Assembly (NCBI GenBank): GCA_026874595.1
Contig: CM049319.1
Coordinates: forward strand, 38,259,473-38,323,472
Source: Sipunculus nudus
Taxonomy: Eukaryota; Annelida; Sipuncula; Golfingiida; Sipunculidae
Length of the DNA stretch: 64,000 bases
Direction of reading: 5' to 3'
Shown here in pieces: positions 1 to 64,000 of the stretch (positions are counted from its first letter, which is position 1; the number at the start of each line of letters is the position of its first letter). The notes under the pieces were generated by a model. That model made no database searches. It had not been told where the DNA came from and saw nothing but the letters and a program-made list of their open reading frames with translations. The position numbers and the translations under genes are program-made.

Positions 1-1317
1 AAAATAAATACACCTGTTTAACTGACACAGACGTCCTCCCCAGCCTACTACAGAAAGCCTCAATGTTCTGAGGCATGGGTTGGTTTATCAAGAGTATGTG
101 ACCTAACATAAGAACTGCTCCATGTAAAAGGACATTTAGAATTGTTTAAATTTCCAACAGAGGTGATGATACAAGTTGAATCTTTCAAAAAGATATCATT
201 AAAACTATTTTATTATCACTGTTTATGTGTACAGGCTCTTTTAAGTTCACTGAGATTATTTATCTACTGGTAATACAGACTGGAGAAAATGTGGAATGTT
301 ACTTAATTTAGCTCAAGACATTTTTATTATAATTTTTTTATTTCTATATTAATGGATAGGCTCATGGTTTGTTGGTGGAATTCTCTACTGAATGAGGCTG
401 AAAGTAAAGATATCATGAGAAAGACATGTTAATATCACGCCTTCTGGATTTCAGTTTCTGTTAGTATGGGGTTATGCATAACCAAAATCTATTGTTAAAA
501 CAGATCAAATCTCGTTGGTTCTATAAAAAAGCACAATTCTGCATATTTGACGCAGTGCTGAGATTAACACTGAGGACCTTATACCATGTCAACACCTAAA
601 CCACTAGACAGAGTCTTACTTGGTTTACTAAGGGATAACTGTGATATCAAGTCAATTATTACATTATAGAATTAAACTATAAGCAGGATAATGTATTGGA
701 CTAGAAAAGAGTTGACATTGTGAAATATATAATTATATTGAGGATTAAAGTCATACTGTAAATGACAATAGTGACAATGTGTGGACAACAGAATTTAGTG
801 GCTTGTCTTAAGTTAATAGACTTAAATGCCAAATACTGGGATAAGCATCTGCCTTACAGTACATGTTGAAAGTGGCTTGTTGTGTATTAATATAACATTA
901 TGCCAGGCTGTTGGCATTGAGAGCTACTTTTCCACTTAATAATATATTTCGGAAGTGTCAAAATGCTTAACACACATTATCTCTGGTATGGCTATCTGTC
1001 ACATCCAATGAAATACTGAAACAGATGGAGTTTAACAAGTGTGACAAACAATAACCATATAACCATTAGTAAACTTGCAGTTGACATTTTTTTTTTTAGA
1101 TTTCATGGATGATTCATTATAATTCATGCAGTAATTAAACTGTGCCATAAATGAACATTCACAAGCATAGTAATGTACCTGGTGGTGGCCTTCATATTAT
1201 TTACACTGTTAATGGGAATCTTACTGGTGGCAAATATATGAGGATCAAACTGGCTGTGCACTTACAGGCTCCATGAAAGCTGTGGGTAAGAAAGAGGTGG
1301 GAGTTAGGGGTACATAC
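1..1317. other. Intron sequence below exon 25
   Basis: This is AT-rich intron after the exon 25 donor. I see no further exon, TIR element or tandem array here. The remaining phosphatase-domain exons must lie below position 1. Confidence 0.5.
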
Positions 1318-1458
1318 TGCGGTCTTTACGGCCAAAACTCATCCTCCTAGGATCCAGGCGAGAGAGCAAGGACATGCCACTTGTCCGGGTAGGACCGGGT
1401 AACTGAGCAGTGCTACGTCGCACTGTGTGTGAAGTCTTTGCTGAGCTATCATTGTGCG
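1318..1458 (-). CDS. Sbf: Sbf exon 25 (probable; disordered insert, possibly a cassette exon)
   Basis: It encodes [20 protein letters not shown], then [20 protein letters not shown] and FGRKDR, a basic Ser-rich segment without a secure vertebrate counterpart. Support is a good acceptor (TTTTTTGTGTATTAG), a consensus donor (GCA|GTATGT), an open 47-codon frame and phase 1 at both ends compatible with exon 24. The symmetric phase means it could be skipped without a frameshift. It lies 14.3 kb from exon 24. Confidence 0.62.
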
Positions 1459-4400
1459 CTAATACACAAAAAACAAACATACACCAAACACCATCAACTA
1501 AACAAGGCGACACCTGCTCTGTGATAGGAGTGGTTGAGGCAGTAAATATCAGTTAATGTTTCCATGGGACACCAAATATCTGCCTGCATGCTCATGTCAT
1601 CGCTCATTATGGGTAAGAAGGCAAACTTGTATAAAAGTTAACATTTACATTATTTAAAACTGCCAATGCAAACACTGCTTTCAAAATTTTATTTTATTTT
1701 TTAAAATAAGACTTAAAAATCAATTGTTGTCAGACTTGTATGCAAACTTGTAAAATAATGTTCATTTACACTCTTTAGATGATACAGTTGAAGAGAATTT
1801 CCAAATTTTGGCATGACCTTTATAATTCATACAGGCATCATACTCCTATCACAAAGCCTTGAGCAGTCAAATTAAACCAGGATGAACCACAATTAGTATC
1901 AAATAACCAACATCTGTGTACAAGCTCTGGGCACACCATATATGTTAGTCACAGGTCATGCAAGTCATGCACACTATATACAGAAACATTTCTTTTCAGC
2001 TAGAATCATGCAAGTCTGCAGGACTTTGATACAATGTTTGCATGAATGTTTGTTGAATTTATTTTGATAATTTTGGCAGAATATCTTGAAAAGAAAGAGA
2101 ATGGGTAAAGTGACTCAAAACAATAGTTTATGGAGTAAAATTACAAGAGACCCATGAACCATTTAGTTTGTTTGTAATAAGCATGTGGAAATGAGTACAT
2201 ACTCAAATAGTACACCATTTTAGGAATAGAAATTAATTTTGGACCTATAATTTAACATCAGTTGGATATGTGATGTCTTTTCTGGAACTACTTTCAGGTA
2301 AAGAGTCTGTTTTTAGCCAAAGGTAGAAGAATTGGGTTCACTGATTATATTATTATATATAATCTCTCTACTAATGGCATGGCAATAGGCAAAGTAGCCT
2401 ATAGCTTTTGTAATGGTATAATGGAGATCAGAATTAAAAGGTAAAATTAAAAGTTTGTCACTAAACATGTATAAAGTGGGTCTAGTGAACAGGGCAGGTG
2501 AAGTCATTTCACAAGCTGTCTATTTTTCACTCTCCATGTGGAAAATACACAACTGAGTCCTGACATCATGTCAATCTTTAAAATATATACTTACTGCATA
2601 TATAACAAGTGACCCATGGGTCATGACGCTCAGCTGCCAAGCATGACCTGCGACATCATGGGCTGTGATTCACAACTTCTAGCAAAATTGTTGCAGAACC
2701 TATATGCCAATTTTGTTACAACTTTCTACGTTGCCATAAATTCTTATCATATATGTCTGGTTAAAACATAGTGAATGATGGTCTGAGGCAAAATGTATGG
2801 TTGTTGAGCTGTCAGGAACTAATCCCACAGCTTGCTCGATACCTGTCAGTCTCAAAAGGAATACCACACAGGCCACATATAAGATCAAAATATAGCAAAA
2901 GATCAAGGAAATCCATGCAAAAATTATTGTGAAATGGGTGCTTCCATATTAATTTTTATTCAATACAAGCCAACTGTACTGAGCTTTCATAAATGATGGT
3001 CATATTTATTAAGAAATCTTTGACCCAATGCAAGATTACATTAATATACATCCCACTGCATTCACTTTAATAGTTCTTGAGATAATATGTTCTAAAGGAA
3101 TTTAATGATGGCTTCCTGGTGGCCATATTGGATTTCTGACAGGTCGGAAATTGAACAACAAACATCCTCTAAAAGGGACCAAACATCATAAAAAAATCAC
3201 AGAAACTGCCCTGGCAAAAGGATTTCTAAAATGGATACCTGGCAGACATAATGGTTTTCTGACAAGTCTGACATTTGATATCACACATCTTCCAATAAGA
3301 CACTAAACTTGTAGCAATTGCTCCAAAAAAAAGTAACAGTAATGAATGTCCAAAACAATTCAAAAGGCATGATCAGGTTGGAGAGCTCTCATATCAGATT
3401 TATGAACATGCAAATGTAAAAAGTGCAAGTCCAATTTGTTTAAATTATCAGCTTGCTGTTCAATGGGGTCAGTAGGGTAGGTAAACTGCAAAACCTAAAA
3501 GAAAAGAAATGCCGAAAGCATCACTAAGAGTCTTGTAATCAATAAAGCCATCCTAAATCAAGGTACAGACCCACATATTATCAGAATAAACACTTGCTGG
3601 TGATCTGATGATTTGTATAATAATATTCAGATATCTAGAAAACTAAGTTAATTGCTATGATTCCATGATATAAACTGCAAAATGTTCCCATCATTTTATA
3701 AATCAGTAGCTAAACCTTAACACTTAACTCTCATAGTCTTAATGCCTGGCCAAAGCATTTCTGGCAACAGTGTTTTTGTTATGCACTATTGATATATCCT
3801 TGTCACTCCATGAGCTGATACAAAAGGGAGTAATATATCACAAGTGTCACTGACAATTATTGGCACACAGTGAGATGTACCAGTTGTGAGGGCCATGGTT
3901 ATATATACAAGACTAGATGTGTCGAAACGACACAAATGCCCCCGCCTTGGGCAAATTAGAAACATTTGTTAAATTTTGAAAAAATTTTTAAGTTCAGGAG
4001 GTGTGGTATGGTCAAAAGTAGGTCAACAAGAGCAAAATGCATACTCCATCTGTAACGGGTCAATATCAAGCAACACACCAAAAATCAGGCCAGTATCTGC
4101 AGGCATTGTGAAAAAAAGTCCATACATGTGCATTTTTCATAAAAATTTCTGTCTTTCATGAAATTTTCTAAGTACAGGAGCCGTAAAACGGTCAAAAGTA
4201 GGTAAACCGGGACGAACCAGGAAATCGATCTGTAACTGGTCATTATCTGCCCACACACCAAAAATCAGGCCAATATCTGCAGGCATTGCGAAAAAAAGTC
4301 TGTACATGTGTATTTGTCATGAAAATGTCTATTTTTCATGAAATTTTCAATGTTCAAGAGCCGTAAAATGGTCAAAAGAAGGTTAACTGGGACGAAACAC

Positions 4401-7400
4401 AAACTTGATCTGTAACTGGTTTATATCTGCCCACACACCAAAAATCAGGCCAATATCTGCAGGCATTGTGAAAACAAGGGACCTATGGGTCACGACGCTC
4501 AGCTGTTATATATGATAAAAAAAATATTATTTAGAAATGAGGCACATGCTGGTTTTGTGTGGTAATAAATATAAGCTGTATTATGAGTTGTTGTTGTTTA
4601 GCTTATGTATGATTTTGATAGTACCTTTGGAGACAGGGAAGAGGATTGATTTCATTTATTTTATTAACAATTGGAGTACTATTGTCACACAGATTTTGAC
4701 TTGGCCATATAACTTATAAGCAGAACATATAATATAAGAGTTTAACTATTTATTAAAAAAAAATTACAAATATTGTCCCAAATATAATTTTTATTAAAAA
4801 TAATAAGAGAATCATATGATTGTTTAAAATGAAATATAACTGATATGATTATTAAAATAATATTAAAGAATATATTCATGAATGCATTCATGAATACATT
4901 TTGAAAGTATTTGCACGAGTATTCATATACTTTCATTTTTACCTGAATTCCCATTCTTTATGCAAGAAATTTTATAATGGAGTACATAATCATATTCGTA
5001 TTTAAATACAATTACAAAGTATTAGCACCATGTCTGGTATTTATTCAATTTTCACCAAACAATGATGTTGAGAATCCAGAATATACAAAATTCACACATT
5101 TAAATAATGATCATAAGTACCTGGTTTTATGGCTTTTATTTATATTAAAAAATAACTGTAAAAAATTCATTTTGGACTAATTTCACATCAATGTACACAC
5201 TAGACACAGTAGGAATCTAGATTAATATTATCAACTGCATCTTTGTCTATCATTAATTTCCTTCATATGATCCCTAATGATTAGTAATGAATAATATGAT
5301 TTACTTCTTTATCATTAAAATTGAACTGAAAAATGCCATAGGTGACTGCATGGTGTTATTTGGAATATGTGACATTCTACCCATCGATACAAGATTCTTA
5401 TATCATCAGTAACTGCAAGTTAATTTCCTGTTATTATAAACTAACAAATTCCTTTTCTATTTTTCTTTAATTTGTTATTAAAAACCAATAAAAATTTATT
5501 TATTTGTTGTTTATTGTTATGTTGTTGGTTAAAACTACTAGATGAGTTGGGTTGGACACCTGGATCAACTGTGGCTGGCCATAAGCTGCCTGGATTCCTG
5601 TATGCCTCGCCTCAAGCGTGCATAATTTGATGAAAGGTCAACAAGGTCAACATACAGGTGACTCAAGAGGGGCTGGAGAGAGCCAAAGTCTGACAGGGTC
5701 TCATAAAAAACATTAATAAAAGCTACAATTTTTGGCCAATTTCTTTCAGCTTTCTAAACTAAAAAGCTGAAATCCTTATGTGTGCATGATATGAAAATTA
5801 TATCAACAGTGCTCACGGGAAACAAAGGTGCCATGGTCACAGTTGGGCAAAATTTAAGGTACTAATTTTATATTTATACTAATAACTTATAAAATTTGAA
5901 AAATTCAGAACTAATTTTGGGTATTCAATTGAATCTTGATTAAATAATGTTACATCCCTGACAAAAAAATCTCTAGCAATGCCCTTGTTAAGGGAGTAAA
6001 TATATTTCTTGATTTTTTACAAAGTGCATTATGTTTGGGCCCATAACTTAAAACAATTACGCAATACTGACATCATTCTGGGATGTGCATAGAGAATGAA
6101 AAATATGTATATTGTTTATGATTAAAGTCAGATCAGTGGTTTTGATATTAGGCAGTCTTGAAGTGTAACAATGGGTTTTTAATGGAAAAATGAAGTTTTT
6201 CATTAATATCTCGAAGGTATTACGTCCTAGTGACCAAATTCTTGGCATGGTAGGGGATTTTGGAGACATCTAACTGTATGCTGAATTTTAAGGAACTTAG
6301 AGCTGAAGCTGGGGAGCTGAGCTTTTGCAAACTGCATAACACTAGCTTGATGTAAACAATATGTTACAAGGTGCTTGAAAACTTGATTAAAATCTACAGT
6401 TTTTGATCAACTGGTTTGAAATTTTTGGTGTTAACAGTTGAAATGCTGACAAAAACATGCTGTGAAAATTAAATCCACAGTACTTACAGGAAAAAAAACG
6501 TGCCATGGTCAAAGTTGGGCAAAATTTAAGGTACCAATTTTTTATTTTTATTAATATTTTAAAAAATTTAAAAGATTTTCATCTAATTTTGGGTATACAA
6601 TTAAATTTTGATTAATTGAAGTTATATTACTGGAAAAAAGGTCCACAGCTTTAACATTTTTTGTGTTAAGTGATCAAATATCTTTCCTTATTTTTTTCAA
6701 AATGCATTATGTTTGGGCCCAGAACTTTTTTAAATTAAATAATACAGACATAATTTCTGGCATGTACATAGGAACTATATAGAGGAATATTTATGGTAAA
6801 TATGAGGAAAAACAGATGAGTGGTTTTGATATTAGGCAGTCCTAAAGTGTGAAAATAGGTTTTTAATAAAAAATTAAGGTTTTTCCTTAATTTCTCAAAG
6901 GAACGAAGTTGCAAAGACCCAGTTTTCGGCTTGGTAGGAGATCTTGGGGACATCTAACATTATGCCGAATTTTGGATTCCTAGGTCTTACGGTTTCAAAA
7001 CGTGCCACATCTACGGACGGACGGACGGACGGACGGACGGACGGACGGACGGACGGACAGACGGACGGACGACGGACAATGGACCACGACTATAGCTCAG
7101 ATGACTTATAGTCAGCTGAGCTAAAAAGTCTGTACATGTGTATTTGTCATGAAAGTTCATATTTTTCATGAAAATTTCTATGTTCAGGAGCAGTAAAACA
7201 GTCAAAAGTAGGTCAAGAGGGACGAAACACGAACTCGATCTGTAACTGGTCAATATCTGCCTACACATAAAAAATCAGGGCAATACCTGCAGGCATTGCG
7301 AAAAAATGTCTGTACATGTGCATTTGTCATGATTATTTCTATTTTTCATGAAAATTTCTATGTTCAGGAGCCGTAAAACGGTCAAAAGTAGGTCAACTGG

Positions 7401-10400
7401 GATGAAACGCGAACTCGCTCTGTAACTGGTCGCTATCTGCCCACACACCAAAAATCAGGCCAATATATGCAGGCATTGCGAAAAAAAGTCCGTACAACTG
7501 TTTGATTTCGGAATGACGGAATGACGGACATGGCTTTGTGGCAGGGGCATAAAAACAAGAAAAATGGAGATGGTCTACAAAATTAGTTATTGTGAACATC
7601 CCTGACCTATTACCTTGGCCTTTTGCCCACATATCAACTGGATTCTTTCTAAATGATGGGTAACTACTAACCACTTACATCTGGCCGGGTGTAATTACTT
7701 GGCAACCAATGAGTGAATAACTTAGACCTGCAACCTTTAACCTCCTGACCAGCTGACCTCAAAATCAATTAGTTATTTCTTCATGCAAAAAGACCAATAA
7801 ATATGAAGTTTGAATCACATTCAGTGATGCATAGATGTGGCATATGTGAAAGACTGAAGGTTTGGGTTGAACAGTTTCACTTAAAATATGTTCACAACAA
7901 TTTAGAACAATATTGTGACCTTGACCTTTGGAACTCAACATCAATAGGCTTCTTCCCCTATTGGTAGGTAAGCCATATATGACAGATGGAAAATATAGAT
8001 TGAAAAGTTTGCCTGAAAATGACTTCACGCAAGAAGAGGGTGCTGTGAACTTGACCTTTGACCTCAAAATCAACAGGTCTTTTCCCCTGTTGGCAGAGAA
8101 GCGATATCAGTGCTGAAAGGTTTGGAATGAAAGGTCCAGCTTGAAATGTGTCCACAACCTTTTCAAAATTTGACCTTGTGACCTCAACATCTATATCATT
8201 CTTCTCCCACTTAGTAGGTGAGCTATATGTGAAAGATCAAAGAATTGGGATGAAAGGTTTGGCTTAAAATGCATCCACAGGCTTTTCAAAGAAGTTGGTT
8301 CTGTGACCCTGACCTTTGACCTTGTGACCTCAAAATAATTATGGTTCTTCCCCTGTTGGTAGGTGAGCTGTATGTGAAAGATGAAAGGTTTGGGATGAAA
8401 ATTTTGGCTAAAAGAATTATTTCTGGGGGGTGCAAACACACCCCATAACTTCGAGAATATAGGTTGCAGTGACCTTAATTCAGGTTTGCAAGGAGATCTT
8501 TTTAGAACCTCTAAGACTGCACAAGGTTCATGGCCCTAGCCCCTACAGTTACAATTTGTGCCCTGCTAACGGACGGACGGCCAGCCGGCCGGCCGGACAG
8601 ACGGAAGGACAACGGACAAAGACCCATAGCTATAGCCCAGCATGACTGAAAGTCAGCTGAGCTAAAAATATACCAGGGGTAAGCTATGGTTGTTTAAGTT
8701 AGATCTGAGCTAGTGGGATTAGTTTAACTATTATGTCTCCTCGAAAGTTTGGTATCAGCCTCATTAATGTAAGGGGATATGACATTTCAGCATGGAGGAG
8801 GACATGCACTTGCAAACATATAAACTGCAAATATGGTTAAACAGTTGATATATTATGTGCCTTAAGGTCAGTGCTGTTACCAGTGAGGTGGCATGTAGCA
8901 CAGTATTGTGTTCTAGGGACTTAATATTTCTTTAAAAGCTTCTTACTTTAATACTAATTATTGTATGATCATAAATTATGGATCATTAAAGGTCTGGAGT
9001 TCTGCTTTTGAATTATGACTTTTTTTTAAAAATTGGCGCAATACAGGAGAAAACATGCCAATTTTGCCTGTTTTCATGTTTCATCCCATTCTTAGCCCTC
9101 TATTCATCAGGTTTAAACTTTTCTAATGGGAAACTCACCAGAATGAAATGTTGTAATGTGACTGTTAGTAGTTATTGACTTGGAAAATAATATATGCCAT
9201 GGCCATATCATTGTTATGTGGCCAGCAGTTACCTTGTTGAATAAGAAGCATATTCCTTTTCACATTCAAAAGTTTACCTGCAGAACTAAAGGTTCAATGC
9301 TGTCCACAAAAAGTGTCTAATGACACTAGGATTTTGTGTGTGCATTGTCAGGAATTGTTAAAATTAGCTAGTGAATCATCTGAGAATCCTGATGGTACAG
9401 GTTGAATGGTTCCATATTAAATTTTATAGAGGCAAGTGTCCATAGATTTCATCCCCTTTTTAAATCAATTTATTTTGATTAGTTAATGAAAGTTGTCAAT
9501 GTTCAAAATTATTTCTGAAAGAACAAGTCAAGAAGGGTCTTCAATAACACCAAGTGTTTGACTGAAATGGTTCAATAAGCAGTGGTTTCTCAGCACAGAG
9601 TTTTGTCCATAAATTCAGTCCCCTCTGATTATGAGAAATTACCATTCTGACCTCTTTTTCAAAATTTTATCAATCCTGAATTAACAGTGATGAAATCACC
9701 CAGAGTTGAGGAATGTATAGGGTTCTTTTCGGCAAAATTAAAAAATACTGAAAATGATCAAATTAGTTAAGTTTTTTTCACTATGGAATATATATATATG
9801 ATGTTTAAATAGGAAATTTTTCTAGAAATATTATTAAGCTCCAACAATGTCAGATCCTTATTCTACTGTAAAGCTTCATTCTTGAGTCCCTTATGAAACA
9901 ATTGAGAACACAATACTGTGCTACATGCCAGGTAGGAGATTATGCAGGGCCAGCAAGAGTAAATGACCTACCAATGACTTTGTTTTTGTTAGGTGATCTC
10001 ACCAAAAGTCTCCTGTATCTTGATTTGGAAACTGATGACCCTAAAGGTAGTAAAATGCGCCTTTCTAATTCACGGCAATGACAGCAAAGTTTTGTCTCAT
10101 AGCTTTTAAGGAATTTGTTCACAGCTCGACAGCCTCTTAAGAAAAAGCAGCCATTTCCAAAAACATAGAAATGTTTAAGTGTTAGTTAAAGCATATACAA
10201 AAGATGATAGCTCATATTTCATTATATCCAATAATGTAGGGTTAGCGATAATCTTCTGGCTGTAGTTCTACTTGGCATCAAAGGGTAAATACAGGCATTT
10301 GAGTCAAATGTATGAAGCCACATAAAACAGCCTCTAGCTTCAGTAATTGTGACAATAACTGTGCACATGTATTTTAAAGTCCCTGCTTTAATTAGAGATC

Positions 10401-13400
10401 AAGAACATGAGTTAGTATTTTCAACAAATGATCACCAAAATTACCTATGGCAATATAGATCACAGGAAAAATATATAAATACTTCAATTCAAAGGGCTAA
10501 AATTGAATAGTGGCTGTTTATTTTAATGGCAAAACATAAATTTTCTTAGAACTTTGCACAGATTTTGGCGACAGGTTCATTGTTACTTATTTAAGAGCTC
10601 TAGAGGTCACAAAATGAGCCCTGTTAACAGAAGAAGGGTATATCATTTCATTCACTTGACTTAGATGGGTAACACTGGGTATTCTCAGATTGACTGTTAT
10701 TTAAGCAAAGAGGGTAAACATCTCCAGCAGTTTCAGAAAGATAGGGATGAAGAGAAGCAGAAGCCAGCTGCAGCATCGTCAGATTTTGAGATGGTAAAGC
10801 CATTCAGAAGGGGATGCTAGGTCTGAACATCCATGCAAATCAACTTAATACATTACACATCTCAGTGTCCTTGTGTTTATAAATGGATGTGGCACTAAAT
10901 ATAAAACACTGACTGGGTCCTTACATAACCAGCCATGCTGCACTTAAAGGGTGTTTTGGATCAGTACAAGCAAATACTACAGAACACACCACAGTGTTTT
11001 ACTGCATCATGGTAATCATATTGTTCACAGAAAGGTACAAAATCTGGCTCAGGGTTTAGTTAAACAATAAATTATATCTTATGTTCAATTCCAGCTACAG
11101 TTAGCGTACTTCCATTATTGCATTTAGATGTTTTATCAATTTTTAACAGACTGTACTAGCAAGCTCAGTCTCCATCCATTTCTGAAGTTCAATTGTTAAA
11201 ATACAACTGACTATAAACTGTTGAAAATTATCACCAGCACTTGTATTTGAGTTTATTACTAATGGTATAAGACATTTTCACTACTCCAGGCTTTTACTGT
11301 GTTTACATCTCGCATCTGATGGTTCAACAAACTCAAAATACTGTAATTAAATGACCAATAAGGCAAATTTAAAACAGTAATTACTGGGTAATGACTAAGC
11401 TATTTACCTCTGTCTTTTTTTTTAATTCTTATATCATAGTCAGACTGGATAGTGATTACAATTAACAGCAAATATAGTCTAAAAATCTTAAGTGTTAAAC
11501 TGATAATAAGGGTTTAAGGTAATCCCATTTTATATCTTTTGTTGAAAGCAAGAAAGAAACACAGATTGAAAAACATATTTAGATAAAATTAAAACATAAA
11601 CCAAGTTTACAGTTCCTGTTGGTGTGATATTTATAACAGCTTACTGGACTTGATAAATCTTGAATCAAACATCATAACTGAACATCATGCAAACATTTTT
11701 CATACAGAAAGTGTTAGTTAAATCTAAAGTGACCATTAGAGGTGCATTTGCTGAACTAAGTGCCATTACATGTGCAAAAGGTGCATTAAAATCATTAAAT
11801 ACCCACATATTGTACAAAGTGCAACTATGTACACAAGTCCATATTTACATAATTTACAACTTTTTGATTCCCTTTTTTAAAAAAATCCATTGGAACAGGC
11901 AATTCTTGAGAGTTCCCCCTCATCCCCCCCCCCCCCCCCCCAAGGAAAGACCCTCCGCAGATCACCACAAACTCCAGAAACTCCACTTTAAACTGTAAAT
12001 ATGCTGATCAGACGCCAGTCTGATGGTCTGACTGCAGTGACAAGGTTGTGTTGAATGAAGTAGGTGTTACAGTAAGCCAGAGTCCAGGCCAGGGCGGAAG
12101 TCAAACTGGCATGCATGGCTATTTCAGAACTTTCTGTCATAGAAACAGTTGTTACCTAACAGGAAATACTTGATGAAGAATTAACAAATCAATTAACTGC
12201 TTTTGTAAGGTGTGATGCCAGAATTATGGTGACAAGTTGGAAACCCCATAGTAATTAGACTACCAGATCAAACTATTCATACCTGCTTTACTGTACAGTA
12301 CTAAATTCCAAGCACACAACCTTTGGTAATCTGTTCACACGATCTTAAAACCAGTAGATTAAAACCTTAATTAAGGCATGGAGAATAATATTAAATACCA
12401 GCTAAAACTGTCATTCTGACTGGTACGGTATGAGAACATTTTGGTTTATTCTTTTGTACAAAAGACAGGAAATCTCAGGTTGCTATCATAAAATTTACAA
12501 TGACATTACATGTACAGTATATTTTTCTTTGGAACATGGTAATTGTTGTGTTTAGCATGACAGATCTCACACAAAAACTAACCCTATCAGATGTGTGATA
12601 TAATGTGTACCATTTTATGATAAATATACAACATATTATGATGAGCACTGAATATGGACAATAACATAATCTGACCGGGACAGCAAACTGAAGGTATCAC
12701 TTCACTACACCAAATCACTGGATACAAACTGAATTACCAACACACAGCTGAACATCTCTGTACTGTCACACCAAATATACAAAAACAGCCAACACCAAGA
12801 CATGATATGATGAGTCACACTCCAGATATGGAAGAGGTCAGTGTTTCCAACAAGTTGTATCAGATATCTGAACTGTTTCAAATTAAGCCAAGGAGTAGTC
12901 AGGCTTTGGTTTAATGACTGGGCTGTTTTACAAGGAGCCCGGAGAGATATACAAGATAGTCAGATAACAACTGTTTAACAACTACCAAATGGAGACATGC
13001 AGCTGTCTGAGAGTTCAGCTAAATGTAACCAAGTGGGACATGAAGTTTCCTCACTAAACTGTGTCACATGGAGCTAGGAGGGACAGACTGGAAAGTTCAT
13101 GTCTGAATACTGATCTCTGTTACAGGGAGCAAGGAAGGACAGACTGGAAAGTTCATGTCTGAATACTGATCTCTGTTACAGGGAGCTAGGAAGGACAGAC
13201 TGGAAAGTTCATGTCTGAATACTGATCTCTGTTACAGGGAGCTAGGAGGGGCAGACTGGAAAGTTCATGTCTAAATACTGATCTCTGTTACAGGGAGCTA
13301 GGAACTGGAAAGTTCATGTCTGAATACTGATCTCTGTTACAGGGAGCTAGGAGGGACAAACTGGAAAGTTCATGTATGAACTCTTATCTCTGTTACAGGG

Positions 13401-16400
13401 AGCTAGGAGGGACAGGCTTGAAAGTTGATGTCTGAATACTGATCTCTATTACAGGGAGCTAAGAGGGACAGACTGGAAAGTTTATGTCTTGAAACTGATC
13501 TGTTACATGGAGCTAGGAGGGACAGACTGGAAAGTTCATGTCTGAATACTGATCTTTGTTACAAGGAGCTAGGAAGGACAGAATGGAAAGTTCATGTCTG
13601 AATACTGATCTCTGTTACAGGGAGCTAGGAGGAACAGACTGGAAAGTTCATGTCTGAATACTGATCTCTGTTACAGGGAGCTAGGAGGGACAAACTGGAA
13701 AGTTCATGTGTGGAAACTGATCTGTTACAGGGAGCTAGGAGGGACAAACTGAAAAGTTCATGTATGAACACTTATCTCTGTTACAGGGAGCTAGGAGGGA
13801 CAGGCTGGAAAGTTCATGTCTGAATGCTGATCTCTGTTAGAGGGAGCTAAGAGGGACAGACTGGAAAGTTCATGTCTGAATACTGATCTCTATTACAGGG
13901 AGCTAGGAGGAACAGACTGGAAAGTTTATGTCTGGAAACTGATCTGTTATATGGAGCTAGGAGGGACAGACTGGAAAGTTCATGTCTGGAAACTGATCTG
14001 TTACAGGGAGCTAGGAGGGACAAACTGGAAAGTTCATGTGTGGAAACTGATCTGTTACAGGGAGCTAGGAGGGACAAACTGGAAAGTCTATGTCTGGAAA
14101 CTGATCTGTTACATGGAGCTAGGAGGGACAAACTGGAAAGTTCATGTGTGGAAACTGATCTGTTACAGGGAGCTAGGAGGGACAGACTGGAAAGTTCATG
14201 TCTGGAAACTGATCTGTTACATGGAGCTGGGAGGGACAGACTGGAAAGTTCATGTCTGGAAACTGATCTGTTACAGGGAGCAAGGAAGGACAGACTGGAA
14301 AGTTCATGTCTGAATACTGATCTCTGTTACAAGGAGCTAGGAGGGACAGACTGGAAAGTTCATGTCTGAATACTGATCTCTGTTACAGGGAGCTAGGAAC
14401 TGGAAAAACTGGAAAGTTTATGTCTGGAAACTGATCTGTTACATGGAGCTAGGAGGGACAGACTGGAAAGTTCATGTGTGGAAACTGATCTGTTACAGGG
14501 AGCTAGGAGGGACAAACTGGAAAGTTCATGTGTGGAAACTGATCTGTTACAGGGAGCTAGGAGGGACAAACTGGAAAGTTCATGTGTGGAAACTGATCTG
14601 TTTCATGGAGCTAGGAGGGACAGACTGGAAAGTTCATATCTGGAAACTGATCTGTTACAGGGAGCTAGGAGGGACAGACTGGAAAGTTTATGTCTGGAAA
14701 CTGATCTGTTACATGGAGCTAGGAGGGACAAACTGGAAAGTTCATGTGTGAAAACTGATGTGTTACAGGGAGCTAGGAGGGACAGACTGGAAAGTTCATG
14801 TATGAACACTTATCTCTGTTACAGGGAGCTAGGAGGGACAGGCTGGAAAGTTCATGTCTCAATACTGATCTCTGTTACAGGGAGCTAAGAGGGACAGACT
14901 GGAAAGTTCATGTCTGAATACTGATCTCTGTTACAGGGAGCTAGGAGGAACAGACTGGAAAGTTTATGTCTGGAAACTAATCTGTTACATGGAGCTAGGA
15001 GGGACAGACTGGAAAGTTCATGTCTGGAAACTGATCTGTTACAGGGAGCTAGGAGATACAGTTTGGAAAGTTCATGTCTGAAAACTGATCTGTTTCATGA
15101 AACTAGGAAGGTCAGATTGGAAAGTTAATGTCTGAAAAAATATCTGTGTTACAGGGAGCTAGGAGGGATAGACTGGATATTAATGTATGGCAACTGATCT
15201 CTGTTACATGGAGCTATGAGGGACAGACTGGAAAGTTCATGTCTGAATACTGATCTGTGTTACAGGGAGCTAGGAGATACAGTTTGGAAAGTTCATGTCT
15301 GGAAACTGATCTGTTACATGGAGCTAGGAGGGACAGATTGGAAAGTTCATGTCTGAAAACTGATCTGTTTCATGAAACTAGGAGGGTCAGATTGGAAATA
15401 TATATATCAGATTGATATATATTACATGGAGCCAGGAGGGACAAAGAGCTGTCTGGATAATTTTTCAGAATGAATAAATTCACGTAATTCTGTCTAATAA
15501 TACTAAGTGCACAGTGCATTCAAGCTAAGTTTACATCATGTGCCTTCTCTGGGAACATATGTGCATTAAAGTTATGTTGATAAGTATAAGAAGGATCAAA
15601 CAAGTTTCCAACTGACCAACATAACCTGGCAAAAATTATCTAATTCAATGGGGTGATTAGTGTCTTATACAACTATCATCCACGGGGTAAACAAACAGAA
15701 CACTAATGTGGTTGACCATGCTGGATTTGATATCCCTACACAGGAAGAGCCATGCATGCTTACACTTTGTTTTTCCACCACTGGTCCGAATGTTAGTGAC
15801 AGCACGAGCAATGGGGTTTCGCCGTGGGGTTTCAGGTGTGCATGACTTGAAGCCGAGCTCCCCAGCGGATGCAGCAGATAACATGAGAGAGTCGAGACTA
15901 GTGAGTGAGTCACTAGGAGAGTGAGATAACCGTTGGTTACCCATTGGTGTTGACTGCACGATGGCCGAGAAATACTTCTCCTGCTCCAGGCTTGTTGAGG
16001 TTTCTCCGGTTGATGCTAAAAATAACACATTGTCCAAAATTAATTATCATCATTTATTATTTAATTAAAATAAAAACAAGGTGATCACAACTTGGCAGTG
16101 TTTTACAAGTTGGGCCTTAATTATCAACACATTTTAACGTGACAACATCCCATATATACATATACCTTGATACATGACAGGGTTTGAAAAATTACATTGA
16201 ATTAGTTAGTATTATCTATGACAGGACAGAAGTATGTGCAGTTATATTTCCACCTGCTTGTGCTCACAGTGAAAATGATGGTTCAAGTTTGTATTCAGAA
16301 AAACTAGGCCATTCTGACCTGGTTTCAAATTTTGAAGGAGACTCTGTTGAAAGAAGGGTCAAAGACAATGATTAGTAAACAACAGAAACAATCAGTACAA

Positions 16401-19400
16401 ACTGTACATCTCTGATCTATTTGCATACAGTGAGTGTTGACATATAGGTGTATAATATCTTATACATGCCTGAAAGCTCATGCACCAAATGGACAATTAA
16501 AGCACACAAAAGTCAGCACAACATGAAGAAGGTCAATCCACAACAGCAGGCACATGATTTTGCTGCTAATTTCAAAAATTTACTTTTGTCTAGCTTTTAA
16601 ATAAATGATGAATTGATTGCCTATGGTATAGTAAACACAAGTTAACAACATTTTATAAGTATTTGCTGACTGTCTTGATTTGTCAACTAAGTGGTTTTAT
16701 TGTACAGGATAGTTTAATGATGGTTAAGTCTCCAGTCAAAGCTTACACACAATATCTGTTCTTCTGTAACTTCAATATAATGCAAATACACAATGCTTGC
16801 AAAATTTCTCAACCAATGAAAGCTTACCACAAAGACCACCAAACGGTCAATCAAGTTCCATCAACTCAGACAGTACACCAAGCTAGAAAAGACTTAGCTC
16901 TATAAACAAAACAGTCCTCCTTATACTTCTTTGTGTAAGCTGATGCTTAATTTCCTTAAATACCCCCTGAATCTATTAAATTTAAATACAAACCTTTTGA
17001 AACTCAATATTTAATAATTTCTGAAGTTTTGCAATGTAACAAGTAAATTTTAGGTAAAGTTGATCAGGCTATAGACTCATTCTACAAATGTAAAGCAGTT
17101 TTCAAAAATGGACTGTGTGACTGCAAAATAAATCTCCCCAAACCAGCTGAGAGACATGTACATATGAGTGAGACACGGGACAGAACAGCCCCAAGACAAC
17201 ACACCTCTGGGTGTACCTGTAGCTACATTATGATGATGGCCCTTCAGCATCCCCATCACACCCTTGGCAAGGAAGCCACTGGCTCGTAACAATACTGCTT
17301 TTGTTGTTCTATGTCGCCAGGTGACAACAGGAAACCTGCAAAGAGAGGAATGGGCTGCTGAGACTTATCTCTCGTATGATTTAATACTCATCCCTAGCAT
17401 TGCAATTATTTATCTATGTTAAAGGTGGTTTTTATTACATACAATATCTTGGGCTCTTCAATGTGATTGGTGAATATTCTGTTTAAGATGTCATGAGTAT
17501 ATGGCTGGTGATTTTATTATTATTGGCCAATAATACCTATTATGCCATGATTTAGCACACTATATTATGGTGCTATTTGATTAAGCTAAGCTAGCGACAC
17601 CTCATCAGGTGGTCATGTGATCATTAAAGCAGACTGATATCCTGGATGTTTATTACGTTAACCAGGTGGGATTCTGTCCATGTTGTTCAGATAATTAACA
17701 TGTTCGGTATCATGTAAAACAGAAGGGATTTTACCCTGATGAAAGGTAATCACTCCAGATGTTTTACTATTATTATGCTGTTAAAATATCTGTAACAAAG
17801 TTTCAGATTTGGTAAAACTTGCAAAGATATAAAGCTGAATGGTAATAAAATCACACAGCCATCAATTGGCAGCGAAATTTGTTAATACAGGGTGGCAAAA
17901 AGAGTTTGTTATTACAGTGAACTAGAGGATGGCAAAAAGAGGGATCTTTCATCTCAACCAGTTTTTCTCAAAACAGACAAGGTTTTTTCTCTGAGATGGA
18001 ATTGTGAAAACTGTGCTTATCCATGGTAATGACACAACTTTTACTTACCTATACTGCCTATGACTGCGAGCAAATTTGCGTATACTGTCATCTGTGACCG
18101 AATGGGGTACAACCAGCACTGCAGGATAGCTGGAAAAACAAACACACTAAAAGGTTTCTTGACAAACTGGTACTTTAAAATACACCTAATTATTCTGTCT
18201 ACCGTAAAATCTCCACTTAAAACCGCACTTCCGATTAAAACCGCACCCAGACTTCGCCGAAATTCCAGGCGAGACACCGTGAGGGGCTCAAATACTAAGA
18301 ACCCCCCTTTAAAACCGCACCAACTTTCGCTATGAAATGATTTGACAAAGGACACAATCAAGCAATCATCTAGAAATGAACACGCGTAGGTTGCGACTCG
18401 GCCATTCCTGTCCACTTTAAAAATTCCTTTGGCATTTTATTTAAACACATCATAACACTTTTTTTTTGCAGGGTCACTCAAGCATGAAGTTAGGGAAGAC
18501 GCAAGGGCAGGTGAACCCCTGCCTGTTTATACAGATTTTATATTCCGTGCCGTATTCTTGTTTGCTACTGATTTGTCATTATATTTTGGAAAAAATATTC
18601 TGCTGATCCATTTCAAGTCACTGTATATTTTAATTCTAAAAGTAATATTTTGAAATCTTAATTTTTTATGAAAATTCCATTTTCTGGAATTTCTCGGAAG
18701 ATTCAAATCATTTTCATACCGGTTACTTCAGTATTATCTTCGTCACATCGTACGTTGATATCGCTCCATGTCACAATTTGCTGGTGCGTTTGAAAACATC
18801 GCTGGTCAACTTAACTAAATATTAAAGTAACTGAAGTTACCTTTTCGAGATACGCACATATAGGAAACATGCACTTGAAAACGAGTGATTTTAAGGTAAA
18901 ATTAAAGTGGCCAGTCCGGGTTAGCAAGTTTTTTTCCTGAAGAAACTTTCCGTGTGGAGAGCCATTTTGTCAAGGCAGTGTTCGCGCAAGGCACGCTGGG
19001 ACAAAATAGGTGGCTGTTCTATTTACCACTCACAGCGTACAGCCGTTCAAAATATTCTTAGCAGAATACCGGGGTGTTTCAGCACATGGCGGCACTCAAA
19101 CTTGATTTTAAAACGATCATCTGCCATTGTGTGACTCTTTACGATGTAAGCTTTTTATTCATTTTACGTTTTAAACAAATAATCATTGCTAAATAATGCT
19201 GCAAATGGGTTTAAAGTAGGCTTTTATTTCAATTTTGCTTGACCATGCCCAACGAAGTGGACTGCTGTGTGTAACAGCAGGGTTGTTGTAAACGTATTAT
19301 TTGATGACAATTACCAAGATTTTATAACAAGTTATATATCACACGAAAACTAATTAGCAATATTTAATTTATAAATAACCAATAATCGTAAATAATACAT

Positions 19401-22400
19401 TTACACACGGCTCCCATGCATGCTAAGAACAGCCTTCAAATGTTGCAATATTATCCCCCACGCGCTGGCCCAAAAACGATGTCTCTCAGGAAGATATTCA
19501 GGAAACCCTTCTAGTATAAACCGCACAGTGCTTTCAGGAAATCAACCTGATTTCAAGATTTTGAATTTCTTGATTAAACCGCGGTTTTAAGTGGAGATTT
19601 TACGGTACTTCCAAAATCATGAATGAGCCCTTCTAAAATGACAACCACAGTGTCAATGCTACAAACACAGGCATAACATTTGTATAAAAACTAAATTGAA
19701 CTAATTACATGGTATGTAATGGGAATGACTTGGAATAAATTATTATTTTATTTCACATTAAATTGGCTGTAATGTAAAGGTGTCATGCTATGTTTTCAAA
19801 ATAAATTTACAAATTCTGCAACACCTAAAGCTTGGTGACTATGGCAGAGAGCTGTCCCTAAGGAAGGCTACCTCTATAGCTTCATTATCTGTGGTTTTAT
19901 TGAATAAGGTGATCTATGTCGCCAATTAACTTGAATGATTTCTTTGAAACAACATTGTAATGATACAAATAAACAGCTTGGGAATATTGGTCTATATCTG
20001 ACATTGATAACCAGCAGACTAGGTGTTCCCTTCTGCATAATGAGTATGACACTGATAACCAGCAGATGATGTGTTACCTTCTGCATAATGAGTATGACAC
20101 TGATAACCAGCAGATGATGTGTTACCTTCTGCATAATGAGTATGACACTGATAACCGGCAGATGATGTGTTACCTTCTGCATAATGAGTATGACACTGAT
20201 AACCAGCAGATGATGCATTACCTTCTGCACAATGGGTATGACACTTATAACCAGCAGATGATGTGTTACCTTCTGCACAATGGGTATGACACTGATAACC
20301 AGCAGATGCTGTGTTACCTTCTGCATAACGAGTATGACACTGATAACCAGCAGATGGTGTGTTACCTTCTGCATAACGAGTATGACACTGATAACCAGCA
20401 GATGCTGTGTTACCTTCTGCATAAACACACCTTCTGCATAAAGAGTATGACACTGATAACCAGCAGATGATGTGTTACCTTCTGCATAACAAGTATGACA
20501 CTGATAACCAGCAGATGCTGTGTTACCTTCTGCATAACGAGTATGACACTGATAACCAGCAGATGCTGTGTTACCTGAAACAAGTATGACACTGATAACC
20601 AGCAGATGCTGTGTTACCTTCTGCATAACAAGTATGACACTGATAACCAGCAGATGCTGTGTTACCTTCTGCATAACGAGTATGACACTAATAACCAGCA
20701 GATGCTGTGTTACCTTCTGCATAAACACACCTTCTGCATAAAGAGTATGACACTGATAACCAGCAGATGATGTGTTACCTTCTGCATAATGAGTATGACA
20801 CTGATAACCGGCAAATGATGTGTTACCTTCTGCATAATGAGTATGACACTGATAACCAGCAGATGATGCATTACCTTCTGCACAATGGGTATGACACTTA
20901 TAACCGGCAGATGATGTGTTACCTTCTGCATAACGAGTATGACACTGATAACCAGCAGATCGTGTGTTACCTTCTGCATAACGAGTATGACACTGATAAC
21001 CAGCAGATCGTGTGTTACCTTCTGCATAACGAGTATGACACTGATAACCAGCAGATGCTGTGTTACCTTCTGCATAACAAGTATGACACTGATTACCAGC
21101 AGATGCTGTGTTACCTTCTGCATAACAAGTATGACACTGATAACCAGCAGATGCTGAGTTACCTTCTGCATAACGAGTATGACACTGATAACCAGCAGAT
21201 GCTGTGTTACCTTCTGCATAAACACACCTTCTGCCTAAAGAGTATGACACTGATAACCAGCAGATGATGTGTTACCTTCTGCATAATGAGTTTGACACTG
21301 ATAACCAGCAGATGCTGTGTTACCTTCTGCATCAAGAGTATGACACTGATAACCAGCTGATGCTGTGTTACCTTCTGCATAACGAGCATGACACTGATAA
21401 CCAGCAGATGCTGAGTTACCTTCTGCATAACGAGTATGACACTGATAACCAGCAGATGCTGTGTTACCTTCTGCATAAACACACCTTCTGCATAAAGAGT
21501 ATGACACTGATAACCAGCAGATGATGTGTTACCTTCTGCATAATGAGTTTGACACTGATAACCAGCAGATGCTGTGTTACCTTCTGCATCAAGAGTATGA
21601 CACTGATAACCAGCTTATGCTGTGTTACCTTCTGCATAACAAGTATGACACTGATAACCAGCAGATGCTGTGTTACCTTTTGCATAATAGGTATGACACT
21701 GATAACCAGCAGATGCTGTGTTACCTTCTGCATAACAAGTATGACACTGATAACCAGCAGATGCTGTGTTACCTTTTGCATAATGGGTATGACACTGATA
21801 ACCAGCAGATGCTGTGTTACCTTTTGCATAATGGGTATGACACTGATAACCAGCAGATGCTTTGTTACCTTTTGCATAATGGGTATGACACTGATAACCA
21901 GCAGATGATGTGTTACCTTCTGCGTAATGGGTATGACACTGATAACCAGTAGATGATGTGTTACCTTCTGCATAACGAGTATGACACTGATAACCAGCAG
22001 ATGGTGTGTTACCTTCTGCATAACGAGTATGACACTGATAACCAGCAGATGGTGTGTTACCTTCTGCATAACAAGTATGACACTGATAACCAGCAGATGG
22101 TGTGTTACCTTCTGCATAACAAGTATGACACTGATAACCAGCAGATGATGTGTTACCTTCTGCATAACGAGTATGACACTGATAACCAGCAGATGGTGTG
22201 TTACCTTCTGCATAACGAGTATGACACTGATAACCAGCAGATGATGTGTTACCTTCTGCATAACAAGTATGACACTGATAACCAGCAGATGGTGTGTTAC
22301 CTTCTGCATAACAAGTATGACACTGATAACCAGCAGATGATGTGTTACCTTCTGCATAACAAGTATGACACTGATAACCAGCAGATGGTGTGTTACCTTC

Positions 22401-25400
22401 TGCATAATGAGTATGACACTGATAACCAGCAGATGATGTGTTACCTTCTGCATAATGAGTATGACACTGATAACCAGCAGATGATGTGTTACCTTCTGCA
22501 TAACAAGTATGACACTGATAACCAGCAGATGGTGTGTTACCTTCTGCATAACGAGCATGACACTGATAACCAGCAGATGATGTGTTACCTTCTGCATAAT
22601 GAGTATGACACTGATAACCAGCAGATGGTGTGTTACCTTCTGCATAACGAGCATGACACTGATAACCAGCAGATGATGTGTTACCTTCTGCATAATGAGT
22701 ATGACACTGATAACCAGCAGATGATGTGTTACCTTCTGCATAACGAGCATGACACTGATAACCAGCAGATGATGTGTTACCTTCTGCATAATGAGTATGA
22801 CACTGATAACCAGCAGATGATGTGTTACCTTCTGCATAATGGGTATGACACTGATAACTAGCAGATGGTGTGTTACCTTCTGCATAATGAGTATGACACT
22901 GATAACCAGCAGATGATGTGTTACCTTCTGCATAACGAGCATGACACTGATAACCAGCAGATGATGTGTTACCTTCTGCATAATGAGTATGACACTGATA
23001 ACCAGCAGATGATGTGTTACCTTCTGCATAATGGGTATGACACTGATAACCAGCAGATGGTGTGTTACCTTCTGCATAACGAGCATGACACTGATAACCA
23101 GCAGATGATGTGTTACCTTCTGCATAACGAGCATGACACTGATAACCAGCAGATGATGTGTTACCTTCTGCATAATGAGTATGACACTGATAACCAGCAG
23201 ATGGTGTGTTACCTTCTGCATAATGGGTATGACACTGATAACTAGCAGATGATGTGTTACCTTCTGCATAATGAGTATGACACTGATAACCAGCAGATGA
23301 TGTGTTACCTTCTGCATAACGAGCATGACACTGATAACCAGCAGATGATGTGTTACCTTCTGCATAATGAGTATGACACTGATAACCAGCAGATGATGTG
23401 TTACCTTTTGCATAATGGGTATGACACTGATAACCAGCAGATGGTGTGTTACCTTCTGCATAACGAGCATGACACTGATAACCAGCAGATGATGTGTTAC
23501 CTTCTGCATAATGAGTATGACACTGATAACCAGCAGATGGTGTGTTACCTTCTGCATAACGAGCATGACACTGATAACCAGCAGATGATGTGTTACCTTC
23601 TGCATAATGAGTATGACACTGATAACCAGCAGATGGTGTGTTACCTTCTGCATAACGAGCATGACACTGATAACCAGCAGATGATGTGTTACCTTCTGCA
23701 TAATGAGTATGACACTGATAACCAGCAGATGGTGTGTTACCTTCTGCATAATGGGTATGACACTGATAACCAGCAGATGATGTGTTACCTTCTGCATAAT
23801 GAGTATGACACTGATAACCAGCAGATGGTGTGTTACCTTCTGCATAACGAGCATGACACTGATAACCAGCAGATGATGTGTTACCTTCTGCATAATGAGT
23901 ATGACACTGATAACCAGCAGATGATGTGTTACCTTCTGCGTAATGGGTATGACACTGATAACCAGCAGATGATGCATTACCTTCTGCATAATGAGTATGA
24001 CACTGATAACCAGCAGATGATGTGTTACCTTCTGCATAATGAGTATGACACTGATAACCAGCAGATGGTGTGTTACCTTCTGCATAACGAGCATGACACT
24101 GATAACCAGCAGATGATGTGTTACCTTCTGCATAATGAGTATGACACTGATAACCAGCAGATGATGTGTTACCTTTTGCATAATGGGTATGACACTGATA
24201 ACCAGCAGATGGTGTGTTACCTTCTGCATAACGAGCATGACACTGATAACCAGCAGATGATGTGTTACCTTCTGCATAATGAGTATGACACTGATAACCA
24301 GCAGATGATGTGTTACCTTCTGCATAACAAGTATGACACTGATAACCAGCAGATGATGTGTTACCTTCTGCATAACGAGCATGACACTGATAACCAGCAG
24401 ATGGTGTGTTACCTTCTGCATAATGAGTATGACACTGATAACCAGCAGATGATGTGTTACCTTCTGCATAATGAGTATGTGCAATTGACTAGCGTCAGCC
24501 TGAAGGGGTTGTAGCGGCCCTTGTTTGGGTTTCCAAGCAACGAGCCCAGACACAAGCGGCTGTAGTCCTGGCAGTACAGTCGCTCAGCAAGACGGTCAGG
24601 ATTCCTGGCATCTGCTTGCATTATATGTGTGATTTCTGTCTCTTCTATTACTGTAAGAAGTGAAAATAAAAAGAATATTACACAAACACAACATAGATAT
24701 CACACATATTGTGTTCCATCCAAGCCTGAACACATGAGTAAGTAAGCTTTGAAATATACTGTAATGTGTGACACGTGTCCTGATGATCAGCTGATGAACT
24801 TATCTTTACCAATGAGACCCAATACAAACTTAGGTCTGAATCAAAGCATACTAAAAAGACTGGATAATTTTTACACATACAGCACTGACAGTTGAAGGCA
24901 TCTTACACTCAAACTTAGAATTGGTTTTGCAGGTTAAGTATTTTAAGTCTGTAAATATATTTTATTTATCACTTAATACTGAACCAAAATGAAATGTGAA
25001 ACAAGTTTGAACTTTCAGAGATTTAATCAGAGATAACAGTTTGCATCATCAAATAATAAAAGCCATAAAAATACTGTTTGTGCTAGAATTCTAAGTCATA
25101 AAATAATCATAGGGAGCTTTTGTTGTTTGAGCAGCAAAATCAATTTTCCAGGCTCCTACCCTGCCATGTGTCAACTAAGAAAACTGAGAGCTATCTGAGT
25201 TATATTATAACTTACTGGTCACAAATTTTTATAATCATTTTTGCAAATATAATGTTATGTCTGGCACCCAATATCTTCTGAACTGCTGGGGCTGTTAGCA
25301 CCAGATTCATAAGCATACTGATCCTCTGAACAGCAGGCTGGTATAAATTGCAGGTAGGGCCACTTGTACTGACTTAAAAATTTCTGTGAGTCAAAATGAT

Positions 25401-28400
25401 TTTCCCCCACTTATATCTACTCAAGTCAGAATATATAAACCTTGGATGTCAAGGTTAATTATTCATTAGAAAAACTGGAATTAAAGGAATACTAACTGAA
25501 ATGAATTATTATCAAGATGGCTGCTCTATAGAATTTTGCACAATGCAATATTTGCTGTTTTCTGTGTCTGCTAATAAATGGAAATACTAACTGAAATGAA
25601 TTATTATCAAAATGGCTGCTCTATAAAATTTTGCACATTGCAATATTTGATGTTTTCTGTGTCTGCTAATATATGTCTGATAAAAAATTTGGATAATGTG
25701 ACTTTAATGGTATGTAAGCTACAGGTGGTGCCACTTATGTTGACTTATTTTTGGACTCTTCAGTGAGACTTTAATTCAGAATCTCTAAACACTGATATGA
25801 GTTTGACCCTTAAGTTTCTGCTCTGTAGTTCTGAGAATATAGGTCACCTTGACCTGAATTCAAGTTTTAGGGTCTGAAGACTGTATGGATGCCAATTTTG
25901 ACCATGCTGGCTGGCTGGATTATGTTAGATATTGAATCATCACTGAAGCTCTGTGTTACTCGGCCGTACTAAGAATGACATTTTGATGACCAAATTAAGA
26001 AGATGGAAATAGAAAATGGAAAGTAGTTCCTACATGAACTGACAGAACGTTCAGTCCTAGAGGTCATTATATGACTCAGTTCAGTCAGTGACTGCAGGTT
26101 TTGAGGATAGAATGCTTTCTGACTTGGGGTAGAGTGAAATATAGCACACAGAGTGAAGTATATAAGGTCACAGATTTAAACTTCAGTATATGTAACATTA
26201 TATATCATGCTTCTCCAAATGCTAAGTACACTATGTAAGATGCCATAATAGGTGTTCTGTAAAAATGAATAAGTTTAACACCAACTGCAAGAACTGAAAA
26301 ATAAATAAACCAAAATCAACTAAGCCTGCTAAAGAACAAATCAACCATACATCTAGATTAAAATCAAATAAATGGCTCAGTAAAGCTTGAAACTATGACA
26401 TCAGGCACCCCAGAATGCTGTAAAAAAAATATTAAGAATACTGCTGCATCCTGGAAATTATTTCTTAACTTTGATGTGAAAATTGATCTGAGCAAAAGAA
26501 GATAACTAATGACTCAACTCACACATCTTTGATTGCTGAAAGGTGACCTTCAATCAGTCTTTTTTTTTATAACTTTTTGTATGAAAGTAAATGGACCTAT
26601 TTTTTGTGTTATCTTACCTGTAATACAAACAGGTTCATTATGTATTGGCCCCCTTTTGGTGGTGTGGCTATCTGGCACTTGACTAACAGTATTATATCTC
26701 AATGATTACCCATAGTCTGGAAAACCTGGTTTAAACACACTGAATATTGCTACACCACAGATTCCTCTCTCAGAGACTGAATTTGCCAAAACAACCCATC
26801 ATCTAGTGGCGTACCTACACATTCACAACTGCCCTGGGAAAAACCCAATATCAGAAAAATTAGTTCCCCATTTATTTAAAGAATTTATTTGAAGAATTTG
26901 AGCAGACTGAGCTTAAAAGTTTTGGAATTGTCAATCTGCCCATCATTATTCAAAAAGACTATGGGAGTGAAAATTATCAGTCTGTCTCCAGCTGTTTGAC
27001 AGAGCTGGTAGGATAAATCTCCATGAAAGTTTGCTTGATGACATGGACCTCTGTGTAAACAATGTGTCTCCTGAATCTCTTTTTCATTATCTATTGAACT
27101 GATTAGCATAAAAACTCGGATATTAGTGATGTTAGTTTAAACAATACAACAAAAATACATAAATCACACAATAAGTCTGTAACCCAAGGAAATAAATCAA
27201 ATTTAATGAGAAATAAAACACCAGGACTATCCCTTAAACCCTGTTATGAAAATAATTTCTGGTTTGATTATGAAGTATGAAGGGAGCACAATGGTGACAT
27301 TTCATCAGTTTCCTATTTAAGGCACTCAACGTTTGGCTAATGTTTTAAATTCTATCACTGCCACGTGAATGTTAACTTGTATATGCTACTAGACTATGTA
27401 GATCAGATGGGTGCAAGATTAAAATATCCTGCACAACTTCGCTGAAATCTTTTATTCTTACAATGACTGATATTGTTTACTGCACTCTGACACAGAACCA
27501 CCTCAGAAGAAGTCTGCATGAGATAGTTCAAGCAGGAAAATCCCTCACCAAACTCTGGTAAATTTCTGTATCACTGAACCGTCATTCCCCTAAAGTGACA
27601 CATTGTGAATGAACAACTGAAACGTCCCCTACTACTCAAAATGTGCTCAAAAGGACCATCATTTGCCAAGTGTAAAGGGGGATACAGATCTACCTATGAA
27701 TTGCTTAATAACTACAGCTTCTTTAGGTTCCAGTGCAATCTTTATATGATTGTCTTGTAATTTCAGGCTTCTTTAGGTGCCAGTGCAATCTTTATATGAT
27801 TGTCTTGTAAGTTCAGGCTTCTTTAGGTGCCAGTGCAATCTTTATATGATTGTCTTGTAAGTTCAGGCTTCTTTAGGTGCCAGTGCAATCTTTATATGAT
27901 AGTCTTGTAAGTTCAGGCTTCTTTAGGTGCCAGTGCAATCTTTATATGATTGTCTTGTAAGTTCAGGCTTCTTTAGGTGCCAGTGCAATCTTTATATGAT
28001 TGTCTTGTAATTTCAGGCTTCTTTAGGTGCCAGTGCAATCTTTATATGATTGTCTTGTAAGTTCAGGCTTCTTTAGGTGCCAGTGCAATCTTTATATGAT
28101 TGTCTTGTAAGTTCAGGCTTCTTAAGGTGCCAGTGCAATCTTTATATGATTGTCTTGTAAGTTCAGGCTTCTTTAGGTGCCAGTGCAATCTTTATATGAT
28201 TGTCTTGTAAGTTCAGGCTTCTTTAGGTGCCAGTGCAATATATATGATTGTCTTGTAAGTTCAGGCTTCTTTAGGTGCCAGTGCAATCTTTATATGATAG
28301 TCTTGTAAGTTCAGGCTTCTTTAGGTGCCAGTGCAATCTTTATATGATTGTCTTGTAAGTTCAGGCTTCTTTAGGTGCCAGTGCAATCTTTATATGATTG

Positions 28401-31400
28401 TCTTGTAATTTCAGGCTTCTTTAGGTGCCAGTGCAATCTTTATATGATTGTCTTGTAAGTTCAGGCTTCTTTAGGTGCCAGTGCAATCTTTATATGATTG
28501 TCTTGTAAGTTCAGGCTTCTTAAGGTGCCAGTGCAATCTTTATATGATTGTCTTGTAAGTTCAGGCTTCTTTAGGTGCCAGTGCAATCTTTATATGATTG
28601 TCTTGTAAGTTCAGGCTTCTTTAGGTGCCAGTGCAATATATATGATTGTCTTGTAAGTTCAGGCTTCTTTAGGTGCCAGTGCAATCTTTATATGATTGTC
28701 TTGTAAGTTCAGGCTTCTTTAGGTGCCAGTGCAATCTTTATATGATTGTCTTGTAAGTTCAGGCTTCTTTAGGTGCCAGTGCAATCTTTATATGATTGTC
28801 TTGTAAGTTCAGGCTTCTTTAGGTGCCAGTGCAATCTTTATATGATTGTCTTGTAAGTTCAGGCTTCTTTAGGTGCCAGTGCAATCTTTATATGATTGTC
28901 TTGTAAGTTCAGGCTTCTTTAGGTGCCAGTGCAATCTTTATATGATTGTCTTGTAATTTCAGGCTTCTTTAGGTGCCAGTGCAATCTTTATATGATTGTC
29001 TTGTAATATCAGGCTTCTTTAGGTGCCAGTGCAATCTTTATATGATTGTCTTGTAAGTTCAGGCTTCTTTAGGTGCCAGTGCAATCTTTATATGATTGTC
29101 TTGTAATTTCAGGCTTCTTTAGGTGCCAGTGCAATCTTTATATGATTGTCTTGTAATTTCAGGCTTCTTTAGGTGCCAGTGCAATCTTTATATGATTGTC
29201 TTGTAAGTTCAGGCTTCTTTAGGTGCCAGTGCAATCTTTATATGATTGTCTTGTAAGTTCAGGCTTCTATTTTTCTTACTCACACATGAAAGTCATTTTG
29301 GTTATTAATACAACACACACAAAATTGCGTCTGTATTTTATATACAGACTGGGCTTGACCAGCATGCTAGTTTATATAAAGACTGGGCTTGACCAGCATG
29401 CTAGCTTATATACAGACTGGGCTTGACCAGCAAGCTAAATTTTATACAGACTGGGCTTGACCAGCCTTCTGGTTAATATACAGACTGGGCTTGACCAGCA
29501 TGCTAGTTAAATGCTGTTAATATTTATTTTGTAACGCTTGATAATCCTGGGATGCCTGAATAAATAAAACTTAAATCAAGGAAATAAGGAAGAAAGCCAA
29601 ATCACACGTACTATTTTTATACTTGCCTGCCAACTGATCATCAAAAGACACTGCAGCGGGTCTGTCCCGGTCAAAGTCCGTGGATATCTGCCGTCTCTGG
29701 GGAGGAGGTGTTGGCATTATGTATTTCTGCTTTCTTGTTGTTTCTTTGGTCATGAAGCCAGCTTTTCTGGCTGTTTTCATTAGTGTTCTCTTTGCAAACC
29801 CTCTGTCAACAGATCAACAGGTCAACATGTTATATATCACATTCATAATCATCAATATAATGCATCAAAATACACTGGTTAATTCACAAAATGTGAGACT
29901 GGAAAGTGATTACAGATTTATCACAGTAGTAATAAACATCAAATGACAGTAAAATATATTGCTTTTGAGACTCAGACTATAATGTTAACTTGGTTGTAGT
30001 GCTGGAACAGATAAACTGATCATGCGGCTCTGATATATGTCCATTTAAACACAAGTCTGTCAGTGATGTGGTTTTATACACAAGTCTGTCAGTGATGTGC
30101 TGTTATACACCAGTCTGTCAGTGATGTGGTATTATAAACAAGTCTGTCAGTGATGTGGTGTTATACACATGTCTGTCAGTGATGTGGTGTTATACACAAG
30201 TCTGTCAGTGATGTGGTGTTATACACAAGTCTGTCAGAGATGTGGTGTTATACACAAGTCTGTCAGAGATGTGGTGTTATACACAAGTCTGTCAGTGATG
30301 TGGTGTTATAAACAAGTCTGTCAGTGATGCGGTGTTATACACAAGTCTGTCAGTGATGTGGAGTTATACACAAGTCTGTCAGTGATGTGGTGTTATAAAC
30401 AAGTCTGTCAGTGATGTGGTGTTATACACAAGTCTGTCAGTGATGTGGTGTTATAAACAAGTCTGTCAGTGATGTGGTGTAATAAACAAGTCAGTCAGTG
30501 ATGTGGTGTTATACACAAGTCTGTCAGTGATGTGGTGTTATACACCAGTCTGTCAGTGATGTGGTGTTATAAACAAGTCTGTCAGTGATGTGCTGTGATA
30601 CTGATAACTAATGATGCTGATTTTGTGACACCGTGTGAACATGAGCACTTTTAGTCCCACTGGGTTTGTTCTTAATTCATGGTATGCTACTTCAAATAAT
30701 GCTCAATGTACCAGAGATTTTCAAAGCTGTCCACTGGCTTGTACTTACTTGAGTGATGCATTTTTTTCCTTGTGTTTATGGAGCTGTGATGGTGGCAAGG
30801 CAAAGTGACTGGAAAAAGTGAAGGTGGTCAATACTGAAGTTGGACTACGAATCTTGTTCATCAGCTTCCGCAAGGTCTCAATGTCTTCTGCACTGACCTC
30901 TTCATCAAATGCTATCTTCATTAGCTGGAGAAAACATTTTATATACCTAAATGATTACATTATATATATTACATTAACAATATATTGTTTCAAATATGGT
31001 ATGGTATAACAGTTGCAGATCCTGAAAGATTGTGTTTAAAAAATTTAGACATAATCATCCCTACCCCCATACCTTTGCCAAAAAAGGGGACCATGGTAAT
31101 AACCATGCATTAAAATAATGAGGCAGCCTGTCCAAGGCCAGTGGTTTTGTCTGTGTTGTCTGGTTTCCTCAATCTTTAGACACTACTGAATGCCAAGAAC
31201 TGAGCCATGGAAAGTGCCTCAATTTGATATAATAATTATCTATACAATAAATGTAACATAAATGAAGTACAGTGGAACCCCACAATTACGACCACCCTGG
31301 GGACTGAGCAAAGTGGTCGTAACTTTGGCGTGGTCGTATTTGTGAAACTCTTACCGTGGTCGCATATAACACGCCGATATTTAATGTGTATCAGAGTTTA

Positions 31401-34400
31401 TCTATTGCATATCTTTAATGTGAATTATAACAAAATATTTTACTTAGCGGAGGACCCTTATTATGAGTGCTTTTTGTGTGTGTAGCTGAACATATTTATT
31501 CATGATAAAAATTAATATACATGTACACATACGTAGTGACTGATGATTTACAAATAATAACACTAAGGCAATACGATTATAACCTACTGAATGCATATTA
31601 AACATAATACGTGGCTTTCATATATTTAGCCTTCCGCTTGAGTATATATTGCGTGCATTTGAGTTTTCCCCGACGCTAAACTGCTGAGCCATTTGGTGCT
31701 GACTGCGCGTGGTGTTGCCGCCTTGATTAACGCCACTTTATCCTTCAAGGAGAGCTCTATCAGAGGCATGGTTGCCTAACAGCAAGCAGTTTAAATGCAA
31801 ACTTAACCAGTAGAGAAATAAACTGACAACAATCTATCAGAAAAGGCAAGTAATTGGGAGGGATTTTCCCCCCATGCAAGCTTTATATATACATTTTACT
31901 GACTGTTTAATACTCAGTGTCAGTAAGGTATGAACACATTTAGGATTAACTATGTCGTTATTTTTTACCAATGAGGATCGACCAATATGTGATGAGTTGA
32001 AATATTAAGCCCGCAACCCCACACTTAGGGTAGCTGTAATACAGGTGATCACTGAGGGGCAATTAGCATCTGACCCCAGGTGAGACCTGCTCAGGTCTCA
32101 GGCCGATGGTTACCCTCTTTGATCTATAACCTACACCTCAACGAGTCTCAGCGAAGACACCTAGTCGGGAAGATATGCGGGACCAGATAAACACTTGGGT
32201 TAAGAAACCTTGTAATCCGCTTTGATCTTTCGTTAAGGCGCCTGTGACAAGACGCAGCCATTGACTCGTGACAAATGTTGTTTCAGTACTTCTCGGCGGT
32301 GGTCGCATTGGCGGGGTCGCATTAGCGCTGGGGCCAGGAAATCTGGTCGTAATTCTGAATTCAGGGGTGGTCGTAATTTTGAGTCATTTTTAAACATAAA
32401 TAAACTATAAAAAATTCGGGACCAAGCAAAATGGTCGTAATTGTGGGGTGGTCGCAATTGTCGGGTGGTCGCAAGGTGGGGTTCCACTGTATAAATAAAC
32501 AAGCTAATTTGTGGAATTTATGTCCTCCGTTTCCGCCTCTTGTTGTCCCCCTTTTGTCTTCTCAATATGTTTAAGTTTTTATTTTCCCCTGAAGATGTCT
32601 TCACATGTCATAGTGGCTGTGTGTTTTAGTTTCCATTGACCCCTGAAGCTGTCTCCACGTCATAATTTTTTTGTGAATTGGGAACAGAACGGAAAATTCT
32701 GTTTTGATATGGAGCTGGTGATAATAATTTTTCAGAAAGACACTCCAAATCCAATCTCAACCAAGGTATGCAGGAGAACAATCAATGACCAAAATTTGAA
32801 TGAAATCGGATAATATTTAGGAAAGTTATTGCATGGAAATTAAAAACCTGACAAACAGACAGAGAGATGGACAGACAGACCCAAATCAATATCCCCCTAT
32901 TTCATGGAAGTGGGGGACGAAAATAGTACAGAGGATTTTTAACAAGTAATTCCATACCTGGAATGTATTTGATCTGAGCTGCAACCCCTCCTGGAGATGT
33001 TGGTCTATGTTCTGAGTATATGTGATGCCAATCTTCTTCTCTCTCGTCAGTGAGGACACGGGGAAACTCCGGCACACAATCTGCTCACAGGCTGCAGCAA
33101 AATCACTCATTAAATGTGTATCTACCTCAAGGAAAAACTGTGTCTATCACAGTTGCGACTAGATTATCAAATACTAAAGGTACAAATACTACGTGCTATA
33201 TGTGCTCATGTAGAAAGTCATATACATATATATATACAGTGAAACCTCGTTGTGTCAAACTCGCTTCAGTGGAACACCCCGCTTACGTTGAAGTTACAGA
33301 CTCAATATTTTGGACAACTCTAGTTAAATTATTACCAAATAAAATCCGCTTGTGTTGAACCTCGGATGAGTAGAAGTTTTCTGAGGGTCCCTGTATATAT
33401 TAATATAGTTTATGCTTATTGAAGAAGAACAGCACAATGATACCCGGTGACTTGTGACTCACACTTGCATTTAAACCAACTATACAGAAATGGCTGAAAA
33501 ATCCTAAAAAATGTATGCTTTTTCATCAGTTATCTGCTGTTATTTTATTTGCAATGTGCCAACAACAGTTATGAAGAAAGTTCGACAAAAATTGCAAAGT
33601 CTTTACATTATTTGTGTTGACTCGCTCACCATATGGGTCACATGGTGTGCCCTTGAAAATAATTCTGTAGGTGGTGAGACAGATGCCGCCCTCCGCAGGC
33701 AGCAGTGACGGTCCCCCCAGGTATCCCCCGGTACCCTCCTCCCGACCGTCGGGTATCAGGTATACCCTCAAGCCGTCCATCACAATCTCCTCACCTGGCA
33801 GCAAGGTAGGTGTCAGGATCTTAGGCTGCAAAAAATTTACACAATACCATAAACCAGATGATTACCTCTGTTTACTTGCTTACATAAAAGTCAAATTTCA
33901 AACTTATCTGTGTCTGTCTGTGTGTTTTAATCTATGTATAATGTATCTCAATCAGGTAGGTTGGGGGGGGGGATCAGGCAATAGATGTAGAGGCTAGTAT
34001 GATCTGTTCATCCGTCACACAGTGATCCTGCATTGGGTGCTGACATCTAGCAATGGAATTTATGACTTAGTTAATAGTTGATTAATTTAGGAGAGGATCA
34101 CGCAAAAATCCCACTTTGAAAGAAATATGTTCTCCTTGAGTGATGTCTATGTTATATTAATCTCAATATTATGGTAAATGTGTATGGTAACAACATTATA
34201 AAGGCCTGAACTGTCTTACAAAAGGCAGGGAACAATGATCCATGTAATATAAGATATGTTTTCAAACATAACTTCTAACCTGGTCAACTTTATTTTCACT
34301 AGAAAATTATAATCATTAAAAGCTGTGCTATTCAAGTATTCAGATTAGATCAAATTTAAACTTGCCCAGACACATATGGTAAAATATTGAAATTAACATT

Positions 34401-37400
34401 GCACTAATCTGAACCTCTTCCAGGTGCCCATGACACACCACTTAGTTTAAATAATAGCTCTTAGGCCAAAAAAAGAGGTATGGTTCTAAGGCTCAGCGTG
34501 GGGCAATTTAAACCCCCTGCATTAAAATTTTTATTTTGATTTTCATCTTTCAAGAAGATAAAATAATACAAATTTGCTAAGATTCCCTTTGTTATGTAGT
34601 GCTTTTACCTGTTCAGCATAAATATTCTGTTATAATCATGCTTCTCCCTCATCATATAACGATTTTGGGGTATACAAAAAAAGGTAACACCTGCACTGAT
34701 TCTGATAAAAAAAGAGTGCCTGAGAACTATACCTTTATTTATTTTGTGGCCTTACAGTGCAATTTTCTGGAGAAACCTGTCTTCACCCTTTCTCTAGTTG
34801 ATTCACAGGTGGCAGAACACACACACAAACAGCATAAATTCTATCATTAGAGCTTGAGGGAGCTCACCTTTTCAGATGATAATGAAAAAACCTGTCACCA
34901 AATCAACAATTATCACACACCAGCCTATTTTTGGGCAATTTCAGATCACTTTTCCATGAAAAAGTATTCAATTTGAGTCATTTCATTGAATTAAATTTTT
35001 TGTTTACCCAAAAGGAACTACAAGAGATAAACTTCTGTAAATATTTTGTTCTCCTTCAAGCAATGCAAGAACCTGGAACTTCACTGGTATTACTTTTCTT
35101 GAATCCACTATTTCCAAGTTTCAGGATCTCATGCCATCGCCTTTTCACATGGCTGCCTGAATTTGAGGAATGTGCTAGCTATGGGCCAAGTGTTAACAGA
35201 AGACATAATTACTCTGTTCATTTAATTCAAAATTAAACATTATCACTGTACACTGTTCCTCCATATGTTGAAACATTTTGATTCATACAAAATTTGTTCA
35301 ATTTGGAAAGTCAATTTGCAAGTATGTGGTTCTCTTTTTTACAAATGACTGGAAACTAACAAAGATCTTAATAATTTTAAAATGATTTTATGAAGAATTT
35401 GTTAAATGCTAATCTATACATGGTGGACAATGAATACTACTTTATCCAGACTGAATATAAACTGACTCGGTATATGCCTGAAACCCTGAAATGCTGAGGT
35501 TTTATCCAAACATTCAACAAAGACTGTATTATAAGTGAACAAGTGAGAACAAAAACATAAGAAATTGTCAACCATTGCTTAGAAAAGCCAGACAGTCAGT
35601 TGGTATTAAAAAACTGACTCAACAACACATCAAGGGAAAGCTGCCTGGGGAGCCGTATAAGCCAGGCAAAGGTAGACTGCCACAGGCGGCATCTCCATGC
35701 TGACAAAATAACTAAAACTACACTAAACTATATCTTCAAAGGCTATCAAAATATCAGTGATGAAGCCGTATGTCAAATGGTACAATAAAACAAGGACTGA
35801 TCCTACTTGAAACAAACCACACTGGATAGTGTTTAGTGAAACAAAAGCCCAAACGCTGCATCTAATCATGTTATATCTGTACTGAACACATGCAGGAAAG
35901 GTTTAGGCCTACATGGTACGCTGTGCCACCAGGGTCATGTGACCCTGCTACTTGGCCCTGCAGATAAAAAAAGTCAACTTATTGTCTGCTGTCATTTCTA
36001 TGTTGCTGGATATAATACAAATTATCCAACTGCAATTTAAAAACTTTAAAAATGAAAATATAAAAATTACCCTTTATGCCAAGAAAGGTGTGCAAAAGCA
36101 AACATAAGAGACAATTTTTGTTTCCAAAAAACAATCAATCTCAGCCTTTATTATTAATGGATGCCACTTCTACAGAATTTCAAGTGACCCATGGGACATA
36201 GGCCTCAGGTGACAAGCATGCTGATTTGTGACACTAAAGTCATGTGATGTTATGAAAGCTCTGATCTGAGCATAGCAAAACAGGAATCACAATGGCACAT
36301 GAAAGGTTCACAGTACAGGGCACTCTTGCTCCAAGTTACCTTGACTGGTGTCTTGATAGAGAAATTTAAAATCTGCCCAAAAATTCAACTGAGGTATTAT
36401 AACTTGCTAAAATATCAATCTGACTTGGCATAGGATGAGGTGATACATGTTGTTAAACATTTATTCATGTAACCAAAAGACAACTGCTAGGAAATGTTAC
36501 TGTTGAATATATTTTAACTTATATGGACCAAACACTTGTAAATTTGTAACAGAATTGGTTGAGCCTTTTTCCTCACACTCTGTATAATGACAGAGATATA
36601 TATGTATGAGTAAGGCAATTTAAGTAAGTTTCTGGATCCAATGCAAAATATTTGTTAAACAACCTTCAGAACTGAAATATATCTTATGCTTAAGGTGATA
36701 AGAATCACGATTTCAACCCAAAGCCTGCAGAAAAGAGGTCACTGTGACCTGTTTTCTGTTATCATTACAACTATCTGGCAACTGACAAGCTGGGCTTCCA
36801 AAGAAAATATGATTCAACTTCATACATGTGTGTGAAGATATATTTTGATTATTATAGATCAGCTAGATGACTCTACCACATGACTTGCTACTCACTTTGA
36901 AAAAGAGCCTGTCACACAAGAAGCAGTGACCACCTGTGATGACGTGATTATAAATCACATAGCAGCCCTTTTGTCTGTTCACCTGGCCAGTTTCTACCTG
37001 TAAGCCTTCTCTTACCAGGATTCAGATTTGCATGGCTTTGTTGAGGTCAGATACAATGTCACTGGTGTGGGTCTGTATATATAATATGTGTTTATAGGTT
37101 ATGATAAGAATCACTTGAATGGCATTTGTGCAGGTTATACACAGTATCACAGGGAAGCTTCTTTATAGGGTAAAAAAAGTGTCAAATGTCTAAATAGGTT
37201 ATATACTATGTTGCTGGGCTGTGTCAGTATAAGTTATAGAAGTGTCCCTATTGTTTTTGTATAGGTTATATGTATTGTCACTGGCAGGTGTCAGTTTATG
37301 TTATAACCCTTGTTACTGGTACACCTACCTTGGGTATGGGTGGCAGCCTCTTGCTTTCTTTGAACACAGCATCAAGTGTCTCTAGATGCATTGCAACTAC

Positions 37401-40400
37401 CCCTGAAGTAAAAGATATACATGAAATATAAACAAGTCACCTGCTTGAAAAATTATGGCATAAAACTGATGGATTTTGAGATTATTTTTAAATTTAAGAA
37501 AAAAAAAATGACTCATGATCACTGGCTGACAAGGTCTGAGAGCTGACAAATTAAAATTCTGAACTTGAGAAGTTGTGGGACATGAGTCTTCTTTGTAAGA
37601 AGTAACCACTATTCTGCAAAAAAAAACTTGAAAATATGTTTAAGAATTAAGCTCTACTTCATTGCTCATCTAATTTTGAGTCATGACAAAAAAGCATGAC
37701 AAAAAGTGTCAACATCAATTTTAAGCAGGACAAAAAGTGTCAACATCAAATTTTAAGCAGGACAAAAATGGTCAACACCTATTTCTCACAGGGAAAAAAC
37801 TGACAAAATCTACTTTAAAACACTACTTTAAGCAGGACAAAAAGTGTCAACACCTATTTTTAGCAGAACAAAAAGTGTCAACATCAATTTTAAGCAGGAC
37901 AAAAATGGTCAACACCTATTTTAAGCAGGACAAAATGGTCAACATCTATTTCAAACAGGAAAAAACTGACAAAATCTACTTTAAAAAGGACAAAATGTGT
38001 CAACACTACTTTAAGCAGGACAAAAAGCATAAACATCAATTTTAAGCATGACAAAAAGTGTCAACATCAATTTAAGCAGGACAAAAAGTGTCAACATCAA
38101 TTTTAAGCAGGACAAAAAGTGTCAACATCTGTTATAAACAGGACAAAACATGTCAACATCTATTTTAAGCAGGACAAAAAGTGTCAACATCTGTTATAAA
38201 CAGGACAAAAAGTGTCAACATCTACTTTAAGCAGGACAAAAAGTGTCAACATCTATTTTAAGCAGGACAAAAATGGTCAACACCTATTTTAAGCAGTACA
38301 AAAAGTGTCAACATCTGTTATAAACAGGACAAAACATGTCAACATCTATTTTAAACAGGACAAAAAGTGTCAACATCTATTTTAAGCAGGACAAAAAGTG
38401 TCAACATCTAATTTAAGCAGGACAAAAAGTGTCAACATCTATTTTAAGCAGGACAATAATGGTCAACATCTAGTTTAAGCAGGATAAAAAGTGTCAACAT
38501 CTATTTTAATCAGTCAAAAACTGTCAACATCTACTTTAAGCAGGACAAAAATGGTCAACACCTATTCATAATCTGTTTGTTTTCCTGGGATACCAAATTA
38601 CATGTGCATTACAATTAAGTATTTGCTCACAGAGTGCCATCCACTGTACAACTTATGCGGAATGCGGTGGTGTATGGTTAGGGTGTCAGACTTGCGGGGG
38701 ATCTGCCTTCTGAACAATAAGGGTGTGTCCTCTCCACCAAGGAGTGAATGGGTACTAGCCATGGGCAGAAAAGGTCAGATGAATAACCTTCTAGCATTTA
38801 TTATGGCAGCATAGATTGTATGCTCTTAAAGGGGTAGAAAAAGCTGCGAGAATGAACAGGCCCAAAACGACTAGGAAGGTCAAGTGTAAACACTGTCAGT
38901 GATATCAGACTATAAACTCATTTTTCTTTAATTCAAATCTATTCATTCAAGCACATAAGAGTTTCATGAAAAGCCATATATCATATGTGAGAATTTTATG
39001 GATTTTTTTTTTTCAAATTTAAGCCAAAAAGAAATGTATTTTTATAATTTTTTTGTCAAAAGTCTAGTTGAGTAGTACAAGAAGCATATGTATCAAACTC
39101 CAGAAGCAGAATTCTGTGTCATTTTGCAAAATTGATTCATCAGGATGACTGCATCAAGGTGAAATTATGTCTAATTCTGCAATATCAGAAAATTTATGAA
39201 ACACATCTCAAACAAAATGAGAATAATATTTATAGTAAGATTTCACACTTATATGTTTCCACTATGTTTAAGGATGCTGCTGGGTGTTCATACCTGGGAT
39301 CATGGTGTGTAGGGACTTGATGTGATCGGGCAATACGCTGCTCTCCGTACACACTTTGTCTATAAACTTTGTGACAAACTTGACCACGCTGGCTCCTGTC
39401 TCTGGTACTTCCTGCTCATCAAATCCACTCTCATTGTCTAAACTATCACTCTCAGCCACACTGAAAAAACATTGTTACTCAAACTGTCATGATATTATCA
39501 ACAACAGACAGGCTAATAAAACATGCTGTCTTGTATCAATTTGTTTCCCATTTGGCGGAGTATGCCCTGACATCTAATGGTAAATACTCTGATTTGATTA
39601 TACATAAAGCCTGCAGATTGCACAATTCATATCTCACAGGTAAAAGCCTACTGATATCTATAGTAACACTGATGCTTTTTCCTCAATGACAGTGTAAGGG
39701 ATCCTATCACAACTATGTGAATAATGACTGATATGTGATCATCCTCACAAAGCCTCACACGGAGCTATCTCAGAGAAATTATATGAATGTGTCTACAGTG
39801 GAATGCCATTATTCCAAACTTCTAAGGAGACAAGGTTTGTATAGATAAACTATTATTCAGATAAATGGTCATGTTCAAAATAGCATCATGGCCCCAGGAT
39901 CATCAACCTGCTCAGGTGTCATGATTTAAATCAAAATCAAGTGTTAACTGGATATTTCTGGTCTGAGATGTTGTATGTATCCCAAGACACTAGGCATACC
40001 CCTGTTAATACAGGCCCCCTTCTTCTGCCTTCCAGATTCTTTTCTACCTTCCAGATTTGACCATGAAGATCAAGGTCAAGATCACCAGTTTCAAACTCCT
40101 AGAAGAATTGGGTTTAGACAATTTGTGTAACAAATTTTAGGGATAAATATGAAGTACTTATAAAGTTATGACAGTCACAAACAAGTGGCCCATGGGCCCA
40201 TGACGCTCAGCTGAATTCAAGGAATGTTGAACAATGAGCAAAATGACTGCCAGAGTGCAAACAAATCATGAATTTTGTGATGAATCCTTAGAAATGGGTT
40301 TCAGTGGCCTTTTGGACAGATGAAAACTTCATTTGAAGGTCTCATAAATAGAAAAAAAAATGCTTAAAAATTTGAAAAATAATACAGGTTGTGCCACCAG

Positions 40401-43400
40401 TCTGCAGGAACTGATGAAACACTCCATGTTAAATATATAACCAAAACAACATGGCTATCAAGGCATTAGTTATTCAGATACTGGAGCTTTTGTTTGTACC
40501 AAATTTTTAATTATTCTTGGGGGTATTTATGACCCCTATAGCTCGGAGAATATGGGTAACAGAAACCTAATTTCAGTTTTCCAAGGAGATTTTTCATTAG
40601 TCTCCCTGGATGTCAAGTACAAAGATTCTAGGTTCAGCAGTTACAGTTTGTGCCATGTTAACAGATGACCACTTCATTTGAAGGTCAAATAAACAGAGAA
40701 AAAAATGCCTAAAAATTGGAAAAAAATACAGGTGGCGCCACCAGTCTATAGGAAGTGATGGAACATCCCATGATCAATATTAATGCAAAGAATCATGGAG
40801 ATCAATGCAGTAGTTATTCAGATACTTGAGCTTTTGTATCAAATTTTTAATTATTCTGAGGGGTACTTACTATGAAGGATATGGGTAACAGAGACCTAAT
40901 TTCATGTTTTCACAGAGACTTTTCATGAAACTTCCTTGATGTCAAGTTAGAAGAATCTAGGTCCAGCAGTTACAATTTGTGCCCTGTTAACAGATGACAG
41001 CTTTTTTAAAGGTCTCAAAAATAAAGAAAAAAATCATAACAATTGGAAAAAAATATAGGTGGCGCAACCAGTCTGCAGGAATTGATGGAACATCCCATGA
41101 TCAATATTCATGCAAAGAATCATGGTGATCAATGCAGTAGTTATTCAGATACTTGACCTTTTGTATCAAATTTTGCATTGTTCTAGGGGGTACTTCAGAG
41201 CCTCATAGTTCCAAGGATATGGGTAACAGAGACCTAATTTCAGGTTTCCAAGGAGATTTTTCATGGACTTCCCAGGATATTAAGTTTGTAGATTCCAGGT
41301 CCAGTGGTTACAATTTGTGCCCTGTTAACAGTAGCAGTTCCATTGCAGGTTTGAAAGAAAGAGAAAAAAAAATTTTAAATTGGAAAACTAGAACGACACG
41401 AATGCCCCCGCCTGGGGCAAATTAGAAACATCTGTTAAATTTTGTAAAATGTTTCAAGTTCAGGAGTTGTCGTTTGGTCAAAAGTAGGTCAACAAGAGTA
41501 AAATGCAAACTCGATCTGCAATGGGTCATTATCAAGCAACACACCAAAAATCAGGCCAGTATCTGCGGGCATTGTGAAAAAAAGTCCATACATGTGCATT
41601 TTTCATAAAAATTTCTGTCTTTCATGAAATTTTTTATGTTGAGGATCTGTCATATGCTAAACAAGGGACCCATGAGTCACGGCGCTCAGCTGATCTTGAT
41701 TGGACTATAAATGTTTCTCAACTGTGATACTATATCGAGTCGATAAAGCTTATGAATATCATGTACATGTTGGGCTATTATAAAGGAATGTAATGTAATA
41801 TGTGAGTAAATGATAAATGAAATTACCTGACTGATGGATTAATAGAGTCAAATAAAGTGGTTTATTTTTTATTTATTTAGGAGGGGTTGAAAACTGTGAT
41901 ATATTTGAGCAAATATGAATGCAATGACAGCAGTAATAAGCAGTAGTAGATGATAAGGCTATTTGTTGAAGGATCTAAAGTGTATGGTAGTCTGCAAGCG
42001 TTCAATTTGACAGATATGATGTTATGATTAACTATGCTGATGAAGTGATTTATGAATATGTGACTGTATGACACAATATCTCTTTAGTCTTTACAAGGTA
42101 CATTATTGTGATGCCCACTATGTCTACATATTACACAATATTGACATAATTTCTGGCATGTACATAGGTACCTATGGACGAATAGTTATACAAAATATTA
42201 AAGTATGAATATATCTGATTCATCTTGTTCTTGCTTACTGATTGCAAACTAATACTCTGACAAGACTGTCATGAAGAAAAACAGTAAAAGTTTTGAGATA
42301 CTGTGTTGTATACGAAAATTTACAGATGGACAGGCAAGTGGACAGAATGGACTAATACCTTTATTTCACTTTCAAGAGAATAATGCATTTAAGTTTATAT
42401 ATAATCCTATTTTTTTAAGCAGATCCACTTTTTCCATTAAGAAGTTTTTATCTGTATCATTTTTTTATTTACAGGTTTATAAATTTTTAATTAAAAAACC
42501 TGAAAATATAAGTTAAAATATTAGAATTGTTGCAAAAGTTGCAATCATTATATATACAGAGTAAAAAACATTGGGTCATATTATGCATACACATATATTT
42601 TATTATTTTTAAATCATAAATGTTTTAACTGATTTTAAAAGAAAATAATGCCACAACATGGCATCTACAAGAATATTCCTTGAATCACTATTAAAAAGTT
42701 TTGCATATTGGAGTTTTCAGGACATGCTTAATTTTATTCACCAAAATAAAATAAAAGTAAATTTGATAAAATAAAACATCTTTTCAAATAAAGTATACAC
42801 ACTGTTGGTTGAATGAGGGACAAACAATATCATTGTGCTAATTACTATCCCAGTTTTAATTAATTACTGGAATTAATAGTCAATTTCACACCTGGTGAAG
42901 TTTTTACTCTTCTGAAGTAAGGAATTACTTATCTCATGAACATCCAGACTTTCACAGCAATACACCACTTCGTGGACACAATTAAATGTACACTTTAATC
43001 ATTGTAACCCTGGTGGTTCAATACAAAATCTAAAATGTAGCATGTCCAAGAATAAAATAAAATACAGAAAAATTATAACATTCATCTAGTTTATGCACCA
43101 GCTGGGGGGGGGGATGAGTGCAGGGCGAGGGGAAGCCTGCTAGTAGTGGCCAAGCTGGGCCAAGGTAAGCTGCCTGGGGTGGGTTACATAATGCAAGTGA
43201 AGGCTGTACTACTAGGTGGGCTAGATGCAAACAACACTTGACATGGTGTGTGAAAACATGAATAAAAGCTATTCATTCCAATCAATTTCTTTTGAAAGTT
43301 CAGATTTTAAAAGATTAAATCCTTATGCATATATGCTGGGAAAATTAAATCAACAGTGCCAAAGTTGGACAAAATTTAAGGTATTGTTTTTTATTTATGC

Positions 43401-46400
43401 TAATAACTTGAAAAATTTGCAAAATTCAGATCTAATTTTGGGTAAACAATTGAATTTCGATTAAATAAAGTTATAATCCTGAAAAAAGGTCTCTAGGTTC
43501 AGCAATTCTCATGTGAGTAAATATATTTCCTGATTTTTTTAAAAAATTGCATTATGTTTTGGCCCATAACTTCAAAATAATACTCAATACTGACCTAATT
43601 TTTGGAATGTTCATAGAAAATATATAAAAGAATGTGAATACTAAATACGATCAAAAACAGATCAGTGGTTTTGATATTAGGCAGCCTTGAAGTGTAACAA
43701 TGGCTTTTTTTTATGGAAAACGGAGTTTTTTTCCTTAATATCTCGAAGGAACAAAGTCCTAATGACCCAATTTTCGGTATGGTAGGAGATTTTGGGGACA
43801 TCTAAAATTATGTCAACAGCCTGGGGAGCATAGAGATGTGCACTGAATGACCTACAGTCATCAAAGTGGACTGCTTGACAATGTAAGGGAATACAACAAG
43901 AGCCTCCAAAAAAATTCAATAACTAGCCTAATTTTGCAGCTTTTATTTTCAAATTTCAGATTTTAACAGATTAAATCCTTATGTATACATGGTGTGAAAA
44001 TTAAATCCACAGTACTTACAGGAAAAAACGTGCCATGGCCAAAGTTGGGCAAAATTTAAGGTACCAATTTTATATTTTTGCCAATATTTAAAAAAATTTA
44101 ACAGATATGATCTAATTTTTGGTATACAATTAAATATTGATTAATTAAAGTTGTATTACTGGAAAAAAGTCCCTACCTTTAACACTTTGGGTCTTAAGTG
44201 ACCAAATATCTTCCTGATTTTTTTACAAAGTGCATTATGTTTGGGCCAATAACTTTTTTAAATTATATAATACTGACTTAATATCTGGCATGTACATAGG
44301 AACTATATAGAGGAATATTTATGGTAAATATGAAGAAAACCAGATGAGTGGTTTTGATATTAGGCAGTCCTGAAGTGTGAAAATAGATTTCTAATAAAAA
44401 ATTGAGGTTTTTCCTTAATATCTCAAAGGAACGAAGTCCTATTGACCCAATTTTTGGCATGGTAGGAGATTATGGGGACATCTAACTGTATGCCGAAATT
44501 CAGATTCGTAGGTCCAACGGTGTCGAAACGTGCCAGTCTTACGGACGGACATCCAGACGGACGGACGGACGGACGGCACGACAGACGGACGGACGACGGA
44601 CAATGGACCATGACTATAGCTCAGATGACTTATAGTCAGCTGAGCTAAAAATAGGTCAACTGGGATGAAACGCAAACTCGATCTGTAAGTGGTCATTATG
44701 CACCCACAGACCAAACATTAGGCCATTACCTGTAAGCACTGCATTGCGAAACTAGAATATTAGCAAAAGCTGATAATCAGTTATAAATTTAAATTGGAGA
44801 GGTATGTACCATGTTTCATAACAATCCACCAAATGCTTCCTGAGAAATAAGCTCCTAAGTTTTTTTCTATACTTAACTCTGTGACCTTGAAAAGTAGGTC
44901 AAGATCACCCATCTTTGAACCTGACCAAGATTTTGTAAATATCATGCAATAGCACTGAAGAAATGAAGTTCCTGTGTTGAATACCTTTGGAGATATCCTG
45001 CATAAAAGGCCAAAATTGAAAATCTGATAAAAATTCATTAAAAAATCAGAAATTGTAGGTGGTGCTACCAAAATTGTGCAGCACACACAGACCATCATTC
45101 CAAATGATCATAGTAAGTTTTGTGAAAATCCACACAATGTTTACTGAGATAGAAGCTTCTGAGTGTTTTTGTATAATCAGCTCTACAACAAAGAAAAATA
45201 GGTCAAGGTCACCCATCTTTGCACTTGACCAAGATTTTGTTGATATACATCTTCACTGATGAAATAAATTCCAAAGGCGAATCCTTTTAGAGATAACCCG
45301 CTCACAAGGCCAAAATTGAAAAATCCGATAAAAAATCAGAAATTGCAGGTGGTGCCACAAAAATTGTGCAGCAATTACAGACCATCAGTCCCAATGATCA
45401 TAGTAAGTTTTTTGAAAAAAATCCACACAATGGTTCCTGAGATATAAGCTTCTGAGTGTTTTTCTATTATCAGCTCTAAAATGTAGAAAAATGGGTCAAG
45501 GTCACCCATCTTCGAACCTGACCAAGTTTTTATCAATATACATCTGCACTGATGAAATAAAATTCCAACAGGTGAATCCTTTTAGAGATATCCCGCTCAC
45601 AAGGTAAAAGTTAAAAGACACGAGACGGACGGACACCTGACAGACAGACAGACAGACGGACAGCTTGGGTGACGACAATGGCCCATCAGCCTATGAGCTG
45701 AGAGCTAAAAACAGCTGTACATGTACATTTGTCATGAAAATTTATATTTTTCATAAAATTTTCTCTGTTTAGGAGCCGTAAAACAATCAAAAATAGGTCA
45801 ACCGGGACAAAACACGAACTCGATCTGTAACTGGTCATTATCTGCCCACACATAAAAATCAGGTCAGTATCTGCAGGCATTGCGAAAAAAAGTCTGTACA
45901 TGTGCACTTGTCATGAAAATTTATATTTTTTATGAAATTTTCTATGTTAGGGCACCGTCAAACAGTCAAAAGCACGTCAACCGGGACAAAACATACACTC
46001 GATCTGTGACTGGTCATTATCTGCCCACACACCAAAAATCAGGCCAATATCCGCAGGCATTGCGAAAAAAAAGTCTGTACAGGTGTATTTGTCATGAAAA
46101 TTTCTATTTTTCATGAAATTTTCTAAGTTAAGGAGCCATAAAACGATCAAAAGTAGGTCAACCGGGACAAAACGCAAACTTTATCTGTAACTGGTTATTA
46201 TCTGCCCACACACCAAAAATCAGGCCAATATCTGCAGGCATTGCAAAAAAAAATCCGTACATGTGTATTTGTCATGAAAATTTCTATTTTTCATGAAATT
46301 TTCTAAGTTTAGGAGCCGTAAAACGATCAAAAGTGGGTCAACTGGGACGAAACGCAAACTCGATCTGTAACTGGTCAATATCTGCCCACACACTAAAAAT

Positions 46401-49400
46401 CAGGCCAATATCTGCAGGCATTGCGAAAAAAAATCTGTACATGTGTATTTGTCATGAAAATTTCTATTTTTCATGAAACTTTCTAAGTTAAGGGGCCATA
46501 AAACAATCAAAAGTAGGTCAACCGGACGAAACGCAAACTCGATCTGTAACTTGTCATTATCTGCAAACACACAAAAAATCAGGCCAATATCTGCAGGCAT
46601 TGCGAAAAAAAGTCCGTACATGTGCACTTGTCATGAAAATTTCTATTCTTCATGAAACTTTCTAAGTTTAGGAGCCGTAAAACGGTCAAAAGAAGGTCAA
46701 CCGGGACGAAACGCAAACTCGATCTGTAACTTGTCATTATCTGCAAACACACCAAAAAATCAGGCCAATATCTGCAGGCATTGCAAAAAAGAATCCGTAC
46801 ATGTGTATTTGTCAAGAAAATTTCTATTTTTCAGGAAATTTTCTAAGTTAAGGAGCCGTAAAACGGTCAAAAGTAGGTCAACCGGGACGAAACGCAAACT
46901 CGATCTGTAATTTGTCATTATCTGCCCACACACTGCCTGAACTCTTTTGAGAAATTTGTGACACAATAGGTATGTCAAATTTGAGGGGATAATACACAGT
47001 ACTTGCAAAGTTATGGGGTCAACAAATATCTTATATTTCTGTAAATTTTATCTTAAAGATTAAGGTCAAGGGACCTTGACCTTTTACCCAAGACAAAATC
47101 CACAGTTCACCATTGGTAGGTGTTCCATCTGTTAAAGACTGAAGGTTTTTTTTGTCGGGGGGGGGGGATTACTGTTAATGACCTTTGACCTTGTAACCTG
47201 AAAATAAAGAGGGTTCTTCCTCTGTTGATAGTGAGCTATATGTAAAAGATGGAAAGTGTGGTATGAAAATTTGGCTTAAAATGTGTCCACTAACTTTTTT
47301 TCCAAATGTTGGTCATTTGACCTTATGACCTCAAAATCAGCAAGGTTCTTCCTCTATAAATAGGTGAGCCACATGTGAAAGGTAGAAGTTTGGGATGAAA
47401 ATTTTAGCCTAAAATTTGTCCACAAGCTTTTTTTCAAGAAAGGAAACCCATGACCTTGACCTCTGTGCCTATAAATATGCAGAGCTCTTCCCCATTAGGT
47501 AGGTAATCTAACAATGAAAGATGAAAGGTTTGGGTGAAATATTTGGCTTCAAATGCTAATCCTAGAAGAGGGACCTTTGACTTTAACCTTTGGTAAGTGC
47601 TCAATCTATTAAAGACTAACATTTTTTATTCTTTTTTTTGTATATATACTGAGGGAATAATTCATCACAACATCCATTCAAGAGGCTATACATTAATTGG
47701 TATGTACACTGTCTTTATATCCATCCAACTTGACCTGTCCACATATTTTACCTGTTTGTGATATTGCTGCTGGTGCTCTCTCCCTCAAGCACGAGGCCTG
47801 GCTCCTGTATGCCCTTGGTGGCATCGAGTGGTACCCTCATGTAGACCATCCGGTTAGCGTAATGGATCGCCTGACTGTACACCGTCGACTCCTCATTGCT
47901 AATCATCTCCTCCTTTTCTGAAGAGCTCTGATTGGGCCATATCCTGAGCTGTAACCATAGTTACTTATTAGTATGTCTCATTCCCTGTTACAGCTCTACA
48001 CACACCTTCCTATATAACCACAATTAAGGCTAAAAGGTGTTCTTGAAAAGCAGGACTTATAATCTTTGAAATAGCTCCCTCTCTCTAAAAAAGGAAATTA
48101 AAAGGCACTAAAATTGCAACATATCATTAAATAATTGAAAATTGGCCTATAGACAGTCGGATATGAATATTTTTGTTGTATGAATTTTATGATCCATGTA
48201 ATCTATGATTTACCTGAAAATAAAACTACCCTTGACCTGAAAAAGGTGACATCAGCTTTATCCACTAACAGCACAATACACAGACACATCAAAAATCTAA
48301 TACAAAAATGGTGGAAATCAACAGAGTTAACATAGAGGGAGCTATCTAAACTAATAGATGAGAGAAATAAACAAATCCAGGATATACAAATACTACAACA
48401 GCCAGTAGATCAGGTCAAAGGTGATATGAATACGGACCTGTTCTGCAGCAATTTCCAGGGCACTGAGCTGCTTAGTTGCGGTGGTGTTCGCTGACCTTCG
48501 CTGTATCTCGGGAGTACGACGAAGATTATCTCCTCCACCCAGATCTTTGGTCTGCAAGATTGAAATCACAGCTATGAATGATTTCATAATATGTATATTT
48601 TCATACAAGTGACAAATTCAATAAGAGAAATTGATAATCAATGTGACACATCAAGTAGACTGGATAACTAAAACAGTGACAGGATCATACCTCCCGCTGA
48701 CTAGATCGGCTGATGCTCTCTGGCTCAGGCATCAGGTGTTTGTATCGAGGCAGGTAGAGTTTTTGTATTTCTTGCTGTACATCCTGGTAAAATGTTGCCT
48801 CCCAGAACTGCAAGTTGGACCACACCGCATGCTCCTGAACACAAGTGTATGCAAACTGGATCACCCCTGTACACAATTTCTGTAAAAATAAATAAATACA
48901 ATCTGTTAAACTGAAGATCACTTGTTTATGGTAAGAGAGAAAACAATTGGTTTATAAATGCTCTGTTTATGATTACTATAAGTAATGTGGGCATAATCCC
49001 AACAATCTGAATATAATATGACCTTCAACGGCTACTAGTACAGTATCTATAATGGCTGGTTATCAGTTTCAAAAGCACTTATTAACCTGCATTTAAATTG
49101 CTAATCGCAAGCAGGGAAAATGTTAACTCTTAAATAAATTTGTAGTCAAACAGAATTTTCACAATTATTAGATTTTAAAGAAATAGTTGACCCAAGTTCA
49201 TTCACATTTACCAAGATGTTATGAACATATGTTTAGATGAGGTGCTGAAGTTCAATATTATGATCCAATGCAAAACCATGGGCTTGACTGAATGTCAAGT
49301 TAAGCCTGTATCTCACTGGGCTGTGACAGCTTGCGACAAATTGTGATTGGCATTCGTGAGAGAGTTTCAAATGTGTCTTGGAACATTTGCAGCGATTCTC

Positions 49401-52400
49401 AATTTCCTCGGGTGATTTGCAAAGTGTCACTCCCTTTATTCAGAAATTTTGAACATGTTAAAAAAATTTGCATGATAAAATTTCTCTAAAAATAGTCACA
49501 GAGGCATTGCTGGTGTCTTATACCTGACTCAAACTATTCCAAAGTCAGTTTTCATGAGTCAGGAAGTACGAGAACTGCGAGACAACTTTATGAGGGGTTC
49601 CCGACCTATGCAACTACATGCGAATGATTGGAGAATCTGACCTTCTGGATGCGAATTGTCCTTCAATCCGTGGAAATATGACTGATTTGCATAAGCATCA
49701 AGACTAAATTGCAAATGTGATGCATTTCTGTCCCATGACTGTTGCATGACATTTGTGCGACTGATATATGGGACTCGCAAGTGTAACAAAATCTTAATTG
49801 TTTTTTGCATATGTCGTGCGAATATTTCACAAATGTTGTGCAATTGTATGATTGCAAATGTAATGCATAGCTGTCCCACGAGTGTTGCATGACATTTTTG
49901 CGACTGTCACATGGGACTCACAAGTGTAACAAAATCTTAAATTTTTGGGTATGTCATGCAAAAATTTCACAAATGTTGTACGAATATCCTATGAACTATA
50001 CAACATTCGCACAACAGGTATACAAACTCAAGCCAAATTTTAGACCAAACTTTGTCAGGAGTTGTTATGACATTTGTGCAACACTTGTGAGATGTACGCA
50101 AACATGTCATAAGCACAATTCAGTGTGATTCCAAGTGAAAATTTTGCTAATTCCCATATTTTCTCACAATTGTTGCGTCTCCAACTAGGCATTAATTTTC
50201 ACAAATTACAATATATAATGTCTACTATGATCCAGTTATCAGGTCTTTCTATACTGTGATATTGACACTTTCACTTTCACTTGACATTGCATCATGTCCG
50301 TGGGGATCCAGGGAAGCAAAAGAGCCCAAATGATGATTGTGTAAATGTATGAATTAAATAGTAACCAATCCATACAATATATTTAATGTATTCATCATCT
50401 TAATGCCAACATATTACATAAGAAGGGCACCTGAATACCACATACAGCTCCTGTTAGTATAAACAAGCCGACACATCTTGATCTAAGCTGATGCCATCTA
50501 CCGCTTTAACAGGATTGAAATCGCAGAAACGCATGCTAAAACCCTAAACAGGCCATCCTTCCATTTAATTATAATTATTATTTAAATATCTCATGAAGCA
50601 ACACACTTTTATATGTGTTACCATGTCTCACAGGTCACAAATGCCAGTCAACAAACTCCTCCAGTCTTTGCTGACCTGCAGAGAACAAACTAGCAGGTGC
50701 TTTAACTTTACCAAGAAAACACTACACATACGCACTTACCCCACAGAAAGCAGATATTATATGATCGAAGAAAACACTACATACAGGCACTTACCCTACA
50801 GAAAGCAGTTGCTAGAGGCAGTATTGCAGCAGCCACTCCATTTTCATCCATGTTGGAATCATTCTAAAGAGAAAGTAAACAAAAATATATACAGTCAGTA
50901 TACATCAAAACCATCAGTTCCTTTAATGACAGGGACACTATTAAAAGTGTCACCTGCACAAATAGGTCACTCTACAATATCTGCTAGTATGCATATCTGT
51001 TTATATTTTGGCGGCGCCAGTGGGAAATGCTGATATCATATTATCCCCTGACTTTGTCTGGGGAACAAATGGAGTGTTTCAAATACACTGATTTTCACTA
51101 AGAAAAAATAATTTCTGACATTTTCTTGCATCACTCATCATTAGCCTCTCTAGTAAGATCTGTATATACATCTCAATTTCTTCATGTAAGTGATTAGTTG
51201 ACTCAAAAAATGTATTTTTAACTAAAAAAGACAACTAATCATTCCAATTGTACATTCATTGGCCAGATGAACTCACCTGTAACGCACAGTTGAGAAGTTT
51301 AACAACAAGTTCAAACTGCTGCTGCTCTAGCATGGAGCGGTTACTCTGCACGTGAAGTTCCAGCTCATCTACCAGAGCTAGCCTGGCTACTTTACCCTTC
51401 AGAGCCCGCTGTACAGCGGGTAATATCTGCAGCACATTAATTACAAAGTAAAACACAAGATTGCCAAACAATATGTTGCCTTATAGGATAATGTTGTACT
51501 CAGTTGGGCTCTTCCTATATTGACAAATGTGGTTTACAATAAAGTAAAACTTTATTGTGAAACTTATGCTTATACTTTCAGCATTGAACAAATATTCACC
51601 ATTGTGAGTTCTATATATATATATATATATATACTAGCACACCTGCAAATCTTGTCTACTAAGTAGGTAAATCTATTAACCTGCACTCTAAATGTAGAAC
51701 TTGTTATTCTGAGTATCAAAATCAGTAAGTTCTGAGTTTAGAGAACCTGTGAACAGACCTTTTTGGCATCTGAGATCTTGTTCTCAAAAATATATGTGAC
51801 ACAGTTCCTGAGCACTTCCAGGCGTCTGGCGTTGGTGTAGATGAGTGACCCTCGATTGCGAGAGCAGCTAATGTGAGGACCCATGGGTACTATTCTGGGC
51901 TGGACAGGCCTCACATTGGCCAACCTGCAGTGACATCATAACTACACAACTATACACACCACTGTCACATCAAAACCAGTCAAGTATAGAAATCTTTCAT
52001 TATGGTGGTAGTAAGAGCAATACTCTGCAAATGTGGACATCTTTAATTATACACCCTGGTACAACATCATATAATACAATATGGACATCTTGAATTATAC
52101 ATCCTTTAATGATATTAAATAATACCATTATGGACATCTTTAATTATATACCCTACAAAAACATCATATAACACCAATGTGGATATCTTTAATTATACAC
52201 CCTGTAACAACATCATATGATACAATACATCTTGAATTATACATCCTTTAATGAGATCAAATAATACAAATATGGACATCTTTAATTATATACCCTACAA
52301 AAACATCATATAAGACAAATATCGACATCTTTAGTCATACACCCTGTAACATCATCATATAATACAATATGGACATCTTTAATCATTCACCCTATAACAT

Positions 52401-54080
52401 CATCATATATACAAATATGGACATCTTTAATCATTCACCCTATAACATCATCATATAATACAAATATGGACATCTTTGATTATACACCCTGTAACATCAT
52501 CATATAATACAATATGAATATCATCCTATAACATCATATAATACATTATGGACATCTTTAATTTAATTATACACTCTGTAACTTCATCATATAATACTTT
52601 ATGGCTAGTTTTAGTCATGTACAATCTGCAGCTACATTATAATAATATACTGTAGATTCTGATATATAAGTTTGGATTTTATCTTGTGGTTTTAGTGGGA
52701 CAAGGTAATCCATGAATTCATGATTTCAACAATCAACAAGGCCTACAGGCCTAATGTGAACCTGTGCAGTGGAATATACATCAGGTATAAATGCTTCCAT
52801 GCTAGACCGTTACTTTACAACGCAAGTACTGAACATTTTGAACTGAGTGCATGCACCAATAACACAAACGTCACTGCTGAAATACTGGCATGGGTGCACA
52901 CAACACAAAAATGGATGTAAGTGGAACCACCAGTCTTGTGTACAAGAAAGCCATTAAAGATGTTAGGACATGAACAATATCAGGCAGATACATCAAACCA
53001 CTCTTTGGCTATGTGCACAGATGCATGTAACAACTAGATACAGGTAGTCGAAAGTGACTTTAACGTGTATCCGCCGATATCAGAGTGGTACAGGTGAAGT
53101 GAGGCATGGATTGAGTGGTAAAGGGAAATAGAGTGAGATGGATGCCTGCCATATAAACATGATTGTAGGTTGCACCATCTGAGGCCAAAACTGCAAATCA
53201 TTCCTGACTTCGACCAAGTGTCGGTTTACATTTTCTGTGAACGTGATGTGTTCAGGTGTGATAACTGAGAGTCGATGAATCTGCCCGCACCTGTTGGTCA
53301 TGGCTGATTAATTCCCTTGCTAGGCTCCACCCGGACAAGGTTTGTTTGCTCAACACTGACCAATTAAGAGTGGCACAGGCACATCATGTGAAATGTTCTT
53401 GTCTTTATAGCATATATGTATTAATAAACCACACATTTCTAGAATTTACATTATCTTTCCATGAATTTAAATGCCCAACTATAGGCATTTTGCACAAAAA
53501 CCACAAAATTATAGGTCCACAATATTATCTGAATCTACAGTATTTGTTAAACATGTTTAAATATATATTGTATATTTAAGCACTGCATGCTTTGTTATCT
53601 GAAGTCTTAATGTACACTCAGTCAAAACATAGATAGAATTCTAAGCCAGGCAAACAATATTTTAATAAGACAGGGAGCTTAATGAAAACAGATAGATATC
53701 TATGAGCTTTAAAACTAAGTAGTACTGACTTTGCTTTGAGTGCTTGCTTTGCCATGCCGTCCTGTATGATGTCTTGCACCACCACCCAGTCAATGACAGG
53801 AAACGTCGGCAGATGGATGCGATCGTATGCTCCTTCTGTGGGTTTAGGGATCTTCTGTACATAGGGTTGTTGACTAGGGTTCTCCTGTAGAGACAAAGTC
53901 AGGATAAAACACTTTAACATAGAAATGAGCACCCTGGGGAAATTTACTATATATACAAAAATAATATCACTGGCTAGATTTTCTTGTAAAATGGTTTCTT
54001 CCATACTTTTTCAACCACATAAAAAACAATGCCATCTTAAATGGCAATTGTAATTATATAGCATTTAGTATATATAAATA

Positions 54081-54135
<55 letters not shown>

Positions 54136-57100
54136 TATATGATTAGTAAAATTCTCAGGGAGGTTGTTAATCTGTGGCAGTTCAAGGCCCAGGTTTGTCT
54201 CAGGCAGGTCGGTGGCATTGGATGTTGAGTGCCTCCTTCAGCCTTCTCCTGTTATAAATTGAATCAGACTCTAGGATCCTAACCGAGTCCAAATGCATCT
54301 GGTGTCTGAGATCCCTCTGTTATTCATAAACGACACACTTGGCTGTACATTCAATGGAGTACGTTCACTAACATTTGTATACAGCTGCTGTTCTCACGTG
54401 ACCAGGAGCACAATTGTATGTCATACTGGGGTACATTCACTTACATTTGTATACAGCTGCTGTTCTCATGTGACCAGAAGCACAACTGTATGTCATACTG
54501 GGGTATATTCACTTACATTTGTATACAGCTGCTGTTCTCACGTGACCAGGAGCACAACTGTATGTCATACTGGGGTACATTCACTTACATTTGTATACAG
54601 CTGCTGTTCTCACGTGACCAGGAGCACAACTGTATGTCATACTGGGGTACATTCACTTACATTTGTATACAGCTGCTGTTCATACGTGACCAGGAGCACA
54701 ACTGTATTTCATACTGGGGTACATTCACTTACATTTGTATACAGCTGCTGTGCCAGTTCCCTGATGTTCATTAACATCTTCTGTGGTTTGTTCTCTTCTT
54801 CTTTCAACATTTCTGGCATGGAGGCATACACCTGAGACAGAACGACAGCACTCAGTGAAACAGTCAACAGTACGCAAACTATAACGGTCGGAGTATTTTA
54901 ATTGAAATCATGTGTATTGTTAGCTCCTTGCATAAACTATAAATACATGTTTACTGGCCCCTGAAACAGGGTTATCTTTTCAATATTGATGTTCAATAAA
55001 ATGTACTGAATACACCAACAATCCTCATAGCATAAATTTATTTGGGACTGACAATTATGTCATTCCTGATTGTGTTCTTATACAGGATCAAAACTTTTTC
55101 TCATCTGACAGTGACACAGAAAACATTGTCTGATTCTTAATTGAAACCATCTGGCCTGATAAGAAGTATGATTACATACACGCTATAAATTACTAGTAAA
55201 TGGTGAAACAACTCAAAAATAAACCTATATACAATAGGTATAGCTGAAAGTGTCGTATTTATCTGAACATCAGTGTGATTTTTTATAGCTTAATCAACTG
55301 AAAAAAAAGCAAAAGCATACCTCATCAAAAACATCACAAACTCTGTAGGGGGAGCCACGTTCAGCAACAAACGTAGTGAAACTCATGCTGTCCAGGACTC
55401 GCGTCGTGAAGTCATCCTCCACCAAGCTACGGTGGCCTAGGAAGTTGGCCTGGTAAAATAATATGTACAAATATAACAGCCCCCTGATTCAAAAAGAGGC
55501 CCAAGGTCAACAGAGCTCAGCCTTGTATATTGTATGGAAACCTGTACTTACTGTCTCTGGTTACATGATAATCTTGGCTGGTGAATTGAATGTAAATAAT
55601 CAGAAATATTTCTGTTCTGCTTACCTGTATGCCAAATACTGATGAAAGCTACAAGTTACAACTAACATCTCCATCAGATAGTTTGCTGATTCATTAAAGT
55701 TAATTTTATACAACAAGGTCCAATTAAACCTGATCCTTGCCTCAGAACATTTTGCAAAACAAATAAAATGCAAACTGCCTGTCCAAAGATGATTGTCACA
55801 AGTGCTGATTTATGAAAGACTCATGAGTAACATATGGGAGTATGGCCACATAATGTTGTTTCCTGCATCGAAGAACTTTTCACTCTTCCTCACTTAATAT
55901 ACTATATTGCATCAAATGTTCTCAACTAAAATGGGATTTGTGTAAAGGACTAATTGACAAGATTAATGTGTTGTGACACTGACCTTATGGAACGTGATGA
56001 CTGGTTCTGGATGGATTCTGATGATCGTCAGACAAGATCGATAACCAAAAAATAGTTGTGAAAAGAATCGTAGAAATACTGCTCTGATCTCCTTGTCCTG
56101 AATAAAATAAAGTAACAAGCAGGTGATCAACACCACAGACACGTCCATTAGTCACCAATACATTAATATCCGTTTTTTTTTGCTTACAAATCCTATGATC
56201 AAAATAAATAAAATGTTCTTCCAGAACACAAAGTCCAAAATATATTGCCATTTTCACTAAAATCTGAACAATCAGGCTACAGATACTAGGACTAAGATAG
56301 GAGTCACTGGGATCTGAGGAAAACACATTTAAAACAAGAGCGAGGCAAATGGTGAATAATATGCCCATTGTGTATCTGGTGACCTTTGACCTCATTTAAT
56401 ATGAGTGAATTTTGATAAGAATGTAATTTAGGTAAGAAACTCTATTAGTATGTTTAATGAGTTTAATATAAAAACAATAAGATTTTTGGTAAGTTTTGTG
56501 ACACTGACCTTATTAAATATACATGGATTTTGCTGAAAATCGGACTTAGGTCAGATAGTATACTTATTAATATTTCTGCTGAGTTTGATCAAAATCCATC
56601 ATTTTCCCCATAAGTTGTGGCGGGGACACCACAAAGTTGCCTAGTGACCTCTGACCATATTAAATATGAGTGGATTTTGCCCATAATCAAACTCAGGTGA
56701 AATAATCTATTGATAAGTAGTTATGGTGAGTTTTGTGAAAATCCATCCAAAACATCTGTAAGTTATGGATGGACGGACAGACTGTGGATATACCATAATA
56801 CGTCCCGTCATAGATTGGCTTATAATACAAGTGACCCATGGGTCATGACGCTCAGCTGCCAAGCATGACCTGTGACATCATGGGCTGAGATTCACAACTT
56901 CCAGTCAAATTTTGAAGAACCAATTTTCCAATTTGTTGAAATTTTCTACGACAACAGAAATATATATCACCTATGTCTGGTTAAAACACAGTGATTTGAT
57001 GGTCTGAGGAAAATGTATGATTGTTAAGGTATCCAGAACTATTCCCATAGCTTACTTGATATCTGTCAGTCTCAAAAGGAACACCACAAAGGGCAAATAT

Positions 57101-60100
57101 AAGATCAAAATATATAGCAAACTAGTAAAATTGTTGCAGAACCTATATGCCAATTTTGTTTAAACTTTCTACATTGCCATAAATTCTTATCATATATGTC
57201 TGGTTAAAATATATTGAATGATGGCCTGAGGCAAAATGTATGGTTGTTGAGCTATCAGGAACTAATCCCACAGCTTGCTTGATACCTGTCAGTCTCAAAA
57301 GGAATACCACACAGGCCACATATAAGATCAAAATATAGCAAAAGATCAAGGAAATCCATGCAAGAATTATTGTGAAACGGGTGCTTCAATATTAATTTTT
57401 AATCAATACAAGCCAACTGTACTGAGCTTTCATAAATGATGGTCATATTTATTAAAAAAATCTTTGACCCAATGCAAGATTACATTAATATATATCCCAC
57501 TGCATTCACTTTAATAGTTCTTGAGATAATATGTTCTAAAGGAATTTAAAAATGGCGTCCTGGTGGCCATATTGGATTTCTGACAGGTCGGTTATTGAAC
57601 AACAAACATCCTCTAAAAGGGACCAAACATCATAAAAAAATCACAGAAACTGTCCTGGCAAAAGGATTTCTAAAATGGCTACCTGGCAGACTTAATGGTT
57701 TTCTGACAAGTCTGACATTTGATATCACACATCCTCCAATAAGACACTAAACTTGTAGCAATTGCTTAAAAAAAATGTAACAGTTATGAATGTCCAAAAC
57801 AATTCAAAAGGCATGATCAGGCTGTAGAGCTCTCATATCAGATTTATGAACATGCAAATGTAAAAAGTGCAAGTCCAATTTGTTTTAATTATCAGCTTGC
57901 TATTCAATGGGGTCAGCAGGGTAGGTAAACTGCAAAACCTAAAAGAAAAGAAATGCAGAAAGCATCACTAAGAGTCTTGTAATCAAATAAAGCCATCCTA
58001 AATCCAGGTACAGACCCACATATTATCAGAACAAACACTTGCTGGTATATCTGATGATTTGTATAATAATATTCAGATATCTAGAAAACTAAGTTTATTG
58101 CTATGATTCCATGATATAAACTGCAAAATGTTCCCATCATTTTATAAATCAGTAGCTAAACTTAACACTTAACTCTCATAGTCTTAATGCCTGGCCAAAG
58201 CATTCTGGCAACAGTGTTTTTGATATGCACTAATGATATATCCTTATCACTCCATGAGCTGATACAAAAGGGAGTCATATATCACAAGTGTCACTGACAA
58301 TTATGGGCACATAGTGAGATGTACCAGTTGTGAGTGCCATATGGTTATATATACAAGAAAACAAGAAAAATAGAGATGGTCTACAAAATAAGTTACTGTG
58401 AACATCCCTGACCTATGACCTTGGCCTTTTGCCCACATATCAACTGGATTCTTTCTAAATGATGGGTAACTACTAACCACTTACATCTGGCCGGGTGTAA
58501 TTACTTGGCAACCAATGAGTGAATAACTTAGACCTGCAACCTTTAACCTCCTGACCAGCTGACCTCAAAATCAATTAGTTATTTCTTCATGCAAAGACCC
58601 ATAAATATGAAGTTTGAATCAAATTCAGTGATGCATAGATGTGGCATATGTGAAAGACTGAAGGTTTGGGTTGAACAGTTTCACTTGAAATATGTTCACA
58701 AGCATTTAGAACAATATTGTGACCTTGACCTTTTGACCATTTGAACTCAACATCAATAGGCTTCTTCTCCTATTGGTAGGTAAGCCATATATGACAGATG
58801 GAAAGTATAGATTGAAAAGTTTGCCTGAAAATGACTCCACGCAAGAAGAGGGTGCTGTGACCTTGACCTTTGACCTCAAAATCAACAGGTCTTTTCCCCT
58901 GTTGGCAAAGAAGCGATATCAGTGCTGAAAGGTTTGGAATGAAAGGTCTAGTTTGAAATGTGTCCACAACCTTTTCAAAGAAGTGGATCCTGTGACCCTG
59001 ACCTTTGACCTTGTGACCTCAACATCTATAGGATTCTTCTCCCACTTAGTAGGTGAGCTATATGTGAAAGATCAAAGAATTGGGATGAAAGGTTCGTCTA
59101 AAAATGCTTCCTGAGGCTTTTCAAAGAAGATGGTTCTGTGACCTTGACCTTTGACCTTGTGACCTCAAAATAATTATGGTTCTTCCCCTGTTGGTAGGTG
59201 AGCTGTATGTGAAAGATGGAAGGTTTGGGATGAAAATTTTGGCTAAAAGAATTATTTCTGGGGGGTGCAAACACACCCCATAACTTTGAGAATATAGGTC
59301 ACAGTGATCTAATTTCAGGTTTGCAAGGAGATCTTTTTAGAACCTCTAAGACTGCATAGGGTTCATGGCCCTAGCCCCTATGGTTACGATTTGTGCCCTG
59401 CTAACGGCCGGACGGCCGGACAGACGGACGGAAGGACGCCGGACAAAGACCCATCGCTATAGCCCAGCATGACTGAAAGTCAGCTGAGCTAATAAAGGAG
59501 TGAATTTGGTCAGATATACATCTAGGGCTGCCTCTTAAATTAACTGCTCTGCCACACGTTATCACTTTTTGGGCCATGACATTTTTCACAATTACAAAAT
59601 AATTCACTAAGATCTTTTGAACATGTTCAGTGGACCGATTCATAGAAAATCTGCATAAAAGGGTTGAATTTGACTGGGTTAGCATCCTGATCTGCTCAGA
59701 AATTAACTGATCAATTTAAGATTCGCCCAAACATTTTAACAGCTAAAATGTATGCTGAGAGAATAAACAGCAAGATGTTTATCTTTCAATGTGTGACTAG
59801 GTAAATAAGAAGCAGGCAATCGCCAATACACTTCACTAGGAGCAAGCATCACCACTCTTACAGCAGGCATATTTAATTAAAACAACTTTTACTCTGTACT
59901 TACCAACATATCTAACATGGGCTTCTTGGCCGGGGAGGATGGAAAGGCCTGGTCAGCTATCAGAAGGTCAGGGTTTAATATCTGTAAAATTGGGTTGACA
60001 ATATTTTTTTAAACTTCTCATTAGGATAAGTCACTATTTCAATTTATACATAACGTTAAACAAAATAACAAGTAATATCTTTTAAACAAAGCCTTTAATC

Positions 60101-63100
60101 CAAGAAGAGGATAAGATTCAAAGCTGCAGTTTATACAATGGAGTAACTTGTTTTTGTACAAAAAATAATGGATTTTTTTCTTCTGCATATGAAAATGCAA
60201 TGAACAGTTAATCCATAAATTTAATCATTCAGCATTTCATATTATCTGAAAATTGCCACAACAAATTCTCCTAAACCATAGAAAACAATAATTTTAAACA
60301 GATAAAAGTGACATATATTTTTATGTATGAGAGGACTAAGTGTTACTGTACCATCTGTAAAGCCTGCACCATGTCTCTGTACAGGGCATCAGGCATCAGG
60401 GCTAACTGCACATGTTCTGGAATGCGTATACTACCACCATCTAAATCTACTATTATTACGTCCAGCTGAAACAGATATAAAATAAAATTGTACTGATAAC
60501 ATTCAATACAACATGAGTCATTGGTTTATGACTAAAATAAGATAACAGATAAATTTAATGTCATGAGATGGAATTCAAAATTAAACTGCCTTCATGTCTA
60601 CTGACAGATTACAGTGCAGTGGATGGAAACACAATGAATACAAACCTAACAGTAGAGTATTTATTCCGAGAAAACATTAAACTGGAGACAAATGACTTGA
60701 CATTTAATATATTATCCAATATGTTATATTTTAGGATTTATCAGGTGTCACTCCTACCAACCTCTCTTTAATCTTGGAGACCTATGAACCATTATAAACA
60801 GTAGCCACCTGGTATGTACTATGAACCATTATAAACAGCAGCCACCTGGTATGTACTATGAACCATTATAAACAGTAGCCTAATGGTATGTACTATGAAC
60901 CATTATAAACAGTAGCCATCTGGTATATTCTATGAACCATTATAAAAAGTAGCCACCTTGTATTTACTATGAACCATTATAAAAAGTAGACACTTGATAT
61001 GTACTATGAACCATTATAAACAGTAGCCACCTGGTATGTATATGAACCATTATAAACAGTAGCCATCTGGTATATTCTATGAACCATTATAAAAAGTAGC
61101 CACCTGGTATGTACTATGAACCATTATTAAAAGTAGACACTTGATATGTACTATGAACCATTATAAACAGTAGCCACCTGGTATGTACTATGAACCATTA
61201 TAAACAGTAGCCACCTTGTATGTACTATGAACCATTATAAACAAGTAGCCACCTGGTATGTACTATGAAGTAGCCACCTGGTATATACTATGAACCATTA
61301 TAAAAAGTAGACACTTGGTATGTACTATGAACCATTATAAACAATATCCACCTGGAATTTACTTGATATGCTGAGCCACATACAGTGATTGCCTTCATAG
61401 ATGTAGGGTTAAATTATCATGATTTTCATTTTTTCCCTGTATCAAAAGGTTCTATTGTTAAGATCTTGCCAAAAAGAGTATGTCCATTTTTGAAGTCATA
61501 TTCATTATGCACACAAAATCTGAACATTTCTACCAGGATGCAAAGGAACATCAAATGAGTGGAAATCTTGTTCAGGATAGATAGACAATATAAAAGGTTT
61601 ATATGTCAATCACTGATTTACAGGTAACATACAAGATGCTGTTATTTATACTATTAATGGTTTGCCTGTTGACTTTTGTCATGGATGAGATACATCAGAT
61701 TGGCTATAGTAACAATGACTATACACCTTGTGTAGATGAGGAAACTTATTCACAAAGATTTTATTTTTGTGACAATTTCATAAGGGCTGTCTTATTTACA
61801 GAATAATTGTGATATCTGGCTTTCTCTGCATACATAACAATGAACTCTAGGTCATTCTGACTAAGACAGGTTATATATAAACATACTCCTGTAAGTATAG
61901 AGTATGAGCTTGCTGATCTACAAGCTGTTAGTAAATCACAAAACATGCCCATGCTGACAAACAGAAACCTGCACAATACCCCTGCAGTAAGTCTCGTGAC
62001 ATCTGACCTCATTAAATATGAATGAATTTTGCTGAGAATTTAAACCAGGAGATTTACAGTATTGGTTAACATTTATAATGAATTTCTTGTAAATCCATCA
62101 GATTTTTGGTGCTTCATCACATAGCTACCGAGGTCTGATGAATTCTGGCCTCATTAAATATGAATGGATTTTGCTGAGAATCAAACGTAGATGAGGCATT
62201 AATTTGGTTTTCATTTCTATTGAGTTTAATCAAATCTATCATATTCCTGGTAAGTTATCACTGTAACACCACAAAGTGGCCTCATGACTTCTGACCTCAT
62301 TAAATCTGTGTGTATTTTTTGCCTATAATCGAACTCAGGCGAGATAATCTATTGGTAAACTACTTATGGTGAGTTTCAAAGGTAAGTTATTGAAGTGAAC
62401 CAGAAAGTTAACAGACAGATGCAAGGTGACAACCACAAAGTAGCCTGTTCACCTCTTGACCTTATTAAATATGCATTAATTTTGCCAAGAATTTTATTCA
62501 CAAGAGAAACTGTACTGGTTAATATTTAAAATATTATGGACAGGTGAACAAACAGACTGACCACTGGTATACCATAAAATGTCCTGTCCCAGACAAGTAT
62601 ATAAAAAACATGGAACCTTTTGGTTATTACACAAGTTGAAAGGTCATTAGTTGTTAGCAGGGAGAACAGATGAAGCGACACAATTTTATGTTGTTTGCAA
62701 ATCTCCAGTTCATCTGATGTGAAGCTAGATGTCCTTGTTGGGTTTGAGTTATGCATGGCAGCAATTTTGTTGGGCCTGTTATAAACACATTATTTTAACA
62801 AAAATGTGCAACACTGGATCATCAGTTTTGAATTATTATTATGAAAGTTCCTATGGATTATCTTTACTTAACAGATATCAGAATAGCCACTATAAATATC
62901 GCAAGTTTGAAACACTTGTGAATGTAGAGCCAACCACAACAAGATTTTATTTAACCATTTATCAGACACATATAAGAGAATGACCCACCAGTTCCGAGAA
63001 TTCTGCTTCAAGTGAGGTATGTACACCAGCTATGAAGGGTGTTGGGGTGCTTAACACTTCTGCCAGGCCCGACGGAAGCAGAGGTATGTATACATAACTG

Positions 63101-63880
63101 TAATAATGATAATAAGACTTATATAACAATGGTCACAAACACATGTCAGGAGCTGAAATAACAAGGACAAAATTACAAGTGACACATGGCTCACAGTTCT
63201 AGGAGCAAACCAGTGATACTCATATCAACATACAATCTGAAAGAAATACAAAATGATGGTTAAGTGAGCAGAACAAACTGATTTCATTTTCTTTTCTAAT
63301 CAAAAGTAAATCGGCATACAAATTTCTTAATTCAGGGATGTGTCTGAGACAAAACATATGATCAGTTTGATAAAACTATGGGTTGTGGAAAGTTAAAAGT
63401 GAGAATTAACTAATAATCTGATTCACTGGAAACCATTTATTTGTTCAGCTTAAACTGTGAGACCACAACAAGTATTTCTAGACATGCATAATACTAAAGA
63501 AGTAAAAGTGACACCATTAGTTTAAGCGACAGTAAAGAGCTGTACAACAAGCCATTAATCAGTACAACCATATGTATATAAAAGTGAACTGGTTCTACAC
63601 TTGTAGAAAATCATTACTGATATACAGTGATTAAATGGTAAAATCTCCATCTCTATACTACAATCTTACTGAACTTAATTCTAATAGAAGGCTTCTAGCC
63701 AGCACAATGAATTTATCGACATGTATATGTAGAGTAACAGTACGCACCTGTATTTGAGAGGGTACATGAGGGAGGAGATTGCCATACAGGCCTCTGTTAT
63801 TCGTGAGTAACTTTGTGAGTGGAACAGAACTTTGTGGTCTGCAAGTGCTGCACAGAACACACTTAGGCTGATGTTGATTC
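1318..63880 (-). CDS. Sbf: Sbf (SBF1/SBF2, MTMR5/MTMR13) gene, partial; span of 25 coding exons
   Basis: This is a myotubularin-family pseudophosphatase with an N-terminal DENN module. In the family, the DENN part acts as a guanine-nucleotide exchange factor for Rab GTPases (Rab28 for MTMR5/13, Rab21 for fly Sbf). The phosphatase-like part pairs with active myotubularins such as MTMR2 on endosomal membranes, and human SBF2 loss causes Charcot-Marie-Tooth 4B2. The assignment rests on ordered exon translations: [10 protein letters not shown] and LMYPLKY (cDENN), [13 protein letters not shown] (dDENN), FAYTCVQEH (SBF2 region), LLPGEEIV and [12 protein letters not shown] (GRAM), and [14 protein letters not shown] and [12 protein letters not shown] (phosphatase start). 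Twenty-five exons join with consistent phase into about 1,174 codons. The gene is partial at both ends: human family members are about 1,850 residues, and the uDENN, catalytic-loop and C-terminal PH parts are outside. Invertebrates usually have one Sbf, so I do not choose between SBF1 and SBF2. Confidence 0.93.
1459..2604. other. Intron 24, unremarkable AT-rich stretch
   Basis: This stretch lies between exon 25 and the first pearl-like element. I found no splice-bounded open frame with family resemblance and no clear repeat. Confidence 0.45.
4474..7124. mobile_element. Pearl/Helentron-like element, innermost of the nest
   Basis: Its left end is ACAAGGGACCTATGGGTCAC then GACGCTCAGCTG; its right end is a hairpin followed by CTAA (7121-7124). 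The hairpin arms TAGCTCAGATGACT and AGTCAGCTGAGCTA pair at 13 of 14 positions with a TAT loop. An (ACGG)n tract lies just before it (about 7015-7070). The interior has two long tandem units of about 670 bp, each with TGCCATGGTCA and GGGCAAAATTTAAGGTA. It is closely related to 41661-44648. No transposase frame is seen. Confidence 0.72.
7016..7070. repeat. (ACGG)n microsatellite
   Basis: About 13 tetranucleotide units with minor interruptions, immediately upstream of the terminal hairpin of the element at 4474-7124. This is the position where pearl-type bivalve elements carry their short tandem tract. Confidence 0.9.
8666..13066. other. Intron 24, mostly unique AT-rich sequence
   Basis: No exon, TIR element or large tandem array was found here. 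The only notable simple repeat is a C-run at about 11926-11941. Short open frames show no family resemblance and no paired splice sites. Confidence 0.45.
13067..15440. repeat. 54/56-bp minisatellite, about 42 copies
   Basis: The plus-strand unit reads GGAGCTAGGAGGGACAGACT, then GGAAAGTTCATGTCT, then either GAATACTGATCTCTGTTACA (56-bp form) or GGAAACTGATCTGTTACA (54-bp form). The forms are blocked, with 54-bp runs around 13930-14280 and 14420-14760. Because 54 is a multiple of three, these give open frames on both strands that are not genes. It lies in the intron between exons 24 and 25. The right edge decays through diverged units to an AT-rich junction near 15400. Confidence 0.93.
15764..16015 (-). 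CDS. Sbf: Sbf exon 24 (insert region of the myotubularin-like domain)
   Basis: It encodes [20 protein letters not shown], where [13 protein letters not shown] matches vertebrate SIEQEKYLQALLT. A Ser/Thr-rich low-conservation segment then ends [15 protein letters not shown]. The acceptor is TTTTTAG. The donor is inferred at AAGT|GTAAGC, since the open frame runs on about 40 codons into sequence with no family resemblance. Phase 1 out fits exon 25. Confidence 0.85.
15765..16014 (+). other. Note: plus-strand frames over exon 24 are antisense
   Basis: Open plus-strand frames over 15660-15924 lie antisense to exon 24. They have no independent support and are not annotated as genes. Confidence 0.5.
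17217..17335 (-). CDS. Sbf: Sbf exon 23 (myotubularin-like domain)
   Basis: It encodes [20 protein letters not shown] then [19 protein letters not shown]. Vertebrates have [33 protein letters not shown]. The acceptor is CTTTGCAG and the donor is ACAG|GTACAC, phase 1 out. Confidence 0.94.
18049..18129 (-). CDS. Sbf: Sbf exon 22 (myotubularin-like domain)
   Basis: It encodes [20 protein letters not shown] then ARSHRQYR, matching [31 protein letters not shown]. The acceptor is GTTTTTCCAG and the donor is TAG|GTAAGT. It takes two codon bases from exon 21 across the 6.3-kb intron that holds the 48-bp array. Confidence 0.94.
18202..19605. mobile_element. 1.4-kb TIR DNA transposon, TA target duplication
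   Basis: Long terminal inverted repeats start CCGTAAAATCTCCACTTAAA, continue into ACCGC, and match for at least 25 bases. The left end is at 18202-18226 and the right end at 19581-19605. Both ends are flanked by TA (18200-18201 and 19606-19607), the Tc1/mariner-type target duplication. I found no convincing transposase frame, so it is non-autonomous. It lies in the intron between exons 21 and 22. Confidence 0.85.
19994..24479. repeat. 48-bp minisatellite, about 90 copies, seeded from the exon 21 splice donor
   Basis: The gene-sense unit is GTAACACATCATCTGCTGGT, then TATCAGTGTCATACTCATTA, then TGCAGAAG. The exon 21 end (24461-24479) plus its donor is the first partial unit, so each unit contains a copy of AGAAG|GTAACA. 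Common variants alternate GAGTATG/GAGCATG/CAAGTATG on the plus strand. Units nearer 20000 are more diverged and carry a 16-17-bp insertion block (about 20425, 20720, 21215, 21480). As 48 is a multiple of three, long frames stay open on both strands. Confidence 0.95.
24461..24650 (-). CDS. Sbf: Sbf exon 21 (start of myotubularin-like domain)
   Basis: It encodes [20 protein letters not shown], then [15 protein letters not shown] and [16 protein letters not shown]. Vertebrates have [31 protein letters not shown]. The acceptor is CTTCTTACAG. The donor AGAAG|GTAACA is identical to the motif repeated in every unit of the adjacent 48-bp array: the last 19 exon bases are the array's first partial unit. 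Confidence 0.93.
24651..27711. other. Intron 20 unique sequence with a tandem duplication
   Basis: It is AT-rich intron between exon 21 and the 50-bp array. About 94 bp starting near 25486 is repeated directly from about 25580 to 25672 (AATACTAACTGAAATGAATT and ATGGCTGCTCTAT in both). Nothing else was recognised. Confidence 0.55.
27712..29268. repeat. 50-bp minisatellite, about 31 copies, with a higher-order block
   Basis: The plus-strand unit is GCTTCTTTAGGTGCCAGTGC, then AATCTTTATATGATTGTCTT, then GTAAGTTCAG. Unit-specific variants (GATAGTC, GTAATTTCAG, CTTCTTAAGG, a 2-bp deletion giving CAATATATATG) recur in the same order 398 bp apart. This shows that an eight-unit block, about 27898-28295, was duplicated to 28296-28693. 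Confidence 0.95.
29336..29515. repeat. About 34-bp tandem repeat, 5 copies
   Basis: The unit reads TATACAGACTGGGCTTGACC then AGCATGCTAG, with small variants. It lies just after the 50-bp array, in the same intron, close to the exon 20 donor. Confidence 0.88.
29627..29802 (-). CDS. Sbf: Sbf exon 20 (basic linker; probable GC splice donor)
   Basis: It encodes [20 protein letters not shown] and a basic, proline-containing linker ending VSFDDQLA. This is the counterpart of vertebrate TIVKGAKRAGKMT. The acceptor is GTTGACAG. The best donor is CAG|GCAAGT, the classic GC-AG form. A GT donor (ATA|GTACGT) lies 15 nt further on in the same phase and would add five codons, so the 3' end is either 29627 or 29612. 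Confidence 0.88.
30040..30597. repeat. 29-bp minisatellite, about 19 copies
   Basis: The unit is ACAAGTCTGTCAGTGATGTG then GTGTTATAC. It lies in the intron between exons 19 and 20. Point variants (AAACAAG, CAGAGATG) are scattered. Confidence 0.93.
30749..30924 (-). CDS. Sbf: Sbf exon 19 (end of GRAM domain)
   Basis: It encodes [20 protein letters not shown], then [20 protein letters not shown] and a tail KHKEKNASL. It matches [37 protein letters not shown]. The acceptor is TTTCTCCAG. The donor CAA|GTAAGT leaves two codon bases that exon 20 completes to lysine. Confidence 0.94.
31270..32489. mobile_element. Pogo/Tigger-like DNA transposon, decayed
   Basis: Perfect 14-bp terminal repeats CAGTGGAACCCCAC sit at both ends in inverted orientation. 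They are flanked by TA (31268-31269 and 32490-32491), and subterminal motifs AATTACGACCAC are shared. CAGTGGAACC termini with a TA duplication are typical of the pogo/Tigger branch of Tc1/mariner. It carries a broken remnant of the transposase DNA-binding region on the minus strand (31626-31769). It lies in the intron between exons 18 and 19. Confidence 0.85.
31626..31769 (-). pseudogene. Remnant of a pogo-type transposase N-terminus (CENP-B-like HTH), frameshifted
   Basis: It starts [18 protein letters not shown] and ends [14 protein letters not shown] then stop. [11 protein letters not shown] resembles the first helix of CENP-B/psq-type DNA-binding domains of pogo-like transposases. In a neighbouring frame the middle reads QMAQQFSVG, so a one-base frameshift separates the two halves of the helix-turn-helix. 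Only about 47 codons remain inside the 1.2-kb element. Confidence 0.65.
32958..33091 (-). CDS. Sbf: Sbf exon 18 (GRAM domain, middle)
   Basis: It encodes [20 protein letters not shown], then [20 protein letters not shown] and SNTFQ. It matches [36 protein letters not shown] of vertebrates. The acceptor is TTGCTGCAG and the donor is CAG|GTATGG. Confidence 0.95.
33237..33393. mobile_element. Short pogo-like MITE, 157 bp
   Basis: It starts CAGTGAAACCTCGTTGTGTC and ends GAGGGTCCCTG, with TA on each side (33235-33236 and 33394-33395). The left motif recurs inverted inside the right end (GTTGAACCTCGG). CAGTGAAACCTCG is a common pogo-family terminus. It lies in the intron between exons 17 and 18. 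Confidence 0.6.
33630..33825 (-). CDS. Sbf: Sbf exon 17 (GRAM domain, N-terminal part)
   Basis: It encodes [20 protein letters not shown], then [40 protein letters not shown] and PCDPY. This is the lipid-binding-type GRAM/PH-G fold, with conserved [14 protein letters not shown] and LTTYRI.F.GTP. The acceptor is TTTGCAG and the donor is ATG|GTGAGC, phase 1 out. Confidence 0.96.
33826..37328. other. Intron 16, AT-rich, no array
   Basis: No exon was found between exons 17 and 16. A short GTGACCCATGGGACATAGGC motif at about 36183 resembles a pearl-like left terminus, but no matching body or right end follows. A G-run lies at 33963-33971. Confidence 0.45.
37329..37402 (-). CDS. Sbf: Sbf exon 16
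   Basis: It is a 74-nt exon encoding [20 protein letters not shown] then PPIPK. It is nearly identical to human [23 protein letters not shown]. The acceptor is ACTTCAG and the donor is AAG|GTAGGT. The first two bases complete the glycine codon begun in exon 15. Confidence 0.95.
37682..38565. repeat. 30/31-bp minisatellite, about 28 copies
   Basis: The unit is GACAAAAAGTGTCAACATCT then ATTTTAAGCAG, with AAATGGTCAACACCT and AAACATGTC variants. It lies in the intron between exons 15 and 16. Open frames across it are repeat artefacts. Confidence 0.92.
39294..39460 (-). CDS. Sbf: Sbf exon 15 (acidic linker before GRAM)
   Basis: It encodes [20 protein letters not shown], then [18 protein letters not shown] and [10 protein letters not shown]. 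Vertebrates have [48 protein letters not shown]. The acceptor is TTTTTTCAG and the donor is CCAG|GTATGA, phase 1 out. Confidence 0.95.
40181..41386. mobile_element. Pearl-like element with three internal units, right end missing
   Basis: Its left terminus is ACAAGTGGCCCATGGGCCCA then TGACGCTCAGCTG. The body has three tandem units of about 335-345 bp sharing ATGGAACATCCCATGATC and GTTATTCAGATACTTGA. It stops where a 180-bp-core element begins (ACTAGAACGACACGAATGCC at 41387), so the insertion or a deletion has removed or displaced its 3' hairpin. Confidence 0.65.
41387..44750. mobile_element. 180-bp-core repeat element, interrupted by a pearl-like element
   Basis: Its left end ACTAGAACGACACGAATGCC matches the element at 3912. 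Core sequence runs 41400-41660, stops at an A-run, and resumes at 44649 (ATAGGTCAACTGGGATGAAA) through GCATTGCGAA at 44741-44750. The interruption is the element at 41661-44648. The right terminal GGCAGGGGCAT is absent. Confidence 0.6.
41661..44648. mobile_element. Pearl/Helentron-like element with ACGG tract and terminal hairpin
   Basis: It starts ACAAGGGACCCATGAGTCAC then GGCGCTCAGCTG. It ends with a hairpin (TAGCTCAGATGACT and AGTCAGCTGAGCTA) and CTAA at 44645-44648, preceded by an ACGG tract near 44540-44600. Its right half, about 43350-44648, has the same two long internal units as 4474-7124. Its left half (41690-43200) is different AT-rich sequence with a G-run near 43105. Confidence 0.7.
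44751..45708. mobile_element. Pearl-like element with about 290-bp internal units
   Basis: It has nearly three tandem units carrying AAAATTGTGCAGCA, GATCATAGTAAGTTTT and AGGTCAAGGTCACCCATCTT. Then come an ACGG/GACA-type tract (45618-45662), GACAATGGCCCATCAGCC and a CTAA end at 45705-45708. The left terminus was not recognised. Confidence 0.55.
45709..46934. repeat. 180-bp tandem repeat, about 7 copies
   Basis: The units are 179-181 bp with AATCAGGCCAATATCTGCAG, GCATTGCGAAAAAAAGTC, CATTTGTCATGAAAATTTCT and CGTAAAACGGTCAAAAGTAG. It is the same core as the elements at 3912 and 41387, here expanded into a small satellite. Minus-strand open frames of 60-80 residues recur because one frame lacks stops; they are not genes. 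Confidence 0.88.
46935..47640. repeat. Fragment of the TGACCTTTGACCT-bearing pearl-like element
   Basis: It has tandem units of about 120-150 bp containing TGACCTTTGACCT (47179-47191), TGACCTTATGACCTCAAAAT and GTGAGCTATATGTAAAAGAT. They are like the units at 7760-8440 and 58600-59240. No ends were seen. A G-run sits at about 47157-47167. Confidence 0.6.
47752..47948 (-). CDS. Sbf: Sbf exon 14 (end of SBF2 region)
   Basis: It encodes [20 protein letters not shown], then [20 protein letters not shown] and LDATKG. It corresponds to [27 protein letters not shown] in vertebrates. The donor is CAG|GTAAAA, with two bases of the next codon left for exon 15. The intron that follows is 8.3 kb and filled with nested repeats. 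Confidence 0.94.
48438..48551 (-). CDS. Sbf: Sbf exon 13 (linker in SBF2 region)
   Basis: It encodes a polar linker ([20 protein letters not shown]) and ends SALEIAAEQ, joining exon 14 as IAAEQ-LRIWP. Vertebrates have MDLAAEQLRLWP here. It is 38 codons, acceptor TTGCAG, donor CAG|GTCCGT. Confidence 0.92.
48691..48879 (-). CDS. Sbf: Sbf exon 12 (SBF2-type region)
   Basis: It encodes [20 protein letters not shown], then [20 protein letters not shown] and [20 protein letters not shown]. It matches vertebrate [42 protein letters not shown]. It is 63 codons, acceptor TTTTTACAG, donor GAG|GTATGA. Confidence 0.95.
49300..50200. repeat. Possible decayed inverted-end element
   Basis: It contains two imperfect copies of a roughly 160-bp unit (GGGACTCGCAAGTGTAACAA near 49769 and GGACTCACAAGTGTAACAAA near 49914, with ATTTCACAAATGTTGT in both). 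Loosely inverted ends are also present (GCGACAAATTGTGA near 49333; TCACAATTGTTGCG near 50165). No clean terminal repeat or target duplication could be fixed. Confidence 0.35.
50713..50757. repeat. Duplicate of the exon 11 donor region
   Basis: About 41-45 bp (AAGAAAACACTACACATACG, CACTTACCCCACAGAAAGCAG on the plus strand) repeats the sequence at 50768-50808. That sequence spans the last bases of exon 11 and its GTAAGTG donor. The copies are 55 bp apart. On the gene strand the copy reads CTGTGGG|GTAAGTG. Confidence 0.85.
50795..50863 (-). CDS. Sbf: Sbf exon 11 (SBF2-type region, 69-nt exon)
   Basis: It is a 23-codon exon encoding [20 protein letters not shown] then FCR, matching family NIAAALLPLTSAFYRK across the junction with exon 12. 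The acceptor is TCTTTAG and the donor is AGG|GTAAGTG. About 14 exon bases and the donor are duplicated once, 55 bp further into the intron (50713-50757). Confidence 0.9.
51277..51426 (-). CDS. Sbf: Sbf exon 10 (SBF2-type region)
   Basis: It encodes [20 protein letters not shown] then [20 protein letters not shown] and [10 protein letters not shown]. This corresponds to [37 protein letters not shown] in vertebrates. It is 50 codons, acceptor GTGCTGCAG, donor CAG|GTGAGT. Confidence 0.95.
51617..51637. repeat. (AT)n microsatellite
   Basis: About ten AT dinucleotide units in the intron between exons 9 and 10. Confidence 0.85.
51759..51924 (-). CDS. Sbf: Sbf exon 9 (start of SBF2-type region)
   Basis: It encodes a variable stretch ([20 protein letters not shown]) followed by [20 protein letters not shown]. 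The second part matches the SBF2-region start AQRLEVVRNCISFIFENKI of vertebrates. The acceptor is ACTGCAG and the donor is AAG|GTCTGT. It ends on a whole codon. Confidence 0.94.
52033..52610. repeat. 46-49-bp minisatellite, about 12 copies, diverged
   Basis: The unit is ATGGACATCTTTAATTATAC, then ACCCTGTAACATCATCATAT, then AATACAAT, with length variants. It lies in the intron between exons 8 and 9. It is older or less homogenised than the other arrays. Confidence 0.88.
53730..53884 (-). CDS. Sbf: Sbf exon 8
   Basis: It encodes [20 protein letters not shown] then [13 protein letters not shown] and a helix ending KQALKAK. It matches the vertebrate segment [28 protein letters not shown]. The acceptor is CTACAG. 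The donor GCAAA|GTCAGT leaves two codon bases, which exon 9 completes with its first base. Confidence 0.93.
54059..54136. repeat. (TA)n/(CA)n microsatellite
   Basis: About 20 TA units followed by a few CA units, in the intron between exons 7 and 8. Confidence 0.9.
54358..54751. repeat. 72-bp tandem array seeded from the exon 7 splice donor
   Basis: The motif ACATTTGTATACAGCTGCTG recurs at 54371, 54443, 54515, 54587, 54659 and 54731, exactly 72 bp apart. The last is the true exon 7 end and donor; the other five lie in the intron. Each copy therefore holds 19 bases of exon 7, the donor AAT|GTAAGT (first copy AAT|GTTAGT) and about 50 bases of further sequence (CTCACGTGACCAGGAGCACA). As 72 is a multiple of three, a long plus-strand frame results, which is not a gene. 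Confidence 0.95.
54733..54831 (-). CDS. Sbf: Sbf exon 7 (C-terminal to dDENN)
   Basis: It encodes [20 protein letters not shown] then [13 protein letters not shown], matching the family pattern MIKHVRELAEQLFKNE. It is 33 codons, acceptor CTGTCTCAG, donor AAT|GTAAGT. The last 19 exon bases and the donor are the seed of a 72-bp tandem array in the following intron (54358-54751). Confidence 0.92.
55321..55449 (-). CDS. Sbf: Sbf exon 6 (dDENN)
   Basis: It encodes [20 protein letters not shown], then [23 protein letters not shown], matching the family segment [34 protein letters not shown]. It is 43 codons, phase 0 at both ends. The acceptor is TTTTACCAG and the donor is GAG|GTATGC. Confidence 0.95.
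55984..56097 (-). CDS. Sbf: Sbf exon 5 (dDENN)
   Basis: It encodes [20 protein letters not shown] then [18 protein letters not shown]. This is nearly identical to the vertebrate dDENN segment [33 protein letters not shown], and it is among the most conserved exons in the window. It is 38 codons with phase 0 ends, acceptor TTATTCAG and donor AAG|GTCAGT. Confidence 0.95.
56334..56823. repeat. Dispersed repeat family Q, copy 1
   Basis: It has tandem units of about 130-150 bp with TGACCTTTGACCTCATTTAA and GAGTGAATTTTGATAAGAAT-like motifs. It ends with GGATGGACGGACAG, then TATACCATAATACGTCCCGT. A related copy is at 61985-62605. It sits directly beside the pearl-like element at 56827. Confidence 0.6.
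56827..59492. mobile_element. Pearl/Helentron-like element copy B, uninterrupted
   Basis: It has the same termini and order as 2605-8665: ACAAGTGACCCATGGGTCAT at the left, and an ACGG/GGCC-rich tract (59400-59440), hairpin and CTAA (59489-59492) at the right. It lacks the 3.6-kb insertion of copy A: the join ATATACAAGAAAACAAG at about 58351-58367 is the empty site. The first 500 bp carries one extra unit of about 240 bp compared with copy A. It lies in the intron between exons 4 and 5. Confidence 0.78.
59904..59981 (-). CDS. Sbf: Sbf exon 4 (end of cDENN, linker)
   Basis: It is a 26-codon exon encoding [16 protein letters not shown] and a short linker ending KPMLDML. It corresponds to the family segment ILHPDLEVADHAFP before the dDENN domain. 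The acceptor is TTACAG and the donor is TTG|GTAAGT, a consensus donor. Confidence 0.9.
60352..60465 (-). CDS. Sbf: Sbf exon 3 (cDENN)
   Basis: It encodes [20 protein letters not shown] then [18 protein letters not shown]. This matches the DENN segment [24 protein letters not shown] of human SBF. It is 38 whole codons, phase 0 at both ends, with acceptor TTTCAG and donor ATG|GTACAG. The exon includes the DLDGG turn typical of DENN domains. Confidence 0.92.
60782..61355. repeat. 37-bp minisatellite, about 15 copies
   Basis: The unit is TATGAACCATTATAAACAGT then AGCCACCTGGTATGTAC, with small deletions. It lies in the intron between exons 2 and 3. Confidence 0.93.
61985..62605. repeat. Dispersed repeat family Q, copy 2
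   Basis: Units carry GACCTCATTAAATATGAATG and ATTTTGCTGAGAAT, and the end has GGTATACCATAAAATGTCCT. It is homologous in layout to 56334-56823 but more diverged. Confidence 0.55.
62989..63097 (-). CDS. Sbf: Sbf exon 2 (cDENN)
   Basis: It encodes [20 protein letters not shown] followed by IAGVHTS, the conserved cDENN strand-helix of DENN proteins (family pattern YIPILP..LLEVLSSPTPFIIGVHS). The acceptor is TTATTACAG and the donor is CTG|GTGGGT. Phase 2 in and phase 0 out fit exons 1 and 3. Confidence 0.93.
63098..63747. other. Intron 1 of window, unremarkable
   Basis: AT-rich intron between exons 1 and 2. I see no repeat array or element here. Confidence 0.5.
63748..63880 (-). CDS. Sbf: Sbf exon 1 of window (cDENN)
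   Basis: This is the first exon seen, in the core of the cDENN domain. It encodes [15 protein letters not shown] then [17 protein letters not shown], matching the SBF family segment with ENKVLFHS and LMFPLKY. The acceptor follows TTTGTTTCAG and the donor reads CAG|GTGCGT. It starts one base into a codon and ends two bases into the next, and exon 2 completes that codon. Upstream exons (uDENN) lie beyond 64000. Confidence 0.92.
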
Positions 63881-64000
63881 CTGAAACAAAAACACTCACT
63901 AAGATCTCATACACAACACAAACCTATACTGACCAACAAAGTTTACTGGACTAAACAGTCTCATCCCAAATGCTTCTATGCTGGAACATGACTTTTCAAG

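Follow-up and report, generated by a model that had tools for sequence, protein, structure and literature searches.

How a single 5' splice site is selected when several identical ones are on offer has usually been studied with constructs carrying few copies, and the question at stake is whether the donor used is the one nearest to the 3' splice site, the one transcribed first, or the one which closes a proper exon. A locus of Sipunculus nudus raises this question in a natural setting. Within the 64-kb stretch of DNA analysed here (the window), the end of a coding exon and its splice donor are copied about 90 times into the following intron, in the sense direction. How could such a ladder of donors have arisen, and does it play any part in the splicing of the gene which carries it?

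The gene is an SBF/MTMR5-13-like gene (hereafter SBF), which lies on the minus strand and is only partly contained in the window, running beyond its left edge. The exon concerned, called exon 21 in the initial annotation, spans 24461..24650 (190 nt) and gave a single match in the one assembly searched. On the minus strand it is directly preceded by TTCTTACAG, its acceptor reads TTACAG/TA (slashes mark splice junctions) and its 3' end reads AGAAG/GTAACA, with the last codon split after AG. The true 5' splice site, AAG/GTAACA, occupies 24455..24463 in phase 2 and is weak in comparison to the consensus, having C at +5 and A at +6. The intron which it opens, intron 21, is 6331 nt long (18130..24460) and is followed by an exon of 81 nt at 18049..18129 (TTTTTCCAG/CTATCC ... 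TATAG/GTAAGT). On its own, exon 21 had no Pfam match; joined, the two exons match Pfam Myotub-related (7.5e-10), and their protein aligns with MTMR1 and MTMR2 without gaps through the junction. This homology places the end of the exon at AGAAG/GTAACA, where the initial annotation had put it, and rules out an end elsewhere.

About 70% of intron 21 consists of a 48-bp minisatellite in sense orientation (19999..24479, minus strand), whose unit is made of 19 exon bases and 29 intron bases. Wraparound alignment resolved 92 rows: the unit of the true donor at 24460, 90 downstream units spanning 24412 to 20077, in which the GT is kept without exception (90/90), and one degenerate terminal unit (19999..20029), in which GT has become GG and which passes into single-copy intron (..CAATGTCAGATATAG..). 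The donor 9-mer of the downstream units is AAGGTAACA in 84 cases, i.e. exactly that of the true donor, AAGGTAATG in three, AAGGTAACT in two and CAGGTAACA in one. Four units are 65-bp variants, one at 21468..21532 and the remaining three starting at 21275, 20778 and 20478, and each contains one extra donor-like AAGGTGTGT site. The consensus unit is GTAACACATCATCTGCTGGTTATCAGTGTCATACTCATTATGCAGAAG, with no G run longer than two, the unit junction counted. U1-type sites are dense along 4.4 kb of the intron; scored with a weight matrix, 96 intron GT sites equal or exceed the true donor, 95 of them in the array (the true donor counted) and one in the other ~1.9 kb. The array is more homogeneous on its exon-proximal side. 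The 64-kb window as a whole is rich in minisatellites.

The last 19 bases of the exon (CATACTCATTATGCAGAAG, 24461..24479) are identical to the 19 bases which the consensus unit takes from the exon. Translated, this side of the unit yields the conserved N..Y.LC motif, which points to the exon as the source of the array. That the intron was invaded by a satellite from elsewhere, with the likeness of the exon end due to chance or conversion, is hardly credible. The abundance of minisatellites around the gene would suit an invasion, but the array probe matched this locus only, in a word search which skipped common words, and the consensus unit shares 19 exact bases with the exon at an end conserved in the protein. 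The 48-bp unit was likewise rejected as a dispersed satellite, since the probe matched the SBF locus only. It is also very unlikely that the copy number is partly an effect of assembly and lies far from the true one in either direction. Assembling long arrays of near-identical units is difficult, but graded unit variants, the 65-bp variants and the degenerate end unit are all present, and the anatomy described above is independent of the copy number.

The initial annotation had further proposed that use of a wrong decoy leads to an immediate in-frame stop, and the sequence agrees, as AGG TAA is read directly after the junction. An immediate TAA occurs in 4 of 13 donor arrays, the four being read as phase 2 with phases set by hand, and some of the other arrays stay open for up to ~9 units; any phase-2 AG/GTAA donor would create the "poison" TAA, which is thus a generic property. 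In the SBF array, columns -3 to +4 are free of variants, a second run of seven columns is just as invariant, and the donor columns showed no significant selection for or against (rotation rank 12 of 48). When donor columns were compared with the rest in ten pooled arrays, the difference was not significant either for divergence (mean z -0.12, P 0.36) or for distinct alleles (mean z 0.31, P 0.16), the latter leaning slightly to more variants in the donor columns. With an equally clean run elsewhere in the unit, that rank and these pooled values, donor conservation was discarded as a sign of selection.

These results bear on a functional role of the array, in which decoys would compete for U1 on RNA still being transcribed, delay splicing or lead it astray, and consign a length-dependent fraction of the SBF transcripts to decay. 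Such a modulator would fit the presence of 90 near-identical donors behind a weak true one, the absence of any lost GT among the 90 units and the TAA met at once in frame; by analogy, it may also draw on human precedents, IFI6 and TERT VNTR6-1, where minisatellites at a junction or within an intron are able to change splicing. We nevertheless consider it unlikely, given that the donor columns are not significantly conserved and that the same build recurs in other, unrelated genes whose donors are strong and whose frames are open. It is extremely unlikely that the array works as a U1 sink, or as a telescripting-like protection from premature polyadenylation along the intron. The density of U1-type sites over 4.4 kb would favour this, but the sites lack the contacts which G at +5 and T at +6 provide, can sit in a small hairpin and are under no significant selection; furthermore, the abundance of U1 greatly exceeds 90 sites on one gene. 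The hairpin is predicted locally over the donor, and its sequence is common to the true donor and many decoys. The folding of 144-nt stretches of the array did not surpass that of shuffled sequences (z 0.29 and 0.19), and RNA structure was set aside as an explanation on both grounds.

The apparent uniqueness of the SBF case is an effect of reading a single window. Partial genome searches listed 26 donor-motif arrays, whose edges were fetched for 25, and 24 of these could be judged. Fifteen of the 24 are exon-anchored, starting inside an exon-like frame at its donor, and the remaining 9 are not; these calls were made by eye. Homology at E <= 1e-3 was found for 6 of the 15. The number of downstream units ranges from 4 to 90 in the 13 arrays measured, and donor strength from weak (AAGGTAACA) to consensus (CAGGTAAGT). 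In the PRKAR1 and ABCC arrays, the protein is ungapped when the first donor is joined to the exon that follows. A short protein motif search of the fetched stretch did not find the next exon beyond the array for V-ATPase H, RhoGEF or L031. As a control, the motif CAGGTAAGA yielded 10 arrays, 7 of them exon-anchored, against 4 for the reversed motif in the same stretch, whereas AGGTAAGT, over the initial 7.6 Mb of C1, was not in excess (one array against three with the reversed motif). Raw pattern matches, motif versus reversed (528 vs 19, 1118 vs 653 and 265 vs 52), were excluded as evidence of enrichment, since these counts are dominated by a small number of long arrays. The donor-anchored arrays adjoin exons of unrelated genes, including genes with strong donors and open frames. 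Judged from sequence, arrays built of an exon end and its donor occur several times in this one genome and form a recurrent class.

What had been proposed for this locus thus stands in its anatomy, namely the origin of a sense array of about 90 decoys from the exon end and its donor, and the TAA which would follow a wrong choice. The roles offered for it as U1 sink, poison region or modulator of splicing rate are not upheld, as the donor columns are without significant selection, the TAA is generic and the same build lies beside unrelated genes. Among the readings of the initial annotation, the neutral by-product is best supported, and we regard it as probable that the SBF array is a recurrent, tolerated by-product of mutation, with the first donor chosen by exon definition and some leak to the next copies. 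The array would have begun as a tandem duplication which broke 19 nt before the end of the exon and ~29 nt into the intron, with a 2-bp CA overlap, and so placed a second exon end and donor in the intron; unequal exchange or slippage may later have expanded the array to about 90 units. Since copies would be added downstream only, the original junction would stay intact as the first unit. Protein conservation suggests that splicing most likely takes place at this first donor, which would be favoured because no other copy completes a normal exon of 190 nt together with the acceptor and enhancers belonging to it, and because transcription reaches it before the others. Low-level leak probably occurs at the one to three copies which follow, with the immediate TAA and decay as the outcome, and far copies would be inert. 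The mRNA is predicted to be unchanged by the array. In classical tests, however, duplicated identical donors favour the copy nearest to the 3' splice site, a preference which would predict heavy misuse of decoys here and counts against the first-donor model.

Several known systems share features with this locus. Recursive splicing (ratchet) sites repeat AG/GT in the sense direction in long introns, and the ABCC array (L028) resembles them in that its consensus unit carries a pyrimidine-rich CTTCATACAG/GTAAGT. The SBF unit differs: by eye it reads TTATGCAGAAG/GTAACA, without the pyrimidine tract of such sites before AAG/GT, and its junction is not significantly conserved. The unit of the human IFI6 minisatellite is reportedly short, at 12 bp. 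There, according to an excerpt of PMC4526556, additional donors are provided by two of the repeat units downstream. As in IFI6, minisatellite units supply donors in SBF, with a normal donor followed by downstream copies able to act as such; as in an IFI6/6-16-type case, the first SBF unit coincides with the authentic end of the exon and its donor, and the downstream donors are intact. The IFI6 decoys are reported to be used; those of SBF are candidate donors. SBF is set apart by its 48-bp unit (19 exon and 29 intron bases), its 90 decoys and the immediate stop which they bring, and Sipunculus nudus by several arrays of this build in one genome.

The potato RdRp case (PMC4974935) is one of intron gain in which a tandem duplication spans an exon-intron boundary, and it resembles the SBF case in copying splicing signals. 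In that model, a new intron arises whose donor and acceptor are both new; in SBF, by contrast, only the donor side was copied, many times over, and a single intron (24460-18130) gives the conserved protein. TERT VNTR6-1 is, like the SBF array, a long intronic minisatellite, with a 38-bp unit, and is located ~3.5 kb ahead of exon 7. The isoform ratio shifts when it is deleted, as shown in two cell lines, and it is proposed to act via a G-quadruplex (PMC11830802, in excerpt). The same excerpt does not describe it as a donor copy, and the SBF unit, with its short G runs, is not a G-rich repeat of the kind that forms a G-quadruplex in sense. TERT INS1 was rejected as a case of donor repeats, as it sits in intron 4, away from VNTR6-1 (PMC11830802, same excerpt).

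On a broader scale, donor-anchored minisatellites may be a genome-wide class, in which exons of conserved genes are flanked by ladders of near-identical donors, 4 to 90 in number. Splicing would leak down each ladder with a fall governed by unit length and donor strength, and copy number would be a heritable dial on the yield of many genes, or on protein length in open-frame cases such as ABCC; we hold this wider proposal to be unlikely. Each array is likely to be a length polymorphism at a splice junction. SBF, together with up to 15 more natural ladders from the partial searches, which vary in donor strength and in reading-frame outcome, provides a natural test of how a donor is chosen.

The minus-strand gene, which from its domain set we take to be an SBF/MTMR5-13-like pseudophosphatase, has its Pfam SBF2 domain in the stretch from roughly 47.8 to 51.9 kb of the window and a GRAM domain near 33.8 kb (8.4e-5, marginally under the cut-off set by Pfam), with myotubularin exons continuing past the left edge of the window. 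Its donor-bearing exon (24650-24461, minus strand) follows a pyrimidine-rich acceptor and ends in AGAAG|GTAACA. By itself this exon had no Pfam match; joined to the following one (18129-18049, minus strand) it matches Myotub-related at 7.5e-10, and MTMR1/MTMR2 chains align ungapped over the junction (best 3.8e-6). These matches across the junction identify AGAAG|GTAACA as the real donor and bear out the exon end proposed in the initial annotation.

The following intron (6331 nt) holds a minisatellite spanning 24479 to approximately 19999, whose 48-bp unit joins the terminal 19 bases of the exon to the initial 29 of the intron; a conserved coding motif in the unit marks the exon as its source. 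CA is present at both breakpoints of the copied segment (exon ..TTGCA|CATACTC; intron ..TGT|CAGATATAG), giving a 2-bp overlap. Of the 92 rows resolved by wraparound alignment, the first is the true donor unit (24460) and 90 are units downstream of it; the final row (20029) is degenerate, GT having become GG, and continues into single-copy intron. The claim of a sense array of about 90 decoy donors derived from the exon end is thus upheld: GT is kept in 90/90 downstream units and the exact 9-mer AAGGTAACA in 84/90, the remainder reading AAGGTAATG (n=3), AAGGTAACT (n=2) and CAGGTAACA (n=1), while four 65-bp variant units contribute AAGGTGTGT sites. Scored with a weight matrix whose frequencies come from general knowledge, 96 GT sites in the intron equal or exceed the true donor, 95 of them in the array (true donor counted) and 1 outside. 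The 51 exon-proximal decoys differ less from the consensus than the 39 distal ones (mean 1.55 vs 2.41 differences), which may reflect more recent growth or homogenisation close to the exon. A 290-base array probe gave 19 matches, all at this locus, in a genome search skipping very common words. Two minus-strand sense frames with 16-residue repeats (21464-24583; 21615-24488) stay open for about 1000 codons, which follows from the 48-bp period and is no sign of a gene. Many other minisatellites occur in the window (13062-15398, 27717-29268, 30045-30601, 37692-38566, 45707-46933 and 60782-61363), none of which, by eye and on an incomplete exon map, overlaps a placed exon.

Donor-bearing arrays are not unique to the SBF-like gene. 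The genome (one assembly; 1.43 Gb, 153 contigs) was queried with three spaced copies of AAGGTAACA, AGGTAAGT or CAGGTAAGA, and approximately the first 100 matches per motif, covering part of the genome, were considered; among the matches listed there are at least 26 distinct arrays. Upstream edges were inspected for 25 (C2:3686503, whose unit is the same as that of C2:85677, was left out), and as one fetched stretch, L025, fell short of the array start, 24 were assessable. Fifteen of the 24, judged by eye from frame and acceptor, are exon-anchored, starting within an open frame that is preceded by an acceptor-like AG and closing the first partial unit with a donor: the fetched stretches L024, L026, L028, L030, L031, L035, L044, L046, L047, L050, L051 and L052, together with L027, L029 and L045, which were read from the array start instead of the first motif copy. 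The other nine (L022, L023, L032, L033, L034, L036, L043, L048 and L049) are not exon-anchored.

Independent homology at E ≤ 1e-3 was obtained for 6/15 exon-anchored arrays: L030 (cAMP-dependent kinase RI, PRKAR1; 4.7e-25), L052 (V-ATPase H; 1.1e-11), L028 (ABCC2/MRP1; 8.7e-10, Pfam 4.5e-6), L035 (RhoGEF Pfam 1.5e-7; FGD6 5e-6), L050 (Armadillo; 9.5e-5) and L045 (Nup155 2.2e-4; Pfam 0.046). A following exon was located beyond the PRKAR1 and ABCC arrays, and the joined proteins align ungapped (3.8e-40 and 2.1e-26, respectively); in V-ATPase H, RhoGEF and L031 a short motif search of the fetched stretch gave no convincing one. The PH match of L026 is weak (0.016). L031 presumably resembles an acyl-CoA synthetase; its solved-structure search was empty and its Pfam matches were weak and unrelated (best 0.0093). 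No Pfam match was obtained for the exons of L024, L027, L029, L044, L046, L047 or L051.

Measurements covered the SBF array and 12 others, L027, L029 and L045 having been recognised later. Unit length ranges from 30 to 57 bp, the exact exon-derived part from 10 to 37 nt and the number of full downstream units from 4 to 90 (SBF 90, V-ATPase H 76, L046 58, ABCC 40). Outside SBF, GT is intact in most, not all, units (L050 8/12, L046 55/58); the donor content of these 12 is biased upward because they were found by exact donor motifs, a bias from which the SBF array, noticed in the initial annotation, is free. The ABCC consensus unit has a pyrimidine-rich AG immediately before GT, like recursive splice sites. 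This ABCC-like array, of 41 full units (L028/L038, approximately G000:C2:8512590-8514320), with a strong acceptor-like stretch immediately ahead of the donor in its consensus (CTGTATTTCTTCATACAG|GTAAGT) and a frame open for about 9 units, resembles a ladder of recursive splice sites.

Reversed motifs served as controls. AGAATGGAC, the reverse of CAGGTAAGA with equal composition, was listed completely and has 52 places in 10 arrays genome-wide; from the C1 start to C5:70.5 Mb it has 4 arrays vs 10 for CAGGTAAGA (7 exon-anchored and 3 not), an excess of about what exon-anchored arrays add. The opposite outcome came from TGAATGGA, the reverse of AGGTAAGT, with 3 arrays vs 1 among the matches listed up to 7.6 Mb on C1. 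AAGGTAACA gave 528 raw matches vs 19 for its reverse, the latter counted by match and not by array. On these small numbers it is plausible that tandem arrays arise irrespective of splice sites, donor-bearing seeds being found since real donors are common. In one control-motif match (G000:C13:1694820-1694987) a whole unit is amplified, seemingly an acceptor, a short exon start and a donor (TTCTCTTG.AG|AATGGACAGAGTGGGAAGACTG.G|GTGAGTT).

Harmful decoys would make donor columns decay faster than the rest of the unit, and useful ones slower. For the 10 arrays that have 8 or more decoys, divergence of the donor 9-mer was ranked against all rotations of its 9-column mask: z ranged from -1.01 to 0.93 (mean -0.12), SBF ranked 12 of 48, and the pooled test leaned non-significantly towards less divergence (P 0.36). 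Distinct alleles leaned to more variants in donor columns (mean z 0.31, P 0.16), and core and GT masks were unremarkable in the pooled test. SBF columns -3..+4 have zero variants in 90 units; another seven-column run without splice meaning is just as invariant. There is no significant selection signature in either direction, a result compatible with weak selection.

The initial annotation reasoned that decoy use would bring AGG TAA into frame, which is correct as read. The stop comes from the donor itself, since phase-2 AG|GTAA always reads (AG)G TAA: it is immediate in all four phase-2 arrays of the 13 (SBF, L024, L026, L046) and follows after 0.26 to 8.9 units in the others, with phases hand-set on whichever frame was taken as coding, which in L026 and L047 is a frame other than the longest open one. 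Being generic to phase-2 donors, it offers no evidence of a designed poison region.

Tandem copies were most likely added solely downstream of the true junction, so that the true donor would remain first, probably favoured by exon definition across the 190-nt exon and by transcription order. The first few copies may leak, with their products destroyed, and distant copies, which would require very long exons, would be ignored. Classically, splicing prefers whichever donor lies closest to the 3' splice site, a rule that predicts the opposite of first-donor use; such ladders would therefore be a sharp natural test. The suggestion that the array acts as a U1 sink is weakened by the SBF donor being weak at +5/+6 and by a possible 23-nt hairpin over it (-6.3 kcal/mol, z -3.1), longer folds of the array being unremarkable. 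The hairpin, GCAGA-A-GGU-AACAC-AUC-A-UCUGC (24445-24467 and similar units), is common to the true donor and many decoys, and is stronger in some decoys with C at unit column 9 (-8.9, vs -5.7 with G).

A search of open-licence PMC literature found no report of a donor-anchored minisatellite class, a negative result that argues weakly for absence. In human IFI6, two downstream repeat units act as donors and three mRNAs result (PMC4526556, citing Turri et al. 1995), which makes it the working precedent for splicing from repeat copies downstream of a normal donor. The donor-bearing minisatellite is thus an already known kind of element. What is new in S. nudus is its size (90 units, 4.4 kb), its exon-plus-intron unit and, above all, its recurrence across genes of one genome, as seen in partial genome searches.
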